Below, in pieces: positions 1 to 64,000 of a DNA stretch of 64,000 nucleotides (position 1 is the stretch's first letter; every line of letters starts with the position of its first letter). Both the position numbers and the translations under genes were made by a program. A model generated the notes under the pieces. It ran no database searches. It was not told the origin of the DNA and saw nothing but the letters and a program-made list of their open reading frames with translations. Source of the DNA: Ferruginibacter sp. (GTDB lineage: Bacteria > Bacteroidota > Bacteroidia > Chitinophagales > Chitinophagaceae); NCBI GenBank assembly GCA_028288705.1, contig JAQBNH010000019.1:186001-250000 (forward strand), in the 5' to 3' direction.

Positions 1-720
1 GAACTGGGCATGGTGCCTACATTTAATACCGTTGCGGAAATCAGGGGTACCGAAAAACCAGAGGAGTATGTATTGTTGTCGGCCCATTTCGATTCCTGGG
101 ATGGCGGAACCGGCGCTACAGATAATGGTACCGGCACACTGGTGATGATGGAAGCTATGCGCATCCTGAAAACTTTATATCCTGCACCAAAACGTACGAT
201 CCTCGTTGGTCATTGGGGTAGCGAAGAGCAGGGCTTAAACGGTTCGCGGGCATTTGTAGAAGATCACCCCGAGATCGTAAAAAATATCCAGGCGGTATTT
301 AACCAGGACAATGGCACGGGCCGCGTTGTAAATATTTCCGGGCAGGGGTTTTTAAATGCCTACGATTATATTGGCCGCTGGCTGGCTGCCGTTCCTGAAA
401 AGATCCGGACTCAAATCGATACGCGTTTTCCCGGCACGCCGGGCGGTGGCGGTTCTGACTTCGCTTCCTTCGTAGCTGCGGGCGTGCCGGCATTCTCCCT
501 TAGTTCCAATAGCTGGTCTTATGGGGCTTACACCTGGCATACCAACCGCGATACCTACGATAAAATTGTATTCGATGACCTGCGTAGCAATGCAATACTT
601 ACAGCAGTGCTGGCTTATATGGCTTCAGAAGACGACCAGAAAACGTCCCGCGAAAGGGCAGTGTTACCAGGCAAATGGCCGGAAAAGAAATCACCGACAA
701 GAAAGGGTGGAGTTAATTAA
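1..720 (+). CDS. M28 family zinc metallopeptidase, C-terminal part (5' end outside window)
   Basis: The frame is open from base 1 (E-L-G before the first Met at base 10), so the true start lies upstream and only about 239 C-terminal residues are seen. The visible part is the M28 aminopeptidase catalytic domain: HFDSWD and ATDNGTG supply the first His and the bridging Asp, SEEQG supplies the catalytic Glu and a metal-binding Glu, NQDNGTG another Asp, and YTWHTNRDTYDK the last metal-binding His. Members of this family are secreted or periplasmic exopeptidases acting on peptides (carboxypeptidase Q or aminopeptidase type). The N-terminal signal peptide and PA-type insert, if present, cannot be judged. 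A strong hairpin follows the stop at once. Confidence is high for family, low for substrate. Confidence 0.9.
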   Translation, partial: ELGMVPTFNTVAEIRGTEKPEEYVLLSAHFDSWDGGTGATDNGTGTLVMMEAMRILKTLYPAPKRTILVGHWGSEEQGLNGSRAFVEDHPEIVKNIQAVFNQDNGTGRVVNISGQGFLNAYDYIGRWLAAVPEKIRTQIDTRFPGTPGGGGSDFASFVAAGVPAFSLSSNSWSYGAYTWHTNRDTYDKIVFDDLRSNAILTAVLAYMASEDDQKTSRERAVLPGKWPEKKSPTRKGGVN

Positions 721-732
721 ATAACTACATAC

Positions 733-764
733 AAAAAGGCCGGCTTGTTATAGCCGGCCTTTTT
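733..764. terminator. Bidirectional rho-independent terminator
   Basis: A perfect 13-bp stem (733-745 pairs with 752-764, core GGCCGGCT) closes a 6-base loop and is flanked by an A-run on the left and a T-run on the right, so it can terminate both the M28 gene and the convergent gene that ends at 782. Confidence 0.85.
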
Positions 765-781
765 ATGATTACCATAATCCT

Positions 782-1156
782 TTACTCTGAATATTGTTGC
801 ACAAGCAAGGTGGATATTTTATTGTCTGCATCGAGGCCAACAAGTAATTGTAACACCGGCGTACCTTCCACACGGTATTTATTGATTCCCTCCATACTGG
901 TTACATAAGAAACCGTTTCAAATTTGTTTATCGGGAGCAGGCGGTCTATCACCACAGACCTGAAATCATCGGCACTGATCTGATCGCGAAATGCTGTCCC
1001 GGTAAGCTCATAAAGACTATCGGGTTGGCCGCGCTTAAGCATGCCAATTATTTTCCAGGCGATGCTGTCGGTCTTTAATTCAACAGGCGATTTTGGTTGT
1101 GCTATACAAATCCCAATGCTGAAGCAGGAAAAAAGGGTAAGGAGAATCTGTTTCAT
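782..1156 (-). CDS. Small secreted protein, DUF3887-like
   Basis: A 124-residue protein with a clear signal peptide (MKQILLTLFSCFSIGICIAQ, cleavage after the Ala-Gln region). The mature part has an alpha/beta look with the sequence pattern MLKRGQPDSLYELTG and FRDQIS, which resembles the DUF3887 domain often found in front of serine hydrolases and in stand-alone exported proteins of Bacteroidota. The domain call is from memory and tentative. No catalytic residues can be pointed out. It is convergent with the M28 peptidase gene and divergent from the beta-helix gene, so it is probably a single-gene unit. Function unknown. Confidence 0.65.
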   Translation of the reverse strand: MKQILLTLFSCFSIGICIAQPKSPVELKTDSIAWKIIGMLKRGQPDSLYELTGTAFRDQISADDFRSVVIDRLLPINKFETVSYVTSMEGINKYRVEGTPVLQLLVGLDADNKISTLLVQQYSE

Positions 1157-1620
1157 ATTATTTTTTTAGAACGTAAAAGTAAGAATCGGGTAGCTGTTTT
1201 ACTACATCTGTGTTGGATTTTTGACAGAACCGGTAAATTCAACGGATACGCTGTAGTCCTCCCGATTTTACCAGCTTTAAAAGCTACTACAATCAATTAG
1301 AATATTGTGGAATGTTTTCCATTGCAAAAATTTCTTTTGTTAAAAGGAAGGCAGTTTTTTAGCGCAATACAACAAGCATATTATTTACAAATATTTCTAA
1401 CTGCATGAATATTAATCATCTATGCCGTTTTCGACTTTATTTGTTAAGGGTTTTATGTTAATAGCAATAATGTGGAATGTGGAATTTTATTTCTAATGGT
1501 ACGGTTCTTGGCAATTTGCCGCGTTCGTATACGTTAATGATACGTTCTCTTTACAAACACAAGGTATCAGGCGACGCCGGCCGCCGAAATATCAACAGAA
1601 TTAAAAACCAATATTACTAC
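1157..1620. other. AT-rich divergent intergenic region
   Basis: About 460 bases between two divergent genes. I see no convincing coding sequence: the frame of the downstream gene stays open back to an ATG at 1477, but those 48 extra residues would precede a perfect signal peptide and look random. It presumably holds both promoters, but no clean TAnnTTTG element with a -33 TTTG was found. Confidence 0.5.
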
Positions 1621-2991
1621 ATGAAAAACGTCCTGATGATTGTTGTTCTTCTGCTATCCGGAAGAATTGTTTCAGCCCAGTGTAACACTGCAGCGCCTGT
1701 TACTTATTACCTCACTCAAACCGGCCCCAACGAGATCTACCGTCCTAATGGTACTGCGTGGAAAGGCGGTGATACCGTAAAAATTACCGGTACTTCTTAC
1801 AGTGTAATTGAATTTTACAACGTGGGCGGTGATGCCTGCCGCGACTTAGTGATTATGCCACAGTCAACCGTGAGCACTCCGATCTTCCGTATTAAAGGCA
1901 AAAGCCATAACATCAAGATCTGGGGCGGTAAACAACAATACGGCATCAAGATCAACGGCTCTCTTGCCATTACAAAAAGCACAAATATCTGGGCAGATAA
2001 TATCGAAGCCTTTGGTGGAAGCATCGGGGTGTATTGCAAACAGGATTATGATGCGTCTGATCCTGAAACATGGCAGCCCGGTTATGTGATGAGCAAAATG
2101 CGTTTCACCAACCTGTATATTCATGATGTTGATGGCGAAGGATTTTATGTTGGCCATACATCTCCGGACGGTAAAGAATACAATGGTGTAAACTATGTGC
2201 CCATTCGTTTAGACAGCGTAGAAATCAGCAATTGCCTGGTTGAAAGAACGCAGTGGGATGGCATCCAGGTGTCTAACGCACGTAACGGGTTGAAAATTTT
2301 TAATAACACCGTTAGGGATTATGGTATGTTGAACCTCAGCAGCCAGCAGGCGGGTATCATTCTCGGCAGTAATACCAATGGCGATGTATATAACAATACG
2401 GTGATCGGCGGAACGGGCAACGGTATCGAATTATTCGGTTACGGTGTGATCAAATGTTACAACAACACGCTGGAAAACTGCGGTAGCGACGGAACGGCAA
2501 ATGGTCAGCAGTCATTGTATTGCGGCGACTACGTTACCCTCACAGAAAATAACCCGAAGCAGACTTTAATGATCTATAATAATTTCATTAAGAACCCACG
2601 CCCTTCTGCAGCGATTTTCGTAGCAGGTTATGCGAACAACTCGTTTCCGTCAACAGTTACAAATAATAAAATGTGTATCTCTAATCCACCGGCTAACTGG
2701 GCAACTACTTACGTAAAAGTATATACTGCCAACAGCACGGTGACAAACAACACATTGGATTGCAACGGAACGCTGGTTATCCTCCCCGTGAAATTTGTTT
2801 CATTCACTGCGGTAAAAAACAGTGCAACCTCTTACACCGTAACATTTGAAGTGGAAGAAGATACCAACCTCAGCCGCTACGAAGTTGTGGTGAAGGATCC
2901 GGAAACCGGCGTTGAGCGTGTGTTAAAGCTCATCATCCCGGAAGGTCAGTTGACCGGCAAGAAAAAATACACGCAGGTGATTAACCTATAA
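1621..2991 (+). CDS. Secreted right-handed parallel beta-helix protein
   Basis: Taking the start at 1621 gives 456 residues with a standard signal peptide (MKNVLMIVVLLLSGRIVSAQ); an in-frame ATG at 1477 would bury it and is rejected. The body is a series of short strands with regular Asn, Gly and Val/Ile spacing (repeated N-N-T motifs such as FNNTVRDYG, YNNTVIGG, YNNTLENCG), the signature of pectate-lyase-like or NosD-like beta-helices that commonly bind or cut polysaccharides. No catalytic residues of a lyase can be named. The end (LPVKFVSFTA...) matches the beta-sandwich stretch that often precedes sorting domains in Bacteroidota, but no full type IX sorting domain follows. A small lipoprotein gene lies 58 bases downstream and may be co-transcribed. 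Confidence 0.8.
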   Translation: MKNVLMIVVLLLSGRIVSAQCNTAAPVTYYLTQTGPNEIYRPNGTAWKGGDTVKITGTSYSVIEFYNVGGDACRDLVIMPQSTVSTPIFRIKGKSHNIKIWGGKQQYGIKINGSLAITKSTNIWADNIEAFGGSIGVYCKQDYDASDPETWQPGYVMSKMRFTNLYIHDVDGEGFYVGHTSPDGKEYNGVNYVPIRLDSVEISNCLVERTQWDGIQVSNARNGLKIFNNTVRDYGMLNLSSQQAGIILGSNTNGDVYNNTVIGGTGNGIELFGYGVIKCYNNTLENCGSDGTANGQQSLYCGDYVTLTENNPKQTLMIYNNFIKNPRPSAAIFVAGYANNSFPSTVTNNKMCISNPPANWATTYVKVYTANSTVTNNTLDCNGTLVILPVKFVSFTAVKNSATSYTVTFEVEEDTNLSRYEVVVKDPETGVERVLKLIIPEGQLTGKKKYTQVINL

Positions 2992-3049
2992 CGTATCCAG
3001 ACCACAATCAACTAATAACAAAAACATCCACAAGAAACTCCAATCGATT

Positions 3050-3226
3050 ATGAAAAAACTATTTGTTGTTGCTTTGATAGCAGCGGCCTTCAGCTCTTGT
3101 GCTAAGGAAGAATTAATCCCGGTTCCTGTAAAAGGCGCCGACACAACAAAATCGGCAATCGTGTTTATCCGTGCCGTAAATAAAGACAGTTCAACTGTAG
3201 AATCAGAAAGAATCCTTTTAAGATAA
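3050..3226 (+). CDS. 58-residue lipoprotein
   Basis: A short gene: ATG at 3050, TAA at 3224-3226. The product starts MKKLFVVALIAAAFSSCAKE, a lipoprotein signal peptide with lipobox FSSC, so Cys17 should be acylated and the remaining 42 residues exported. The mature part is polar, with one beta-like stretch (SAIVFIRAV). Nothing in it suggests a catalytic role. It follows the beta-helix gene by 58 bases in the same direction and is closed by a strong terminator, which argues that it is a real final gene of that unit. Function unknown. Confidence 0.7.
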   Translation: MKKLFVVALIAAAFSSCAKEELIPVPVKGADTTKSAIVFIRAVNKDSSTVESERILLR

Positions 3227-3247
3227 TTACCACTGAAACCACAATGG

Positions 3248-3273
3248 CCCGCAACCTCGTTGCGGGTTTTTTT
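3248..3273 (+). terminator. Rho-independent terminator
   Basis: An 8-bp perfect stem (CCCGCAAC at 3248-3255 with GTTGCGGG at 3259-3266), a 3-base loop and a run of seven T. It ends the beta-helix/lipoprotein unit. Confidence 0.85.
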
Positions 3274-3295
3274 ATACCGTAAATTTTGTACACAT

Positions 3296-3303
3296 TATAT
3301 TTG
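3296..3303 (+). promoter_or_regulatory. Possible -7 element (TATATTTG)
   Basis: TATATTTG matches the Bacteroidota -7 consensus TAnnTTTG and lies 72 bases before the S74-domain gene, just after the previous terminator. No TTTG sits at the usual spacing upstream, so this is tentative. Confidence 0.3.
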
Positions 3304-3374
3304 ATAACCCCCGAATAGTATTATATTAGTTAAGATTTCTACCCACCTCCCCAGCACCACCCAAAATAACTGTA

Positions 3375-4886
3375 ATGATAAAAGTATTCCTGCTGCTCAT
3401 GCTGTTTGTTTCCAGCACCCTGTTTGCCCAAAACGTTGGTATCGGTATCACGCCGCCAACGAACCGCCTGCACGTTTTTTCTGCAGCTGATCCTCTGCGT
3501 TTGGAAGGCTTGCAAAGTGGAACGTCAACAGATAGTATTCTCACCGTCACAAACACAGGCGTTTTAAAACGAAGATCTAATTTAGTTATCGGAAATGGCT
3601 GGTCGCTTGCAGGAAACACTGCAACAAACCCGGCCACAGCATTCCTGGGAACGACAGATAAGATCGCCTTCAGCATTCGTACCAATAATTTACGCAGCGC
3701 TTTTCTTGATCCCGACTCTTCTAAAAGAAACAATGCGTTCGGATACCGCGCGCTCAATACAGCGATCACTGGCGAGGGAAATACGGCTATCGGATTTTTA
3801 TCACTGTCAAAAATCACCAGCGGTATTTACAACATCAGTATTGGTGATTCCGCTTCCTGGAACCTGACGAGCGGGTTCAATAATATCGCGATTGGCGCCG
3901 ATGCCCTGGCAACTGTCGCCACCGCTTCCGGCAATATTGCCATCGGCTCCAATGCATTAAAAAATACCGTCTCTTCAGAAAATATTGCCATCGGTAACCA
4001 GGCGCTAGCGAACAATAACGTCGGCAGTAACCTGCTGGCGATCGGGGCAAATGCATTGCTCAATAATCAGACAAATTTTACGCAACTGGCGATCGGCAAC
4101 AACGCACTTTCGCAAACAAATGCCGGCCTCGAAAATGTGGCCATCGGCTACAATGCAGGTACATCGCTGGTGACCGCTTCGTATAATGTCTTACTCGGTC
4201 ATTATGCATTCAGTTCTGCCAGCAACGCCAGCAACAACACCATCCTCGGACACAATGCCGGCCTTGCTTACACAGCCACAGGAAATACCAACAATACGTT
4301 TCTCGGTTACCAGGCTGGTTTCAGTCAAACGACCGGCACGGGCAACACTTATATCGGTGCCAACGTTGATCTGCCCACCGTCGTTTCGATCAGCAATTCC
4401 ACCGGCCTCGGGCAAGGCGTTCAGATCACTGCCAGCAACCAGGTGCGTGTTGGGAATACGAGTGTATCCAGCATCGGCGGACAAGTTGGGTGGAGCACGC
4501 TGAGTGATGCGCGCATCAAGGCAAATATCAAAGAAGATGTACATGGTCTTGATTTTATCATGCGACTTCGCCCCGTCACGTACAATTATGACCTGGAAAA
4601 ACTCCAGCGTTTGCAGGGTGTACAAAAGATAAATTATAAAACGGATGCGGCATTTGAGCAACTGCGTTTCTCGGGCTTTCTCGCACAGGAAGTTCAGCAG
4701 GCAGCAGATGCAGCGCATTATGATTTCAGTGGTGTAGATAAACCATCAAATGAACATACAGCTTATGGATTACGCTACGCAGAATTGGTGGTGCCGCTGG
4801 TAAAAGCCATGCAGGAAATGAAAGCGATGCTCGATCAGCAACAAAAAGAAATTGAACAGTTAAAAAAATTACTCGAGGCACGGTAA
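3375..4886 (+). CDS. Secreted adhesin-like fibre protein with C-terminal S74 self-cleaving chaperone domain
   Basis: 503 residues. Signal peptide MIKVFLLLMLFVSSTLFAQ, then from about residue 110 to 330 a run of 14-20-residue repeats of the type GNIAIGSNAL / ENIAIGNQAL / TQLAIGNNAL, like the left-handed beta-roll head of trimeric YadA-type adhesins. Residues about 370-475 form a peptidase S74 domain: SDARIK gives Ser377 and Lys382, spaced as in the Ser-Lys dyad of phage endosialidase chaperone domains, and GFLAQEV is also typical. The tail (MQEMKAMLDQQQKEIEQLKK) is a coiled coil. S74 domains help a trimeric fibre fold and then cut themselves off, so the product is probably a trimeric surface fibre released or matured by cleavage just before Ser377. 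Next to it are DUF1800 and DUF1501 genes. Confidence 0.85.
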   Translation: MIKVFLLLMLFVSSTLFAQNVGIGITPPTNRLHVFSAADPLRLEGLQSGTSTDSILTVTNTGVLKRRSNLVIGNGWSLAGNTATNPATAFLGTTDKIAFSIRTNNLRSAFLDPDSSKRNNAFGYRALNTAITGEGNTAIGFLSLSKITSGIYNISIGDSASWNLTSGFNNIAIGADALATVATASGNIAIGSNALKNTVSSENIAIGNQALANNNVGSNLLAIGANALLNNQTNFTQLAIGNNALSQTNAGLENVAIGYNAGTSLVTASYNVLLGHYAFSSASNASNNTILGHNAGLAYTATGNTNNTFLGYQAGFSQTTGTGNTYIGANVDLPTVVSISNSTGLGQGVQITASNQVRVGNTSVSSIGGQVGWSTLSDARIKANIKEDVHGLDFIMRLRPVTYNYDLEKLQRLQGVQKINYKTDAAFEQLRFSGFLAQEVQQAADAAHYDFSGVDKPSNEHTAYGLRYAELVVPLVKAMQEMKAMLDQQQKEIEQLKKLLEAR

Positions 4887-4918
4887 GCCCGCTTGTTCAC
4901 AAGATTTAATTTTTCATC

Positions 4919-6634
4919 ATGGATAGAAATGAATTTTTCAACACGTTACTTCCGGCACGCAACAGGCAGAAGCGTGATCGCGAAACTGCACATGTTTCAC
5001 CATATGGTGCACTCACCCGGAATTTCGTCACGGGGATAAATCCTTATGCCGGTGCCTGGACAAGCAATGAAGTGATTCATTTACTCAAGCGGCTTTGTTA
5101 TGGGGCCCCCCGGGAAGATGTCGACTATTTTCTTGGGATGACTTATGCGCAGTCTGTAGATGAATTACTCAATACGCTCAACACGATTCAAAATACGGGA
5201 GAGCCGGTGAAAACCTACAGCACCAACACAACAGATACGCCTGCCACGGACGGTGATTGGGCGGTGCCCGTTGGCGCCACATGGGTGAATACGCATACGG
5301 GTTCAGGCTCTGTAAATTATTATCGCAGGGAATCGTTGAAGTCCTGGTGGTTCGATACGATGATCAACCAACCACGCAGTATTGAAGAAAAAATGATCCT
5401 GTTCTGGAGCACGCATTTCGCGATTGAATTTGATACGGTGGATAGCGGCCGCCTGAATTATCAGTACCTCAAAACACTAAGGCAATACGCGCTCGGAAAT
5501 TTTAAAGCATTTACAAAAGCGATCACCTTAAATCCTGCGATGCTGATCTACCTCAACGGTTACCTCAACAGCAAAACGGCGCCGGATGAAAACTATGCAC
5601 GTGAGTTGCAGGAATTGTTTACGATGGGCAAAGGCCCGCTAAGCCAATATACTGAAGATGATGTGCGTGAGGCGGCGAAAGTATTAACAGGTTACCAGGT
5701 GAATACGACCACACTGGTATCTTCGTTTACGGCTTCCCGTCACCAGACAGCAGCAAAGCAATTTTCTTCTTTTTATAATAACAGCATTATTTCCCGCCCC
5801 ATTGCGGAAGGCCCGCTGGAACTGGACGACCTGCTGAATATGATCTTTGCGAAAGATGAAGTGAGCCTTTATCTCTGCCGCAGGATTTACCGTTTTTTTG
5901 TGCAGGAAAATATTGATGCGCAGGTTGAAGCAGATATTATTGCACCACTCGCTGCAACATTTCGCAGTTCGAATTACGAGATCAAACCTGTGCTGGCGCA
6001 ATTATTCAAAAGCGAACATTTCTTCGATGTATTGCAATATGGAGCGATGATAAAAAGCGCGGCAGACTTCACTGTCGGACTGATGCGCGAATGTAAGATC
6101 AAGTTGCCGCCAAAAACAAATCCGGCGCTGCGCCAACGCCATCTGGGATATATTGGCAACAGTTTTTTATTATCCATCGAACAGAGCCTTGGTGATCCGC
6201 CGAACGTATCAGGTTTCCCGGCTTATTATCAAACGCCTTTATTTGATAAACTCTGGATCAATTCTGATACTTTTTCCAAACGGCAAAACCTGATCAACCT
6301 GTTGGTGAACGGCGGTTACAGCAATGGCGGGTATAGATTGTTTTTTGATGTGGTTGACTTTGCGCGCCGGATGAGCAATCCCGCAGATCCCAATCAACTC
6401 GTCCTTGATTTTAATAAATATTTATTCCGCAGAACATTAAGCCAGGGATTAAGGGATACCATTAAAACTCAAATGTTGTTGACAGGCCAGGTAACAGATA
6501 GTTACTGGACAGATGCCTGGAACGCCTACATCAGTGCACCTGCAGTGTTGAACAATTATACTGTGGTGAATAATCGCCTGAAAACACTTGCCCTTTATTT
6601 CCTGAGTAAACTGGAAGAATACCAGTTGATGTAA
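4919..6634 (+). CDS. DUF1800 family protein
   Basis: 571 residues matching the DUF1800 family: an N-terminal segment with LLKRLCYGAPREDVDYFLG, the characteristic EKMILFWSTHFAIE stretch, and NYARELQELFTMGKGP in the middle. The biochemical role of the family is unknown; its genes are nearly always followed by a DUF1501 gene, as here (26 bases downstream), so the two very probably act together. I see no signal peptide at the chosen start, although the DUF1501 partner is exported. The length is normal. The gene starts 32 bases after the S74 fibre gene, so all three could be one transcript. Confidence 0.9.
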   Translation: MDRNEFFNTLLPARNRQKRDRETAHVSPYGALTRNFVTGINPYAGAWTSNEVIHLLKRLCYGAPREDVDYFLGMTYAQSVDELLNTLNTIQNTGEPVKTYSTNTTDTPATDGDWAVPVGATWVNTHTGSGSVNYYRRESLKSWWFDTMINQPRSIEEKMILFWSTHFAIEFDTVDSGRLNYQYLKTLRQYALGNFKAFTKAITLNPAMLIYLNGYLNSKTAPDENYARELQELFTMGKGPLSQYTEDDVREAAKVLTGYQVNTTTLVSSFTASRHQTAAKQFSSFYNNSIISRPIAEGPLELDDLLNMIFAKDEVSLYLCRRIYRFFVQENIDAQVEADIIAPLAATFRSSNYEIKPVLAQLFKSEHFFDVLQYGAMIKSAADFTVGLMRECKIKLPPKTNPALRQRHLGYIGNSFLLSIEQSLGDPPNVSGFPAYYQTPLFDKLWINSDTFSKRQNLINLLVNGGYSNGGYRLFFDVVDFARRMSNPADPNQLVLDFNKYLFRRTLSQGLRDTIKTQMLLTGQVTDSYWTDAWNAYISAPAVLNNYTVVNNRLKTLALYFLSKLEEYQLM

Positions 6635-6660
6635 TCCTGATCATGTTTTAATTAACGAAT

Positions 6661-8247
6661 ATGGAACGTAGAAAATTTATTCGCAACAGCGCACTTACTG
6701 CAGTTAGTTTACCGGCTGCCATCAATGGTTTCAGCCTTACGGCCCATGCTGACAACAGTTTGCTCGCAGCATTCCTTCCGCCCGGAACCGCCAACGATCA
6801 CATCCTCGTCATCATCCAGATGAGTGGCGGGAATGATGGCCTGAATATGGTGATCCCGCTGGATCAGTACACGAATTATTTTAATGCGCGCAGCAATATC
6901 GCCATCGCGCAAAATAAAGTGCTGCCGCTCACCGGGACGATCACTACCGGCCTGCATCCTTCGCTTACGGGTTTACGTGATATGTATGACCAGGGAAATT
7001 TATCTATCATCCAGGCCGCGGGTTACCCGGCACCAAGTTTTTCGCATTTTCGCGCCACAGATATCTGGATGACAGCTTCCAACAGCAACGAATATTTTAG
7101 TGACGGCTGGATTGGCCGTTACCTGAACGGAGAATACCCCGGTTATCCCGCGGGTTATCCAAATACGCAAATGCCGCATCCGCTCGGTATCCAGTTCGGT
7201 TCGGGAACATCACTCGCATTGTTAGGCCCGCAATCCCCGATGGGTTATACGATCAGCGACCCGAATGCATTTCTAAATAACGCCGATGGGGGAGAAGATC
7301 TTGTTCCGCTGGATACGCCGATGGGCCTGAAGTTGCAATATGTGCGCGACGTGTCAAAGCAGTCACAGGCATATTACACTGCCGTAAAAGATGCCTACAA
7401 TCTTCCCGGTAACAATAATCTCGTAACCTACCCGAACAATAGCCTCAGCAACCAGTTAAAAATTGTGGCAAGGCTGATCAATGGTGGCTTAAAAACAAAA
7501 GTGTATGTCGTAAGTATGGGTGGATTTGATACGCACTCCAACCAGGTAAATACCAACGATACATCGCTGGGCAATCATGCAAACCTGATGGCAACATTGG
7601 GCAACACGACGCAGGCTTTTCATAACGATCTTAAATTAATGAACAAGGATCAGCGCGTGCTGGGCATGACCTTCAGTGAATTTGGCAGAAGAATAAAAAG
7701 TAACAGCAGCATTGGAACAGACCATGGTTATGCGGCACCGATGTTTATTTTCGGCACACAGGCAACCGGCGGGATCGTTGGCAGCAGCCCGGTGCTACCC
7801 GCAGTTGCAGGCGTGAACGATCAAATCCCTTTGCAGAATGATTTCCGCAACATTTATTACAGCATCATGAAACGCTGGCTCTGCCAGGATTCCAACAGCC
7901 TGCTCGAAATCATGGCCAACAGTTATACCGATGTAAATATTTGCAACAATGTGAATTGTGCACCGCTTGGGCGCCAAACAACTAACCCGGCTGATTTTGT
8001 ACGCAATTATCCCAACCCGGCGATCGGAAGTACAAAAGTGGAGTTTGAAACCCAGGGAGGCCACACCCTTTTGCAACTGGTAAGTAAGGAAGGAATCACA
8101 CTCGCTACTTTAATTGAAACCAGCTATGACCGTCCGCAAACCATCACCAAACAAGTGGACCTTTCGCCATATCCTCCGGGTATGTATTACCTGCGTTTTC
8201 AAAATGGATTTAACCGCCAGATGAAGCCGATCATCAGGGCCAGGTAA
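6661..8247 (+). CDS. DUF1501 family protein with Tat signal and type IX sorting domain
   Basis: 528 residues. The N-terminus MERRKFIRNSALTAVSLPAA is a twin-arginine type signal, usual for DUF1501 proteins, which belong to the alkaline-phosphatase/sulfatase-like superfamily. Family landmarks are IQMSGGNDGLNMVIP near residue 52, VVSMGGFDTH in the middle, and TFSEFGRRI with TDHGYAAPMF near residues 340-360. The last 80 residues begin NYPNPAIGSTKVEF and end with a basic strand, which is a type A C-terminal sorting domain recognised by the type IX secretion system. The protein is therefore predicted to cross the inner membrane folded (Tat) and then the outer membrane by T9SS. It pairs with the DUF1800 gene just upstream. 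Enzymatic activity is unknown. Confidence 0.9.
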   Translation: MERRKFIRNSALTAVSLPAAINGFSLTAHADNSLLAAFLPPGTANDHILVIIQMSGGNDGLNMVIPLDQYTNYFNARSNIAIAQNKVLPLTGTITTGLHPSLTGLRDMYDQGNLSIIQAAGYPAPSFSHFRATDIWMTASNSNEYFSDGWIGRYLNGEYPGYPAGYPNTQMPHPLGIQFGSGTSLALLGPQSPMGYTISDPNAFLNNADGGEDLVPLDTPMGLKLQYVRDVSKQSQAYYTAVKDAYNLPGNNNLVTYPNNSLSNQLKIVARLINGGLKTKVYVVSMGGFDTHSNQVNTNDTSLGNHANLMATLGNTTQAFHNDLKLMNKDQRVLGMTFSEFGRRIKSNSSIGTDHGYAAPMFIFGTQATGGIVGSSPVLPAVAGVNDQIPLQNDFRNIYYSIMKRWLCQDSNSLLEIMANSYTDVNICNNVNCAPLGRQTTNPADFVRNYPNPAIGSTKVEFETQGGHTLLQLVSKEGITLATLIETSYDRPQTITKQVDLSPYPPGMYYLRFQNGFNRQMKPIIRAR

Positions 8248-8298
8248 AATTGCTGGTGCGGCTGCAGCTATTTCGGAATAAATGGCCGGGCTCTTCCG

Positions 8299-8306
8299 TA
8301 CATTTG
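8299..8306 (+). promoter_or_regulatory. -7 promoter element of the NdpA gene
   Basis: TACATTTG followed by CCGCCTAA, 17 bases before the start codon at 8324. The same TAnnTTTGCCG..TAA context recurs before ccoS (12749) and the desaturase gene (21992). No matching -33 TTTG was found. Confidence 0.45.
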
Positions 8307-8323
8307 CCGCCTAAAAATTACCG

Positions 8324-9379
8324 ATGATCAGTTACGCAGATGCCGGGATGGAAAGCCTGTCTATCCATCATACAGGCAACCCCTCCACGCAGGAACGATA
8401 CACCCTATCCTCCGCGCCACTGCCGGTGCAGGAAGATATGCTCCGCCGTCTTTTGTTACAGTACTTTTTAATGCCTTTCGAAAAGGCCACAGAGATCTTC
8501 CGGTTTACGCATTCTTCTGCTGATCCTGACTTGAACGAAATGTTTCATTTCGCCAGCGCAATTTTTGAAGCACCGGAAACGATCCATGAAAACAGCATCA
8601 GGATGCTGAAGCATTTATATTCGGTTTCCAATCATCCGAAAATAAAACCCGGCGAATTATACGTCGCCTATTTTAAGCATATCAAAGTAGAAGGGCGCGA
8701 CCTGGATGCGATCGGCATTTTTAAATCAGAGAGCAAAGAAAGCTACCTCAAAGTGAGCAGCAATGCCAATGGATTCGACATGGGTTATGAAGAAGAAGCG
8801 ATCAACATTAAAAAACTCGATAAAGGTTGCCTCATCTTCAATCATGAGCGGGAAGAAGGATATAAAGTAGCGATCGTCGACAATACCAATCGCAGTGCAG
8901 AAGCCGCTTATTGGGTAGACGCATTCCTGCAGTTAAAAATGCGCAATGACGATTACCAGCAAACCCACGCCACGCTAAGCGCCTACAAGAATTTTATCAA
9001 TGAAAAGATCGAAGATGTTTTCGAGATCAACCAGGCTGAGAAAATTGATATGCTGAATCGCTCCATAAAATACTTTAAGCAAAAGGATCATTTTGACATG
9101 GAGGAATTCGGCAACGAAGTGATCGGTGATAAAGACGGGATCGAGTCTTTTAAAAACTATAAACAGGATTTTGAAAAAGAGTTTGAAACAGTGATGCCCG
9201 ACCAGTTTGCGATTTCCGATGCCGCAGTGAAGAAGCAGGCCAGAATGTACCGCGCCGTTTTAAAACTGGATAAGAACTTTCACATATATATTCACGGCAG
9301 CCACGAAATGATTGAGAAGGGGTTTGATCAGCCTCGAAACCTCAACTATTATAAAGTTTATTTTAACGAGGAGCAGTAG
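8324..9379 (+). CDS. 37-kDa nucleoid-associated protein (NdpA/YejK family)
   Basis: 351 residues with the layout of the 37-kDa nucleoid-associated protein family: an N-terminal domain with repeated strands, then LYVAYFKHIKVEGRDLDAIGIFKSE near residues 110-135, and a C-terminal domain of alternating helices with the segment MLNRSIKYFKQKDHFDMEEF. In Escherichia coli the family member binds the nucleoid, but the role is not well defined; in Bacteroidota such genes occur on chromosomes and near mobile elements. Here the gene stands alone with its own promoter. The start at 8324 could instead be a few codons downstream (Met9), but the promoter position fits 8324. Confidence 0.8.
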   Translation: MISYADAGMESLSIHHTGNPSTQERYTLSSAPLPVQEDMLRRLLLQYFLMPFEKATEIFRFTHSSADPDLNEMFHFASAIFEAPETIHENSIRMLKHLYSVSNHPKIKPGELYVAYFKHIKVEGRDLDAIGIFKSESKESYLKVSSNANGFDMGYEEEAINIKKLDKGCLIFNHEREEGYKVAIVDNTNRSAEAAYWVDAFLQLKMRNDDYQQTHATLSAYKNFINEKIEDVFEINQAEKIDMLNRSIKYFKQKDHFDMEEFGNEVIGDKDGIESFKNYKQDFEKEFETVMPDQFAISDAAVKKQARMYRAVLKLDKNFHIYIHGSHEMIEKGFDQPRNLNYYKVYFNEEQ

Positions 9380-9738
9380 CGTTTACAGGTGGCCGGTATT
9401 TGTACTACATCGTTGTGGAATAATTTCGAACGAAGTCATTAATGGTAAATAAATTCCGCACTCATATGGCTGTGGGAGCTAATATGGGTAACGTGTGCCC
9501 GTATACGTTAGCAGGAGCGCGAAAAAGCACTATAAAATGGTTTGGTACGGTTAATGAAATAATCAATTCGGTTTTTCATAGGATATTGGATTTAAAACGG
9601 CACATGATTTCTATCTGGTGCCCTTTTTTTTGCCCCTATGTGAAGCTGCTGCCAAACCGCTTCGCGTTTACGCTAATCAGCATAACGTTAGGCAGTTAGC
9701 GTTAAAAGAAATATTTTGCAGTCAAATTAAGCCCGTTC
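9380..9738. other. Intergenic region with a small inverted repeat
   Basis: About 360 bases without a convincing gene; a possible 85-codon frame at 9442-9699 has an implausible, Cys/Phe-rich composition. A 7-bp inverted repeat ACGCTAA (9670-9676) and TTAGCGT (9696-9702) encloses the palindrome TAACGTTA (9683-9690). Its meaning is unclear; it lies 37 bases before the next start codon. Confidence 0.4.
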
Positions 9739-10113
9739 ATGCAATTATATATATATGCCGCTCTGGCGTTCCTCCTTGGTTTTATCGTGGCGTGGGTCAT
9801 TCGCAGTATGTCAGTCGCTAAAATGCGTAAGATGTTGAAAAGCAGTGATGGATTCCTCGAAAGTGAGAAACTGATGAAGGAAACACTTCAAAAAGAGAAC
9901 ATCCAGCTCCACCAGCAAAAGCAGGCTGCCGCCCTCGAGTTCAACCGCCAGCTTAAAATAATGGATACTGATATTCTCCTGCTGCAGAAAAGTAACGAAG
10001 AAACGGAAGAACTGCTCCTCGCAGGTCAGCCAGAAGTACATGCATTAAAATTAAAGCTTATAGAAGCCAACAATACCATCGCCCGCCTGAAAGCCCAATT
10101 GGGAATCAAGTAA
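9739..10113 (+). CDS. Membrane-anchored coiled-coil protein
   Basis: 124 residues. Residues 2-22 (QLYIYAALAFLLGFIVAWVI) form one transmembrane segment, and from about residue 30 to the end the protein is a nearly continuous coiled coil rich in Glu, Lys, Gln and Leu heptads, with a short break near residue 95. The topology should place the coil in the cytoplasm. I recognise no family; it resembles small envelope or LapA/YhcB-like scaffolds only in layout. It stands 114 bases before ccoI, which has its own FNR-type promoter, so it is probably not part of the oxidase unit. Confidence 0.65.
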   Translation: MQLYIYAALAFLLGFIVAWVIRSMSVAKMRKMLKSSDGFLESEKLMKETLQKENIQLHQQKQAAALEFNRQLKIMDTDILLLQKSNEETEELLLAGQPEVHALKLKLIEANNTIARLKAQLGIK

Positions 10114-10149
10114 GTTCCATCCATTTTTTTTCGCCGCCAGCAGCTGTTA

Positions 10150-10214
10150 TGATAAATATCAGTTCGCCGTTTGATCTTCGTCAGTATGAGGGTTACCTGC
10201 AGGAAATAGCTTTG
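10150..10214 (+). promoter_or_regulatory. FNR/CRP-type operator plus -7 element of ccoI
   Basis: TGAT-AAAT-ATCA (10150-10161) is an exact match to the FNR core TGAT-N4-ATCA. Exactly 45 bases later comes TAGCTTTG (10207-10214), a Bacteroidota -7 element, 13 bases before the ccoI start. There is no TTTG at the -33 spacing, as expected of an activator-dependent promoter. If transcription starts about 7 bases after the centre of the -7 element, the operator is centred near -62, the class I activation position known for FNR. The same geometry is found at 12692 and 19091. Confidence 0.7.
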
Positions 10215-10227
10215 CGGAGAAATCTTC

Positions 10228-12672
10228 ATGGCTTACAACCAAAAAAAAATATCAGCAGCCTGCGCTCATTGCGGTGAACCTTGCGAAACGCGAGTGCAGG
10301 CCGATGGCAAAGAATTTTGTTGTGAAGGTTGTAAACAGGTGTACCTGCTCCTTGCCGAAAACGAATTGTGCAATTATTACAACCTGGATACGATGCCCGG
10401 GATAAAAGTAAAGGGCCAATTCTCCTCCAACCGCTTCGCTTACCTGGATGATAGCAGTGTTTTTAACAGCCTGGTAAAATTTGCCGATGAACACTTTGTG
10501 AATGTAAGTTTCTCCCTGCCGCAGATGCACTGCTCTTCCTGCGTTTACCTCCTGGAAAATCTTCATCGCCTCGAGCCTGCAGTCATCAGCTCCCGGGTAA
10601 ATTTTCAACAAAAAGAAGTTTTTATTTCTTTTGATCCGTCAAGGATATCGTTGCGCAAATTAGTAGAACTGCTCGCCTTCATCGGCTACGAACCGGAGAT
10701 CAGCCTGCAACAAATGGAACCCGGTAAACCAACTGCTCCGCGAAAGTTACCGGCGAAAAAATTACAGATATTCCGCCTCGGTGTAGCAGGATTTTGTTTT
10801 GCAAATATTATGATGCTGAGTTTCCCCGAATACCTGTCGTTAGGTACGGTGCAGGAAGAGCTCGCGAATTTATTTACCACGATTATCCTCTTTCTCTCTT
10901 TGCCGGTGTTGTTATTTTGTGCAGGTGGTATATTCAGTTCGGCATGGAAAGGCCTCCGGCAACGTTATGTGAATATTGATGTGCCCATCGCGTTTGCCAT
11001 CATCGTCACGTTTGCGCGAAGTTATTATGAAATGCTTGGCGGTACTGGCGCCGGGTACCTGGATTCAGGCTCCGGTATCGTTTTCTTCATGCTGATCGGG
11101 CGCTGGTTCCAGGACCGTACTTATGCCGCTATCGCCTTCGATCACAATTATAAATCCTATTTTCCTCCCGGTGCTACTTTGGTTTACCAGGAACTGATCG
11201 GTGGTATCATGCAGCGGCGGGAAAAAAGTATCCCCGTAACTAAACTGAATATCGGCGACAGGATCCTGGTGCGCCACAATGAAATGATCCCCGCTGATGG
11301 CAGGCTTGTAAAAGGTACTGCGTATATTGATTACAGTTATGTGAACGGAGAAAACAACCTGGTTACGAAACAGGAAGGGGATCTCCTGTATGCAGGTGGT
11401 AAACTTTCAGGTGCTGAAGTGGAGATCGGGCTGTTGAAAGAAGCTTCACAGAGTTATATAACGGAACTATGGAACAATGATATTTTTCAGAGGGGCAAAA
11501 AAAGTAATCCCTCGTTCCTGAATCCCTGGAGCCGTTATTTTACACTCGCATTATTTAGCATCGCTTTCTTCACCTCCCTGTATTGGTATGTTGTGAATCC
11601 CTCCAATATTTTTCCTGCCCTCACCGCAGTGCTGATCGTTGCTTGTCCCTGCTCGTTGTTGTTATCAGGAACATTTACAAACGGCCATATGCTGCGCATC
11701 TTCGGACGTAATAAATTCTTCCTGCGCAATGCTTCCGTGATTGAAAGCCTGGCTGCCACAACCGATATCGTTTTTGATAAAACCGGAACACTCACTGAAC
11801 CTCATCAATCCCGCGTTCAATTCCATGGTAGCCCGCTTTCTGACATTGAAAAAGGGATGCTGGCGCAGGTAAGCTCACAATCCGCACACCCGCTCAGCCA
11901 GCTCATTACTGAAAGGCTTACCTCTTCGGCATATAACAAAGAAAAGGTTGCAGCATTTGAAGAACGGGCCGGGCAGGGTATCAGCGGGATCGTTAACAAT
12001 ACCGCTGTACGCCTGGGTTCGGCGGAGTTTATCCATGCAGAAGGAGAATCGGCCCTGTTCGCAGGAAGCCGCGTAAACGTGGAGATCGCGAACAAATTCA
12101 GGGGAACATTTTTACTGAGTAACCGTTACCGTTATGGGATCCGGAAGATGATAAACCTGCTGTTGGGAAAAGGCTTCTGCCTGCACGTCGTATCTGGTGA
12201 CAACGATAGCGAAATGCAAAACCTGCAATACCTGTTTGGAACCTCCGTACCGCTTTTATTCGGTCAGCTCCCACAGGATAAGCTTGATTATATCCGTGCA
12301 TTACAGGAAAGCCGTAAAAGGGTATTGATGATCGGCGATGGCCTCAATGATGCCGGCGCATTGATGCAGGCGAATACAGGCATCGCAATCAACGACCGCC
12401 ATGCGCGTTTTACACCGGCCTGTGATGCAATCCTCGATGCAGAAAAGATCAACCAGTTGCCATTATTCCTGGCTTATGCGAAATCCGGCAGAACGATCAT
12501 TGCAGCCAGTTTTATGCTTTCTATCCTCTATAATATTGTGGGGTTGAGCTTTGCCATTAGTGCCTCACTTTCGCCCCTGGTTGCCGCCATCCTCATGCCA
12601 TTAAGCAGCATCAGCATTGTGCTCTTTGTAACGATCACCGCATCTCTCGTCGCCCGTAAAAAAGGGCTGTAA
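10228..12672 (+). CDS. ccoI: Cation-transporting P-type ATPase for cbb3 oxidase assembly (CcoI/FixI type)
   Basis: 814 residues. The N-terminus has a Cys-rich metal-binding module (CAHCGEPC, CCEGCKQVY), then an HMA-like domain with MHCSSCVYLL near residue 98, eight predicted membrane helices, the ion-binding CPC motif (Cys473-Pro-Cys475), the phosphorylated Asp517 in DKTGTLT, an HP motif in SAHPLSQ and the hinge GDGLNDA. This P1B ATPase subclass exports copper from the cytoplasm for insertion into the CuB site of cbb3 oxidase. It lies upstream of ccoS-ccoNOQP, separated by 100 bases with a separate promoter. An oddity is the actuator loop, which reads NGEN where the family normally has TGES; the catalytic Glu is kept. 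Confidence 0.92.
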   Translation: MAYNQKKISAACAHCGEPCETRVQADGKEFCCEGCKQVYLLLAENELCNYYNLDTMPGIKVKGQFSSNRFAYLDDSSVFNSLVKFADEHFVNVSFSLPQMHCSSCVYLLENLHRLEPAVISSRVNFQQKEVFISFDPSRISLRKLVELLAFIGYEPEISLQQMEPGKPTAPRKLPAKKLQIFRLGVAGFCFANIMMLSFPEYLSLGTVQEELANLFTTIILFLSLPVLLFCAGGIFSSAWKGLRQRYVNIDVPIAFAIIVTFARSYYEMLGGTGAGYLDSGSGIVFFMLIGRWFQDRTYAAIAFDHNYKSYFPPGATLVYQELIGGIMQRREKSIPVTKLNIGDRILVRHNEMIPADGRLVKGTAYIDYSYVNGENNLVTKQEGDLLYAGGKLSGAEVEIGLLKEASQSYITELWNNDIFQRGKKSNPSFLNPWSRYFTLALFSIAFFTSLYWYVVNPSNIFPALTAVLIVACPCSLLLSGTFTNGHMLRIFGRNKFFLRNASVIESLAATTDIVFDKTGTLTEPHQSRVQFHGSPLSDIEKGMLAQVSSQSAHPLSQLITERLTSSAYNKEKVAAFEERAGQGISGIVNNTAVRLGSAEFIHAEGESALFAGSRVNVEIANKFRGTFLLSNRYRYGIRKMINLLLGKGFCLHVVSGDNDSEMQNLQYLFGTSVPLLFGQLPQDKLDYIRALQESRKRVLMIGDGLNDAGALMQANTGIAINDRHARFTPACDAILDAEKINQLPLFLAYAKSGRTIIAASFMLSILYNIVGLSFAISASLSPLVAAILMPLSSISIVLFVTITASLVARKKGL

Positions 12673-12691
12673 TCTGATCTTTTACAAGACC

Positions 12692-12756
12692 TGATCATAA
12701 TCAGTTACGCTTTTGACCGTCGTCATGCCAACGTTTTTTTCATCAGGCTACATTTG
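12692..12756 (+). promoter_or_regulatory. FNR/CRP-type operator plus -7 element of the ccoS-ccoNOQP operon
   Basis: TGAT-CATA-ATCA (12692-12703; palindrome extends to CTGAT...ATCAG) lies exactly 45 bases before TACATTTG (12749-12756), which is 16 bases before the ccoS start. The spacing is identical to that at ccoI, and again no -33 TTTG is present. Reads as a class I FNR-type activated promoter for the oxidase operon. Confidence 0.7.
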
Positions 12757-12772
12757 CCGGGTAAATAAATCA

Positions 12773-12979
12773 ATGAACGCACTCTTCATACTTATTGGCA
12801 TCAGCATTCTCATTGCAGCGGCTTTTTTAATCGCTTTTTTATGGAGCGTCTCCAGTGGCCAGTACGATGACGACTATACGCCGTCTGTACGGATGTTATT
12901 TGATGACAGTCTCATACCAATGAAAAAAAAATCTTCAAAACAAAAAACAAAAAATGCAGGTAGAAAAATTTCACTATGA
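12773..12979 (+). CDS. ccoS: Cbb3-type cytochrome oxidase assembly protein CcoS
   Basis: 68 residues. A single N-terminal membrane helix (LFILIGISILIAAAFLIAFLW) is followed by the short segment SGQYDDDYTPSVRMLFDD, the family hallmark, and a Lys-rich tail. CcoS is needed for cofactor (heme/copper) insertion into cbb3 oxidase. I chose ATG 12773; an in-frame ATG at 12725 would precede the -7 element and put unrelated residues first. The 3' end overlaps the start of ccoNO by 26 bases, suggesting translational coupling. The tail is longer and more basic than in many homologues. Confidence 0.85.
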   Translation: MNALFILIGISILIAAAFLIAFLWSVSSGQYDDDYTPSVRMLFDDSLIPMKKKSSKQKTKNAGRKISL

Positions 12980-15074
12980 TAACCGGGTCGTAAGAAACTT
13001 TGCTTACGCCACTATGATCTGGGGTGCTGTTGGAATGCTCGTCGGCCTATGGGCAGCACTCCAGCTGGTATTCCCCGCTTTAAATATTACCCAGTATGGT
13101 TCTTTCGGCCGCCTGCGCCCGCTGCATACCAACGCGGTGATCTTTGCCTTCGTGGGCAATGGTATTTTTATGGGCGTTTATTATTCATTGCAGCGCTTGT
13201 GCAAAGCCCGCATGTTCAGTGACCTGCTGAGTAAGATACATTTCTGGGGCTGGCAGCTGATCATCGTTGCTGCAGCCATCACACTTCCGCTGGGGCTTTC
13301 GCAAGGTGCAGAGTATGCGGAACTGATCTGGCCGATCGATGTCGCCATCACCGTGATCTGGGTGGTATTTGGCTGGAATATGTTTGGTACGATCCTGAAA
13401 AGAAGAGAGCAGCATTTATATGTAGCGATCTGGTTTTACATCGCTACGTTCGTAACGGTTGCGGTGTTACATATCGTTCGCTCCGGGCAATTACCTTATA
13501 CCTGGTTGCAAAGCTACAGTCTCTATGCGGGCGTGCAGGATGCATTGGTGCAATGGTGGTACGGGCATAATGCGGTCGCCTTCTTCCTTACAACACCTTA
13601 CCTCGGACTGATGTATTATTTTCTGCCGAAGGCTGCCAACAGGCCGGTGTATTCTTATAAATTATCGATCATCCATTTCTGGTCACTGATCTTTTTATAT
13701 ATCTGGGCCGGGCCGCATCATTTATTGTATACAGCTTTACCAAACTGGGCGCAATCGCTTGGTGTGGTGTTTTCTGTTATGTTGTTGTTCCCAAGCTGGG
13801 GCGGTATGATCAATGGCCTCCTCACTTTACGTGGCGCATGGGATCGCGTAAGAGATGATGTTATTCTAAAATTTATGGTAGTTGCTGTTACCGCTTATGG
13901 TATGGCAACTTTTGAAGGCCCGATGCTCTCTCTGAAAAATGTAAGCGCGATCAGTCATTATACAGACTGGATCATTGCGCATGTGCACGTTGGTGCTTTG
14001 GGCTGGAACGGGATGCTCACCTTCGGGATTCTTTACTGGCTGATCCCGAGAATTTTTGGTACGGAACTCTATTCAAAAAAGCTGGCGAACAGTCATTTCT
14101 GGCTGGGTACACTGGGAATTATTTTCTATGCAGTTCCGATGTACTGGGCTGGCTTCACGCAAAGCAGCATGTGGAAACAGTTCACAGAAAGCGGCCAGCT
14201 GAAATATACATTCCTGGAAACGGTGACTTACATGAAGCCTTTTTATGCGATGCGTTCACTCGGTGGAACGATGTACCTGGTGGGCACACTGCTGATGATC
14301 TACAATATTTACAAAACAGTCAAAGCCGGTAAACTCATTGCCAATGAACCTGCAGAAGCAGCAGCTTTACAAAAAGGCGGCGCCATCCACAAAGGCGAAC
14401 ACTGGCATCGCTGGATCGAACGCAAACCGGTACAGCTCATGTTGCTGAGCATTGTCGTGATCCTGATCGGCGGTGTGATTGAAATGGTACCAACGTTCAT
14501 GATCAAATCGAATGTACCCACCATCAGCAGCGTGAAACCCTATACGCCACTGGAATTGCAGGGACGTGACTTGTATGTTCGTGAAGGTTGTTACACCTGC
14601 CACTCGCAAATGATCCGTCCTTTTAGGAGTGAAACAGAACGCTACGGGGAATATTCCAAGGCAGGTGAATTTGTTTTCGACCGCCCGTTTCAATGGGGCA
14701 GTAAACGCACCGGACCCGATCTCGCACGTGAAGGAACAGGTAACCTGAAAAAATCCAACGGCTGGCATTTCCGGCATTTCCGTGAGCCATCCTCAATGAG
14801 CGAAGGATCTGTTATGCCGCCTTACGCATTTATGATGGTAGATAATCTGGATACTTCTACAACCGGTGCAAAAATTCGCGCGATGCAAACACTGGGTGTT
14901 CCTTACGAAAAAGGTTTTGATAAACTCGCCAACAAAGTGTTGATGGCGCAGGCTAATGAGATCGTGCAGAACCTCGCGACAGACAGTATCCGCATCTCAC
15001 CCAATAAAGAAGTCATCGCCATCATCGCTTACCTGCAACGAATGGGCACTGACATTTCTCAACTAAAAAAATAA
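12954..15074 (+). CDS. ccoNO: Cbb3-type cytochrome c oxidase, fused subunits I and II
   Basis: 706 residues joining catalytic subunit CcoN (about 1-480) and the membrane-anchored monoheme subunit CcoO (about 490-706). In the CcoN part His58 and His345 are candidate low-spin heme ligands, His343 the high-spin heme ligand, and His205 (WWYGHNAV) with His255-His256 (AGPHH) the CuB ligands; Tyr249 sits where the cross-linked Tyr is expected. The CcoO part has one membrane helix near 490 and the heme c motif CYTCH (546-550), with Met in MPPYAFM as a likely axial ligand. The enzyme reduces O2 to water with high affinity and pumps protons in the inner membrane. Fusion of N and O is usual in Bacteroidota. 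Confidence 0.95.
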   Translation: MQVEKFHYDNRVVRNFAYATMIWGAVGMLVGLWAALQLVFPALNITQYGSFGRLRPLHTNAVIFAFVGNGIFMGVYYSLQRLCKARMFSDLLSKIHFWGWQLIIVAAAITLPLGLSQGAEYAELIWPIDVAITVIWVVFGWNMFGTILKRREQHLYVAIWFYIATFVTVAVLHIVRSGQLPYTWLQSYSLYAGVQDALVQWWYGHNAVAFFLTTPYLGLMYYFLPKAANRPVYSYKLSIIHFWSLIFLYIWAGPHHLLYTALPNWAQSLGVVFSVMLLFPSWGGMINGLLTLRGAWDRVRDDVILKFMVVAVTAYGMATFEGPMLSLKNVSAISHYTDWIIAHVHVGALGWNGMLTFGILYWLIPRIFGTELYSKKLANSHFWLGTLGIIFYAVPMYWAGFTQSSMWKQFTESGQLKYTFLETVTYMKPFYAMRSLGGTMYLVGTLLMIYNIYKTVKAGKLIANEPAEAAALQKGGAIHKGEHWHRWIERKPVQLMLLSIVVILIGGVIEMVPTFMIKSNVPTISSVKPYTPLELQGRDLYVREGCYTCHSQMIRPFRSETERYGEYSKAGEFVFDRPFQWGSKRTGPDLAREGTGNLKKSNGWHFRHFREPSSMSEGSVMPPYAFMMVDNLDTSTTGAKIRAMQTLGVPYEKGFDKLANKVLMAQANEIVQNLATDSIRISPNKEVIAIIAYLQRMGTDISQLKK

Positions 15075-15079
15075 CGACC

Positions 15080-15271
15080 ATGTTCAAATTCATCAAACAA
15101 TATGCTGAAAAAATGGATCATGCACAGGTGTACCCGATGATCTCTTTACTCATCTTTTTCCTGTTTTTTGTTGCATTGCTTTGGTATGTAAAAAAAATGG
15201 ACAAAGAAAGTATCAGCACGCTTTCCAATATTCCGCTGCAGGAAATGCAGGATTCAAATTCGATCAACTGA
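15080..15271 (+). CDS. ccoQ: CcoQ-like small membrane subunit
   Basis: 63 residues with one central membrane helix (VYPMISLLIFFLFFVALLWYV) and a charged C-terminal tail, located between ccoNO (5 bases upstream) and ccoP (12 bases downstream), exactly where CcoQ/FixQ is found. CcoQ stabilises the assembled oxidase. Sequence conservation in this family is poor, so the call rests on size, topology and position. Confidence 0.8.
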   Translation: MFKFIKQYAEKMDHAQVYPMISLLIFFLFFVALLWYVKKMDKESISTLSNIPLQEMQDSNSIN

Positions 15272-15283
15272 TAAATATTTTTT

Positions 15284-16426
15284 ATGCAAGCTGGTTTAGT
15301 AACCTTTCGCAGATCATTGTTTTTTCTATTGCTTATCCTTTTGTCATTTTCGGCTGTAGCACAGGATGCGACCACTCCCGCAAAGCAGGCAGCACCCGGT
15401 AATAATTTGCTGGTCATCGTAATGGCGGTTGTCGCACTCGTGCTGGCTTTTGTTATCTGGGGCATGGGACAGGTATTGATTACCATGGGACGCCAGGCGC
15501 TGGAGAAACAACGCAACACAAATAAAATACTGGCCGTAACAGGTCTCCTGTTTCTGGTCAATTCCTTTCAACCCCTGCATGCACAAACTGAAGCTGCTGC
15601 AGAAGTTGTTCAAACAGTTTCCAATTATGGTGGCATGAATGCCGCCGGTTTCTGGCCAATGGTGATTGTGCTGGTGCTGGAAATGGCGGTGATCGGATTC
15701 CTGCTTTTTTCTATCCGCAGGATCCAGCAGGAACTATTACCGGAAAAAATCAAAAGTGCCGAACCAAAATTACGCAACTGGTGGGCGGGCCTCGACAAGA
15801 AATTATTTACCCGCGCTGTTGCTGTGGAACAGGAAGCGGATATTTTACTCGACCATGATTATGACGGTATTCGCGAACTGGATAATTCATTGCCGCCCTG
15901 GTGGAAGTATGGGTTCATCCTTACGATCATTGTTGCCGTTGTGTACATGCTCAATTTCCATGTGCTTGGTTCCGGAAAAAATCCCACGCAGGAATACGAG
16001 CAGGAACTGGCAATAGCTAAACTGGAGAAAGAAGAATATGATGCCAAAAATAAAGACAAGGTAGATGAAACAAACCTGCAAATGCCGGCAGCGGCTGGCC
16101 TTACCGCCGGTAAAGAGATCTTCACAACAGTTTGCTGGGCCTGCCATGGCAAACAGGGAGAAGGCGGCGCAGGTCCGAATTTAACGGATGCCTATTGGTT
16201 ACACAAAGGCTCGCTCACAGATATTTATTTGTCCATCAAACATGGATACCCCGATAAAGGCATGCAGGCCTGGGAAAAAAATTATTCTCCAAAGGATATA
16301 AATAACCTCGCAGGTTTTATTAAAAGCCTGCAGGGGACCAATCCTCCCAATGCGAAAGCTGCGCAGGGCGACCTTTTTGAGGCGGAAGCAGGAACGGATT
16401 CAACTAAAGTGAAAGCGACATTGTAA
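15284..16426 (+). CDS. ccoP: Cbb3-type cytochrome c oxidase subunit III (CcoP), single heme
   Basis: 380 residues. An N-terminal signal-like helix and two further hydrophobic segments (about 40-62 and 110-138) are followed by the CcoP N-domain with LDNSLPPWWKYGF and a membrane helix near 205-225, then one cytochrome c domain with heme motif CWACH (Cys284). Classical proteobacterial CcoP carries two heme motifs and fewer N-terminal helices; the longer N-terminus with one heme is common in Bacteroidota. It delivers electrons from soluble or membrane cytochrome c to the CcoNO core. Next gene ccoG starts 8 bases later. Confidence 0.92.
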   Translation: MQAGLVTFRRSLFFLLLILLSFSAVAQDATTPAKQAAPGNNLLVIVMAVVALVLAFVIWGMGQVLITMGRQALEKQRNTNKILAVTGLLFLVNSFQPLHAQTEAAAEVVQTVSNYGGMNAAGFWPMVIVLVLEMAVIGFLLFSIRRIQQELLPEKIKSAEPKLRNWWAGLDKKLFTRAVAVEQEADILLDHDYDGIRELDNSLPPWWKYGFILTIIVAVVYMLNFHVLGSGKNPTQEYEQELAIAKLEKEEYDAKNKDKVDETNLQMPAAAGLTAGKEIFTTVCWACHGKQGEGGAGPNLTDAYWLHKGSLTDIYLSIKHGYPDKGMQAWEKNYSPKDINNLAGFIKSLQGTNPPNAKAAQGDLFEAEAGTDSTKVKATL

Positions 16427-16434
16427 GCGAAGAA

Positions 16435-17934
16435 ATGATCAACATGACCAGTACCACACAAGAAGTATTTCGGGATTCGGTGGCCACCATCACAAAGGAA
16501 GGCAAGCGAAACTTTATCAACCCGAAAAAACCCAAAGGCCGGCTGTATAATCTCCGTACCTGGTTCAGTGTTTTTTACCTGGTCGTTTTCTTTACGCTGC
16601 CTTTCTTGAAATTGCATGGGGAACCGTTGCTGATGCTGAATATTATGGAACGGAAGTTCATCATCTTCGGGATGATCTTCTGGCCCCAGGACTTTTTCAT
16701 TTTCGGCATCGCGATGTTATGCTTTATTGTTTTCGTGATCCTGTTTACGGTAGCTTTTGGCAGGATATTCTGTGGCTGGGCTTGTCCGCAAACGATTTTT
16801 ATGGAAATGCTTTTCCGTAAAATAGAATACTGGATCGATGGTGATTCCTCCCAGCAAAAGCTGCTGCGAAAAATGCCGTGGAACGCAGAGAAGATCCGGA
16901 AACGTACGATCAAATTTTTGATCTTCTTTGCCTTGTCATTTATCATTGCCAACTTCTTCCTGGCTTATATCATCGGCATGGATCAGTTGCTGAAAGATAT
17001 CAGCCAGCCTTTACAAAATCTTGGTACCTTTTTCTCCCTGCTGATATTCAGCACGATCTTTTTCTTTGTCTACTGGTGGTTTCGTGAACAGGTCTGTATC
17101 GTGGTTTGTCCGTACGGAAGATTGCAGGGCGTGCTGCTCGATAAAAATTCCATTGTTGTTGCCTACGATTATCTTCGCGGTGAACCCAGGGGGAAGATAA
17201 AAAAATCAGCAACAGCCGGTACACAGGATCATAAATCAGGTTGTGCTGATTGCAAATCCGGGGGCTGCAATACCGCACTTGCTAAACTGGAAGACCTGCA
17301 ACCAGTGCCTGTCCTGGGTGATTGCGTGGATTGTGGCGCCTGCGTGCGGGTTTGCCCCACAGGCATTGACATACGCAACGGAACGCAACTTGAATGTATT
17401 AACTGCACGGCCTGCATTGATGCCTGTGATGCGATCATGTTGAGTGTGCAGCGCCCGCCGGGATTGATCCGGTACGCCTCTGAAAATAGTATCAGTGATA
17501 GTAAGCAACTCCGCTTTGGAAAAAGGCTGAAGGGCTATACAGGCGTATTATCCCTGTTGCTGATCCTGCTCGTTGTGTTACTGGCCAGCCGTACGGATCT
17601 TGATGCCAGGCTGATGCGTACGGCTGGTATGACATACACATCGATGCCGGATGGGAGAGTGAGCAATTTGTATAATTTAAAACTCGCCAACAAAACCCAC
17701 GAGGATATCCCGGTAACATTGAAGCTGGAAAATATTCCCGGCGAGATCAGCCTGGTGAACAGCAGTAACAGCCTCGTAAAAAAGGAAGATTACAGCAGCC
17801 TGCAGTTTTTTGTAAAGCTGAATCGCGCCAGCCTGAAAGGCTGGAAAACAGAATTGGTTATTGGGCTCTACGGGCCGGAAGGGAAAATAAAAACGATCAG
17901 GGCCAATTTTATCGGACCGGAAATTTATAATTAA
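16435..17934 (+). CDS. ccoG: Polyferredoxin-like cupric reductase / assembly protein CcoG
   Basis: 499 residues. Membrane helices at about 45-65, 85-110, 160-180, 195-215 and 360-380 surround Cys-rich segments: CGWACPQTIFMEM and CIVVCPYGRLQG, then the two ferredoxin-type motifs CVDCGACVRVCPTG and CINCTACIDACD near 300-330, and a C-terminal periplasmic immunoglobulin-like domain. CcoG reduces copper for cbb3 oxidase maturation. An extra Cys cluster (CADCKSGGC) lies before the first ferredoxin motif. Start at 16435 or at the second ATG 16444 cannot be separated. It belongs to the ccoS-ccoNOQPGH transcription unit. Confidence 0.92.
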   Translation: MINMTSTTQEVFRDSVATITKEGKRNFINPKKPKGRLYNLRTWFSVFYLVVFFTLPFLKLHGEPLLMLNIMERKFIIFGMIFWPQDFFIFGIAMLCFIVFVILFTVAFGRIFCGWACPQTIFMEMLFRKIEYWIDGDSSQQKLLRKMPWNAEKIRKRTIKFLIFFALSFIIANFFLAYIIGMDQLLKDISQPLQNLGTFFSLLIFSTIFFFVYWWFREQVCIVVCPYGRLQGVLLDKNSIVVAYDYLRGEPRGKIKKSATAGTQDHKSGCADCKSGGCNTALAKLEDLQPVPVLGDCVDCGACVRVCPTGIDIRNGTQLECINCTACIDACDAIMLSVQRPPGLIRYASENSISDSKQLRFGKRLKGYTGVLSLLLILLVVLLASRTDLDARLMRTAGMTYTSMPDGRVSNLYNLKLANKTHEDIPVTLKLENIPGEISLVNSSNSLVKKEDYSSLQFFVKLNRASLKGWKTELVIGLYGPEGKIKTIRANFIGPEIYN

Positions 17935-17961
17935 CCGCGGCAATATTTAAAAACAATCATT

Positions 17962-18396
17962 ATGAACTGGGGATATAAAATAATTGTGGTGTACATCGTT
18001 TTCATCAGTGGTATTTTATTGCTCGTGTTTAAATCATCCAGTCAAAACCAGGACCTGGTTGCCAGTGATTATTATGAGCAGGAACTAAAATACCAGGACC
18101 GCATCGAGCAGGTGAAACGGGCAGACGCTTTGTCGGTGCCGGTAACATATCACCTGCAAAATGGTATACTCCTGGTTAAATTTCCTGCAGAAATGAGTAA
18201 TCTTCCTGTAAATGCGAGTGTGCTGTTGTATTGTGTTGCCGATCAGGCAAAAGACCTGCATTTTTCCCTGCATACCGATAACGGGCAAACGCAGATCGCC
18301 ATACCGGCTGTTAACCACGGGTTACACGAATTACAGGTTACCTGGGTAGCAGGCAAAGAAAGTTATTTCGACAAACAAAAAATCATGTTGCCTTGA
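17962..18396 (+). CDS. ccoH: FixH/CcoH family oxidase accessory protein
   Basis: 144 residues. One N-terminal membrane helix (YKIIVVYIVFISGILLLVF) is followed by the family signature SDYYEQELKYQDRIE and a beta-rich periplasmic domain. FixH/CcoH associates with CcoI and the assembling oxidase. It starts 27 bases after ccoG. Its TGA stop overlaps the TTG start of the next gene (TTGA), implying coupled translation. Confidence 0.9.
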   Translation: MNWGYKIIVVYIVFISGILLLVFKSSSQNQDLVASDYYEQELKYQDRIEQVKRADALSVPVTYHLQNGILLVKFPAEMSNLPVNASVLLYCVADQAKDLHFSLHTDNGQTQIAIPAVNHGLHELQVTWVAGKESYFDKQKIMLP

Positions 18397-19115
18397 TCAC
18401 GCTTTTAGTCACAGCATTGCTAATGGGTGCAGTGGGCACTTTCCATTGTATCGGTATGTGCGGGCCGCTGGCGCTTTCACTGCCGGTTGTAAGAGACAGC
18501 TATGGCTCCAGGTTTATGTCTACGCTGTTATACAACCTGGGAAGGGTTTTTACTTATGCGCTGATCGGTGCGCTACTGGGATTAGCAGGCAATGCTGCGG
18601 CGATCTTCGGTTTTCAGCAGGCCCTGTCCGTTTTGTTGGGCGCCAGCATCTTAATCTTTTTGCTGAAGCCTGTGAACTATTTATCCAGGGTTACTGCAAA
18701 CGCCGGCATATTTATGAAGCTGCGCAAAGAGCTTGGCCGCTTATTTAATAAAAAAACCTATCGTGCTAATTTTTTCATCGGCACCCTCAATGGATTGTTG
18801 CCCTGCGGCCTGTTGTATATGGCTTTGGCGGGTGCAGTCTCCACCGGAACTGTTTTAAAGAGCGCCCTGTTTATGGCAGCATTTGGCCTGGGTACATTGC
18901 CGGTTATGTGGGGCCTGGCGTTTATGGGTGGGTTCGTGAGTATCAGCCTGAGGAAAAATATTCGTAAAATTTATCCTTATATAATGCTGTTTATGGCGTT
19001 GCTCCTGATCGTACGAGGCCTGGGCCTCGACATACCATACCTGAGCCCCGCGCTGCACAATCACAGCCAGGGCCCAGGCATCGAATGCCATGATGAAATT
19101 CATCTGAGGAACTGA
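18393..19115 (+). CDS. Six-helix membrane protein, TauE/SafE or DsbD-like family, cbb3-linked
   Basis: 240 residues, about six membrane helices. The first helix carries TFHCIGMCGP and the fourth LPCGLLY, the paired Cys-containing signatures of the DsbD_2-type transporters often annotated as sulfite exporter or UreH-like. Such genes regularly end cbb3 operons in Bacteroidota and are suspected in copper or thiol handling, but the substrate is not established. I take the TTG at 18393, whose bases overlap the ccoH stop; the first ATG (18423) would delete half of helix 1. A His-rich tail (HNHSQGPGIECHDEIH) may bind metal. Confidence 0.8.
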   Translation: MITLLVTALLMGAVGTFHCIGMCGPLALSLPVVRDSYGSRFMSTLLYNLGRVFTYALIGALLGLAGNAAAIFGFQQALSVLLGASILIFLLKPVNYLSRVTANAGIFMKLRKELGRLFNKKTYRANFFIGTLNGLLPCGLLYMALAGAVSTGTVLKSALFMAAFGLGTLPVMWGLAFMGGFVSISLRKNIRKIYPYIMLFMALLLIVRGLGLDIPYLSPALHNHSQGPGIECHDEIHLRN

Positions 19116-19155
19116 TCGCCGTTTGCCTGCACAGGTAATGAACCGAATATATTTG
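19091..19155 (+). promoter_or_regulatory. FNR-like operator (one mismatch) plus promoter of the 138-residue gene
   Basis: TGAT-GAAA-TTCA (19091-19102) differs from the FNR core by one base and lies exactly 45 bases before TATATTTG (19148-19155), 14 bases from the ATG. This repeats the geometry of the ccoI and ccoS promoters. Here a TTTG (19122-19125) also sits 22 bases upstream as a -33 element, so basal activity without an activator is possible. The operator lies inside the end of the preceding gene. Confidence 0.55.
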
Positions 19156-19169
19156 TAAGAGCATAAAAA

Positions 19170-19586
19170 ATGAAACGCATGACGAGTACGGGCATACCGG
19201 GTTTTGAACTATATCTCCATGAGAACCTGGGGTGGGAGCGTGCGCTGGACTTTTGGCTGCAGGAGAATGCATACCTGAAAGTGCAGCTGGCGAAAATGCT
19301 CGACCTGCATGAAGGGAAGGATATGACCACGCTGGGGGAACGTTTTCAAAATAGCTTTATTCAAAATGATGAACTCATCCAGGACATGCAGCAGGATATT
19401 GTATCTATGCAACAGGAACTTAAAACTGCCCTCGCGGGAAAGGAGAACAGGAACTCATCCCTGCTGAGCAGGCACAGCATGCGCCGCAACGAAATGAAAA
19501 ATTACGAGCAGCAGTTTGCGTTGCTAAAAAATGAATTCAACCAGGTGCTGAGCGTTTGGCTGAAATCAGTTGAGCATCCCGGCTAA
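19170..19586 (+). CDS. Cytoplasmic helical/coiled-coil protein, unknown
   Basis: 138 residues, no signal peptide or membrane segment. The first 50 residues (GFELYLHENLGWERALDFWLQENAYLK) look like a small helical domain rich in Trp and Glu, and residues 60-130 are coiled coil. I recognise no family. It has its own promoter with an FNR-like site spaced as at the cbb3 genes, which suggests expression under low oxygen together with the oxidase. Its last 21 bases overlap the convergent response-regulator gene, so the two transcripts would form antisense pairs at their ends. Confidence 0.65.
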   Translation: MKRMTSTGIPGFELYLHENLGWERALDFWLQENAYLKVQLAKMLDLHEGKDMTTLGERFQNSFIQNDELIQDMQQDIVSMQQELKTALAGKENRNSSLLSRHSMRRNEMKNYEQQFALLKNEFNQVLSVWLKSVEHPG

Positions 19587-20618
19587 CTTTTTCTCATTGA
19601 GCACGGTGATCCTGCTTCCATGAATATCGATGAGTTGCTCTGCTTTAAAATCACTTAAGGTTCGGATCAACGACTCTGTTGCTGTGCCGGCTACGTTGGC
19701 CAGGTCTTCCCGCGAAAAATTTATTGAAAAACTTGCCGGCCCTTCCTCCCTGTATTTCGTCAGCAATTGCATCAGCGCAGTGGCCACTTTTTTTCGTAAC
19801 GAGTTGTAGGCAATGTTGAGCAGTTGCTGTTCTCTTTCCACGATATTATGAGAGAGCATACGGATAAAGCGTTTCGTGGCGGCAGGATCATGCCAGAGAA
19901 TGTGCTCAAATTCATCAGCAGGAATCTCAATCACCTCACTTTCTTCGATCGCCTCAGCCGTGTCTTTATAACCGGACCCTTCTATCAGTGCCGTGTAGCC
20001 GAAGAAATCACCATCTCCAAATAACGTGGTCGTTAATACCTTGCCATCATCATTGCTGATGAACGTGCGCACCTTTCCCTTTTTTAAAAAGAATAATTTT
20101 TTAGGGTGATTGCCTTCGCGGTAAATGAGTTGTTTTTTGGAATAATTATTCTGTTCACGGTCTTCAGTGATATGTTCTAAACTACCGAAAGGATTGGCGC
20201 TAGCTGTGTCATCTGTGGCTTCTGCTTCAGCGGCTTTTTTTCCCGCCGCCTGCTTCTTCAGCCGGCTCTCGATCGCGTTCAGCAACTCAATATCTGTAAA
20301 TGGTTTACTGATATAATCATCGGCGCCCATTTCCATTCCCCTGCGCAAATCAGCACGTTCCGATTTGGCAGTGAGGAAGATAAATGGAACGGTACTGAGT
20401 TCTTCATGCTTATGCAACAGGTGCAATACGCCATATCCGTCAAGCACCGGCATCATGATATCACAGATGATCAGGTCGGGCCTTTGCGCCAGCGCTTTCT
20501 CCACGCCCTGTTTACCATTCACTGCCGTTTCCACGTCGTAATTGGATAACTCCAGTATTTCGGCCGTATTCTCCCGGATCTCATCGTTATCTTCTATCAG
20601 TAAAATTCTTTGTTTCAT
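19566..20618 (-). CDS. Response regulator fused to CRP/FNR-type DNA-binding module
   Basis: 350 residues in three parts: a receiver domain (1-120) with Asp53 in ICDIMMP and the switch residues LTAK and KPF; an Ala/Glu-rich linker (about 122-150); a cyclic-nucleotide-binding-type beta-roll (about 155-265); and a CRP-type winged helix (about 270-350) with FSREDLANVAG and recognition helix TESLIRTLSDF. The Glu and Arg that read the GA of TGAT-type half sites in CRP/FNR are both present. There is no Cys cluster, so it is not an iron-sulfur oxygen sensor; phosphorylation by the kinase encoded just upstream (4-base overlap) is the likely input. It is the natural candidate to bind the operators before ccoI, ccoS and 19170, an inference. 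Confidence 0.85.
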   Translation of the reverse strand: MKQRILLIEDNDEIRENTAEILELSNYDVETAVNGKQGVEKALAQRPDLIICDIMMPVLDGYGVLHLLHKHEELSTVPFIFLTAKSERADLRRGMEMGADDYISKPFTDIELLNAIESRLKKQAAGKKAAEAEATDDTASANPFGSLEHITEDREQNNYSKKQLIYREGNHPKKLFFLKKGKVRTFISNDDGKVLTTTLFGDGDFFGYTALIEGSGYKDTAEAIEESEVIEIPADEFEHILWHDPAATKRFIRMLSHNIVEREQQLLNIAYNSLRKKVATALMQLLTKYREEGPASFSINFSREDLANVAGTATESLIRTLSDFKAEQLIDIHGSRITVLNEKKLAGMLN

Positions 20619-21877
20619 ACAATGGCATTATTAAATGAGATGGTAAAACGGGATCCTTTTTCCAGCTCGCTGTTAAAGCTGATCTCGCCCGCCATCAACT
20701 CTGCATATTTTGCAATGATATGCAATCCGAGGCCCGTGCCCTGGATATTCGTGGCATTCGATGCCCGGAAAAAACGTTCAAATAAATGTTCCTGGTCTTC
20801 CGCAGAAATGCCAATTCCCTGGTCAACAACTTCGAGGCTAAACTCCGATCCCGACACGGTGCTGTTAATCCCGATCAGTCCATCATCATGGCTAAATTTT
20901 ATAGCGTTTGTCAGCAGGTTAAAAATGATCTTTCGCAACAGTGATTCATCAAGATAAATTATTTCTTCACCGCTATGGCTGTAAACGAGCTGCTGGCCTG
21001 GTTTTGCCAGCGCTTTTAATTCCTGCACGAGCTGACTAATAAATTCTTTTACATTAAAACTTGTATAGCGTGCGAGGATTTTACCGTCTTCAATTTTGCC
21101 GATGGAAAGAAATTCATCCAGGATATCTGTGAGGTTATTTACCGAGGCTTTGATGCGGTTGATGTGTTTATCGCGTTTATCCTGGTCGGCATTGTCCGTA
21201 TATTTTGCCAGCAGTGATGCAGAAGATAAGATCGTACTTAAAGGTGTGCGAAATTCATGGGAAGCCATTGAAACGAAACGGCTTTTAAGATCACCCAATT
21301 CTTTTTCTTTGCTCAATGCCTTACTGAGTTCATCGCGCGAAGCTTCCAGCAAATTCATCGTTTCCTGGAACTGGGCGGTGCGCAACTCTACTTTTCTTTC
21401 GAGGCTTTCATTCAGTTCTTCAATCTTGCCGTTCTTTTCTGCCAGTTCTTCCTTTTGTTCGATGAGCGCAGATTCAATTTCTTTTCTCAACGTGATATCT
21501 ATCACGAAGGCGATTACAAACGTTTCTTCCCCCGACTTATAATTACTCAAGCTTACTTCCACGGGGAATTCGGTGCCGTCTTTTTTCAGTCCGAACAAAT
21601 CCCGTCCAACACCCATAGGGCGCGCTGCCGGATGTTTGATATATCCTTCGCGATGCTTGTGGTGAATATGATCGTAACGCCTTGGGATCAGCATTTCTAC
21701 CGGCCGGCCAATGAGGTCTTCTTTTAATGTATAGCCAAACTGTGTAAGTAAAAAATTATTGGCCATCTCTATCACCCCCGTGGAATTGGCGACAATTATG
21801 CCCAGTGAGGCAAACTCGAACAATGCCTGGAATCGTTCTTTTTCTTTAATCAGTGCTGCTGCAGATGCTCCGTCCAT
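20615..21877 (-). CDS. PAS-domain sensor histidine kinase
   Basis: 420 residues, no membrane segment. A PAS domain spans about 10-135, with RKDG-type end GLKKDGTEFPVEVSL and VIDITLRKE; a coiled coil (135-195) leads to the HisKA domain with phospho-His207 in ASHEFRTP and an HATPase domain with NLLTNAIKFS (N box), VVDQGIGIS (G1) and GTGLGLHII (G2). The PAS resembles that of FixL in length and ending, but where FixL has its heme-binding His the alignment by eye gives Arg (ARPMGVGR). The stretch before it is His-rich (HIHHKHREGYIKH), so heme binding cannot be excluded. It overlaps the REC-CRP regulator gene by 4 bases (ATGA), so the two form a cognate pair. Confidence 0.9.
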   Translation of the reverse strand: MDGASAAALIKEKERFQALFEFASLGIIVANSTGVIEMANNFLLTQFGYTLKEDLIGRPVEMLIPRRYDHIHHKHREGYIKHPAARPMGVGRDLFGLKKDGTEFPVEVSLSNYKSGEETFVIAFVIDITLRKEIESALIEQKEELAEKNGKIEELNESLERKVELRTAQFQETMNLLEASRDELSKALSKEKELGDLKSRFVSMASHEFRTPLSTILSSASLLAKYTDNADQDKRDKHINRIKASVNNLTDILDEFLSIGKIEDGKILARYTSFNVKEFISQLVQELKALAKPGQQLVYSHSGEEIIYLDESLLRKIIFNLLTNAIKFSHDDGLIGINSTVSGSEFSLEVVDQGIGISAEDQEHLFERFFRASNATNIQGTGLGLHIIAKYAELMAGEISFNSELEKGSRFTISFNNAIV

Positions 21878-21991
21878 ACAGCAAGTTAATGTTTCAATTC
21901 ATAATTTAAAAACATGCAGTATCAACGGGTTATCCCGGTGGGCAACTTTTATGGGGCGTTCTTCGCTCGAATTTTGAGGCGGTTTATTGGT

Positions 21992-21999
21992 TATCTTTG
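21992..21999 (+). promoter_or_regulatory. Possible -7 element of the desaturase gene
   Basis: TATCTTTG followed by CCGGCTAA, 72 bases before the start at 22072; same extended context as at 8299 and 12749. A TTTG occurs only 15 bases upstream, shorter than usual. Confidence 0.35.
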
Positions 22000-22071
22000 C
22001 CGGCTAATCAACATTAAGCTGGTACTGTATTTGTAACCTCTGGTTACATTCCGTGCTCACTAAGCTATACC

Positions 22072-23046
22072 ATGAGTTTGAACAACACCCGCCTGGAGGT
22101 CATGAAATTCCTCGGGCAAAAGATAGACGATATTATTGCGGAATTTTTAAAATCTCCGGAAACCAACTGGCAACCTGCTGATTTGTTACCGGACAGTTCA
22201 CGCGAAACATTTACAACAGAAATTAAAGAATTACAGGCACAATGTAAGGCGCTCCCTTACGATTACCTGGCTGTACTCGTGGGTGACGTGATCACCGAAG
22301 AAGCCCTCCCGACTTACGAAACCTGGCTCATGGATGTGGAAGGGATCGACAGGATGGAGCCGCAGGGCTGGAGCAAATGGGTGAGAATGTGGACAGCTGA
22401 GGAGAACCGCCATGGCGACCTGTTAAACAAATATTTGTACCTGAGTGGCCGGATAGATATGCGCCAGATGGAGATCAGCACACAATACCTGATTGCCGAT
22501 GGAATGGAAATCGGCGCAGCACGAGACCCTTACCGCAATTTCGTTTATACTTCTTTCCAGGAAATGGCGACCAATATTTCTCATCGCCGTACAGCAACAT
22601 TGGCGAAGAAACACGGTAACGACCAGCTATCAAAAATATGTGGTGTGATCGCTGCTGATGAAGCCCGCCATGCAAAAGCATACCGTAGTTTTGTTACGAA
22701 GATCTTCGAGATCGATCCAAGTGAAATGATGCTGGCCTTTGAAGATATGATGCGCAAGAAAATTGTAATGCCCGCTAACTTCCTCCGCCAGAGCGGCGAA
22801 TCAATCGGAGCAACTTTTTCGCATTTCAGTGATGCTGCACAACGACTCGGTGTATATACCAGCCTCGATTACACCCAGATCCTTGAATCGCTCGTTAAAG
22901 AATGGGATATTGGCAATATTGGCAATATCAATTCTGCGGCTGAAAAAGCCCGTGATTACCTGATGGCATTACCGGCACGATTCCGCCGTGTTGCAGAGCG
23001 TGGATTAAAAACACCGATCGAATACGAATTCAACTGGATTAAATAG
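22072..23046 (+). CDS. Acyl-[acyl-carrier-protein] desaturase
   Basis: 324 residues of the soluble, ferritin-like di-iron desaturase family (plant stearoyl-ACP delta-9 desaturase type). The two iron-binding motifs are visible: EENRHG near residue 104 and DEARHA near residue 197, along with the early WLMDVEG and GWSKWVRMWTAEE. These enzymes use O2 and reduced ferredoxin to put a cis double bond into acyl-ACP, feeding membrane lipid unsaturation. Cytoplasmic, no signal peptide. The reaction's demand for oxygen fits a respiratory neighbourhood, but I saw no FNR-type box before it. A dehydrogenase gene follows 53 bases downstream. Confidence 0.9.
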   Translation: MSLNNTRLEVMKFLGQKIDDIIAEFLKSPETNWQPADLLPDSSRETFTTEIKELQAQCKALPYDYLAVLVGDVITEEALPTYETWLMDVEGIDRMEPQGWSKWVRMWTAEENRHGDLLNKYLYLSGRIDMRQMEISTQYLIADGMEIGAARDPYRNFVYTSFQEMATNISHRRTATLAKKHGNDQLSKICGVIAADEARHAKAYRSFVTKIFEIDPSEMMLAFEDMMRKKIVMPANFLRQSGESIGATFSHFSDAAQRLGVYTSLDYTQILESLVKEWDIGNIGNINSAAEKARDYLMALPARFRRVAERGLKTPIEYEFNWIK

Positions 23047-23056
23047 TTCGTAATCC

Positions 23057-23106
23057 TCATCATAAGATAGCCGCAAGAATCAACTAGCTTCGGGGTCTTA
23101 TGATGA
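23057..23106 (+). promoter_or_regulatory. 11-bp inverted repeat sequestering the dehydrogenase start codon
   Basis: TCATCATAAGA (23057-23067) and TCTTATGATGA (23096-23106) are exact reverse complements with a 28-base loop. Within the loop CCGCAAG and CTTCGG can extend the pairing with a bulge. The right arm contains both possible start codons (23100 and 23103), so in RNA the initiation site would be locked in a stem. The element could be a translational switch or a short attenuator-like structure; there is no T-run, so it is not a classic terminator. Confidence 0.5.
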
Positions 23107-24089
23107 AAATACTTTTTTATAGTGACCGCCCTTACGAGCAACCTTTTTTGATCAGATCAAATAAGGCCGGGCACGACATCCATTTTACAACAGAAAGTCT
23201 TTCTTCACAAAACACATCGATGGCCTCGGGCTTTGATGCAGTATCTGTATTCACCGGTGATGACTGCAGTGCTGCGTTGTTGCAGGAGCTGCATAGCCAG
23301 GGCGTACAATACCTGGTGACGCGTTCTGCAGGTGTGGATCATATTGACATTGACGCTGCAAAGAAACTCGGTATCAGGGTGGCTAATGTGCCGGCGTATT
23401 CTCCGCATGCGATCGCCGAGCACGGCATCGCGATGATGCTGGCGCTGACGCGGAAATTAATCCTTGCAGATAATCAGGTGCATCAGCAGGACTTCCGCCT
23501 GGATAATTTAGTCGGCTTTAATTTGCATCATAAAACCGTCGGCCTTATCGGCACGGGAAAGATCGGTGCGATCACAGCAAAAATATTGCATGGATTCGGC
23601 TGCCAGCTTCTCGCTTACGATATTCACCCCGACGAATCGCTAACTGAGAAATACGGGGTGGTCTTTACAACGCTTGCTGAACTCTGTGCCGCGGCCGATA
23701 TTATCAGCTTGCATACGCCTTTAAACCCTTCCACAAAATACCTGGTTAATGATGCACTCATCAGCACGATGAAAGATGGCGTGATGATCATAAACACTGC
23801 GCGCGGTGCTGTTGTAAATACAACTGCGATCATCCATGGCTTAACTACCGGCAAAATTGGTTTTTACGGGATGGACGTATATGAAAAAGAGAAAGGCGTT
23901 TTTTTCTATGATCATGGCGGGGAAGATTTGCATGACGTTCAATTAGAACAATTGTTATCGATGAACAATGTATTGCTCACGCCGCACCAGGCTTTTGCTA
24001 CAACGGAAGCCTTGGGAAGCATCGCCCAGAGTTGCTTTCAGCATTTCGATGCATGGGATAGGGGACAGCAAGCACAGTTTGAATTGTGA
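23100..24089 (+). CDS. D-2-hydroxyacid dehydrogenase (D-lactate dehydrogenase type)
   Basis: 329 residues of the D-isomer 2-hydroxyacid dehydrogenase family. It has the N-terminal substrate domain with TRSAGVDHID, the Rossmann motif LIGTGKIGAITAKIL near residue 148, SLHTPLNPSTKYLVN, the catalytic Arg in INTARGAVV, and the late TPHQAFATTEAL with the catalytic His. Overall it looks most like fermentative LdhA, which reduces pyruvate to D-lactate with NADH, although other 2-keto acids are possible. Cytoplasmic. ATG at 23100 or 23103 are both available, and both lie in the arm of an inverted repeat. Confidence 0.88.
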   Translation: MMKILFYSDRPYEQPFLIRSNKAGHDIHFTTESLSSQNTSMASGFDAVSVFTGDDCSAALLQELHSQGVQYLVTRSAGVDHIDIDAAKKLGIRVANVPAYSPHAIAEHGIAMMLALTRKLILADNQVHQQDFRLDNLVGFNLHHKTVGLIGTGKIGAITAKILHGFGCQLLAYDIHPDESLTEKYGVVFTTLAELCAAADIISLHTPLNPSTKYLVNDALISTMKDGVMIINTARGAVVNTTAIIHGLTTGKIGFYGMDVYEKEKGVFFYDHGGEDLHDVQLEQLLSMNNVLLTPHQAFATTEALGSIAQSCFQHFDAWDRGQQAQFEL

Positions 24090-24341
24090 TCGTTGGGTAG
24101 TTGTTTGACCGGATATGGGAATTGGTAGTTAGTAGTTGTACTTGTGTTTGCTGCGCCCAGTATTTTTTTTTGGGGAAGCGTTTTTATCTGGAATGCAGGG
24201 TCTGTTGTTGTCTGTGCAATTGAGCGTTTATTTTTTAACCTGTTCTTCCGACAGGTCGGGTTGTAAATATGTCAACCATCAGGACTAATCAGCAATCAAA
24301 AAGCCTTATTTTCGCCGTCCTAACTTAATGACCCTTTTCGA

Positions 24342-25151
24342 ATGAAGAAGATCTACACCGCAGCCCTGTTGTTATGCAGTTGTTTTGCCCAGGCACAAAC
24401 AGGAGCCGACTACCTGAGAAATAAACTGTACATCGTTTCCACCCGTTATCCTTATTTCGATAGTGCCTTTAAAAGCAGTATGACAAGGTTGTGGACCGTC
24501 TCAGAAATTGCCGGGTATGTGAGCCCTAAAGAAGCCGGTAAACTCGCGAAGTCGCCGGAAAATTCTTTTGCACAGCCGATGCTTTACACCTGGTCTGATA
24601 ATACCGGGAAGGGTTACTCCCGTTCTGCCCATGGCATTTATTTTTACCAGGGTAAGAAAAAAGAGCCGCGCATCGGGCTCGCAGAAAAGACTGTTTATTT
24701 TGGTGGCGATGCGGGTGATAATTACGATAGTGCTGTTTACCGGCTCGACCTGATGGTGCGCGGCATCGTAAACGAATTTAAATATGCGAACGTAAAAGAT
24801 TCCGTGCGGGCCATCTATAATTTAACCCTGTTAAAAAAAGATAAAATCCTCTTATTGAATGCCCGTAATTTTTCTGAAAAGAAAAAATATGAAAATATCA
24901 CCGCTGATGCATTCAGTAACTATCCGTATAAAATCGAGGTGGCCAGTTCACAGCAGATCGCCGCATATATTGCCGCAAAAGACAGCCGTTATGTATTTGC
25001 TGTGCCTACCGTAAATGACTTTAGCAGGGCGGTAGAATTGTATGATGTAGCGACAGGGTTTTTTATTGGCTTCTTTGAAAGATCAGGCATGCTGGCTTTG
25101 CCGATCCGCCAGAAAGATGTGGATCATTTTGTTGAGAAGATAAATAAGTAA
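24342..25151 (+). CDS. Secreted protein of unknown function
   Basis: 269 residues with signal peptide MKKIYTAALLLCSCFAQAQ. The mature part is a mixed alpha/beta protein with many Tyr and Lys; segments such as DSRYVFAVPTVNDFSRAVELYDVATGFFIGFF suggest a compact domain. I recognise no family and see no catalytic motif. A possible -7 element (TATTTTCG, one mismatch) with CCGTCCTAA lies at 24307. The gene stands alone between the dehydrogenase and a convergent frameshifted gene. Confidence 0.65.
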   Translation: MKKIYTAALLLCSCFAQAQTGADYLRNKLYIVSTRYPYFDSAFKSSMTRLWTVSEIAGYVSPKEAGKLAKSPENSFAQPMLYTWSDNTGKGYSRSAHGIYFYQGKKKEPRIGLAEKTVYFGGDAGDNYDSAVYRLDLMVRGIVNEFKYANVKDSVRAIYNLTLLKKDKILLLNARNFSEKKKYENITADAFSNYPYKIEVASSQQIAAYIAAKDSRYVFAVPTVNDFSRAVELYDVATGFFIGFFERSGMLALPIRQKDVDHFVEKINK

Positions 25152-25244
25152 AGCCGGAGGTCGGCTGAATGTGGCTGGCCCGGTTCATGTTGGTTCATGA
25201 CGCAACAGCATGCATATAACCAGGTAATAAAACAGTTAGTTGTT

Positions 25245-25731
25245 TCATTGCGTGCAAACAAAAGCTGTTTTACGGAAAGCTATTTTTAATGTCTTTTTCA
25301 ACGCCAGGAATTTGTTGCGCTTAATCATCCTCACATTTGATAAGATCATCCGTTCTTCATTTTTACTCATGCGCTCAACAGGCTCCTTCTTTTTATCAAT
25401 TACCCAATAAGCGGCGCCGGTAGCAGTTTTGCTTTCTGCGATGACATAGTCTTTATTGAAACCGAAACCTGTGACATTGGGTATAACAACCCAGACTACT
25501 TTTTGGAATCTCCATTTTTATAGAGCTGTCGTAATTGTTCTCTCGCGAAGGAGGAAAATAAGCAACCGGTTTGTTGTAAGAGGGAGAAAACAGGACCTGG
25601 CGCTGATCTCCTTCAGCAAAATAATTGAATCCTTTTCCAAAATTAACTTGAGTCGATTGGGCAAAAGATGCCCGGGAAAAGCAAACTGTAAACAGGATCG
25701 TCATTAAACATATTGCCGGGAGGTTTCTCAT
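25245..25731 (-). pseudogene. Frameshifted gene for a small secreted protein
   Basis: From ATG 25731 the frame gives a signal peptide (MRNLPAICLMTILFTVCFSR...) and about 77 residues, then runs into a short, unlikely tail and stops at 25453. In the next frame, from the same point, a well-formed sequence continues to TGA at 25247-25245: VVWVVIPNVTGFGFNKDYVIAESKT... then AAYWVIDKKKEPVERMSKNEE. The frames meet at a run of five A (forward T-run 25500-25504); removing one A restores a single 161-residue protein. It resembles the DUF3997-like small exported proteins of Bacteroidota in pattern. It follows the membrane-protein gene at 25747 by 15 bases, likely one operon. Cause may be a real mutation or a read error. 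Confidence 0.7.
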
Positions 25732-25746
25732 TTTATACAGCGGATG

Positions 25747-26352
25747 CTACCTGTTTATAATAATTTTTTGGACAACTCTTATAACCCTTGTTTTCATAAA
25801 AAATGAAATGGCAGCAATGATAAATAATGAGCCAAAAATAAGGATCACCTTTTTTGCGCCTAAGGACGCGATTCCTAACACGATCGTTGCTAGTGACCGC
25901 TGGTTGCCGACAACTTCATATTCCAGGCCCTGATCAAAGCCATTTGAAATATACAGTGTCCAAAGAAAGATTGCCAGTACAACGCCCATTGCGATCAAAG
26001 GTTTTTTGCCCGACCTTATTTTAGAATATTGATCTACCAGGAACGTATGATGGGGAATGATACTTTTCAGGTATTCAAAAATCTTCATTCGTTTGAACCC
26101 GTCTTTTAGTTTTATCGTTTCCGTAGAATCTGCGCCAAATTGGATTTCAATGGTTTGTTTGTCATCCTCCAGGTGAATTTCTTTTATGTAACGCAACGGA
26201 ATACCGATCATGTTTTTGAGGGCAGCGTTAGCCTGGATATCAGCCATGATTTTTTCCAGTTCATCCGTTTTGGGATTGCCTAAATATAAAATGGCATCGT
26301 GGTAAGCGATTATTTTGGTATCGTCTTTTTCTACCCCTGTCCAAAGTTTCAT
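25747..26352 (-). CDS. Two-helix membrane protein, unknown
   Basis: 201 residues from ATG 26352 (an ATG at 26403 would add residues lying upstream of the -7 element). Residues 1-120 are cytoplasmic with a pleckstrin-like pattern of strands (IIAYHDAILYLGNP, GIPLRYIKEIHLEDDKQTIEIQF), a helix, then two membrane segments near 120-140 (PLIAMGVVLAIFLWTLYIS) and 165-190 (KKVILIFGSLFIIAAISFFM). No family recognised. Its promoter region contains a TACATTTG -7 element, a TTTG -33 element and a perfect FNR core just upstream. The frameshifted secreted-protein gene follows. Confidence 0.65.
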   Translation of the reverse strand: MKLWTGVEKDDTKIIAYHDAILYLGNPKTDELEKIMADIQANAALKNMIGIPLRYIKEIHLEDDKQTIEIQFGADSTETIKLKDGFKRMKIFEYLKSIIPHHTFLVDQYSKIRSGKKPLIAMGVVLAIFLWTLYISNGFDQGLEYEVVGNQRSLATIVLGIASLGAKKVILIFGSLFIIAAISFFMKTRVIRVVQKIIINR

Positions 26353-26369
26353 TGATCGTAGTTTAATGG

Positions 26370-26422
26370 CAAATGTAAAAATAAATGGCATCGCATAAGG
26401 CAAACCGAATTGATTTTGATCA
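26370..26422 (-). promoter_or_regulatory. Promoter with FNR-type site
   Basis: On the minus strand TACATTTG (26377-26370) is preceded by TTTG (26404-26401) at 23 bases, a complete Bacteroidota promoter 17 bases from the ATG at 26352. Directly upstream is TGAT-N4-ATCA (26411-26422, symmetric on both strands, TTGAT on the forward strand). The operator-to--7 gap is 33 bases rather than the 45 of the cbb3 promoters, so whether it activates or represses is open. Confidence 0.45.
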
Positions 26423-26484
26423 GCGCTAAGCAGGATAAACCTCAGGTCCTGCAGCGGCCTGCTTCGGGACAGCTATTACTCTGG

Positions 26485-26522
26485 TAGGGGGTATCCGTGT
26501 CAACTGACGCGGATACCCCCTA
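26485..26522. repeat. 16-bp stem inverted repeat
   Basis: 26485-26500 pairs with 26507-26522 through 16 positions (one G-T wobble), core GGGGGTATCC, loop CAACTG. It has no T-run on either side, so a simple terminator role is doubtful. It may be part of a dispersed intergenic element together with the adjacent tandem repeat. Confidence 0.75.
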
Positions 26523-26525
26523 TCA

Positions 26526-26580
26526 GACTGATAGAAGACTGATAGAAGAGTAATAGAAGAGTGTTGGAAGAGTGATATAA
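26526..26580. repeat. Five 11-bp tandem repeats
   Basis: The units read GACTGATAGAA, GACTGATAGAA, GAGTAATAGAA, GAGTGTTGGAA and GAGTGATATAA, in perfect 11-base register, decaying from left to right. An 11-base period is close to one DNA helix turn, so identical faces of each unit would line up. It starts 4 bases after the hairpin. Confidence 0.8.
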
Positions 26581-26805
26581 GGTGCAAGAAAGTGCACATG
26601 CTTTAAACATGACTAAGATTTTACAGGAAGAAAAATGCAAACTATTCTTGTCATTTGTCGCCCAGGAAAATTTAACTGTCAACACTGCTTGTGCACAACA
26701 GATCGCATTGTCGCACTTTAAAATAGCACTTTAAAGCAATTACGCAAAATCTTTTCAAGTGCCCAAATTGTCAGGAATTCTTGTAGCTTTTCGGGGGGAC
26801 GTCTT

Positions 26806-27339
26806 TTAAACCTTGTCGTTACGCTCACCCTGTAGTGCATCGCAAATTTTCTCCATCTGCTGCAAATGTCGTTGCGTGTGATAGAGGACGAAGTGGGTAA
26901 TTTCTAATTTGGTAACGGGACCGAACGGAAGTCCTTCCACCAGGTCGGTTAAGTTTGCGTTGTTCGCATTTTGTTTGAATACTTCAAGAGAATCCTTCAA
27001 CTCATTTATCGTCCTTGGCTTTTCATAAGTACCTAAATCCGGGCTAATGATGTCGGGAGATGTCATTCGGGTTGAAAAATCCAGGAATGTTTTTTTTAAC
27101 CCGGGGATCTTTTCTCCAGGGTCTCGTTCTGTGCTTGTTCCATTCATGAGCATCGCTTTCGCCATTAATTCGGTTGACCTGGTAACATGACTGAGAAGTT
27201 GGGCAGCCGTCCAGCTGTCTTTAAAGGGCACCGTATTTACCAGGCTTTCAGGAAGGGCTGAAAATAAGCGCTGCATTTTTAAAAATTCAGCCGCTATTGC
27301 TGTTAATAGTTCATTTTTGTCCGCTATTCCTGCTACCAT
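26806..27339 (-). CDS. DinB superfamily protein
   Basis: 177 residues with the four-helix-bundle pattern of DinB/YfiT metalloproteins. The metal-ligand histidines appear as SWTAAQLLSHVTRS near residue 50 and LYHTQRHLQQM near residue 160. Members bind a divalent metal; some are thiol-dependent transferases (bacillithiol or mycothiol type), many are uncharacterised. Cytoplasmic. It stands alone on this strand, 134 bases after the Pr6Pr-type gene. The start could also be a few codons downstream. Confidence 0.8.
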   Translation of the reverse strand: MVAGIADKNELLTAIAAEFLKMQRLFSALPESLVNTVPFKDSWTAAQLLSHVTRSTELMAKAMLMNGTSTERDPGEKIPGLKKTFLDFSTRMTSPDIISPDLGTYEKPRTINELKDSLEVFKQNANNANLTDLVEGLPFGPVTKLEITHFVLYHTQRHLQQMEKICDALQGERNDKV

Positions 27340-27473
27340 AGTGATTCCTTATTGTTACTGATTTGTCGGGCCTTATCGCGTAATATTTAACCGAACCGAA
27401 CCGCTATTCAATGTAAACAAATTGCTGCAATCCCCCAAGTTAACCAGACTGGCCAGGCTTCCGGGTTACACAG

Positions 27474-28109
27474 TTAAGCGGATGTTTTGTTTGATGCTGA
27501 CTTCCCGACAAATATAAAGAGCGCTGACACTGCCAGGAAAAGACCTAGCATGGCAGCACTATTTACCAGCGCTTTACTGTAACCGATACGCGTGACATCG
27601 ATAAATGGATATGGGTAAAAACCAGACCATGAACCACGTAATAAAATAACCAGGAGGTAAAACAAAGGATACATCAGCCAGGAGAACATATACTTCCATT
27701 GCAGGGCTCGCGTTCGCGCAAATGCGAACCAGTATATGATAAAAAACAGGGGAACAACAACATGCAAAAGTTCATCGGCCAGTTGCTGATAACCTGCGGG
27801 GTTCCAGAGGTTCCTTAAAACCAGGTTGTACACGATTCCCACAACGCTGATGTAAACCGCGATCGCAGTTGCAGATCCCGAAAAGAATCTGCCCGGTCGG
27901 GCAGCAGGAGCGAGCAGCATATAAGTGAAATACAGGGCTACCAGGATATTTGTTAGTACCGTATAGAAACTGAAAAACCTGGCTACTGTTTCGGGAACTG
28001 ATGTTACCCGGTTGGCCATGATAAGATAGCCCTGCAGGACAACAGCAAACCAGGTTAACAGGGCGCCTGATAGCAGAAATAGTTGCTTTGTTTTTGAATG
28101 GCTTTGCAT
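27474..28109 (-). CDS. Pr6Pr family membrane protein
   Basis: 211 residues and about six membrane helices over the whole length. Landmarks are GALLTWFAVVLQGYLI near the start, FFSFYTVLTNILVALYFTYML in helix 2, LRNLWNPAG between helices, and YWFAFARTRALQWKYMFSWLMYPLFYLLVIL in helix 5, which fit the bacterial Pr6Pr group related to FAR-17a/AIG1-like proteins. In eukaryotes the superfamily includes lipid hydrolases, but the bacterial members have no assigned role, and the family call is from memory. Confidence 0.7.
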   Translation of the reverse strand: MQSHSKTKQLFLLSGALLTWFAVVLQGYLIMANRVTSVPETVARFFSFYTVLTNILVALYFTYMLLAPAARPGRFFSGSATAIAVYISVVGIVYNLVLRNLWNPAGYQQLADELLHVVVPLFFIIYWFAFARTRALQWKYMFSWLMYPLFYLLVILLRGSWSGFYPYPFIDVTRIGYSKALVNSAAMLGLFLAVSALFIFVGKSASNKTSA

Positions 28110-28480
28110 ATGAACATGAAATGTTTTAGAAGTCTCCTGTTACTCAGCGCGCGCACATTTTCCGGATCATACATACCGGCTTTTTTCTTTTCTTATCAGG
28201 TTTGCTCAGGTAAATTTTAAGCAGGCAAACATCCTGCAACCTTATTTTTTTTCAGCATGTTTTGTATACTGTCTTTTATTGATTGTACCGGCATCTTCAG
28301 CCAATTTTACACAGAAAGTAGGGATAAGTCATGATCAGATTTTAAACGCCTTAAGAACTGACGCTCTAGTTTGCCATGAATTAAGCAGGCTTTAAGTTCC
28401 GCCTTTTGATAAGTTCATAACATGAAATTTATAGTCCCAGTCAGGCGGCATTTGATCAGCAGGAGAGAAACTGGAATCGT
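28110..28480. other. Intergenic region, nothing recognised
   Basis: About 370 AT-rich bases between two minus-strand genes. I see no gene, no strong hairpin and no promoter with both elements. It must hold the promoter of the Pr6Pr-type gene. Confidence 0.4.
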
Positions 28481-29170
28481 TTATTTATACCCTTCCATCC
28501 GCTTATTCCCTTTCCTGATCATAAACCGGTAAATCACCACCACGGGTAATACCCACAACGGCGCGAGTGATTGAAAATCTTTCGCTTTTACAAAAAGGAA
28601 CGTTACGATGCATAAGATAAAGGCGATCGAAAAGCCAATCACCAGTAATTTCTTTTTATATAGCTCGAACAGGTGCTCCTTTAAATCTGTACTGGCTCTC
28701 AGCGCCGGCTTTTTTATAAGGATATAATGCTGCAAAAAATACTGGGTGATAATGCAACAAAGAATGATCCCGAAATAGATAAAAAAAGCCACTGGCGTAC
28801 CTTTCGACCGTGTGATGATAGAAGCGCAAAACGGGAAAAGCCCGATAAAAAACAACAACAGCAAATTCCTTACAACCAGGCCTTTGTCGTAATCCTTAAC
28901 CACACTAAATACTTTTAAATGCTGGAACCAGATCATCCCGATAAAAAAGAAACTTACAATATAGGCAAGAACTACCGGCAGCAGGTGTACCAGTTCCTGC
29001 TCCAGCAAGGCTCCGCGAAGCTTTTCGCTTGTCTCGGGAATTTTGATCTCGATAGCCATTAAGGTGATCACGATGGCAAAAACCGCATCGCTGAATAAGA
29101 TCATCCTTTCCACCTGGAATTCTTTCTTGATCTCGTCTTTGGTTATCGAATAGTCGGAATGATCACTCAT
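28481..29170 (-). CDS. TMEM175-type potassium channel protein (DUF1211)
   Basis: 229 residues, six membrane helices in one polypeptide. The hallmark of helix 1, RMILFSDAVFAIVITLMAIEIKIPE, contains the FSD motif that lines the pore in TMEM175 channels. Bacterial members usually have one six-helix unit and assemble as tetramers conducting K+. The C-terminal half is also hydrophobic and ends in a basic tail. No partner gene is adjacent. Confidence 0.85.
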   Translation of the reverse strand: MSDHSDYSITKDEIKKEFQVERMILFSDAVFAIVITLMAIEIKIPETSEKLRGALLEQELVHLLPVVLAYIVSFFFIGMIWFQHLKVFSVVKDYDKGLVVRNLLLLFFIGLFPFCASIITRSKGTPVAFFIYFGIILCCIITQYFLQHYILIKKPALRASTDLKEHLFELYKKKLLVIGFSIAFILCIVTFLFVKAKDFQSLAPLWVLPVVVIYRFMIRKGNKRMEGYK

Positions 29171-29302
29171 TTTTATCGTGTGTTTTTGTGCTCACAGAAA
29201 GAGCATTTCTTTTATTATTAATTCAGCCCCATGAAAATCTAAATTAAGCAACAGGGTGTACAAACTGCCCATAAAATTCCTGGCTTTTCGCGCTGGTAGC
29301 CT

Positions 29303-29836
29303 TTATTGTTTTTTTATTTGCTCAAGGAAAGAAGCCGTATTCATTATCTCCCAGTCCGCTGTTATTTTTCCGTCCCTGATTTGATGCAACAGCATGATGG
29401 GAGCTCCTGCCTTAATATTCGTTGCCGGGATACCAGCGAATTCCCCCTGCTGTGTGCCTTTTCCGCTTAACAATACCGATACATATTCTCCTTCCGCGAC
29501 AATCGTCCCGGGCGATAATTTCCAGTCTGGAAATGCTTTTAACGACATCCGGTATCCTTTTTCAAACCCGGCCCATGTTGTATGGCCGAAGCCGCTGTCT
29601 TTTACATAGTGGTGTGTGAAACTCGGATCAACAAAAGTTTTCGCTAATGTAAAGTTGCTGTCATTTAGCGCATCATAAAGTTTTAGCACCAGCGCTTTGT
29701 TTGCCTGTAGCTGGGTTCCTGAAACAGCTGTTGCCTGATCGACAGCGGTATTTCCTTTTTGATTGGCATGATAGCAGGACAACAGCAACGTGCAAAATGC
29801 GATGGTTGCATAGTTTAATGTTTGGCTGAGTTTCAT
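29303..29836 (-). CDS. SnoaL-like ester-cyclase-fold lipoprotein
   Basis: 177 residues from ATG 29836, which gives a lipoprotein signal MKLSQTLNYATIAFCTLLLSC with lipobox LLSC; an ATG at 29950 would put 38 unrelated residues in front. The mature part follows the SnoaL/NTF2-like pattern: LVLKLYDALNDSNFTLAKTFVDPSF, GFEKGYRMSLKAFPDWKL, GKGTQQGEFAGIPATN and a final IMNTASFLEQI. Such proteins are often called ester cyclases but many have no known reaction. Attachment to the membrane by lipidation is inferred. Confidence 0.8.
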   Translation of the reverse strand: MKLSQTLNYATIAFCTLLLSCYHANQKGNTAVDQATAVSGTQLQANKALVLKLYDALNDSNFTLAKTFVDPSFTHHYVKDSGFGHTTWAGFEKGYRMSLKAFPDWKLSPGTIVAEGEYVSVLLSGKGTQQGEFAGIPATNIKAGAPIMLLHQIRDGKITADWEIMNTASFLEQIKKQ

Positions 29837-30042
29837 CGTACTTATTATTTTAAGGGTCGAGATAGAAAAAGAATTGGGAACCCGGCTTCTCAAAAGCCCG
29901 TGTTGTTGGGCTTCGGAACGCCGGATCGTTTGCTGATAAAGAAAGTACAATTATTTTTTATTTCAAAACGCCTCCGAGTGAACCGCTGTTGGCCCCGTAG
30001 TATTTGGTATTTCATAATAGCAGTATCGTAGGGGCTGTTTTT

Positions 30043-30582
30043 TTATCCAACATAGCTTAACACGTATTCGTTATTTTCTTTGGCTATTTTGAAAATTGAT
30101 TTTAGCCTGTGGAACTCTATAAGCATGTGTCGGACATTAAAAGCAATACTGTCTTCTGTTTTGTCATTCCAAATATCGCCGGGATAAATGGCTGCCTTAT
30201 TCAACTCATTATGGTTGAATTCTTTTTGAAATTTATCTAACGAAATTGTGTCTAACAACTCGGAAATCTCTGAAACTTTAGCGGGGTCATGGTAATAAAC
30301 AGGTTGGCGTTCAAAGTCGAAATTATCTTGCAAATTTTCAAAGTCAGCTTTCGACCAATCAATTTGTTCCCCAATGAAGGTCTTAGGATAAAAAATGACC
30401 TCTGCTATTTCTTGATTTTTTTTGTCCAGCCCTTTTTTCAATACAAATTGCAGTCCGTCGAATGAATTAGCAAAGATCTCATAGCCCTTTGTCATTTTAA
30501 AAAGTCCAAAGTCGTTTGGCCTATCAATAACTTTTGCAAAATCAGCTTTGTCGATACGATAAAGAGTCGCAGTTTGTCCCAT
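30043..30582 (-). CDS. DUF1877 (YfbM-like) family protein
   Basis: 179 residues. The N-terminal MGQTATLYRID, the central KTFIGEQIDWSKADF and the late HMLIEFHRLKSIFKIAKENNEYVLSYVG fit the DUF1877 family, small cytoplasmic alpha/beta proteins of unknown role. By eye its codons are richer in A and T than those of the neighbours, a weak hint of separate acquisition. No promoter or partner gene was recognised. Confidence 0.7.
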   Translation of the reverse strand: MGQTATLYRIDKADFAKVIDRPNDFGLFKMTKGYEIFANSFDGLQFVLKKGLDKKNQEIAEVIFYPKTFIGEQIDWSKADFENLQDNFDFERQPVYYHDPAKVSEISELLDTISLDKFQKEFNHNELNKAAIYPGDIWNDKTEDSIAFNVRHMLIEFHRLKSIFKIAKENNEYVLSYVG

Positions 30583-31075
30583 GGTTTGTTACTGAAGTTG
30601 CTTTTACTTTATGTAATTTAATTAGACAGCCGGCCTTTTCTTTATCTGTCATTGAAAGTTAATTTTATTGTGATGATGCCCAATGCGCATTGCACACTCC
30701 ATTAAACATTGCAGCAATTCAAAATAATCAATTACCGCAATGCCGCAAAATTAAATAGATGGGCCGCGATTGAAGATGAACGTCCTCCATCCCTAAAGTT
30801 GTGCTCAGGGTGTTGTTCTTCGGCAACAGGTTTCCTTCCCAATTATGCCGGTTAGCAGAAGTCTACCAAACCTGCTTTTTTCGTCCATTTATCACGCTTT
30901 CCTACCGAAACATACGCAAACCGGCAAGTAGGTTTGGGGGAGGGTGTAAATTTGAAATAAAAAATAAAAAGTGAAAAGTAAACGTCAAAACGGAACGGTT
31001 CAGGCGGCGGACATGCACGACGGCTGCAACCAACGGGCGCGGCAGCGGTCGGGCAACCCTGGTCAGCATTTATTT
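30583..31075. other. Intergenic region with GC-rich patch
   Basis: About 490 bases without a supported gene. The first 390 are AT-rich. From 30995 to 31065 the sequence turns GC-rich with short complementary pieces (GCTGC and GCAGC; GGGCAACCC), which could form a weak structure, but no riboswitch pattern fits well. Confidence 0.35.
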
Positions 31076-31132
31076 TTTGTGAGGCTATATGGAACTATAA
31101 CAACTTTGCATCATAGGGAGACTTTAGTCTCC
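31076..31132 (+). promoter_or_regulatory. Promoter and 5' hairpin of the DUF4846 gene
   Basis: TTTG (31076-31079), 21 bases, then CAACTTTG (31101-31108; one mismatch to TAnnTTTG). The predicted transcript begins near 31111 and at once forms a hairpin GGAGAC-TTTA-GTCTCC (31117-31132), 15 bases before the start codon. Such a 5' stem could stabilise the message or hinder ribosome access. Confidence 0.45.
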
Positions 31133-31147
31133 ACATTAAACTTTCCC

Positions 31148-32050
31148 ATGTATAAAATTCTTCTGCTGCTTTGGTTGTTTGCGGCCTGCAATCATGCTCC
31201 AACGATAGAGCTGGATAATACCCCACATGCCGCATCTGCAGCGCGTCTTAACGATGCCGGCAGTATTATCCGCGAACGCATTCCCGTACCTGAAGGATAC
31301 ACAAGGGTAACAGAAGACGAGGGGTCTTTTGGCAAATACCTGGAAGATTTTCCGCTGGAAACTGCCGGTAGCAAAATCATCGATTACCGGGGAGCGCCGA
31401 TCCCTAACCAGGACGCGCATGTTGCAGTGTTGAAAATGGATGTAGGCACGCGCGACTTACAGCAATGCGCAGACGCTGTGATCCGCTTGCGGGCAGAATA
31501 TTTTTACAGTAAAGGCCTGTTTGATAAGATCGCTTTTCACTTTACCAGCGGCGATTTGTTTAGCTGGGCGCAATATAAAAATGGTTATCGCGCAGCAGTA
31601 AATGGCAACAATGTTTCGTTTGTGCAAACCGCTGCGGCAAATGATTCAAGATCGTCTTTCAGGAATTACCTGGACGCCCTGTACAATTATGCAGGCACGA
31701 TCTCGGTGTATAAAGAGACGGTGGCGAGAACTGCGGATGCGCAAATTTCAACCGGGAACATTTTGATCAGTCCGGGGAGCCCTGGCCATGTAGCAATCAT
31801 TGTGGGAAAGGCAGTAAGCGGTAAAGGGAAGGCTGTTTACCTGCTGGCAGAAGGATACACGCCCGCGCAGTCTGTACATATCATCAACAATCCCTGGGAT
31901 GAAACAATCAGCCCCTGGTACGAGCTTTCGGTAGCGGATGAGGCCATCAACACAGCGCGTTACCGGTTTAATCCTGCCAGTATCCGGAGCTGGAAAGTTA
32001 TTTTGGCAGGGTCGCAAATGCAGCAAAGACCAATGCCTGCAAACCGTTGA
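31148..32050 (+). CDS. DUF4846 family lipoprotein
   Basis: 300 residues from ATG 31148, giving the lipoprotein signal MYKILLLLWLFAAC (lipobox FAAC). The mature part starts with IIRERIPVPEGYTRV and continues with GSFGKYLEDFPLE, CADAVIRLRAEYFYSKG and HFTSGDLFSWAQYKNG, the pattern of DUF4846, an uncharacterised family of Bacteroidota exported proteins; ISPGSPGHVAIIVGKA carries a conserved-looking His. A frame extension to 30971 is rejected because it lies before the promoter. Its last 53 bases overlap the end of the convergent giant gene at 31998. Confidence 0.85.
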   Translation: MYKILLLLWLFAACNHAPTIELDNTPHAASAARLNDAGSIIRERIPVPEGYTRVTEDEGSFGKYLEDFPLETAGSKIIDYRGAPIPNQDAHVAVLKMDVGTRDLQQCADAVIRLRAEYFYSKGLFDKIAFHFTSGDLFSWAQYKNGYRAAVNGNNVSFVQTAAANDSRSSFRNYLDALYNYAGTISVYKETVARTADAQISTGNILISPGSPGHVAIIVGKAVSGKGKAVYLLAEGYTPAQSVHIINNPWDETISPWYELSVADEAINTARYRFNPASIRSWKVILAGSQMQQRPMPANR

Positions 32051-35000
32051 ACTCGATGCCATCAGGATTGGCGAGTTCACGGTCGATGCTGGGCTCCGAA
32101 AATGTTACGCCATCTGTATGGCCGTTCCAGACCCGCTCTATTTTTCCGAGTCCGCCCGAAATTAAGGTCTGGCGTACGAGTGCAAAAGCCTGGTGAAAAT
32201 TATTTAATTGCAAAGCCCTGCTGCTTGTTGTGTCACCGGCGTTTATGCCTAACCGCTGGCTCATTAATTCTTTGCGGAATCCGGCAATTGCCCGCGACTG
32301 CCCGTTTACCTGGTCGATATCTGTAAATACCAGGTCCGAACTGCCGTCGAATGTTAAGCCGCGGCGGCGGAAGGCGCTGCTGCCGCAAAGGCACCAGCTG
32401 TCATCGACGATCAGCACTTGTTGTTCGAGGTTCGCCGGCCTGCCGGGAAAGCCGATGGGATGAAAAGCGACCACTTGTTTTTGAGGAAGCGACTGGATGA
32501 TCGTAAAGCGTTCTTTAATTTCTGATTGTATCCACTGGTCGTATTGCCTTTGGTAATCGGGCTGGCGCGGAACGCAGATGATCACGCGGAGGCCGGGTTT
32601 TGCAGCGCATTGCGTATTGAGCTCGGCGATCAGGTCGGCCGCATAATCCGCCGTTGCTGCGCCTTTTGTAAAACTTAGCCCTGGTGTTTCAATATAAATG
32701 GAGTGCCTGGCCTGTTTGATCGCATTCAGCAACGCCCACTGCGTATCGCGACGCCCGAAACAAGCTGCGGCTAATTCCCGTTTGAGTTCATTGAACAAGC
32801 GTTCTTTGTCGCTTTCGGATAAGGCATTGTTGTCTTTCAACGTATTCAGGGCGGTTACGAGTTCCGTCTTCAGGCGGTTGGCGGCTGTTTGTACCAGCCC
32901 GGAAAGGGATCCCGTGTTGATGCCATTGATCCAGCCCGCGACCTGGTCTGTCAATGCATCAAATGTTGCCGGCAGGCTGTCGATATTTGTTTCTACAACA
33001 GATTTCAACAAACCTAATTCAGGTGTTTCGCAGAAAGGAGCGATGTTCTGTAACAGGCTTCCGGCAAAAGTTCCTGCTGTAGCAGATGCAGGGCTGTTCT
33101 CTGCCAATGCAACAGGCGCTATAGGTTCCTGCCAGGCGGCATTCGACAATTGTACGATCCGCTGGTAAAAGCTGGTCGTACGGCGAAAAGCCATCCTGGC
33201 GATGTCGTAGGCCAGCTGCCCGTTTTGCGTGTACAGCCCAACGTTAGCTGTCTCTTTTCCCCCCGGGCTGCCGGGGCATCCACGATCAGGTAGGGCATTG
33301 TGCAACTGTGCTGTTAGTTGTCCGCCGCTGATCAATGCCTGCCAGTTCGTTGCTTTTTTTGCTGCAGCTAAAAACTCCCGGCGCGCCATTGTTGCCTGGC
33401 GGTTGGCATCCCTGGGTGAGGCCTCGCCCGTTAACGCGAGAATGGAATTGAGTGTCGCCGATGTGCTGCTGAAATCCACCACGGTATTTACGGCCTGTTG
33501 CATACCTAGAATGGCAGCATTGCTCACCCCTTTTTTCACAACGGCATTCATAACATTGAATGCGCCTGGTGCAGGAAGCGTGACAGCAACGGATTGAACA
33601 GGTAACTGGATCGCTCCAAATAAACGCTTCGTTATGCCATCATGCAGGTTGATCATCAGTTCGAAGATCAGCGTCGGATCGGTGGGGACGGTTACTGTGC
33701 CATCGGTGCGTTTTAAACCCAGCGGATCTTTTAACACCAGGGCCAGTTCGCCGTTGAGTGTGCGACCGGTAAATGGCGGCACGCTGCTCACACAAACGCC
33801 ACCTGCGCCATCGCCACGTTTTAGCACGGCATCGTTCCCGAACACGCGGTTGTATACGCGGATCGCGGCACCTAGAGGAATGCCGGTGAGTTTGAGCAGG
33901 ACATCCGTTGCCTGGCCACCGCCTGGAGCCGGGATAAAGTCTGCACGGCTATTAACGGTTAGTTCCTTTTTAAGGTTAGGCGGAAAACTGTTGTTTTCTT
34001 CCGTCACGGTTACATCGCCCGGCAAGGCAGGAAACGCCGGCCAGGAGATATCTGTGTTGTTCACGGGAAGGGGTAAACGCTCATCCAGTTGAATAGCAAC
34101 ACACAGGGATTCAGTCGGGGAACCGGAAAAAATAGTTTGTATTCTTCCCATCAGCTCGTTACCTGTCGCCAGCATTTCCAGGGGTTCGTGTAGCCGTATC
34201 GCGGGCAGGGGTGCAGCTTTCGTGCCGTTGAAGGCAGCCGGCGGCGCGCCAATCAGGTAAGCTTCCATCTCCACTACTTTCACAGTGAGAAAGTCGTGGC
34301 TTAAGGTATTTCCGGCAAGTGCTGAGGGTAATTTTAGTAAAGGCATTTTATCCATCAGCCTTCCATAGCAGGTATTTCCAAATAATAATTGCCTGGCTTT
34401 TTCCGGGGGAAAACTGCCGCCGGCGCTGCTGGCTGCTTCGCGAACCAATTCGCCTTTGAGGCTGGTATCGGTTCCCGTATAGCTGTTGATCGAAAATAAT
34501 CCGATGGCGGTATCCACTGCGGTGATGCCGGTTATGTGCCCGCCTGCATAAGGCCGTCCATCGGGTTTCACCAGACGGACGAGATTGCTGCTACTCAATA
34601 GCCCGGTTATGTGCGCCAGTTGATTGCTTAATGTATTGTCGGTATCGATGTCGAGCACGGGATAAATAGCCAGCAAAGATTTTAGCAGGCTGGCAACATA
34701 CAAGGGGTGAATGATAAAACCCTGTTCGTCGAAGAAACTCAGCGAACCGGTAAAACCGATGTCTGTTCCGGCGTCGATAAAGCCGCTGGTCATACCGCTT
34801 GCACTGCTGCTGGTAAAAAATACAAATGCGGGTACCTGGCGTGTTACATTTCCTGTGGCACGTAACGGGTTGTGGGTATTCGCTTCTTCCATTTTCAATC
34901 CAACAAGCCGCTTCATGCGCAGCACCTGTTGTGGGAAAAGCCTTAATACCGCGCCAGCTTCATTTACCATCGTGCCATCGGCCTTTTGCAGGCTGTATTG

Positions 35001-35225
35001 TAATTTCTTCGTACTGGTGTCCACTTCGTTGAGAATACCGGCGAACGGCGCCAGCCAATTGTTCGTGTTGCTTTGTAAAGTGAGGGTCGCCGCATCAAAA
35101 CTAATGGATGGCGTATCCACGTTTTGATCCACCCATTTCTGCGTCGATGCGGGCATCGTGAAACTTAGTCCGCGGATGCCAAACTGTTTCAGGTTTTCTA
35201 CCGTGATATCTTCAATAACAGGCAT
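31998..35225 (-). CDS. Giant-cluster protein C: 1075 residues with degenerate phospholipase-D-like domain
   Basis: No signal peptide or membrane helix. Residues 1-300 are an alpha/beta region (GFIDAGTDIGFTGSLSFFDEQ, PDGRPYAGGHITGI), 300-560 is beta-rich with many Pro and Val strands, and 560-820 is largely helical. From about 823 to 1000 the pattern is that of a phospholipase D domain: ALLNAIKQARHSIYIETPGLSF, VIICVPRQ, and LEQQVLIVDDSWCLCGSSAFRRRGLTFDGSSDLVF. The last is the HxKxxxxD...GS motif with His and Lys replaced by Glu and Gln (residues 933-952), so hydrolysis by the usual mechanism is unlikely. Last gene of a three-gene set, 19 bases after its neighbour. I do not recognise the whole protein. 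Confidence 0.75.
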   Translation of the reverse strand: MPVIEDITVENLKQFGIRGLSFTMPASTQKWVDQNVDTPSISFDAATLTLQSNTNNWLAPFAGILNEVDTSTKKLQYSLQKADGTMVNEAGAVLRLFPQQVLRMKRLVGLKMEEANTHNPLRATGNVTRQVPAFVFFTSSSASGMTSGFIDAGTDIGFTGSLSFFDEQGFIIHPLYVASLLKSLLAIYPVLDIDTDNTLSNQLAHITGLLSSSNLVRLVKPDGRPYAGGHITGITAVDTAIGLFSINSYTGTDTSLKGELVREAASSAGGSFPPEKARQLLFGNTCYGRLMDKMPLLKLPSALAGNTLSHDFLTVKVVEMEAYLIGAPPAAFNGTKAAPLPAIRLHEPLEMLATGNELMGRIQTIFSGSPTESLCVAIQLDERLPLPVNNTDISWPAFPALPGDVTVTEENNSFPPNLKKELTVNSRADFIPAPGGGQATDVLLKLTGIPLGAAIRVYNRVFGNDAVLKRGDGAGGVCVSSVPPFTGRTLNGELALVLKDPLGLKRTDGTVTVPTDPTLIFELMINLHDGITKRLFGAIQLPVQSVAVTLPAPGAFNVMNAVVKKGVSNAAILGMQQAVNTVVDFSSTSATLNSILALTGEASPRDANRQATMARREFLAAAKKATNWQALISGGQLTAQLHNALPDRGCPGSPGGKETANVGLYTQNGQLAYDIARMAFRRTTSFYQRIVQLSNAAWQEPIAPVALAENSPASATAGTFAGSLLQNIAPFCETPELGLLKSVVETNIDSLPATFDALTDQVAGWINGINTGSLSGLVQTAANRLKTELVTALNTLKDNNALSESDKERLFNELKRELAAACFGRRDTQWALLNAIKQARHSIYIETPGLSFTKGAATADYAADLIAELNTQCAAKPGLRVIICVPRQPDYQRQYDQWIQSEIKERFTIIQSLPQKQVVAFHPIGFPGRPANLEQQVLIVDDSWCLCGSSAFRRRGLTFDGSSDLVFTDIDQVNGQSRAIAGFRKELMSQRLGINAGDTTSSRALQLNNFHQAFALVRQTLISGGLGKIERVWNGHTDGVTFSEPSIDRELANPDGIEFNGLQALVFAAFATLPK

Positions 35226-35244
35226 GTGTTTATTTTTATGTTGA

Positions 35245-38200
35245 TCAGGTTTCTGCTTTTATTTCGGTGGCTTTATTGAGTGGATCGGTGATCTTGATGA
35301 TCAGTTTTACCGGGCTTGATTTTACGCAGACACTGAATTGCGTAATACCTGTTGCGGTGTTGGGTGGCTGATGATTTAGTTTTGGTAATTCATCTGCCTG
35401 TGCCGGCGTTGTTGCCAGGGACAGAATGGTCGCAGAACGCGAAGATTCATGTGCGGTAAATGTTTTTAGCAACCTGCGGTTGTTATCCGTATCCAGCGTA
35501 TAAATTTCGATCGTTGCTTTTCCCAGGTCCACCTTATCAAAAGGAGCAGTCGTGGTTAGCACGAACAGGCTGCTGAAGGCATTGTGGGCCGCGCTTGTGA
35601 GCAATAATGCCGGCGGGTTCACGGGCGGGAAATAAACGATCTCTGTTGTACTGGCGTTACTTTCGCCGCTGAGTTTTCCGCGGCTCGCGTCTGCAATACC
35701 GATCGCTACTGCCTGGTAAACATAAGGCCGCCAGCTCCGGTCGATGCCGAGTTCACGCACCTGTTTGCCATGGTAAGTTGTACCGTCCAGTAACTGTATT
35801 ACTGTATCGGACCATTGCAGGGCAGTGTGGTCGTATACCGGCAGTCCTTTCATACCCACATCGCTGCTCAGGATTTTTTTTCGCGTGCGATAGAGTTGAT
35901 AGCCGAGCGGCGCATCGCCGATGGTTTGAACAATTTTCACTTCCAGGCCTTCGCCTACCGGATCGGTTAATGCCCGTTTTTTATAGGGCCTTACCTGTAA
36001 CATGGGCGCAGCAGGTTTGATCACTTTCGGCACCGCATAAAATACGGTATTGCTTTTAGCACTTTCAATATTGGCGCTGTTCACGCTGCTTACCTGGTAC
36101 AGGTACATTACGTCAGAACTTCCGGGCAAGGCCAATTCGTAACTGGTGGTTTTCACCGGGTCTTTTGTGATCTTATTAAAAGAGCGCTGGCATGGATTGC
36201 TGTATTTAGCCTGCGCGAGCAGATCGCGCAATTGCGTGGCGCGTACGGTGTAGGGTTCGTTCAGCGGCTTCAACCATTTGGTATTGTCAGACGGAAATTC
36301 GTCGCGCAATATTTTGTCCAGCGTTACACGAACTGCTGTTTCGCTGGCCTCCCAGAGATGATAAGCCAATGCCCCCGTTGCGGCTGGCCAGGTTAATTTA
36401 CCACGACCCAATTTTGTGGCATCGGGAACAGCTGTAAACAATACGGTTGCCGGTAAAACAGTTACTGCGGGCGGCCTTGGATCTGCCAGCCTGCTCACAT
36501 AACCTTTCGCCCAGGGACTATATTCATTTATTGGTTTTCTCACCGTTTCGAGTCCGCGGATATAGGCCGTGTACGCTACTTCAAACGGTGCGATGCCGGG
36601 AAAACTGCATTTGATATCCGGGATGCGGAGCTTATACCTTTTTAAATTATTACTGGGTACATCGGTACTGCCGAATTGTACATGGTCAGGTGGCGGCGGG
36701 CCTGAAGGCGGATTAGGCTGCATGATCGTGATCGTGCCCAATGATGTCGTGGGTAGTACATTCGGGTTGGTGGAGGAGAAAATAATATCGATCGGGGGCG
36801 TAACAAAATCACCTGCACGTGTGCCGAAAACAGCAGGAACCGTTGCCGGCGGATCATTCAGCGCAGCATTAAAAAACTGGCCCGCAATCTGGATCCTGGC
36901 AGGAGAGCGGTCGATCCAGTCCCAGCCAAAATCTATTTCCAGGTGTGCATCTACTTCGGGTTGATTTGGCAGGAGGTTCTGCATGTTTTCCGGATCGGCC
37001 AGTTCCAGGCGGATCGACATGATACCCGGTTGTTGCGGTGCTACGGCCTGGGCGGTAAAGCCTTTTTTCACCCAGGGCGTCCAGCGGCCAAACAGGTCCC
37101 AGCCGGCGATAAAATATTTATGCAGCGCCGTTCCATACAAAGGAACCGGTTCATCCGTTTCTGTGAGCACGAATTTGCCGATGTCATCTGCGTCCTGTTC
37201 CACGCCATCTACTTTTGGTACGGGTGTAAAGAAATTTTTATAGATATCGGGGGCAAAATCGTAAGGGTCATTCATTACGTTGGTGGGTCCCGGTTTATAA
37301 TTGGCTGCCATACCAAAGCCATGTGGTACAAAGCCCTGTTTCCAGCGAAGTTTGATTGCTTCGGTATATTCGCCATCCATTATTTCGGGTCGGTTTTTTT
37401 GAATGCCGAATACCTCAATTTGTTCCGGTGTCATGGGATTGGCGCGTTCGTCATTTAATGCGCAGAAAGTAATTTTTTTGCTGAGGTCATCCAGGAAGGA
37501 AAAAGGAAATTCTTCAAACGGGCGAACGATGTATTCGGCTGTAACCATATAATCGAAACCGAGGAAATTATTGGAGGCTGCTGCCACCGCGTTATTTGAC
37601 ATGTATGCGTAACTACGCACGTTCGGTTGTAGCAAACGCAGCGGCACAAAATCATAGGTGCCAAAGCCAAGGCCCAGTGCGGCCGGACTTTCATTGCTCA
37701 CGGAGAGCAATGTATGTTTTACCACAGGGATGGAAATTTCTGCGGGCTTTGGCGGAAGGCCACTACCGGTTTGACTAATGCCATTGATCACCGTTTTTTC
37801 AACATAGCTAATCTGCCGTTTATTTCGATCGAAGGATAGGTCATCACTATTCGTGAGGCATTTCCTGATAGATAATAATTGTTCATGCCCGAGCATTTGC
37901 AGGTATGGAATGGCTGCTGGATGTTTCCAGCTAACGTTGTTGCATTGTGCATCCAGAGCATTGATATTAGCGGGGGGCATAAACAACCATTCACCCATTT
38001 TTAATCGTTGTTCAGCGGCTTTGACACCGGTAGTGGGTGCGCTCACAAATCCCTGCGGATCTGCCTTATAACCCAGTCCGCCTACGTCTGTTTTTTTAAA
38101 TGGAAAGCCAACGACCTGGATCTTTTCCCAGTCTGTGGCATTGATCACACTGTCCATGGTTACGCCGGCGAGGTTATTCATCGCACCGATGCCTTCGCAA

Positions 38201-38667
38201 TAAACGCCTGTCATAAAAGGTGCTTTGAACAGGATACTACCGGAGGCGGTTAGCCGCACTGCTTTCGCACGCATTAAAATATTATCACGGCCCAATGGTG
38301 TGAGCAGGATAGACTGCCCGGCGGGTATCGTGACGCTGACAGCCATCACGTACATTTCTACCGGGAAGAAAAACGCACGGAACAAACTGATCGCTTCATT
38401 GCCGCCGCTAATCTGCCGGATGATACTGTCTGCATTGTATTTGGCCTGGCGCCTGTAAACGATGAACGGCTTGCGTGGGAAACCCAGTTCCGGGTGCATC
38501 GTCCAGCGCAGACCGATCGGCACATTGCCTGCATCAATATTTTTCACGCCCCTGAACGATTCGTCTTTTTTGATATTGGGCAGAAAAACATTCTGGTAAA
38601 TGCCCTGCTGCAGCGTATCATACAATGTTGCGCTGTAAAGTTGAAATGCCGGGTGACTGAGTAACAT
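35245..38667 (-). CDS. Giant-cluster protein B: 1140 residues, multi-beta-sandwich, unknown
   Basis: No signal peptide, no clear membrane helix. The N-terminal 330 residues form an unfamiliar domain (LLSHPAFQLYSATLYDTLQQGIYQ, MGEWLFMPPANINALDAQC). From about 560 to 1140 there are several strands-and-turn stretches like fibronectin type III or immunoglobulin folds, for example KLTWPAATGALAYHLWEASE and YQLYRTRKKILSSDVG, with repeated references to Tyr-Gln-Leu-Tyr strands and a Pro-rich hinge (PNPPSGPPPPDHV) near 665. That layout suggests a long rod of domains. Spaced 37 bases after protein A and 19 before protein C, so the three are surely one operon. No family recognised. Confidence 0.7.
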   Translation of the reverse strand: MLLSHPAFQLYSATLYDTLQQGIYQNVFLPNIKKDESFRGVKNIDAGNVPIGLRWTMHPELGFPRKPFIVYRRQAKYNADSIIRQISGGNEAISLFRAFFFPVEMYVMAVSVTIPAGQSILLTPLGRDNILMRAKAVRLTASGSILFKAPFMTGVYCEGIGAMNNLAGVTMDSVINATDWEKIQVVGFPFKKTDVGGLGYKADPQGFVSAPTTGVKAAEQRLKMGEWLFMPPANINALDAQCNNVSWKHPAAIPYLQMLGHEQLLSIRKCLTNSDDLSFDRNKRQISYVEKTVINGISQTGSGLPPKPAEISIPVVKHTLLSVSNESPAALGLGFGTYDFVPLRLLQPNVRSYAYMSNNAVAAASNNFLGFDYMVTAEYIVRPFEEFPFSFLDDLSKKITFCALNDERANPMTPEQIEVFGIQKNRPEIMDGEYTEAIKLRWKQGFVPHGFGMAANYKPGPTNVMNDPYDFAPDIYKNFFTPVPKVDGVEQDADDIGKFVLTETDEPVPLYGTALHKYFIAGWDLFGRWTPWVKKGFTAQAVAPQQPGIMSIRLELADPENMQNLLPNQPEVDAHLEIDFGWDWIDRSPARIQIAGQFFNAALNDPPATVPAVFGTRAGDFVTPPIDIIFSSTNPNVLPTTSLGTITIMQPNPPSGPPPPDHVQFGSTDVPSNNLKRYKLRIPDIKCSFPGIAPFEVAYTAYIRGLETVRKPINEYSPWAKGYVSRLADPRPPAVTVLPATVLFTAVPDATKLGRGKLTWPAATGALAYHLWEASETAVRVTLDKILRDEFPSDNTKWLKPLNEPYTVRATQLRDLLAQAKYSNPCQRSFNKITKDPVKTTSYELALPGSSDVMYLYQVSSVNSANIESAKSNTVFYAVPKVIKPAAPMLQVRPYKKRALTDPVGEGLEVKIVQTIGDAPLGYQLYRTRKKILSSDVGMKGLPVYDHTALQWSDTVIQLLDGTTYHGKQVRELGIDRSWRPYVYQAVAIGIADASRGKLSGESNASTTEIVYFPPVNPPALLLTSAAHNAFSSLFVLTTTAPFDKVDLGKATIEIYTLDTDNNRRLLKTFTAHESSRSATILSLATTPAQADELPKLNHQPPNTATGITQFSVCVKSSPVKLIIKITDPLNKATEIKAET

Positions 38668-38704
38668 AATCGACGATTTTCTTTCTGTTATATTTTAAAT
38701 TTTA

Positions 38705-41700
38705 TCAATCTTCCCATGGCGCTTTCGGGAACAGTTGCAGTTCTGTCAGCGTCAGAGATTTTACCGGCAGTGCATAAAAGCTGCTGGCAGTTTGTTCAAT
38801 CATTACGGTAAATGTTGTTCCGCTTTCCGGCCAGGAAATGCTGTTGAATAAGATCAGCGTTTTTGTTCCTGCGGTGGATCTGATGAATTGTTTGATGATC
38901 GCCTGTCCTGATTTTTTCCTCAGGACCATGGCATCCACCAGGGTATTTTCATAGATCTTAAACGCGGGATCGATCTCGTTCATCTGTTCATTTAACACCG
39001 GTTTCTTCACTGATTCCATTCTTGATCTCCAGAGCGGCTCACTGGCATCGATCAGTAAAGCGTAAGGGGAGAAGTCGCCCGAATTATTTGCCCAGCAAAG
39101 CGTGATGCCGGTTTTTTCTTTCGCGTCATCGGGTGCAAAGCCGGCATTTGTAAGCGCCGTTTCCAGGTCGATATCTGTAAGCGTATGAACGGAAGGTTCA
39201 GGACCGGGAACGGCAGCGGGTAGGCCTGCGAAATTTGCTTTCAGCGCTTTGTGCCGCAGCGCCTGCGTGGACAATTCTTTTACCAGTTCTTCCAGGTTGG
39301 CATAGCGGCTGGTTTTAAACGCCCGGCGGAAGAGTGGCTGTTCAGCACTGTTTAGCGCCACGGGATCTTTTGGTTCTACATCAATGTCGAATGTGTAAGG
39401 CATCAATGGTTTTAAAATAAATGGCGGATTGTATACTGCGTGTGTAGGGAAATTCATCACGCCAATGCAGGGCAATTTACCTGCGGCGATCAATGCCTCA
39501 ATCGCCTCACGATAAGGGGTTTTTACTGAGGCAGGAATTGCTTCTGTTGTGTTGATGATCTCCGGGCTTTGAACCATGGGCAATCCATCTGCGCCGCGGA
39601 TGATGGCTTTTAATTGTTTGCCATAAGCCTGGTACATTTTAATAAATGCGTTGTCATTAAATACCACTTTTAGCGGGTCTTCAAAGAAATGAAACTGGTC
39701 GTCCATTACCGGTATCGTACCTAACACATAAGGCGATAAGGGCAACGGTGCTTTGTTGTCGGTTTTAAAAGCAAACGTTTGCGTTTCGTTCGCAGTGCTT
39801 TTTACTGTGAATGCATCCGTAGGTTTTTTGCGCGTTTCAATCGTAACCGTATAATCAATGACGACGTTATACGTCTTATTCGGTTTTAGCAAAGGCACCG
39901 GCGTATTATCGTTCAGGTAACCGCTTAGTGTTTCCTGTTCTGTCGTCAGCATTTCTGTTACATGGGCTTCGTGTTGCACTTCGGATAACTGCAACGTTTC
40001 TATCGCAGAAATATACAGCACCGGAATGCCCAATTCTTTATTACAGGTACAGATGCGAACGCGTGTGGCGTTTTTATTTTTGGGTTTCAACTCAAATAAT
40101 ATGCGGTTGTATTCATTGTAGAAACCACTTTGCAAATAAGTGCCCACCGGCAGTATTTGTTGTCGCCATGGAACTGCCAGCCAGTCTGCAGGGAAATCGG
40201 TATTTGGATTGATAACGTTTTTTATAACCAGGTCTGCCAGTTTGTATTGCGCCAGTACCTGGTTGCTGCTACTGAGTTCTTCAACATACACAGGTCGTGT
40301 TGTTTTTTTATGCAAGGCTCCATAGAATAACGCAGACTCACACGCACCGGAATCAAAAATGGTGTAACAGCAACTGTCGGCCTTATCAAAATAGGCTTTC
40401 AGTTCCTGCTCTTTCATCAACTCACGCCACTGACGTTTTTGCTTGTCGTCATCGCGGGTGCAGTAAGGCATTTGCAGGCTGCGGAAACAACGCAACATTT
40501 CTGCGAACGCCTGCAGGTTGGTGTTTTTTACACGGTCATAACAAATCTCCAGGATCTGACCGGTGAAGTTGCGGTTGTAGATCAGGATATGTTTGATCTG
40601 GTCGCCTTTTAAGGTGATCGTATGAATTTGTTCCCTGCGGCTACTGTCCACAAAAATTTGCTGATCCAGTTTTTTTGATTGCGTGTCATACGCGTAGATG
40701 ATCAGGCGTGGCCGTTCCTTTGCCTTGGTATTGAAACAGGTGAAGCTGATGGAAACCGCATCTACAGGTTCTTTCAGCAGGTCGATGCGCATGTATTCGC
40801 GGAGGCTCAGCCCGATCGTTTTTTTAATCGCACGGTAATGGGTGCGGTAAGGACTTTCATAAGGATCGAGTTGCGTATGCGGGATAAATGCATTGCGCAC
40901 AAAGAAGGAACGTTTGTCTTCGGCACTGAATATTTTCAGTTCTTCTTCCACAATAAGCGGGTTCTTCTTATAACCGGCTTTTTCCTGGCGGAAAGAGAAA
41001 CATTTGTGTTGCCGCGTTGGTGGTATATTAACATTCAGGTTTTCGATACCAACAATTTTGGCGGCATTACAACGTCCATAACCGGCAGCGCCCAATACCA
41101 TATCGAAAGAGCTGAAGCGGCTGGAAGCATTGGGTTCGTAAATTTTCATAATGCGGTTAACGGGTTCTGTCCGAACGGTTCCAACCGGGTCAGGTTTAGG
41201 GGTGCCGATCAACACCCAGCCGCTGCTGGAAAGGCCAATGGCCTGTCCGCAGAAAGTATATAAAACAGGCGCGGCAGGGGCAGCTTGTTTGCAGGCATTT
41301 TCCCAGCGCACTTCTACATTTTTATTTAACTCTGTACTTCTTTCAATCGCGTGCGGTGCTGTTGCGGGCGTTCTGCTGAAAGTGGCCAGGTCAACGCTGG
41401 TATCCGTCGGACTTCCATTATTCGGCCGGTCGATCCGCCACACACTTGGTGGTTTCGTGCTGCCGGAATTATAGTCTGCGCCGTTCTCTTTTAATTTTAC
41501 AGAATTCAGTTTGTAGGTCACCTGCACTTCATCGCTCAATTTTAACACACCGCCAGTTCCACTCAACACACCCGGTGATAAGACAAATGAATTCGCCGCG
41601 AAATTGCTGTCAAGAGTTGGAGACGCATGTAACTGAATGACGGGTAAAGAATCGATCGGTACGGTAACAACTGTTGATGGTACAGGACCGGTAGAAAGAT

Positions 41701-44700
41701 CGTGTGCGTTGCCGAGGCTGGAATCGATTGGTTTTGTACTTCCCTGTCCGCTCGTGAGCACCGGGCTGAAACTCTGGAGGTAAACCCCCCGCACCAGTTT
41801 CGGCGCTTCCACATCATAATCTTCGTCGCCGATGGTAATGCCGATACAGGCGCTGATCTCGAAGAAAAAGAGATCGATACTTCCACAGACCTCGCCATGC
41901 ATATACACTTTCAGGTCGTTGGAATTTTTCACTTTTGTAACGAGGATATCAAAGCTTCCTCGCGCGCCGATGCTGAGGATAACGAGGCGCAGCTTACCGG
42001 TAAAATACATATTCCCTACAACCATGAAGGGGCTGAAACTTACGCCCAAATGAGCACCTGCAGCGATCTTCAGGTAAACGCCTGCACCTTCATCACCCAG
42101 GATGATCGAGGCTTCCAGCCCGATTGCAATGGCAATGCCGTTCAATACTTTGTCGCGCATGAATTCCGGAACACGTGTGCCATAGTCGGCATATTTTAAC
42201 TGGTTACCCTGCAGCATCAGGTAGGCGCTGCCGCGCACAATATCAAGGATGGTGGCAGATGCCGGTTGGGCGATCGTGCCCAGGTACAGGTGCCAGTTGG
42301 ATGGATCGTTCCATTTAAAAAACAGTTCGATCGGTAAGGTGATCGCCAGTACTTGTTCGATGCTGAAGTTAAGCATAACGCCAAGGGTTAGCTGCTGGCG
42401 GTTAAAGTCGATATCGATGATACCGATGATGCCTACTTCCAGATTTTTCGCCGGATCCGGTGGCTGGCTTGGAAGCACGGAAACGATCTTCACTTTCACC
42501 ATGATCAGGATGCGTGGCCCCGGCAATTCGAGGACGAGCATTCCCTGCATGTTCACGAGGAAGCCACCTTCGGCTGTGCCCATTAACACACCGATGCCAA
42601 AGCTCCAGCGATCGAATGCCATTCCCCAGAGTTTGTTGCCCGCAGGTGCCATTGCTTCTTCCACGGAGGATTTGGTGCGCATACGCGGCGGTTCACCGCT
42701 GGCCTTGATCAGCCAGTTCAGGGCAGGGCCAACAGCTTTGGTCGGATCGGCCGGCGCTTCGAGGCGTTTATAATGCATGGCGAAGAGTCCCATAAAGCCG
42801 TAGATACCGAGGCCCGTCGCACCTAAAATAATGGGTGTCGGAAATTGTACGATCATGCCCAGGAAAACGCTGATCGCTTCACGTTGGGTAGTGTTGTCTT
42901 TCAACGTACCCACACCCATATTGGCGAGGATACGGATCTTCAGAGACACGAGCGTAAGATCCAGTCCGCCTTCTATGCCTTTTGCATGAGTGGTGCTGCC
43001 ATCGTCATTGGTGATATCTGTGTCGATGATTTCTACAAAACCGTTGCCGACGAGCACACCAGGAATATTCACACGAACGCCGCTGGGAATGATTTGTGGT
43101 GCGCCGATCGGGTCCAGGGGAATTTTTAATTTGAACCGATCCACCGTGATCACCCCCAGATCTACTTTGATCGCAAAATCTACTTCCAGTGTTACGGGAT
43201 TAAAACGCGCGAGCCGTGCACCAACAATGTTAAACAGGTTACCGAGTGGCGCAGGAAGTTGAAACAGGGACGGGTCACTGAGATCAAGATCATAGCCGCG
43301 GCTGGCATCAAAAACCGGCGTATAGGTCAATCCTTTGTAAGCGGGCGTATCTGAATAATTCAGGTTGAAGCCGATTGCTTTGTACCTCGCGCGTAGTGGC
43401 GGCGGCAGTGGCGTAGGTGCACCAGGCAGGCGATTTTTTCCAATGCCGAGTTGCTCAACGATGATATCAAACTGTACTTCATAATCGAACACTAGGCCAA
43501 TGTCAAGGCTGCGTAAAGGCTCACCCGGCGCGGGTGTAACGAAACGGGTGCGTGCTTCCCCGCCGTAAAGGATCACTTTCCGCGTGCGGAAAATGTTGAG
43601 TCCGCCGATCGCTACCGGCACTGCGAGCGAAACGCCTAACGCGATCCATGCGCCGGGATCATCGGTATTGTTTCCAACGGCAGTGGCGGCACTGTTGATC
43701 ACCGGTGCGAACAACAATAATGCCCCGAAAATATTCTTGAACCGATCATCGCGATTCGCGTTATTGTCCATATGCAACAAGCCATCGGTGTCACGTTCAT
43801 CGCTGTGTAATAGAAAGATCAGCGTAGTTTCATTGGTTGCCTGGTCGTACTGATAGGTCACCTTAAAATCGATCTCCCCATCATGCGCGTTCCCATGTTG
43901 CAGGGCCAGATCACCGGTTGGTTCACTCGAAGGTTCGTTGCGTAATTTCTTTTCCAGTTCTGTTTCAAAATCAACTTTACCATACAGTTCAAGCAGGCTG
44001 AGTTTGTTTCGTTCGATCTTAACGCGGATTCCCAGTTGTTTTAGAACAGGCGGAATATCATTTGGCAACGCAGGTGCTGCGGGAGGGCCAGGAGGCACAA
44101 CAGCTGGTGGCGGCGGACCTGGAACAAAGGCCGGGCGGCTAATGGTCGCCGTTATGTTGACTGCGGGCCGGGATGCGCTGGTAAAACTTATGCGTACAAG
44201 CCGGTTTTCATCATTGGAATGATTGGGGTTGTGCGGATCAAATGGCTCAGTAGAATAGGGCAGGCTGCTGTGCCCGTGTGCGATCGGGTTGATCGTAACC
44301 CCGGGGTAAAGTGCTGCCAGTTTTTGTTGCACAACGGAATTTCGCCGCGCTGATAACTCCACATCGGCAGAAGGATTGCTGGGATCATTACTTGCCCAGC
44401 CGTCCAGCTGAATGCCTCCAATACCTGCAGCAGCAGGCCTGTTGGCTTCGAATGACTGGAATGAACTTAGGAAAATCGAATCGTTGGTTGTTACCGGCGG
44501 ACCAACATAGCTGGCCGCATCTGTGGTTCCGGAAGGCCTGGCAAAACTGAAAACTAATTCCGGTTTATCCGGCAACACGCCCGCCGTTTGTAGAGGAAAA
44601 TTTACTGAGAGCGCGAGGTTGGTATTATTCGGCACATCCAGCTGTACCGTACGCTGGTTAGAAAAAGTTAATGGCGTAGTTCCGCCTGTTACATTTACGG

Positions 44701-46180
44701 AAAAAGGTTCTGGCCCACGTATCTCCAGGTTGATCGTTTGCCCCTGTTGCGTGATGGTAACATCGTGTTCTGCATCATTGCCCGCTTTGTTGAAAGGATT
44801 GATCGGTTGTAACGGTTCTGTTGCGGGTGGATTATCTGCGGCAGTACCGTTTTGCGGGCCTGCAGCAACAGCAGCCTGGACGGTCACCAGGATATATTCT
44901 GAACTTAACAAAGCGCCGCCGGCGCCTGTACTGGAATCACGCACCGCAACGAATACTTTAAACGCACCAGCATCCGGGAAACTTGCCGTGCGGGAGCCGG
45001 CATTCCAGATATTTGTTCCGTCTTTCATCACCCGGATCGTGTAAGGCGGCATACCGCCATTCACCTGCAGGTGCATCACCGCTCCCTGTTGAACCGTGAT
45101 GCTGCCGCGCGGATCTGAAGTGGGGATCGCATCCACTGCAGGCTGATCGATCACCCCACGGATAAAATTTCCTGCCTGCGTAGCGCCATTATAAAAAACG
45201 GGTGTTGCCGTGATCACCCCGAGCGTACTGTTTAAGTAAATATCGAGCGCTGCTTCCAGGCTGACTTCTCCCGAGAAAGAGATCAAGGCATCTTTCAGCC
45301 GGATATTAAATCCAACACCCTGGTCATTGCTGAAATAAAATAATGCCTGCCCGATGAAAATGCCTTCCCATGCTTCATCTACCCCAAAATGTTCGAGGAT
45401 CTCCGGCGGCGTTGCATCTTTACTGGCATCAATCACCACGCGGTCTATGCTGAACGCCACATGTTCACTTTGGTGAACGGCAATGGGCGGATGCATCCTG
45501 ATCACTTCCCCCATTGCGAGATCCTGTTGTGCATCAAAACCCGCGACTCCCCAGCTCTCTATTTTAAACGTCGGATTCAGATTATTGGCGTCATCTCCCT
45601 GGGCGTAACTGATCAGTACTTTGGGCAGACTGATCACCACGCGTTCACTGGCATGAGCAGGATCAATTTTTACCCGGTTATCTGCAGGGTTGATGATGCC
45701 CGGTTTCCATTCGGCACCAAGAGAAAAATTAAGGATATCTACCAGCAGTTCCAGGCGAAAAGAAACAGCGGGGAAGTCAACCACTGGCGCGGCAAGGACG
45801 TCCATATCTGAATCAGGTTGCGGACGAAGATCATTCAGTAAAGCAGCCACTGCCGGAAGTTTTCCGTCGGAGGAAGAATTGGCGGCCCTGTCAACAAACT
45901 CAGCGCCGTCGCGCGGTACGATCATCCGGAACTGTATATTTTTTCGCTCCCAGGTAAACCTTGCGCCGGAAGGATCTTCATGCACCACTTCTGCAGAACC
46001 GCTGCCATCGCCCTCAAAGCTGGCTGTGCCGCTGTACACGATAAAATGGTCATCATAAAAACTGTTGAACTCATCGATGCCGAGAACGGCCAAATAATTT
46101 TGTACCTGCTGCGGCAGCTGGATACCGGCTAAGTACTGTGGTGCTAAAAGATCAAAAAGACCGAGTTTTCTGGCGGGCAT
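38705..46180 (-). CDS. Giant-cluster protein A: about 2491 residues, multidomain, unknown
   Basis: I take the start at 46180 (MPARKLGLFDLLAPQYLAG); 46222 and 46282 are in-frame alternatives. No signal peptide. Parts, numbered from 46180: N-terminal domain (1-340); an immunoglobulin-like segment (about 350-436, GGMPPYTIRVMKDGTNIW); an OmpA-like segment (566-668) with GIQLDGWASNDP, LSARRNSVVQQKL, AHGHSS and ENRLVRISF; a Pro-rich hinge; two hydrophobic helices (about 815-863); and a long hydrophobic beta-rich stretch (about 966-1456) reminiscent of DUF6603, with GIGVLMGTAEGGFLVNMQG and LVLELPGPRILIMVKVKIV. Jelly-roll and Cys-containing segments follow (CFSFRQEKAG, CCYTIFDSGACESALFYGAL). It heads the operon A-B-C. 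The DUF6603 likeness is from memory. Confidence 0.72.
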   Translation of the reverse strand: MPARKLGLFDLLAPQYLAGIQLPQQVQNYLAVLGIDEFNSFYDDHFIVYSGTASFEGDGSGSAEVVHEDPSGARFTWERKNIQFRMIVPRDGAEFVDRAANSSSDGKLPAVAALLNDLRPQPDSDMDVLAAPVVDFPAVSFRLELLVDILNFSLGAEWKPGIINPADNRVKIDPAHASERVVISLPKVLISYAQGDDANNLNPTFKIESWGVAGFDAQQDLAMGEVIRMHPPIAVHQSEHVAFSIDRVVIDASKDATPPEILEHFGVDEAWEGIFIGQALFYFSNDQGVGFNIRLKDALISFSGEVSLEAALDIYLNSTLGVITATPVFYNGATQAGNFIRGVIDQPAVDAIPTSDPRGSITVQQGAVMHLQVNGGMPPYTIRVMKDGTNIWNAGSRTASFPDAGAFKVFVAVRDSSTGAGGALLSSEYILVTVQAAVAAGPQNGTAADNPPATEPLQPINPFNKAGNDAEHDVTITQQGQTINLEIRGPEPFSVNVTGGTTPLTFSNQRTVQLDVPNNTNLALSVNFPLQTAGVLPDKPELVFSFARPSGTTDAASYVGPPVTTNDSIFLSSFQSFEANRPAAAGIGGIQLDGWASNDPSNPSADVELSARRNSVVQQKLAALYPGVTINPIAHGHSSLPYSTEPFDPHNPNHSNDENRLVRISFTSASRPAVNITATISRPAFVPGPPPPAVVPPGPPAAPALPNDIPPVLKQLGIRVKIERNKLSLLELYGKVDFETELEKKLRNEPSSEPTGDLALQHGNAHDGEIDFKVTYQYDQATNETTLIFLLHSDERDTDGLLHMDNNANRDDRFKNIFGALLLFAPVINSAATAVGNNTDDPGAWIALGVSLAVPVAIGGLNIFRTRKVILYGGEARTRFVTPAPGEPLRSLDIGLVFDYEVQFDIIVEQLGIGKNRLPGAPTPLPPPLRARYKAIGFNLNYSDTPAYKGLTYTPVFDASRGYDLDLSDPSLFQLPAPLGNLFNIVGARLARFNPVTLEVDFAIKVDLGVITVDRFKLKIPLDPIGAPQIIPSGVRVNIPGVLVGNGFVEIIDTDITNDDGSTTHAKGIEGGLDLTLVSLKIRILANMGVGTLKDNTTQREAISVFLGMIVQFPTPIILGATGLGIYGFMGLFAMHYKRLEAPADPTKAVGPALNWLIKASGEPPRMRTKSSVEEAMAPAGNKLWGMAFDRWSFGIGVLMGTAEGGFLVNMQGMLVLELPGPRILIMVKVKIVSVLPSQPPDPAKNLEVGIIGIIDIDFNRQQLTLGVMLNFSIEQVLAITLPIELFFKWNDPSNWHLYLGTIAQPASATILDIVRGSAYLMLQGNQLKYADYGTRVPEFMRDKVLNGIAIAIGLEASIILGDEGAGVYLKIAAGAHLGVSFSPFMVVGNMYFTGKLRLVILSIGARGSFDILVTKVKNSNDLKVYMHGEVCGSIDLFFFEISACIGITIGDEDYDVEAPKLVRGVYLQSFSPVLTSGQGSTKPIDSSLGNAHDLSTGPVPSTVVTVPIDSLPVIQLHASPTLDSNFAANSFVLSPGVLSGTGGVLKLSDEVQVTYKLNSVKLKENGADYNSGSTKPPSVWRIDRPNNGSPTDTSVDLATFSRTPATAPHAIERSTELNKNVEVRWENACKQAAPAAPVLYTFCGQAIGLSSSGWVLIGTPKPDPVGTVRTEPVNRIMKIYEPNASSRFSSFDMVLGAAGYGRCNAAKIVGIENLNVNIPPTRQHKCFSFRQEKAGYKKNPLIVEEELKIFSAEDKRSFFVRNAFIPHTQLDPYESPYRTHYRAIKKTIGLSLREYMRIDLLKEPVDAVSISFTCFNTKAKERPRLIIYAYDTQSKKLDQQIFVDSSRREQIHTITLKGDQIKHILIYNRNFTGQILEICYDRVKNTNLQAFAEMLRCFRSLQMPYCTRDDDKQKRQWRELMKEQELKAYFDKADSCCYTIFDSGACESALFYGALHKKTTRPVYVEELSSSNQVLAQYKLADLVIKNVINPNTDFPADWLAVPWRQQILPVGTYLQSGFYNEYNRILFELKPKNKNATRVRICTCNKELGIPVLYISAIETLQLSEVQHEAHVTEMLTTEQETLSGYLNDNTPVPLLKPNKTYNVVIDYTVTIETRKKPTDAFTVKSTANETQTFAFKTDNKAPLPLSPYVLGTIPVMDDQFHFFEDPLKVVFNDNAFIKMYQAYGKQLKAIIRGADGLPMVQSPEIINTTEAIPASVKTPYREAIEALIAAGKLPCIGVMNFPTHAVYNPPFILKPLMPYTFDIDVEPKDPVALNSAEQPLFRRAFKTSRYANLEELVKELSTQALRHKALKANFAGLPAAVPGPEPSVHTLTDIDLETALTNAGFAPDDAKEKTGITLCWANNSGDFSPYALLIDASEPLWRSRMESVKKPVLNEQMNEIDPAFKIYENTLVDAMVLRKKSGQAIIKQFIRSTAGTKTLILFNSISWPESGTTFTVMIEQTASSFYALPVKSLTLTELQLFPKAPWED

Positions 46181-46493
46181 TTTTGCGGAATTAATTATGT
46201 GAAGGGCGATCAAAATAGGCATTGTTTTTTTTAGTTGCAAGTAACCAAAAGCGCGTAGTGGCCTGTACGGTGGGGGGGACAATGGGAAGGTTAAGCTAAT
46301 AGCCCTGATGCACTATGTTGTGCACTTATCCGGTCAGGTGTTTCGCCGAACGGGCTGCCCGATTTATTTTATAAGATTTGTTTTGCATCAGCAGGAAATG
46401 ATCTGTTCATGCTTTTTTCTTCCGGTTGATTCTTTTGGAGCGGCTTCTGCGCGGGAAATCAAAATCAATCATTAATTTTATTGTGCCCGGCCT
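46181..46493. other. Divergent intergenic region between giant cluster and clock-type module
   Basis: About 310 bases that must hold the promoters of the giant operon (minus) and the first kinase (plus). A small imperfect palindrome TGCACTATGTTGTGCA lies at about 46309-46324. I found no TAnnTTTG with a correct partner on either strand. The tail next to protein A may be coding if the longer start is used. Confidence 0.4.
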
Positions 46494-49400
46494 GTGGCCA
46501 GCATTTTTTTTAAACAGTTTACTTTGGCAGTTTCTATTTCTAATAAATTTTCCTTCTTGTCAGGCTCAGGCGAAATGGCCACTTTAATCCGCAACCACGA
46601 TTGGCAGCAAACGGGTTTGGGAGATCCCGCTCTTTGGCCGCAAACGCTGCGTACAACTTTAGGCATTGTGTTACATTCCAGGTTCCCGATGTTTTTATTC
46701 TGGGGGCCTGAGCATATTTGTTTTTATAATGATGCGTTTCGTCCAAGCCTGGGTACCGATGGCAAACATCCTTACGCGCTTGGCAAACCTGCTGAAGAGA
46801 TCTGGCCGGAGATATGGGGCGATATCAAGCCAATGATCGATAATATTTTCTCCGGTGGGGAGGCGACACTGATAGAAAATCAGTTGCTGCCAATATTCAG
46901 GAATGGCGGCATGGAAGATGTCTACTGGACTTACTCTTACTCACCCGTGCTGGATGAAGAAGGATTGCCTGCCGGTATTTTTGTAGCAGTAACAGAGACC
47001 ACGCGGGAGATGAAGCAGCAGCAAACACTACAGGCAGCGGAAAAAAACCTGCGCAATATTATTCAACAGGCACCCATTTCGATGGGCCTCTTTCGCGGGC
47101 CGGATTATATTGTTGAGATCACGAATGCTCTTAACCTTTCGCACTGGCAAAAAAGCGAAGAGGAAGTGATCGGGCGCCCGTTATTTGATATCCTGCCGGA
47201 ACTTGCCGGGCAGGGATTTGAGGAGTTATTGCAAAAAGTTTATACAACCGGCGAGACTTATACCGGCTACGATACCCCCGTTTCTCTCTTAAATAACGGG
47301 CGGATGGAAATGCGTTTTGTTCGCTTCGTTTTTGAACCCTACCGCGAAATGACCGGTGAAATTACCGGCATCATTGTCGCGTCTGTGGATGTGACCGAAG
47401 AAGTGACTGCCCGCAGGCTCCTGGAAGAACAGGAGCATTATTTTCATGAGCTCACGGATGGAGTCCCGGCCATCATCTGGATAACCGATGAAACAGGCTA
47501 TTGCAATTATTTAAACAGGCCCTGGTTTGAACTCACCGGGCAAACAAAAGAAGAGGCTCTTGGATACGGTTGGTTGAGCCCCATTCACCCGGAAGATAAA
47601 GAAGAGGCCGGACGACTCTTTACGAGCGCAAACGAGCAGCAGGAACCATTTTTTTCTGTCTACCGGCTTAAGATCAGTGATGGTGAATATCGTTGGGTGA
47701 TGGATCGCGGCCTGCCGAAATTCAGCAGTGACGGCCATTATGAAGGGATGATCGGAACGGTTGTGGATATACATGAGCAGATAACTGCGGAAAAAGAAAA
47801 ATCAGAAAGTGAGCGCCTCTTTCGCCAGCTGATTGCGGAAGCGCCGGTTCCTACCGCTTTATTCTGGGGAGATGATTTTAATGTGCGGCTGGCAAACCAG
47901 GCGATGCTTGATGCCTGGGGTAAAGACTGGGACGTGATTGGCAAACCGCTGATGGAAGCTATTCCCGAACTGGAAGGCCAGCCATTTGTAGATATTTTAA
48001 AAGATATCCAGCGCACGGGTAAATCTTATTCTGCCGAAGCGGCGCCTGCTGTCCTGGAAGTAAAAGGCGTTAAGAGTACTTATTATTTCAACTTTACCTA
48101 CAAGCCGATCATCGACCCGAACGGCGTAGTGAACGGTATCATAGATATGGCCATTGATGTAACGCCGCAGGTATTAGCGAAGAAGGCGTTGGCAGAAAGC
48201 GAAAACAATCTTCGCAATATGATTCTGCAGGCCCCGGTTGCCATGTGCATTTTACATGGCGAAAAGCATGTCGTTCAGATCGCCAATGAACGCATCTATG
48301 AAGTATGGGGAAGAACCGGAGAAGACTTCACAGGCCTGCCCATTTTTACGGCGTTGCCGGAAGCCGCAGGCCAGGGACTGGAAGAAATATTGTTCAATGT
48401 GTTTCATACCGGCGAGCGTTTTTCAGCTAACGGGCTCCCGATCAACCTGCCGCGGGCAAATGGTGTGGAAACCGTTTACCTCAATTTTGTTTATGAAGCT
48501 TTCCGGGGACCGGATAAAAAAATTACGGGCATCATGGCGGTTGCAAATGATGTTACAGAGCAGGTGCTTGCGCGAAAAGAATTACAACGTTCCGCGGAAA
48601 GGCTGGGGCTTGCGATAGATGCGGGCGAACTCGGCATGTTTGAGGTAAACCTTGCGACGGATGCGATGATCACCTCCCCACGTTTCAACGAAATTTTTGA
48701 TCTTTCGGATCAGCATACGCGTGATGAATATGCTGCAGCACTACATCCGCAAGACAAACATCTCCGTGAAGCCGCACACCAGTCCTCCAGGGAAACAGGC
48801 GTACTGGATTATACAACGAGGTTATTGCGAAGAGACGGCCGCGTAACCTGGGTACGCATTAAAGGCATTTTATCTTTCGGTGAAAACAAACAACCACATA
48901 ACTTATTGGGGATCGTGCAGGACATCACCGAGCAAAAGGAAATGGAATTCCAAAAAGACAGTTTCCTTGGCATTGCCAGTCATGAGTTAAAAACGCCGGT
49001 AACCAGTATCAAGGCCTATGCGCAGGTAATGGAAGCACAGTTTAAGAGAGGAGGCGATCTGAAAAACGCGGAGATGGTAAGCCGCATCGATAAGCAGGTG
49101 AACCGCCTCACTAATTTAATTTCAGACCTGCTGGATGTGACGAAGATCAATAGTGGAAAACTGTTGTTCAATACTTCTGCGTTTGACCTCAGCCAGCTGG
49201 TGCGCGAAGTGGTGGAAGACATGCAGCGGATTTCAGACAAACATACGATCATCACCGAATTGCATTTTCATGGTAATGTGGTGGCCGATCGCGACCGCCT
49301 GAGCCAGGTGATCACCAACATGATCAGTAATGCTGTGAAATATTCTCCTGCTGCGGATACGGTCATCGTGTCAACAGAAAAGAACGATGGACAGGTTCGC

Positions 49401-49622
49401 CTGTGCGTCCAGGATTTTGGGATAGGCATCAGCGAAGACATGCAACATCGTGTTTTCGAGCAATTTTTTCGTGTAACGGGTGCAAGACAATATACTTTTC
49501 CCGGCCTTGGCCTGGGCTTATATATCTCTTCTGAAATTATTTCGCGGATGGGCGGAACAATAACTGTTGACTCAAAAGAGGGAAAAGGTTCTACGTTTTG
49601 TTTCAGCATACCCATCGGCTGA
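46494..49622 (+). CDS. Multi-PAS sensor histidine kinase
   Basis: 1042 residues if the GTG at 46494 is used. The conserved opening SGSGEMATLIRNHDWQQTGLG begins before the first ATG (46575), so a non-ATG start (GTG 46494 or TTG 46524) is likely. About six PAS domains follow: a first FPMFLFWGPEHICFYNDAF block, then blocks of the type NIIQQAPISMGLFRGPDYIVEI three times, one PAS_3 type (HPEDKEEAGRLF) and a last one (LHPQDKHL). HisKA has phospho-His830 in ASHELKTP, and the ATPase has NMISNAVKYS, VQDFGIGIS and GLGLGLYIS. No membrane segment. It precedes kaiC by 153 bases, and the architecture mirrors the second kinase after kaiB. Likely a soluble sensor feeding or reading the Kai module. Confidence 0.85.
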   Translation: MASIFFKQFTLAVSISNKFSFLSGSGEMATLIRNHDWQQTGLGDPALWPQTLRTTLGIVLHSRFPMFLFWGPEHICFYNDAFRPSLGTDGKHPYALGKPAEEIWPEIWGDIKPMIDNIFSGGEATLIENQLLPIFRNGGMEDVYWTYSYSPVLDEEGLPAGIFVAVTETTREMKQQQTLQAAEKNLRNIIQQAPISMGLFRGPDYIVEITNALNLSHWQKSEEEVIGRPLFDILPELAGQGFEELLQKVYTTGETYTGYDTPVSLLNNGRMEMRFVRFVFEPYREMTGEITGIIVASVDVTEEVTARRLLEEQEHYFHELTDGVPAIIWITDETGYCNYLNRPWFELTGQTKEEALGYGWLSPIHPEDKEEAGRLFTSANEQQEPFFSVYRLKISDGEYRWVMDRGLPKFSSDGHYEGMIGTVVDIHEQITAEKEKSESERLFRQLIAEAPVPTALFWGDDFNVRLANQAMLDAWGKDWDVIGKPLMEAIPELEGQPFVDILKDIQRTGKSYSAEAAPAVLEVKGVKSTYYFNFTYKPIIDPNGVVNGIIDMAIDVTPQVLAKKALAESENNLRNMILQAPVAMCILHGEKHVVQIANERIYEVWGRTGEDFTGLPIFTALPEAAGQGLEEILFNVFHTGERFSANGLPINLPRANGVETVYLNFVYEAFRGPDKKITGIMAVANDVTEQVLARKELQRSAERLGLAIDAGELGMFEVNLATDAMITSPRFNEIFDLSDQHTRDEYAAALHPQDKHLREAAHQSSRETGVLDYTTRLLRRDGRVTWVRIKGILSFGENKQPHNLLGIVQDITEQKEMEFQKDSFLGIASHELKTPVTSIKAYAQVMEAQFKRGGDLKNAEMVSRIDKQVNRLTNLISDLLDVTKINSGKLLFNTSAFDLSQLVREVVEDMQRISDKHTIITELHFHGNVVADRDRLSQVITNMISNAVKYSPAADTVIVSTEKNDGQVRLCVQDFGIGISEDMQHRVFEQFFRVTGARQYTFPGLGLGLYISSEIISRMGGTITVDSKEGKGSTFCFSIPIG

Positions 49623-49775
49623 CATTTATAAATGAAAGGGTCATTTACCAGTCAATACAGCCTGTTTACGACAAAAACGTGAGAAATTTGTGATCAGCGC
49701 CGGCGCTGGAGATCAATTTCTTAAACTGGTATATTTTATGAATTTATCAGGATACCAATTAAAATTACCAACCCA

Positions 49776-51521
49776 ATGGCGACAAAGAGAACAACCAAGA
49801 CCAAAACCTCAGCACCTGTTACCTTACCGAAAGTATTGACCGGTATTGCCGGGCTCGATGAAATTACGGGCGGCGGGCTTCCGAAAGGAAGACCCACATT
49901 GATATGCGGTGAAGCAGGCGCCGGTAAAACCCTGTTTGCCATGGAGTTTATTGTTCATGGTGCGATGCAGTTTAATGAACCTGGTGTGTTCGTGGCCTTT
50001 GAAGAAAAAGCAGAAGAATTAACGGCCAACGTGCGATCATTTGGTTACGATTTGAATAAACTGGTGGCGGCCAAAAAATTACGCGTAGATCATGTGCATA
50101 TAGAAAGAAGTGAAATTGAAGAAACGGGCGAGTATGATCTGGACGGTTTGTTCATCCGACTGGGTTATGCCATCGACAGTATTAAAGCCAAACGGGTGGT
50201 ACTCGACACGATTGAAAACCTTTTCTCCGGCCTCAGCAACCAGGCCATCATCCGCGCAGAGTTGCGCCGGTTATTCGAATGGTTGAAAGACCGTGGGGTG
50301 ACCGTTATCATCACCGGTGAAAAAGGACAGGGCACACTCACCCGGCAGGGACTGGAGGAATATGTATCTGATTGTGTGATCATGCTCGACCACCGCGTAG
50401 CCAACCAGATTTCTACACGCCGACTAAGGATCGTGAAATACCGCGGCTCAGACCATGGCACCAATGAGTACCCGTTTTTAATAGATAACGAAGGCATTTC
50501 GGTGTTACCTGTTACCTCTCTAACGCTGGCCAACAGGGTATCTTCACAGCGGGTCTCTACAGGAATTCCGTCGCTGGATGAAATGCTCGGTGGCAAAGGA
50601 TTTTTTAAAGGCAGCAGCATCCTGGTTTCGGGTACAGCAGGTACCGGTAAAACCAGTATGGCCTCTTATTTCGCATACGAGAGTTGCCGGAGGGGAGAGA
50701 AATGTATCTACTTCGCTTTTGAAGAATCCCCGGAACAGATCATGCGTAACATGAAATCGATCAACGTGAATCTCGAGCCTTGCGTGAAAGATGGTATGCT
50801 GATCTTTCATGCGAGCCGGCCGTCTTTACATGGCCTGGAAATGCACCTGCTCGTGATCTATAAAATGATCAAAAAATACAAACCAAAAACCATCATACTT
50901 GATCCGATCACCAACCTCGTATCGGTTGGCACCGTTAGCGAATTGAAATCGATGCTGGTGCGCCTGATCGACTTTTTACAACGGGAACAGATTACCGTGT
51001 TGTTTACGGCATTAACGCTCAATACCAATGTGAACGAACAAACGGATGAAGGCGTTTCCTCATTGGTAGATGCATGGCTCACTGTTCGTGATATCGAATT
51101 TAATGGTGAAAGAAACCGTGGCTTATACATTATGAAATCGAGAGGAATGAAACATTCCAACCAGGTGCGGGAATTCGTCATCAGCGATCATGGTCTTGAA
51201 CTGGTAGAAGTGTTCCTCGGGCCCGATGGTGTATTAACAGGTTCTGCGCGGGAAGCGCATCAACTGCTCGAAGCAACAGATGATGCATTAAAAACGTTTG
51301 CCCTTGGCCGTAAGGACCGGGAGATCGCGCGCAAAAGCCTGATGCTGGAAGCGCAGATCGGTAACCTTCGCTCCGAGTTTGATTCGGTGAAAGAAGAGCT
51401 GAACAAATTATACATGGAAGAGGAATTGAAAAAAGAAGTCCGGAAGAACAACCTGGAAAAAATTACCACGCTCCGCAGGGGCGGGAAGACAAACTCCGGC
51501 TCTTCCACCACAAAAAAATAG
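49776..51521 (+). CDS. kaiC: KaiC-type circadian clock ATPase
   Basis: 581 residues with two RecA-like lobes. CI: Walker A GEAGAGKT (45-52), catalytic Glu pair Glu76-Glu77 in FVAFEEK. CII: Walker A GTAGTGKT (286-293), Glu316-Glu317 in YFAFEES. The place of the phosphorylated Ser431-Thr432 of Synechococcus KaiC is occupied by Ser428-Ser429 (GVSSLVDAW), so dual phosphorylation is possible. After 490 the sequence departs from the canonical KaiA-binding tail and becomes a charged coiled coil ([20 protein letters not shown]) with a basic end. KaiC is an ATPase/autokinase hexamer acting as a timer. It lies directly before two kaiB genes (2 bases) and between two PAS kinases; no kaiA is visible. Confidence 0.93.
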
Positions 51522-51523
51522 TT

Positions 51524-51814
51524 ATGAAAAAGACCTGGCAATTAAAACTATATATCGCAGGGAAAACAGAAAAATCTGTAACTGCCCTGTCAAACCTGGA
51601 AAAATATTGCGAAGAGCATTTGAAAGGCATTTATCATATCGAAGTAATTGATCTGCTGAAGAAGCCGCAACTGGCGGAGGGCGATCAGATCTTTGCCGTG
51701 CCAACGCTCGTGAAAAAAGTACCTGAGCCGATCAGGAAGATCATCGGTGATCTCTCGAATGAAGAAAAAGTTTTGGTAGGATTGAACATTGTACCTGCCA
51801 AAAAAACATTATGA
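51524..51814 (+). CDS. kaiB: KaiB-family protein 1
   Basis: 96 residues of the thioredoxin-like KaiB fold. It matches canonical KaiB closely: [19 protein letters not shown] at the start, [19 protein letters not shown] in the middle and [20 protein letters not shown] with the cis-Pro, then KVLVGLNI. KaiB binds KaiC in its fold-switched state and closes the clock cycle. The start is 2 bases after the kaiC stop, and its last 4 bases (ATGA) overlap the second kaiB. Confidence 0.93.
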
Positions 51815-52107
51815 GCAAAAAGCCGGAAGATATAAAAGAGCGTTTAAAGCTTTGCCTGTTTGTTACAGGTGCATCGCCTAATTCTATGCGTGCTATTGCG
51901 AACCTGAAAACGATCTGTGACGCACACCTGGGAAAAGAGTACGACCTGGAAATCGTAGATATTCATCAGCAACCCATGCTTGCTGCCGAACAGCAGGTAA
52001 TAGCATTGCCCATGTTGTTGAAAATGGCGCCGCTACCGATCAAACGATTGATCGGTGACATGAGTGATACCGATAAAGTGTTAAAGGGCCTGGGCCTCAG
52101 TAAATAA
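51811..52107 (+). CDS. kaiB: KaiB-family protein 2 (diverged)
   Basis: 98 residues, a second KaiB fold with a longer charged N-terminus ([13 protein letters not shown]). It keeps [37 protein letters not shown] and [19 protein letters not shown], but [10 protein letters not shown] replaces [10 protein letters not shown], and other contact residues differ. It may bind the same KaiC with other affinity, or another partner. Overlaps kaiB1 by 4 bases and precedes the kinase gene by 5, so all four genes from kaiC are one transcript. Confidence 0.9.
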
Positions 52108-52112
52108 AAAGT

Positions 52113-53753
52113 ATGGCTGATAAATTAACATACGAAGAGTTAGAAAGGGAACTGATAGAAACCCGCTACCAGCTGGAGGAAGCCAATGATACGATCGACG
52201 CGATACGTACCGGCAAGATCGATGCATTAGTTGTGAAGAGTGCCGAAGGCCACCAGGTGTTTACGTTAAAAAGCGCAGACCAGACTTACCGGATGTTCAT
52301 AGAGAAAATGAATGAAGGTGCCGTTACCGTTAATCGTGAGGGCCTGATCCTTTATTGTAATTCCCGTTTTGCCGAAATGCTGCAACTTCCGCTGTCAAAA
52401 GTTATCGGCGTCGCCTTTAAAACATTGCTGCCGAAAGAATTTGCAGATGATTTCGACCGACTCGCCAGGTCCGCATGGCAAAAAGAGGGCAAAGGCGAAA
52501 TCTCCTTATGGCAATCTGGCAATGCTGTCCCTTATTTATTTTCTTTGAGCACCATCGAACTCGACGAAGGAACGGTGCTGAGTATTATCGTGGCAGATCT
52601 TACGTTACAAAAAGAAAAAGAAAACCAGTTACTGAAATACAACCAGGATATTTCATTGCTGAACGACCAGCTGGAAACTAAAGTTAAAGAACGAACCAGT
52701 GAATTGCTTTTAAGCCGCGAACACTTTAAATTCCTGGCTGAAAATATCCCTGTGATTGCGTGGACGGCACAGACAAATGGCGAGCTTACTTATTTTAATA
52801 AACGCTGGTACGAGTACACCGGCTGCGAAGAAAAAGATTGTTCGTTTCAACAATGGTTAGAGGTGATCCATCCGGAGGACAGGGAGCAAATGGAAAGCGC
52901 CTGGAACTTATCTATTCTCGAAGGTTTGCCCTTACAGGTTGAGTTTAGGTTGAAGCGTGCATCTGACGAAATTTATCGCTGGCATTATGCAAATAGTGTT
53001 CCTCATAAAGATGAAAAAGACCGCATCATTTCCTGGTTTGGCATTGCTAACGATATCGACTACCAGAAAAAAGAGCTGGAGAAGAAAGATGAATTCATCA
53101 GCATGGTGAGTCATGAATTACGTACGCCGGTGACAACGTTAAAAGGCTTTACGCAATTGCTGATGTTCTCATTACCCGACGCTGATGAAACGGTGAAAGG
53201 CTATTTGTCTACGATGGATAACCAGATCCGGAAATTAACGCGGCTGATCAGCGATCTGCTTGACGCCACGAAATCTAATGCAGGGCAATTGCATTTTGAT
53301 AAAGAGCCTTTTGATTTTAATTCACTGGTGACAGAAGTGGTAGAAGAGATGCAACAAACAACCGGCAAACACCGCATCAGGCTCGAACTGGATGAGCCCG
53401 TAACGGTGAATGGTGATAAAAATCGTATTGGGCAGGTGATCACCAACCTGCTGTCGAATGCCATAAAATATTCACCGGATTCCGATGATATCTGCGTGGA
53501 TAGTAAATTAGAAAATGGGCAGATCGTATTGTGTGTAAAAGATAAAGGCATCGGCATTGATAATTCGCAGTTTTCGAAATTGTATACCCGTTTCTTCCGC
53601 GTCATAGATAACGCCACTGCCTATACGTTTCCAGGCATCGGCCTCGGCTTATATATCTCCCGCAACATCATTGAAAAGCACAATGGTACGATGTGGGTGG
53701 ACAGTGAGCCGGGAGCCGGCTCCGAATTTTATTTTTCTTTACCCATTCAATAA
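52113..53753 (+). CDS. Sensor histidine kinase with two PAS domains, Kai-linked
   Basis: 546 residues, soluble. Residues 1-50 (LTYEELERELIETRYQLEEAN, then DTIDAIRTGKIDALVV) are the N-terminal segment seen in kinases next to kaiBC in Bacteroidota, as far as I recall. PAS 1 (about 60-180, GAVTVNREGLILYCNSRFAEML), coiled coil (180-205), PAS 2 (205-325, IAWTAQTNGELTYFNKRWYEYTG, HPEDREQM), then HisKA with phospho-His334 in VSHELRTP and an ATPase domain with NLLSNAIKYS, VKDKGIGID and GIGLGLYIS. No KaiB-like sensor domain as in SasA. Last gene of the kaiC-kaiB-kaiB operon, so a natural clock output or input kinase; no response regulator is adjacent. Confidence 0.9.
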   Translation: MADKLTYEELERELIETRYQLEEANDTIDAIRTGKIDALVVKSAEGHQVFTLKSADQTYRMFIEKMNEGAVTVNREGLILYCNSRFAEMLQLPLSKVIGVAFKTLLPKEFADDFDRLARSAWQKEGKGEISLWQSGNAVPYLFSLSTIELDEGTVLSIIVADLTLQKEKENQLLKYNQDISLLNDQLETKVKERTSELLLSREHFKFLAENIPVIAWTAQTNGELTYFNKRWYEYTGCEEKDCSFQQWLEVIHPEDREQMESAWNLSILEGLPLQVEFRLKRASDEIYRWHYANSVPHKDEKDRIISWFGIANDIDYQKKELEKKDEFISMVSHELRTPVTTLKGFTQLLMFSLPDADETVKGYLSTMDNQIRKLTRLISDLLDATKSNAGQLHFDKEPFDFNSLVTEVVEEMQQTTGKHRIRLELDEPVTVNGDKNRIGQVITNLLSNAIKYSPDSDDICVDSKLENGQIVLCVKDKGIGIDNSQFSKLYTRFFRVIDNATAYTFPGIGLGLYISRNIIEKHNGTMWVDSEPGAGSEFYFSLPIQ

Positions 53754-53991
53754 GACTTTTCCTGCCTCCCTTATTAGCGCCAGTTTCATACATGACATTG
53801 GTTAACTGCTGCTATAAATATTAGGCAATAATTATATACGGCGGCTTTTGTTCTGCCAACTGCCGGTTGCGGATAGCCGCTTTCCTTACAATGCCCCATA
53901 ACCCACGAAAGTTGGGTGCTTGAATTTTGATTGGGAAGATATATTTACGTAACATCGCGCATCATTTGTACCAAAACTAACGCGCACCTCT

Positions 53992-56004
53992 ATGAAAATT
54001 AAGTACTTTCTGGTTGGCCTTCTATGCCTGTGCCAGCTAACTAACTTCGCCCAGGACAAAGAAAAAGCGAAGATCAAATTCGGTAAAGTTTCTCCCGAAG
54101 ATTTTAAACAAACGGTTTATTCGATCGACAGTAATGCCAATGCTGTGATCATTGGCGACATCGGAGCTACAGAGATCGTCGGAAATAATAAAGGCTGGTT
54201 TTCGCTCGAATACAAGCGTTATAAACGTGTTCACATTTTAAATAAAAATGGCTACGATGCAGCCGACGTTCAGATCGGTTTATACACGAGCGGCTCCGCA
54301 GAAGAAGAACTCACCAGCCTGAAAGCGGTCACCTACAATCTGGAAAATGGTAAAGTAGTGGAGACCAGGCTGGAGAAAGAAAATATTTTCAAAGACAAGA
54401 TCAGCAAACGCTGGCTGGTGAAGAAGTTTACGTTCCCGAATATTAAGGCCGGGTCGATCATCGAATTTGAATACAAAGTGCATTCTGATTTTATCTTCAA
54501 CCTGCAACCATGGGAATTCCAGGGTAACTATCCTCACCTCTGGAGCGAATACAATGTAAGTATCCCGCAGTTCTATTATTATATGACGATGGCGCAGGGA
54601 TACCATCCGTTCTATATTAAGTCGCAGGATACACGCCTCGGCACTTACAGCATCGTTGACAACGCCGGCGCCGGTCAAAGTGATTTCATCACGATCAATT
54701 CGAACATTACAGATTACCGCTGGGTGATGAAAGACGTTCCTGCTTTAAAAGAAGAAAGTTATACGTCCACGATCAATAACCATATTTCAAAAATTCAGTT
54801 CCAGTTGTCAGAATATCGTCCGCCATTGGCATACAAAAACCTGATGGCCAGCTGGCCTGAGGCCACACGTGACCTGATGAATGATGCGGATTTTGGTGCT
54901 ACACTCAACCGCGACAATGGCTGGCTGAGTGACGTGGTGAAAGAAGCAACTGTGGGCGCTGCAACAAAACTCGATAAGGCGAAAAGCATCTTTGCTTTTG
55001 TGCGCGATAATTTCACGTGCACGAAATCCAGCGGCATCAGTTTAGAGAAGCCTTTGAAAGCTGTACTGAAAGCGAGAAACGGAACGGTGGCAGAGATCAA
55101 CCTGTTGTTAACCGCGATGCTGTTGAAAGCAAACATTGAAGCAGACCCTGTGTTGCTGAGCACCAGGTCGCATGGCTTTGTTATGGCGATGTACCCGTTG
55201 CTGGAAAGATATAATTATGTGATCTCTCATGTGAGCATCGACGGCGTAGATTATTACCTGGATGCGAGTGAGCCACGCATGGGTTTCAACAAAAGAACTT
55301 ATGAAACATATAACGGTTCCGCACGATTGATCAACCCGGTTGCGAGCTCTGTAAATTTTCTTGCAGATTCTTTACTGGAAACAAGCGTCACTTCCGTTTT
55401 TTTAAATAACGATGATAAAGGCAACCTGACGGGAAGCGTTAACCGCGTGCCCGGTTATTTTGAATCTTTCCGCATCCGCAACCGCGTGAAAGAAAAAGGC
55501 CAGGACGATATCTTCACGGATATTAAGAAAAATTATACCGGCAATTTTAAAGTGTATGAAACAGGCATTGATTCGCTGACCAAACTGGAAGAGCCGGTTA
55601 AAGTGCATTTCTACCTTGACATGAAAAATGATAATGAAGACATCATTTACATGAACCCGATGTTTGGCGAAGGCTGGAAGGACAATCCCTTCAAATCGGC
55701 AGAGCGTAAATACCCGGTGGAAATGCCTTATGCAATTGATGAGGTATTTATTCTTACACTCGACGTTCCGAAAGGATATGTTGTTGACGAACTACCGAAA
55801 CAAACCAAAGTAAAATTATATGAAGATGATGACACGGGATTTGAATACCTCGTGTCTGTTTCCGAAGGTGTGATCTCGCTGCGTTCCCGCGTGCGAATCA
55901 GCCGGGCAACTTACCATCCCGATGAATATGAATTACTACGCGAATTTTTTAACCTGATCGTTAAAAAACACAGCGAGCAAATTGTGTTCAAAAAGAAAAG
56001 CTAA
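53992..56004 (+). CDS. DUF3857 transglutaminase-like protein, catalytic Cys lost
   Basis: 670 residues, signal peptide MKIKYFLVGLLCLCQLTNFAQ. DUF3857 beta domain at 60-300 (RYKRVHILNKNGYDAADVQIGLYT, RWLVKKFTFPNIKAGSIIEFEYK), a transglutaminase-like core at about 310-420, and a C-terminal beta domain. In the core the usual GDCKD motif is replaced by RNGTVAEINLLLTAM (residues 362-376), so the catalytic Cys is missing and the fold is probably a binding or structural paralogue. The later HVSIDGVDYYLDASEP keeps the His and Asp positions. It overlaps in function with the paralogue that starts 6 bases after it; tandem pairs of this kind are frequent in Bacteroidota. Confidence 0.88.
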   Translation: MKIKYFLVGLLCLCQLTNFAQDKEKAKIKFGKVSPEDFKQTVYSIDSNANAVIIGDIGATEIVGNNKGWFSLEYKRYKRVHILNKNGYDAADVQIGLYTSGSAEEELTSLKAVTYNLENGKVVETRLEKENIFKDKISKRWLVKKFTFPNIKAGSIIEFEYKVHSDFIFNLQPWEFQGNYPHLWSEYNVSIPQFYYYMTMAQGYHPFYIKSQDTRLGTYSIVDNAGAGQSDFITINSNITDYRWVMKDVPALKEESYTSTINNHISKIQFQLSEYRPPLAYKNLMASWPEATRDLMNDADFGATLNRDNGWLSDVVKEATVGAATKLDKAKSIFAFVRDNFTCTKSSGISLEKPLKAVLKARNGTVAEINLLLTAMLLKANIEADPVLLSTRSHGFVMAMYPLLERYNYVISHVSIDGVDYYLDASEPRMGFNKRTYETYNGSARLINPVASSVNFLADSLLETSVTSVFLNNDDKGNLTGSVNRVPGYFESFRIRNRVKEKGQDDIFTDIKKNYTGNFKVYETGIDSLTKLEEPVKVHFYLDMKNDNEDIIYMNPMFGEGWKDNPFKSAERKYPVEMPYAIDEVFILTLDVPKGYVVDELPKQTKVKLYEDDDTGFEYLVSVSEGVISLRSRVRISRATYHPDEYELLREFFNLIVKKHSEQIVFKKKS

Positions 56005-56009
56005 CGACG

Positions 56010-57917
56010 ATGAAAACTATCCTCACAATTTGCAGCCTGTTATTCATGCAGGCCGCTGTAATAGCGGCTGATGGCGAGTTTGCGATCGCAAAGATCAATC
56101 CGGCGCTGTTGAAGAATGCGAATGCCGTTGTGCGCCTGGAAGAGACCTATTTTGAGATACTGAATACAAAAGAAACGGTGACAAAACATCGTTATGTGAT
56201 CAGCATCCTGAACGAAAATGGCGACCGCTGGGCTGATATGCAGGAATATTACGACAAGCACCACAGCACAGACGCGATTGAAGGAATATTATACGATGCC
56301 AGCGGCAGGCAAATAAAGAAGATCAAAAAAAAGGATACAGAAGATTACAGTGGCGTTTCCGGTGGAACACTGATAGATGACAACCGTATTCGTCATCACA
56401 ACTTTTACTACCGCGCTTACCCGTACACGGTAGAATACACAATTGAACTCAGCGACAAGGCTACCTTGTTTTTTCCGCAATGGGATCCGCAGGGCGGAGA
56501 ATTCCTCGCTGTTGAAAAAAGCTCGATGAGCGTATTCGCGCCGGCGGGTTATACCTTTCGTTACAAAGCTTTTAATTATGCCGGTGAGCCGGTAACTGTT
56601 GCACTTAAAAATGGCCAGACTTCCACATGGGCGGTGAAAGACCTGCCTGCAATAAAGCGCGAATCGTTTTCACCACTATGGCATGACCTTGTACCACTCG
56701 TTATTTTCGGCCCGTCGGATTTCCAGATGGACGATTACAAAGGGAATATGCAAACCTGGTCTGACTTTGGAAAATTTGTTTATGCTTTGAAACAGGGCAG
56801 GGATGTGTTGCCAGACCAGGTGAAAACTGCCGTGCACGCCATCGCTGATCCATTGCCAGACCCGAAAGAAAAGATCGCGGCTCTGTACAAATACATGCAA
56901 AAAAATACGCGCTATATCAGTATTCAACTGGGTATCGGCGGCTGGCAACCCTTTGAAGCAAAAGATGTGGCAGCAAAAGGTTACGGCGACTGCAAGGCGC
57001 TCACCAACTACATGTACAGCCTGCTAAAAGAAGCAGGTATAACTTCATATTATTCATTGATCCGCGCCGGCAGCAATGCAAACTACATCACTACCGATTT
57101 TCCTTCTCAACAATTTAATCATGTGATCCTTTGTGTGCCTGTTGCGAAAGACAGCATTTGGCTGGAATGCACGAGCCAGACGATGCCTCCGGGTTATCTT
57201 GGAGATTTTACGGCAGACCGTCCAAGTTTACTGATCGATCAAAATGGCGGGAAACTGGTGCGTACACCGAAATACGGGTTGGCTGATAATATACAGTCCA
57301 GGAATATTGAGGCGACACTTGCAGAGACCGGTGATTTGCGCCTGCAGATAAACACCTTATACGGCGGCATGTCACAGGATGATTTGCACGGCCTGATCAA
57401 TGGTTTATCAAAAGACAAAGTGCGGGAATACCTGAGTGAGCAGCTCAGTTTTTCTACCTACACGGTTAATAAATTTGATTACACAGAATTAAGGAACGGG
57501 CGTTTGCCGGCTATCCGCGAAGAACTGGACATCCTGGCCACCAACTACGCCACGATCACGGGTAAGCGCTTATTCATTGTGCCGAATGTTATGACAAGGG
57601 CGCGCCTTCGCTTAGCAGAAGACAGCAACAGGAAATATGCGATCCGCTTGTCCAATGAACTCAGTTCACTGGATACGGTGTCGATCAGTTTACCGGATGG
57701 ATACACTGCCGAATCCATCCCCGCAGATATTGCTTTCAAAAACCAGTTTGGTAGTTATAAAGCCTCGATCCGGTTGAAGGAAAACAAATTGATATATTAC
57801 CGTCAGGCCGAACGTTATAGTGGTGAATTTAAACCCGCGGATTATGCGGAGTTGGTGAAACTGAACGAACTGATATATAAGGCAGACCAGGCGCGCGTTG
57901 TATTACTGAAGAATTAA
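56010..57917 (+). CDS. DUF3857 transglutaminase-domain protein, active-site Cys kept
   Basis: 635 residues with signal peptide MKTILTICSLLFMQAAVIAA. The DUF3857 domain spans about 50-240 (HRYVISILNENGDRWADMQEYYDKH; YTVEYTIELSD). The transglutaminase core has Cys328 in GYGDCKALTNYM and His371 in FNHVILCVP; the third residue is Glu in WLECTSQ where Asp is usual. Exported, probably periplasmic, hydrolase or cross-linking enzyme of unknown substrate. It is the second gene of a tandem pair and ends before a strong bidirectional terminator. Confidence 0.9.
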   Translation: MKTILTICSLLFMQAAVIAADGEFAIAKINPALLKNANAVVRLEETYFEILNTKETVTKHRYVISILNENGDRWADMQEYYDKHHSTDAIEGILYDASGRQIKKIKKKDTEDYSGVSGGTLIDDNRIRHHNFYYRAYPYTVEYTIELSDKATLFFPQWDPQGGEFLAVEKSSMSVFAPAGYTFRYKAFNYAGEPVTVALKNGQTSTWAVKDLPAIKRESFSPLWHDLVPLVIFGPSDFQMDDYKGNMQTWSDFGKFVYALKQGRDVLPDQVKTAVHAIADPLPDPKEKIAALYKYMQKNTRYISIQLGIGGWQPFEAKDVAAKGYGDCKALTNYMYSLLKEAGITSYYSLIRAGSNANYITTDFPSQQFNHVILCVPVAKDSIWLECTSQTMPPGYLGDFTADRPSLLIDQNGGKLVRTPKYGLADNIQSRNIEATLAETGDLRLQINTLYGGMSQDDLHGLINGLSKDKVREYLSEQLSFSTYTVNKFDYTELRNGRLPAIREELDILATNYATITGKRLFIVPNVMTRARLRLAEDSNRKYAIRLSNELSSLDTVSISLPDGYTAESIPADIAFKNQFGSYKASIRLKENKLIYYRQAERYSGEFKPADYAELVKLNELIYKADQARVVLLKN

Positions 57918-57934
57918 GTTTGGTTAAATGAATT

Positions 57935-57967
57935 AAAAAAGGCTGCTCCATCCGGGCAGCCTTTTTT
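57935..57967. terminator. Bidirectional rho-independent terminator
   Basis: Twelve-bp perfect stem (57935-57946 with 57956-57967, core GGCTGC/GCAGCC), nine-base loop, A-run and T-run on the two sides. It separates the transglutaminase gene from the convergent Tricorn-like gene. Confidence 0.85.
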
Positions 57968-57990
57968 ATTGCGAACAATAACTTCTTTGG

Positions 57991-60900
57991 TTATTTATTT
58001 TTTGCAGGCGTAGAGTAGGGTGGATTTTCTACCGCAGGCCATGGTTCCTTTTGTAACAATTTCAGCGTTTCTTCCACCGCCTTTTCTAACTGGAGATCCC
58101 TGCCTTTCGCTACCGCAACAGCACTGATCTTTTGTTCGATATCCGGTGCGATGCCCATATTTTCACCAACCCATTTTTTTGCTGCAGGATCAAAAATACC
58201 ATTGTCCGGAGATGTCATTGAACCGCCATCTACGAATGAATAATGCACGGTTGATTTTACCAATCCGCCCCAGGTGCGTGTGCCGATCAATGGCCCTACT
58301 TTTTGCTGGCGGAAGATCCATGGGAAAAAGTCGCCTCCCGATCCTGCCAGTTCATTGATCAGTAAAACTTTTGGTCCGAGGATGCCCGCAGGTAGACGCA
58401 TGGGTGCACCATTTGGAACTTCGTTGCTGATGGCAGCACGCAGGCGCCGCACCATCAGGTCAACCATATAATCATCCAGCAAGCCTCCGCCATTAAAACG
58501 TTCGTCGATCACAGCCCCTTGTTTGTCCTGCTGCGCGAAGTAATAGCGGTTAAAGTTATTGAAGCCGGCACCGCCAGTGTTCGGCACCCATACGTAAGCG
58601 AGTTTTCCTTTAGACAATTCATCCACTTTGCGGCGGTTATCTTCTACCCATGCGAGTTGTCTTAATGCTGATTCTGATTCTGTCGGCTGCACACGGATCG
58701 TCCACGCGCCATCTGCGGTAGGCTTATTATTTACTAACAGGATGGTTTGCAAATTTGCGGTCATGTTCAGCAGTTCGTAAGGGTCGTCCTTACTGGTGAG
58801 CTGCTGCCCGTTCACTTCAATGATGTAGTTGCCTTCCTGCACTTTTAAATTCGGTTGTGCCAAAGGTGCTACGAGGCCGGGGTTCCAGCTTTCCGTTGTG
58901 AATATTCGTTTTATTTTCCAGCGGCCGGCATCTGCAACAAGATCGGCACCCAACACACCCACACGGGAAGTATCTACATCAGGAAAGTCGCCGCCAAAAA
59001 CAAAACTATGGCCAACAGAAACTTCGCCACCTAACTGGTCAAGTAAGTAGCTAAGGTCTGCACGGTGACGGATATGTGCCATCAGCGGACTGTATTGCTC
59101 CCATACTTCCTGCCAGTTGCGGCCGTGTAAATTCCTGTCGTAAAAATAGTCGCGCTGGTAACGCCATGCCTCTGTAAAGATTTGCTTCCATTCATCGATC
59201 CTGTTCAATTCCATGCGCAGGTTTACAGGAACAATTCCATCTGCGGGGCCTGCAGGTTTTGATGTGGGCACCACTCTCCACGACGGCCCTGATTTATACA
59301 ACAGTTTTTCGCCGTTCGCCGAAATGCTGAATTGCGATCCGCCTTTTACCAGGTCTTCCATTTTTTTATCGGTCACACTATACTTGCTGAGCGTTGGCCC
59401 GGAACTGATGAGCACACTGCCTTTGGGGCCCGATAACATGCCATCATAATTTCCTACAGGCACCGGCATGGCGATAATTCGCCGGTCCAGTTGTTCCCAA
59501 TCGATACGCACATTTTTATAGTTGGTCGTATCTTTTGTTTTGGGCCTGCTGCTGTCTGGTTCTTCATCCGTCTTTAATGGAAATGGATTCGGATCATCCT
59601 TGCGCAGGATCACCATGTATGCGCCAAATGTTGGCTTTGCCTGTTGAGAGCTGGTGTTTGCCCATCCCGAACCCAACGCGACATTGGTGCTCGCGAGAAA
59701 ATAAATATACCTGTTATTGAGATCCCAGGCTGGCGACATCGCGTCTGCCATCGGATCACTGAGGGGCTGCGTCTTTTTTGTTTCTGCAGACCAGATCATT
59801 ACGTTGCGGAAATTGTTTGGCGCTGATTTCGTATAAGCCAGCCATTTACTGTCTGGCGACCAGGTTAAGCCGGTGTTGCCGCGGTCCAGGTTGGTACCAC
59901 CAATATCTACATTGCTGATAGTACCATTGGAAACATTCAGTACTTTTATCCGAACCGCATTATCCGTGAAGGCAATATATTTCCCGTCGGGCGACCAGGT
60001 TGGATCCCAGGCCAGTTTGCTTTCACCGATTGAAATACGGCGTGGCGCTTTGATGCCCTCCTGGTCTGCAATATATAAGGCATATTCCTGGTTTTCTTTA
60101 TCGGAGAACCAGGCGATCTCTTTTCCATCGGGCGACCAGATGGGCCTTCGATCTGCCACTGCAGAACTACGCGTTAAATTTCTTGGATCGCCGTTTTCCA
60201 CCGGCACCGTAAATATTTCTCCGCGTGCTTCCAGCAAAATGCGTTTACCCGTAGGGGAGAGTGATGCATTGCTGATGTCTGCAGTTACATTTTCAGAACG
60301 CGTTTCTGCCCAGGGAAAATCGGCTGTAACATTGATCGTTAATTTGGTTGATTTTCCTGTTTGCGGATCAAGCAGGTGCAGGTCGCCATTGTGTTCATAC
60401 ACGAGTTCTTTACCATTTCCCGCCAGCCATTTAATATCCCCGGATTTCAGATCGGTTACCTTGCGAACCGCGGACGTGGCAGGGTTGAAGGCCCACACAT
60501 TCATAATGAAATCCCTGTCGGATAAAAAGAAAATCTCGTTGTTCATCCAAAGCGGGTGAATGTCCTCACTGCCATCCGAAGGGACTGATTTTTCTTCCAG
60601 TGTTTTTACGTCCAGTATTTGTAAGGGCGTGTTTTGTCCGCCGCGGTAATGCCGCCATTCGGCATCCCAGCGTGACACGCGATCTATAATCAGCTTGTCT
60701 CCATCGGGTGAAAAATTACCGTCGTAAGCCCATGGTGCCGGCAGCATCTCTGAGGGGCCGCCGGAAGTGGCTACCATCCAAAGGCGATTATAATTAGTTG
60801 GCGCAGCTTCGCGCCCGGAAGCATACAATACTTTTTTGCCGTCGGGCGACCAACCCCTGGCCTGCGAGGCAGCCGGATACCAGGTGAGTCTTTTTGGCGT

Positions 60901-61191
60901 GCCCCCGTTCGCCGACACCACGTACACTTGTTGAATACCGGAGCGATTGGAATTAAAGGCCAGCCATTGCCCGTCTGGCGAAAAATGCGGGTTGGCTTCC
61001 ACCGCCGCCGTGCTCGTGATCCGTTTTGCTTCCCCGCCGGATTTACCCGTTACCCAAATATCGCCGCCATACTCGAAGGCGATCTGGGTAGCGCTGATAG
61101 CGGGTTGACGAAGCAATCTCGTTTGGCTAAATGTTTGGAAACTGCCAAACATACATGCCAGGAAAACCAGTTTTTTTGTTACTGCAACCAT
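57991..61191 (-). CDS. Tricorn-like S41 serine protease, secreted
   Basis: 1066 residues from ATG 61191, where a signal peptide starts (VTKKLVFLACMFGSFQTFSQ); a longer frame to 61308 would precede it. The first 650 residues are TolB/WD40-type propeller repeats, each with FSPDG or WSPDG (for example FSPDGQWLAFNSNR, WSPDGKYIAFTDN), forming two propellers. A helical C1-like domain (about 690-760), a PDZ-like domain (about 760-850) and an S41 core follow, with nucleophile Ser951 in LAGSGGDFFPW and GTRTWGG later. Tricorn proteins degrade peptides; this one is exported, so it may act in the periplasm. It lies downstream of an aspartic protease gene (76 bases). Confidence 0.92.
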   Translation of the reverse strand: MVAVTKKLVFLACMFGSFQTFSQTRLLRQPAISATQIAFEYGGDIWVTGKSGGEAKRITSTAAVEANPHFSPDGQWLAFNSNRSGIQQVYVVSANGGTPKRLTWYPAASQARGWSPDGKKVLYASGREAAPTNYNRLWMVATSGGPSEMLPAPWAYDGNFSPDGDKLIIDRVSRWDAEWRHYRGGQNTPLQILDVKTLEEKSVPSDGSEDIHPLWMNNEIFFLSDRDFIMNVWAFNPATSAVRKVTDLKSGDIKWLAGNGKELVYEHNGDLHLLDPQTGKSTKLTINVTADFPWAETRSENVTADISNASLSPTGKRILLEARGEIFTVPVENGDPRNLTRSSAVADRRPIWSPDGKEIAWFSDKENQEYALYIADQEGIKAPRRISIGESKLAWDPTWSPDGKYIAFTDNAVRIKVLNVSNGTISNVDIGGTNLDRGNTGLTWSPDSKWLAYTKSAPNNFRNVMIWSAETKKTQPLSDPMADAMSPAWDLNNRYIYFLASTNVALGSGWANTSSQQAKPTFGAYMVILRKDDPNPFPLKTDEEPDSSRPKTKDTTNYKNVRIDWEQLDRRIIAMPVPVGNYDGMLSGPKGSVLISSGPTLSKYSVTDKKMEDLVKGGSQFSISANGEKLLYKSGPSWRVVPTSKPAGPADGIVPVNLRMELNRIDEWKQIFTEAWRYQRDYFYDRNLHGRNWQEVWEQYSPLMAHIRHRADLSYLLDQLGGEVSVGHSFVFGGDFPDVDTSRVGVLGADLVADAGRWKIKRIFTTESWNPGLVAPLAQPNLKVQEGNYIIEVNGQQLTSKDDPYELLNMTANLQTILLVNNKPTADGAWTIRVQPTESESALRQLAWVEDNRRKVDELSKGKLAYVWVPNTGGAGFNNFNRYYFAQQDKQGAVIDERFNGGGLLDDYMVDLMVRRLRAAISNEVPNGAPMRLPAGILGPKVLLINELAGSGGDFFPWIFRQQKVGPLIGTRTWGGLVKSTVHYSFVDGGSMTSPDNGIFDPAAKKWVGENMGIAPDIEQKISAVAVAKGRDLQLEKAVEETLKLLQKEPWPAVENPPYSTPAKNK

Positions 61192-61267
61192 AAGAATTAG
61201 TTTAGGGTGCAGTAATGTAATACATCTTCGGGAAATTTTATAGCCGTCCGTAAATACCCGTAACGCC

Positions 61268-62236
61268 TCAACGCAGGCCGAATGTTTTATTTTTTGTGTC
61301 CACAACAAGGATGGAATGGATAAACAATTTATTCCCCGTCATCCCACCGATGCCCATTTTCATCATCTGCTCCACCTGCGAAGTGCTGGCTCCTTCAATG
61401 TAAGTAGCGTGCAGCAAAGGAATGCTGGTGCCCGCAATCGTTATAGAGTCTGCCGTTGCATAGCTATGTGCTGTTAGTACCCGATCCCAGGATCTGGACG
61501 CTGCCTGTGTATGGACCGTATCTTTTACAGACAAGGAAAGGCTGGTTTTTTTATCTGTCAGCAATTCGTACGCACTGGATCCGCTGTCGAAAAACAGGAT
61601 GGTTTTTTTACCGCGTATCATCGCGGGGAACAACATGGACCTGTTGGCATACATAAAGCCTGTTGTTGCTGTCTGGCTATATTTCGTTGGCATTTCATTC
61701 GCAACGGTCACTTTCCGGCCCGGGTAGTCGATGATGCATATTTTATTGTCGATCAGGTCTGTGCCGATCGTACCAATGATGTTCAGCTCGTTCTTTCCTT
61801 TTTTAATTGCCTGGCCTTCGCCGGCACGAATGATCATTTCTTTTGCCAGCATCTCTGTGTGCTGAAGCTTGAAACGATAGTTGATCAATTTACCGGAGGA
61901 ATCAACAGAAAGATTCACCCGGGGATATTTTTTCCTGATATCATCCAGTGAATTTTTATAAAACATCGAATAAGGCGAGCCGGTATCGAACTGCATATAA
62001 AAGGTTTTGGAACTACCAGGCAATGTAACAGGGAAGAGGATAGCAGCGTGTGGTTCCTCACCGGAAGCCTGGGTTTCTGTTGCCCAGCGAAAGCGGATAT
62101 TAAACTGGTTCGAGGCTGTACTTAGTTGCACAGGAGGAAGGGAAGGATAAGATTGGCTTTGCGCGGCAGCAGGCAACATTGCCAGGTATATTAAAAAGAG
62201 AATGCTGGCGGTAGACATTTGAAAGGTGCGTTTCAT
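61268..62236 (-). CDS. Two-lobed aspartic protease, secreted
   Basis: 322 residues. The N-terminus has a hydrophobic export signal (SILFLIYLAMLPAAAQSQ). Two aspartic protease motifs are seen: MQFDTGSPYS with Asp84 and ILFFDSGSSAYE with Asp217, each followed by a strand-rich half; the first half ends GTIGTDLIDNKICIIDYPGRKV, the usual end of a retropepsin-like lobe. Both active-site Asp on one chain make it a bilobal, pepsin-like layout, unlike the homodimeric retropepsin type. Located just upstream of the Tricorn-like gene on the same strand, so both could be one unit of peptide breakdown. Confidence 0.75.
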   Translation of the reverse strand: MKRTFQMSTASILFLIYLAMLPAAAQSQSYPSLPPVQLSTASNQFNIRFRWATETQASGEEPHAAILFPVTLPGSSKTFYMQFDTGSPYSMFYKNSLDDIRKKYPRVNLSVDSSGKLINYRFKLQHTEMLAKEMIIRAGEGQAIKKGKNELNIIGTIGTDLIDNKICIIDYPGRKVTVANEMPTKYSQTATTGFMYANRSMLFPAMIRGKKTILFFDSGSSAYELLTDKKTSLSLSVKDTVHTQAASRSWDRVLTAHSYATADSITIAGTSIPLLHATYIEGASTSQVEQMMKMGIGGMTGNKLFIHSILVVDTKNKTFGLR

Positions 62237-62324
62237 GAGTTGATTTTATGAAACACAAAACTACTCCCGTTAACTTTTTATCCAGGCGGCATTCACCCGA
62301 CAATTACCCGACAATGCAGTAGCA

Positions 62325-62936
62325 TCAGGGGTTTGCAGCTATCTGCCGGGCGAGGCTTTTTGCCTTGAATAAATAAACCAGGATGACGGCTGCATTTAAT
62401 ACATACATGAAAAAGAAGGGAAGCAGGTAACTGATCAGGAGCGTTTTTGCGTAATAACGCGCCCGGATCATATTGTAGATAAGGTTTGCCAGCATTAAAA
62501 GATTGGTGCAGATGACCCAGATCAGCTGGCTGCGCACCACCTTTCTACCGAATGCAAGCGCAGCAGGATTGTTTAATTTTCTAACTAGAAATGCAGGGAT
62601 AAGAAAATGAATAAAGGGTACCACCAGGTAACTGAAACAGGAGAGGCAGATCATCTGCAGGTCATGCCCGGGATCTGCAGGGGCGAGCATTTGCTCCTGC
62701 TTTGAGGCCGGATCGGGTGGAACCTCATCGCTGTTGGATAGCGATTCGAAATCCATTTCCAATGCGATCGCAATGGCCTTAAGCGTGTATGCGCGGGGCA
62801 TCGAATCGCCACTTTCCAGGCGTTGTATCGTGCGTACCGTAATATTCGTTTTATCTGCCAGTTCTTCCTGCGTCATGCCTTTTTTCCTGCGGGCAGTAAC
62901 TATTTTTTGATCGAGCGTCATGGAGGGCTTTTTCAT
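62325..62936 (-). CDS. Membrane-anchored XRE-type regulator with DUF4870-like domain
   Basis: 203 residues from ATG 62936 (62921 is also possible; 62996 is rejected because it adds a non-conserved stretch). The N-terminal helix-turn-helix is XRE/Cro type: ARRKKGMTQEELADKTNITVRTIQRLESG. A Pro/Asp linker (75-100) leads to a hydrophobic region with four membrane helices (about 110-200), where PFIHFLIPAFLVRKLNNPAALAFGRKVV has the look of DUF4870. The DNA-binding head is thus tethered to the inner membrane and may sense membrane state. Neighbours give no target. Confidence 0.75.
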   Translation of the reverse strand: MKKPSMTLDQKIVTARRKKGMTQEELADKTNITVRTIQRLESGDSMPRAYTLKAIAIALEMDFESLSNSDEVPPDPASKQEQMLAPADPGHDLQMICLSCFSYLVVPFIHFLIPAFLVRKLNNPAALAFGRKVVRSQLIWVICTNLLMLANLIYNMIRARYYAKTLLISYLLPFFFMYVLNAAVILVYLFKAKSLARQIAANP

Positions 62937-63301
62937 CCGGCACAAAAATAAAGGGATAATGCTCAACGAGGTTTTATCTGGCGGGCTTATTTCCATTTAT
63001 CCCTAAATAGTTAAGGCAGCGCGATCGGTCACGCAGTAATTTTCCCTGATTGCTTACCTGTGTTGGCAGCTATCGTTCTTTACTCTGCTTTTGTTCTTGT
63101 TTGTACCTGTTCGCTGATTTCACGCACTTAATACGACTCAGTCCCCTAGCAGGTATATAGCAGGTAGGTACCAGAGCAGGACTTATTTGGGATATCAGTT
63201 AGCGGTAAAAGGCCATTTATCCTTTCAAAGTGAGGATGGCTGTCATTCCTGCCTCAATATAATCGGGGCATATTAATTGCGCGCTATACAAAAACAATTG
63301 T
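62937..63301. other. Divergent intergenic region with short 11-bp repeats
   Basis: About 365 bases, no supported gene. It contains TAGCAGGTATA (63147-63157) followed directly by TAGCAGGTAGG (63158-63168), then a weaker third unit, again with an 11-base period. Promoters of the two divergent genes are expected here but not recognised. Confidence 0.5.
63147..63179. repeat. Short 11-bp tandem repeat
   Basis: Two units TAGCAGGTATA and TAGCAGGTAGG and a degenerate third (TACCAGAGCAG). The period equals that of the array at 26526, although the sequence differs. Confidence 0.5.
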
Positions 63302-63628
63302 ATGAAATTTAATAACTGGAAACTTACAGACAGCACGATCGAATGGGCGGGCGGCAAACCATCTGCATTCAGCATTCCCACCGCACAGTTGCTGGACACA
63401 GAAAAGGTTGCCGACAATGACGGGCCGTTGTATAAATGGATCCTATTGGCGACTGCGGAAGACTGGCTGGACGATGATGAATTGTACGACCTGAATTTTG
63501 CCTTCGTTTATGCTGCCGGTGCAGCCGGTCTTAAGATCGACTACCAGGTTTTTGATGCGACGCTGGATTACCAGTTTGAAATTTTGGATGATGGGGAAGA
63601 TGAAGACGATGACGACGATGATATTTAA
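63302..63628 (+). CDS. Small acidic protein, unknown
   Basis: 108 residues, no signal peptide. The first 90 residues look like one compact alpha/beta domain with several Trp (FNNWKLTDSTIEWAGGKPSAF; WILLATAEDWLDDDELYDLNFAFVYAA). The last 14 are almost all Asp and Glu. I recognise no family. A hypothetical gene follows 136 bases downstream on the same strand; between them lies an imperfect hairpin (63674-63698). Confidence 0.6.
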   Translation: MKFNNWKLTDSTIEWAGGKPSAFSIPTAQLLDTEKVADNDGPLYKWILLATAEDWLDDDELYDLNFAFVYAAGAAGLKIDYQVFDATLDYQFEILDDGEDEDDDDDDI

Positions 63629-63764
63629 GCAGGGGATAGTGTAGCGGAAATAATTACAAAAGACAGGAAGCCGCCCGGCAATCAGGATCATTGCCCGGAA
63701 TAAACCGTGCTGCTACTTTTCTGAATTAAAATTCATAAATTGTCTTTATAAAAAATATTCAACT

Positions 63765-64000
63765 ATGATCAAATTTCAGGAATTACGCGTTGGCGATTAT
63801 CTGATCGCCGATAATGACGGGGATAAGCGAAGGGGAGAAGTAGTAAATTTAAATGGTGATGAAAAGCAGGTTTGTGTCGATAATGGCGCACAGGAATTTT
63901 GGTATGAAACAGACCAGTTGAGCCCCCTGCCGATTTCTGATGAAGAATTAACGCGATTGAAATTTCATAAACAAGTGAACGACGATGGCTCGGTGAAATA
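63765..64000 (+). CDS. Hypothetical protein, cut by the window end
   Basis: ATG at 63765, open for 78 codons to the edge. The start MIKFQELRVGDYLIADNDGD and the later QEFWYETDQLSPLPISDEEL resemble small Bacteroidota proteins that open with a beta-barrel-like VGDY segment and a PIPLTEE-type stretch. Function unknown. No signal peptide. Confidence 0.6.
   Translation, partial: MIKFQELRVGDYLIADNDGDKRRGEVVNLNGDEKQVCVDNGAQEFWYETDQLSPLPISDEELTRLKFHKQVNDDGSVK

What the first reader, a model, noticed from the sequence alone, without database searches (positions are those of the whole stretch)
31998..46222. Undescribed three-gene operon of giant signal-less multidomain proteins
Three tightly spaced minus-strand genes (gaps 37 and 19 bases) encode about 2491, 1140 and 1075 residues, some 14 kb in all. 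None has a signal peptide, yet the contents (immunoglobulin-like, fibronectin-like, OmpA-like, jelly-roll and a dead phospholipase-D-like domain) are those of extracellular or structural assemblies. I do not know any named system with this trio. Inference: an intracellular or non-classically exported rod or cage, perhaps released by lysis.
Basis: partly seen in the sequence, partly recalled or inferred. Interest (0 to 1): 0.82.

Follow-up and report, generated by a model that had tools for sequence, protein, structure and literature searches.

The report
Giant-protein trio with dead phospholipase
Three very large proteins of unknown function are encoded side by side in this bacterium and in scattered bacteria of other phyla, and one of them is a phospholipase that has lost its active site, which points to a cell machine for which I found no description.

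Summary
The operon is real: A (2491 or 2505 aa), B (1140), C (1075), minus strand, none matching a family above its cut-off. In 394 genomes of the window's family, strong A, B and C hits fall in the same 7 genomes. Sixty further loci, under titles of nine phyla, encode A; B follows A in 55 of the 57 loci (window included) whose contig runs past A, and in 28 of 28 loci checked by script the order is A-B-C. Genes nearly touch or overlap, evolve in parallel, are under purifying selection and have no constant neighbour. C has a phospholipase D fold but no HxK in 31 of 31 members. A's core is a remote DUF6603 relative. Mycetohabitans plasmids carry a cousin trio with an HxK-bearing PLD, mentioned in a 2011 paper. 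Best reading: one signal-less complex acting on lipid or membrane, C being a non-catalytic headgroup reader. 'One system' is strong, the lipid step is inference, lysis release is unsupported. Twenty-one A-B loci lack C, so A-B is the core.

The parts
38705..46222 (-). Gene A, 2505 aa from ATG 46222 (2491 aa from ATG 46180, the likelier start): giant signal-less protein with Ig-like, OmpA-like and DUF6603-like parts
   Evidence: ORF; relatives; starts of relatives
44861..45124 (-). Ig-like stretch of A (residues 367-454 counted from 46222)
   Evidence: PHROG Hoc-like head decoration E 2.3e-4; PDB decoration protein 5lxk E 0.0091
44291..44428 (-). OmpA-like motif region of A: GWAS...LSxRR
   Evidence: Pfam OmpA in 3 of 6 A members, PDB profile hit 6u83 E 1.1e-4, column print
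41804..43096 (-). DUF6603-like core of A (residues 1029-1459 counted from 46180), long amphipathic strands
   Evidence: hhalign 91.9%, E 7e-7, 339 columns, controls at most 4.5%; tblastn to annotated DUF6603 proteins E 1e-6; low-confidence model
38708..38722 (-). C-terminal tail APWED of A, motif conserved across phyla
   Evidence: WE motif in the last 12 residues of 47 of 57 A with complete C-terminus
35245..38667 (-). Gene B, 1140 aa, probable multi-beta-sandwich protein without family; the constant partner of A
31998..35225 (-). Gene C, 1075 aa, phospholipase-D-fold protein without the catalytic HxK
32322..32732 (-). PLD-like lobe of C (residues 832-968)
   Evidence: Pfam PLDc_2 E 0.0028, below cut-off; hhalign 96.7% to Mycetohabitans PLD, 99.5% to six PLDs
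32400..32426 (-). Place of the lost HxK of C (residues 934-942)
   Evidence: column print of 31 members

Best explanation
A, B and C are subunits of one cytosol-made complex. Shown or nearly so: they are inherited, ordered, spaced and evolving as one unit; A-B is the core and C a frequent third part; A's core belongs near DUF6603; C is a PLD-fold protein that has lost catalysis. Inferred: A is the scaffold, whose long-stranded amphipathic beta core lies against lipid or another hydrophobic partner; B is a beta-sandwich clamp made right after A by translational coupling; C keeps the PLD fold to bind a phosphodiester headgroup (phospholipid or similar) without cutting it, while the Mycetohabitans cousin keeps an HxK-bearing PLD in the same role; A's C-terminal APWE tail is a docking peptide for B or another constant partner, not for C, since A-B loci without C keep it. 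The whole would act on the cell's own or another membrane from the cytosol, or after non-classical exit.
For: Co-occurrence: of 394 family genomes, strong A in 7 (plus two divergent A-like genes), C in exactly those 7, B in those 7 plus one weak hit at 5e-5. Order A-B-C in 28 of 28 loci checked by script. Gaps of -26 to +55 bases at A-B in 42 of 46 loci measured, -10 to +61 at B-C in 27 of 27. Distances of A, B and C trees correlate at 0.95-0.98, label permutations at most 0.22. dN/dS 0.09-0.35 in the 12 of 14 pairs that were not saturated. C fold: top Foldseek hits all PLD superfamily, E 1.3e-10; HxK lost in 31 of 31. A core to DUF6603. Cousin trio with B-like, PLD and DUF6603 giant in two opened Mycetohabitans plasmids. 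A-core model resembles outer-membrane barrels, LptD and ApoB100, weakly. APWE tail.
Against: The A-core model is poor (pLDDT 66.8, pTM 0.42) and its fold hits have TM-scores of 0.17 or less, so the lipid-facing sheet is not shown; alternating hydrophobicity also fits an ordinary soluble beta fold. No interaction was predicted or tested; B was not modelled. C is missing from 21 A-B loci, so C is dispensable somewhere. Only C's second PLD lobe is seen by sequence; its N-terminal part gave 0.4% against PLDs. Pfam's DUF6603 model does not hit A directly, and single divergent A relatives gave 0.1-7.1% against DUF6603. Tree correlation is also expected of any genes that descend together.
Confidence: 0.4

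Rival explanations
1. A toxin or injected complex against other cells: A the carrier or pore former, B the adaptor, the PLD-like part the former effector. Resembles Tc toxins only in having three large proteins of about 2500, 1100-1500 and 1000 residues (sizes of Tc recalled).
For: Patchy, cross-phylum spread, plasmid carriage, PLD-family effectors such as PldA among the fold hits of C; the 2011 Burkholderia rhizoxinica paper discusses the cousin trio beside effector proteins (passages).
Against: No Tc, Rhs or toxin family listed for the window's A, B or C in Pfam, NCBIfam or PHROGs at E up to 1; C has no HxK in 31 of 31; no constant small immunity-like neighbour; under purifying rather than diversifying selection in the pairs tested.
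Confidence: 0.2
2. A wall- or surface-attached structure exported by an unknown route and held by the OmpA-like domain of A.
For: OmpA-like and Ig-like parts; the LSxRR part of the motif is kept.
Against: No signal peptide by crude test; the Asp that binds diaminopimelate in OmpA (recalled) is replaced, AS in 34 of 36 by eye; the set also occurs under titles of Gram-positive genera.
Confidence: 0.15
3. An anti-phage or anti-plasmid defence module.
For: Patchy spread, stand-alone cassette, plasmid copies.
Against: No PADLOC hit for A, B or C at E up to 0.1; AbiEii-like AAA_21 in only 4 of 86 neighbours.
Confidence: 0.1
4. One reading: intracellular rod or cage released by lysis.
For: Large size, beta-rich, no signal peptide.
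Against: No repeats in A segments compared, no phage relative, no lysis gene noticed beside it.
Confidence: 0.1

Closest known systems
DUF6603 (PF20248) proteins and their operons
   Same: Remote homology of A's core; DUF6603 genes in ten fetched Bacteroidota loci also lie in runs of giant proteins: DUF6603+P1 in 7 loci, DUF6603+P3+P4 in 3.
   Different: Pfam's model does not hit A; partners P1-P4 show no detectable kinship with B or C (hhalign at most 0.3%); no A-B-C there.
Mycetohabitans plasmid trio (pBRH02; B-like, PLD, DUF6603 giant)
   Same: All three protein types side by side: A-like (HMM 1e-58), PLD matching C (HMM 5.4e-11, hhalign 96.7%), B-like (hhalign 94.0% over 225 columns, no HMM hit at E up to 1).
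   Different: Other gene order (B-PLD-A), PLD only 509 aa with one full HxKxxxxD motif (HSK) and a second HxK; no APWE tail.
Phospholipase D superfamily (human PLD2, Streptomyces PLD, PldA)
   Same: Fold of C and sequence of the second lobe.
   Different: Catalytic H and K absent; large extra beta regions; first lobe not shown by sequence.

Membership tests
DUF6603 (PF20248) for A | Match to the Pfam model above its cut-off | tested here: not met
   No DUF6603 hit at E up to 0.1 in 6 A members; own profile of DUF6603 no hit at E up to 10 in 59 A
DUF6603 (PF20248) for A | Profile-profile and bridging homology | tested here: met
   hhalign 91.9% (controls 0.1-4.5%), 94.8% with intermediates; tblastn E 1e-6 to annotated DUF6603 proteins; L132 A-like hits both profiles
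Phospholipase D superfamily for C | PLD fold | tested here: met
   AF2 pLDDT 81.6, pTM 0.86; Foldseek E 1.3e-10, prob 1.00
Phospholipase D enzyme for C | HxKxxxxD catalytic motif | tested here: not met
   HxK absent in 31 of 31; one (L032) keeps the H alone
OmpA C-terminal domain in A | Peptidoglycan-binding Asp and Arg (recalled) | tested here: not met
   Arg pair kept in 32 of 36, but Asp place reads AS in 34 of 36, counted by eye
Tc toxin | Tc/Rhs domains | tested here: not met
   none listed for the window proteins at E up to 1
Known anti-phage system | PADLOC model | tested here: not met
   none at E up to 0.1 for A, B, C
Phage tail or phage-derived particle | Relatives in phages | tested here: not met
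   no hit; weak Hoc-like Ig match only

The most novel reading that the evidence does not exclude
A horizontally spread class of intracellular lipid- or membrane-handling assemblies built on a DUF6603-type beta scaffold, present in Gram-positive and Gram-negative bacteria, in which a phospholipase D was captured as a subunit and then, in the A-B-C branch, turned into a non-cutting headgroup reader; DUF6603 operons would be further branches of the same class.
Probability: 0.3. Interest if true: 0.88.

Novelty: categorically new. Interest (0 to 1): 0.72.

Why it matters
A strictly linked set of giant genes under purifying selection across nine phyla by record title, with no assigned function, is a sizeable gap in what is known of bacterial cells. 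It gives DUF6603 proteins partners and a testable setting, shows a phospholipase fold kept without its active site, and offers small loci and a five-residue tail as handles for experiments.

Tried and rejected
First genome-contig scan with B alone found no relative; a protein scan of 395 phylum genomes with C found only the window's genome; profiles were needed. Phage and viral searches were empty. PDB sequence profiles of B and C found nothing. Internal repeats in A: none in the segments compared. A fixed fourth partner: rejected; 86 neighbours in 31 loci, commonest families in 4 of 86 (genes called by codon score, those over 1100 aa or over 2.5 kb away left out, five of 89 picks dropped and two added by hand; only the first 25 of 165 families were shown). 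A resemblance of B's N-terminus to partners in DUF6603 operons: seen by eye, not confirmed for P2 (0.8% or less), 35% for the Acidobacteria partner's N-terminus and 71% for that partner as a whole. C hidden elsewhere in A-B genomes: rejected for 17 of the 21 tested; four had short matches to ordinary PLDs. Promoter and terminator scans: no more than shuffles. Sixteen weak A hits (E above 1e-8) were set aside; most lie over the OmpA part. Papers: DUF6603 0 papers; other term searches gave nothing on this trio (listings only); PMC3102044 seen as two passages. Only open-licence PMC was searchable.

Full report
What is there. Three minus-strand genes, A 38705-46222, B 35245-38667 and C 31998-35225, with gaps of 37 and 19 bases. 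C's 3' end overlaps by 53 bases the 3' end of a convergent DUF4846 gene. Against Pfam, NCBIfam and PHROGs at E up to 1 none reached a curated cut-off; the best leads were PLDc_2 in C (E 0.0028) and a Hoc-like Ig stretch in A (2.3e-4). The trio has 50.3% G+C against 45.7% in the rest of the window.

It is one unit. With B as query, 8 of 394 genomes of the window's family matched, one of them (G732) only at 5e-5. With an A-core profile 25 of 394 matched at 1e-5: the same 7 (six at E 0, one a contig-end fragment at 2.8e-37), two divergent A-like genes (G553, G091) and 16 hits between 1.2e-7 and 9.8e-6, most over the OmpA part. With a C profile exactly the same 7 matched. By contrast, C as a single protein found only the window's genome among 395 phylum genomes.

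It is widespread and patchy. A profile of A found 60 loci in 84,980 genomes (a lower bound, since the scan needs exact short patterns), under record titles of Bacteroidota, Nitrospira, Myxococcus, Actinomycetota, Pseudomonadota, Acidobacteriota, Paenibacillus, Chloroflexi and Gemmatimonadetes. Several are MAGs and a few are near-duplicates or the same genomes as. Of 61 A loci with the window, four end inside A. In the other 57, B follows in 55 (28 ABC and 22 AB by the coverage rule; L075, L079, L081, L028 and L047 by the hits); in L080 and L082 a gene of about 1030 aa overlaps A's end and resembles B at 71%. C is present in 32 of 57 (L060 cut by the contig end), absent in 21 (one of them, L073, with only 797 bases left), unknowable in two, and not found in L080 and L082. 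Twenty of the 21 form one clade of Actinomycetota plus a Granulosicoccus MAG; L083 lies outside it. In 17 of these genomes searched whole no full C was found, four giving short matches to ordinary PLDs; a positive control gave E 0. A-B is therefore the core.

It travels and is maintained. In the A tree (no support values computed) Pseudomonas sits among Acidobacteria and Gemmatimonadetes, and Nitrospira beside Bacteroidota. Plasmid copies exist in Rhizobium tropici and Paracoccus. Distance matrices of A/B, A/C and B/C correlate at 0.965, 0.977 and 0.950 (50, 31 and 28 loci), label permutations reaching at most 0.22; shared descent alone also gives such values. dN/dS lies between 0.09 and 0.35 in 12 of 14 pairs, two pairs with the window being saturated. 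A-B gaps run from -26 to +55 in 42 of 46 loci (147 in one; three large values come from split or cut ORFs), B-C gaps from -10 to +61 in 27 of 27, with start codons chosen by rule. Nearest neighbours are varied: no family in more than 4 of 86; in an all-against-all of flanks the widest cluster reached 8 loci.

What C is. An AF2 model from 31 sequences has pLDDT 81.6 and pTM 0.86. Foldseek's 50 listed PDB hits are all of the PLD superfamily, led by human PLD2 at E 1.3e-10 (TM 0.22 by query, 0.38 by target). By sequence the C-terminal part aligns with PLDs at 99.5%, the N-terminal part at 0.4%. HxK is absent in 31 of 31; L032 keeps the H alone; the D, GS and RRG..FD context survives.

What A is. 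An AF2 model of the core is poor (66.8, pTM 0.42) with strands of up to 18 residues; PDB hits are weak and of one kind, outer-membrane barrels, LptD, usher and ApoB100, TM 0.17 or less; no viral hit at 0.001. I recalled DUF6603 as a lead and tested it. Ten of 198 phylum genomes carry it, the window's genome not. hhalign of the A profile against ten DUF6603 proteins gives 91.9%, E 7e-7 over 339 columns; the reversed profile 0.3%, five block shuffles 0.1-4.5%. Independently tblastn with the window's A core hits Mycetohabitans proteins annotated DUF6603 at 1e-6, and these hit both the A profile (1e-58, 2.5e-57) and the DUF6603 profile (8e-5, 1.8e-6). Against it: Pfam's model does not list A, and divergent A relatives taken singly gave 0.1%, 1.8% and 7.1%. 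No paper in the library names DUF6603. The fetched DUF6603 genes also lie in runs of giant proteins whose partners are not kin of B or C.

The cousin that matters. In two opened Mycetohabitans plasmids three adjacent genes encode a 1322-aa protein, a 509-aa PLD-like protein and a DUF6603 giant. The PLD has one full HxKxxxxD motif (HSK) and a second HxK and matches C's profile at 5.4e-11; the 1322-aa protein matches B at hhalign 94.0%. The B. rhizoxinica genome paper says of the plasmid that it carries a cluster of three large hypothetical proteins, one with a single phospholipase D domain (PMC3102044, two passages); that this is the same cluster is my inference. Paracoccus pAMI4 has A and B only.

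The tail. In 47 of 57 A with a complete C-terminus a WE motif, usually APWE, lies within the last 12 residues; the ten without are two split genes, six of a distant actinobacterial clade and two Acidobacteria. It is kept where C is absent, so its partner is probably not C.

How it may work, and how sure. One complex: about 0.9. C as a non-catalytic PLD-fold subunit derived from an HxK-bearing PLD: about 0.75.

Noticed in passing
L128 (G091, same genus as the window) 1724-16223: A divergent A-like gene (2033 aa) between genes of 1509 and 1142 aa, only a weak B match at 5e-4 and no C: another giant set in the window's genus.
   Followed up: partly
L129 1675-13509: A-like 1793 aa followed by 1223- and 927-aa genes, no detectable C.
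   Followed up: partly
L100-L109: DUF6603 genes of Bacteroidota lie in runs of giant proteins, two partner sets (P1+P2, P3+P4), P1-P4 giving no Pfam family above cut-off in the four scanned.
   Followed up: partly
L102 12840-14513 and L104 13026-14816: A gene beside DUF6603, a metallo-beta-lactamase-fold protein in L102.
   Followed up: no
window 46494-53753: PAS histidine kinase, a KaiC-like ATPase and a further open frame divergent from the trio; a possible regulator pair.
   Followed up: no
window 19566-21877: Two overlapping minus genes with weak PADLOC matches (SduA 3e-8, TIR effector 1.9e-4, PDC-M43B 2.5e-9); may be ordinary signalling genes.
   Followed up: no
L018/L043 and L056: Gene A is split in two overlapping frames in these assemblies; error or decay not decided.
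   Followed up: no
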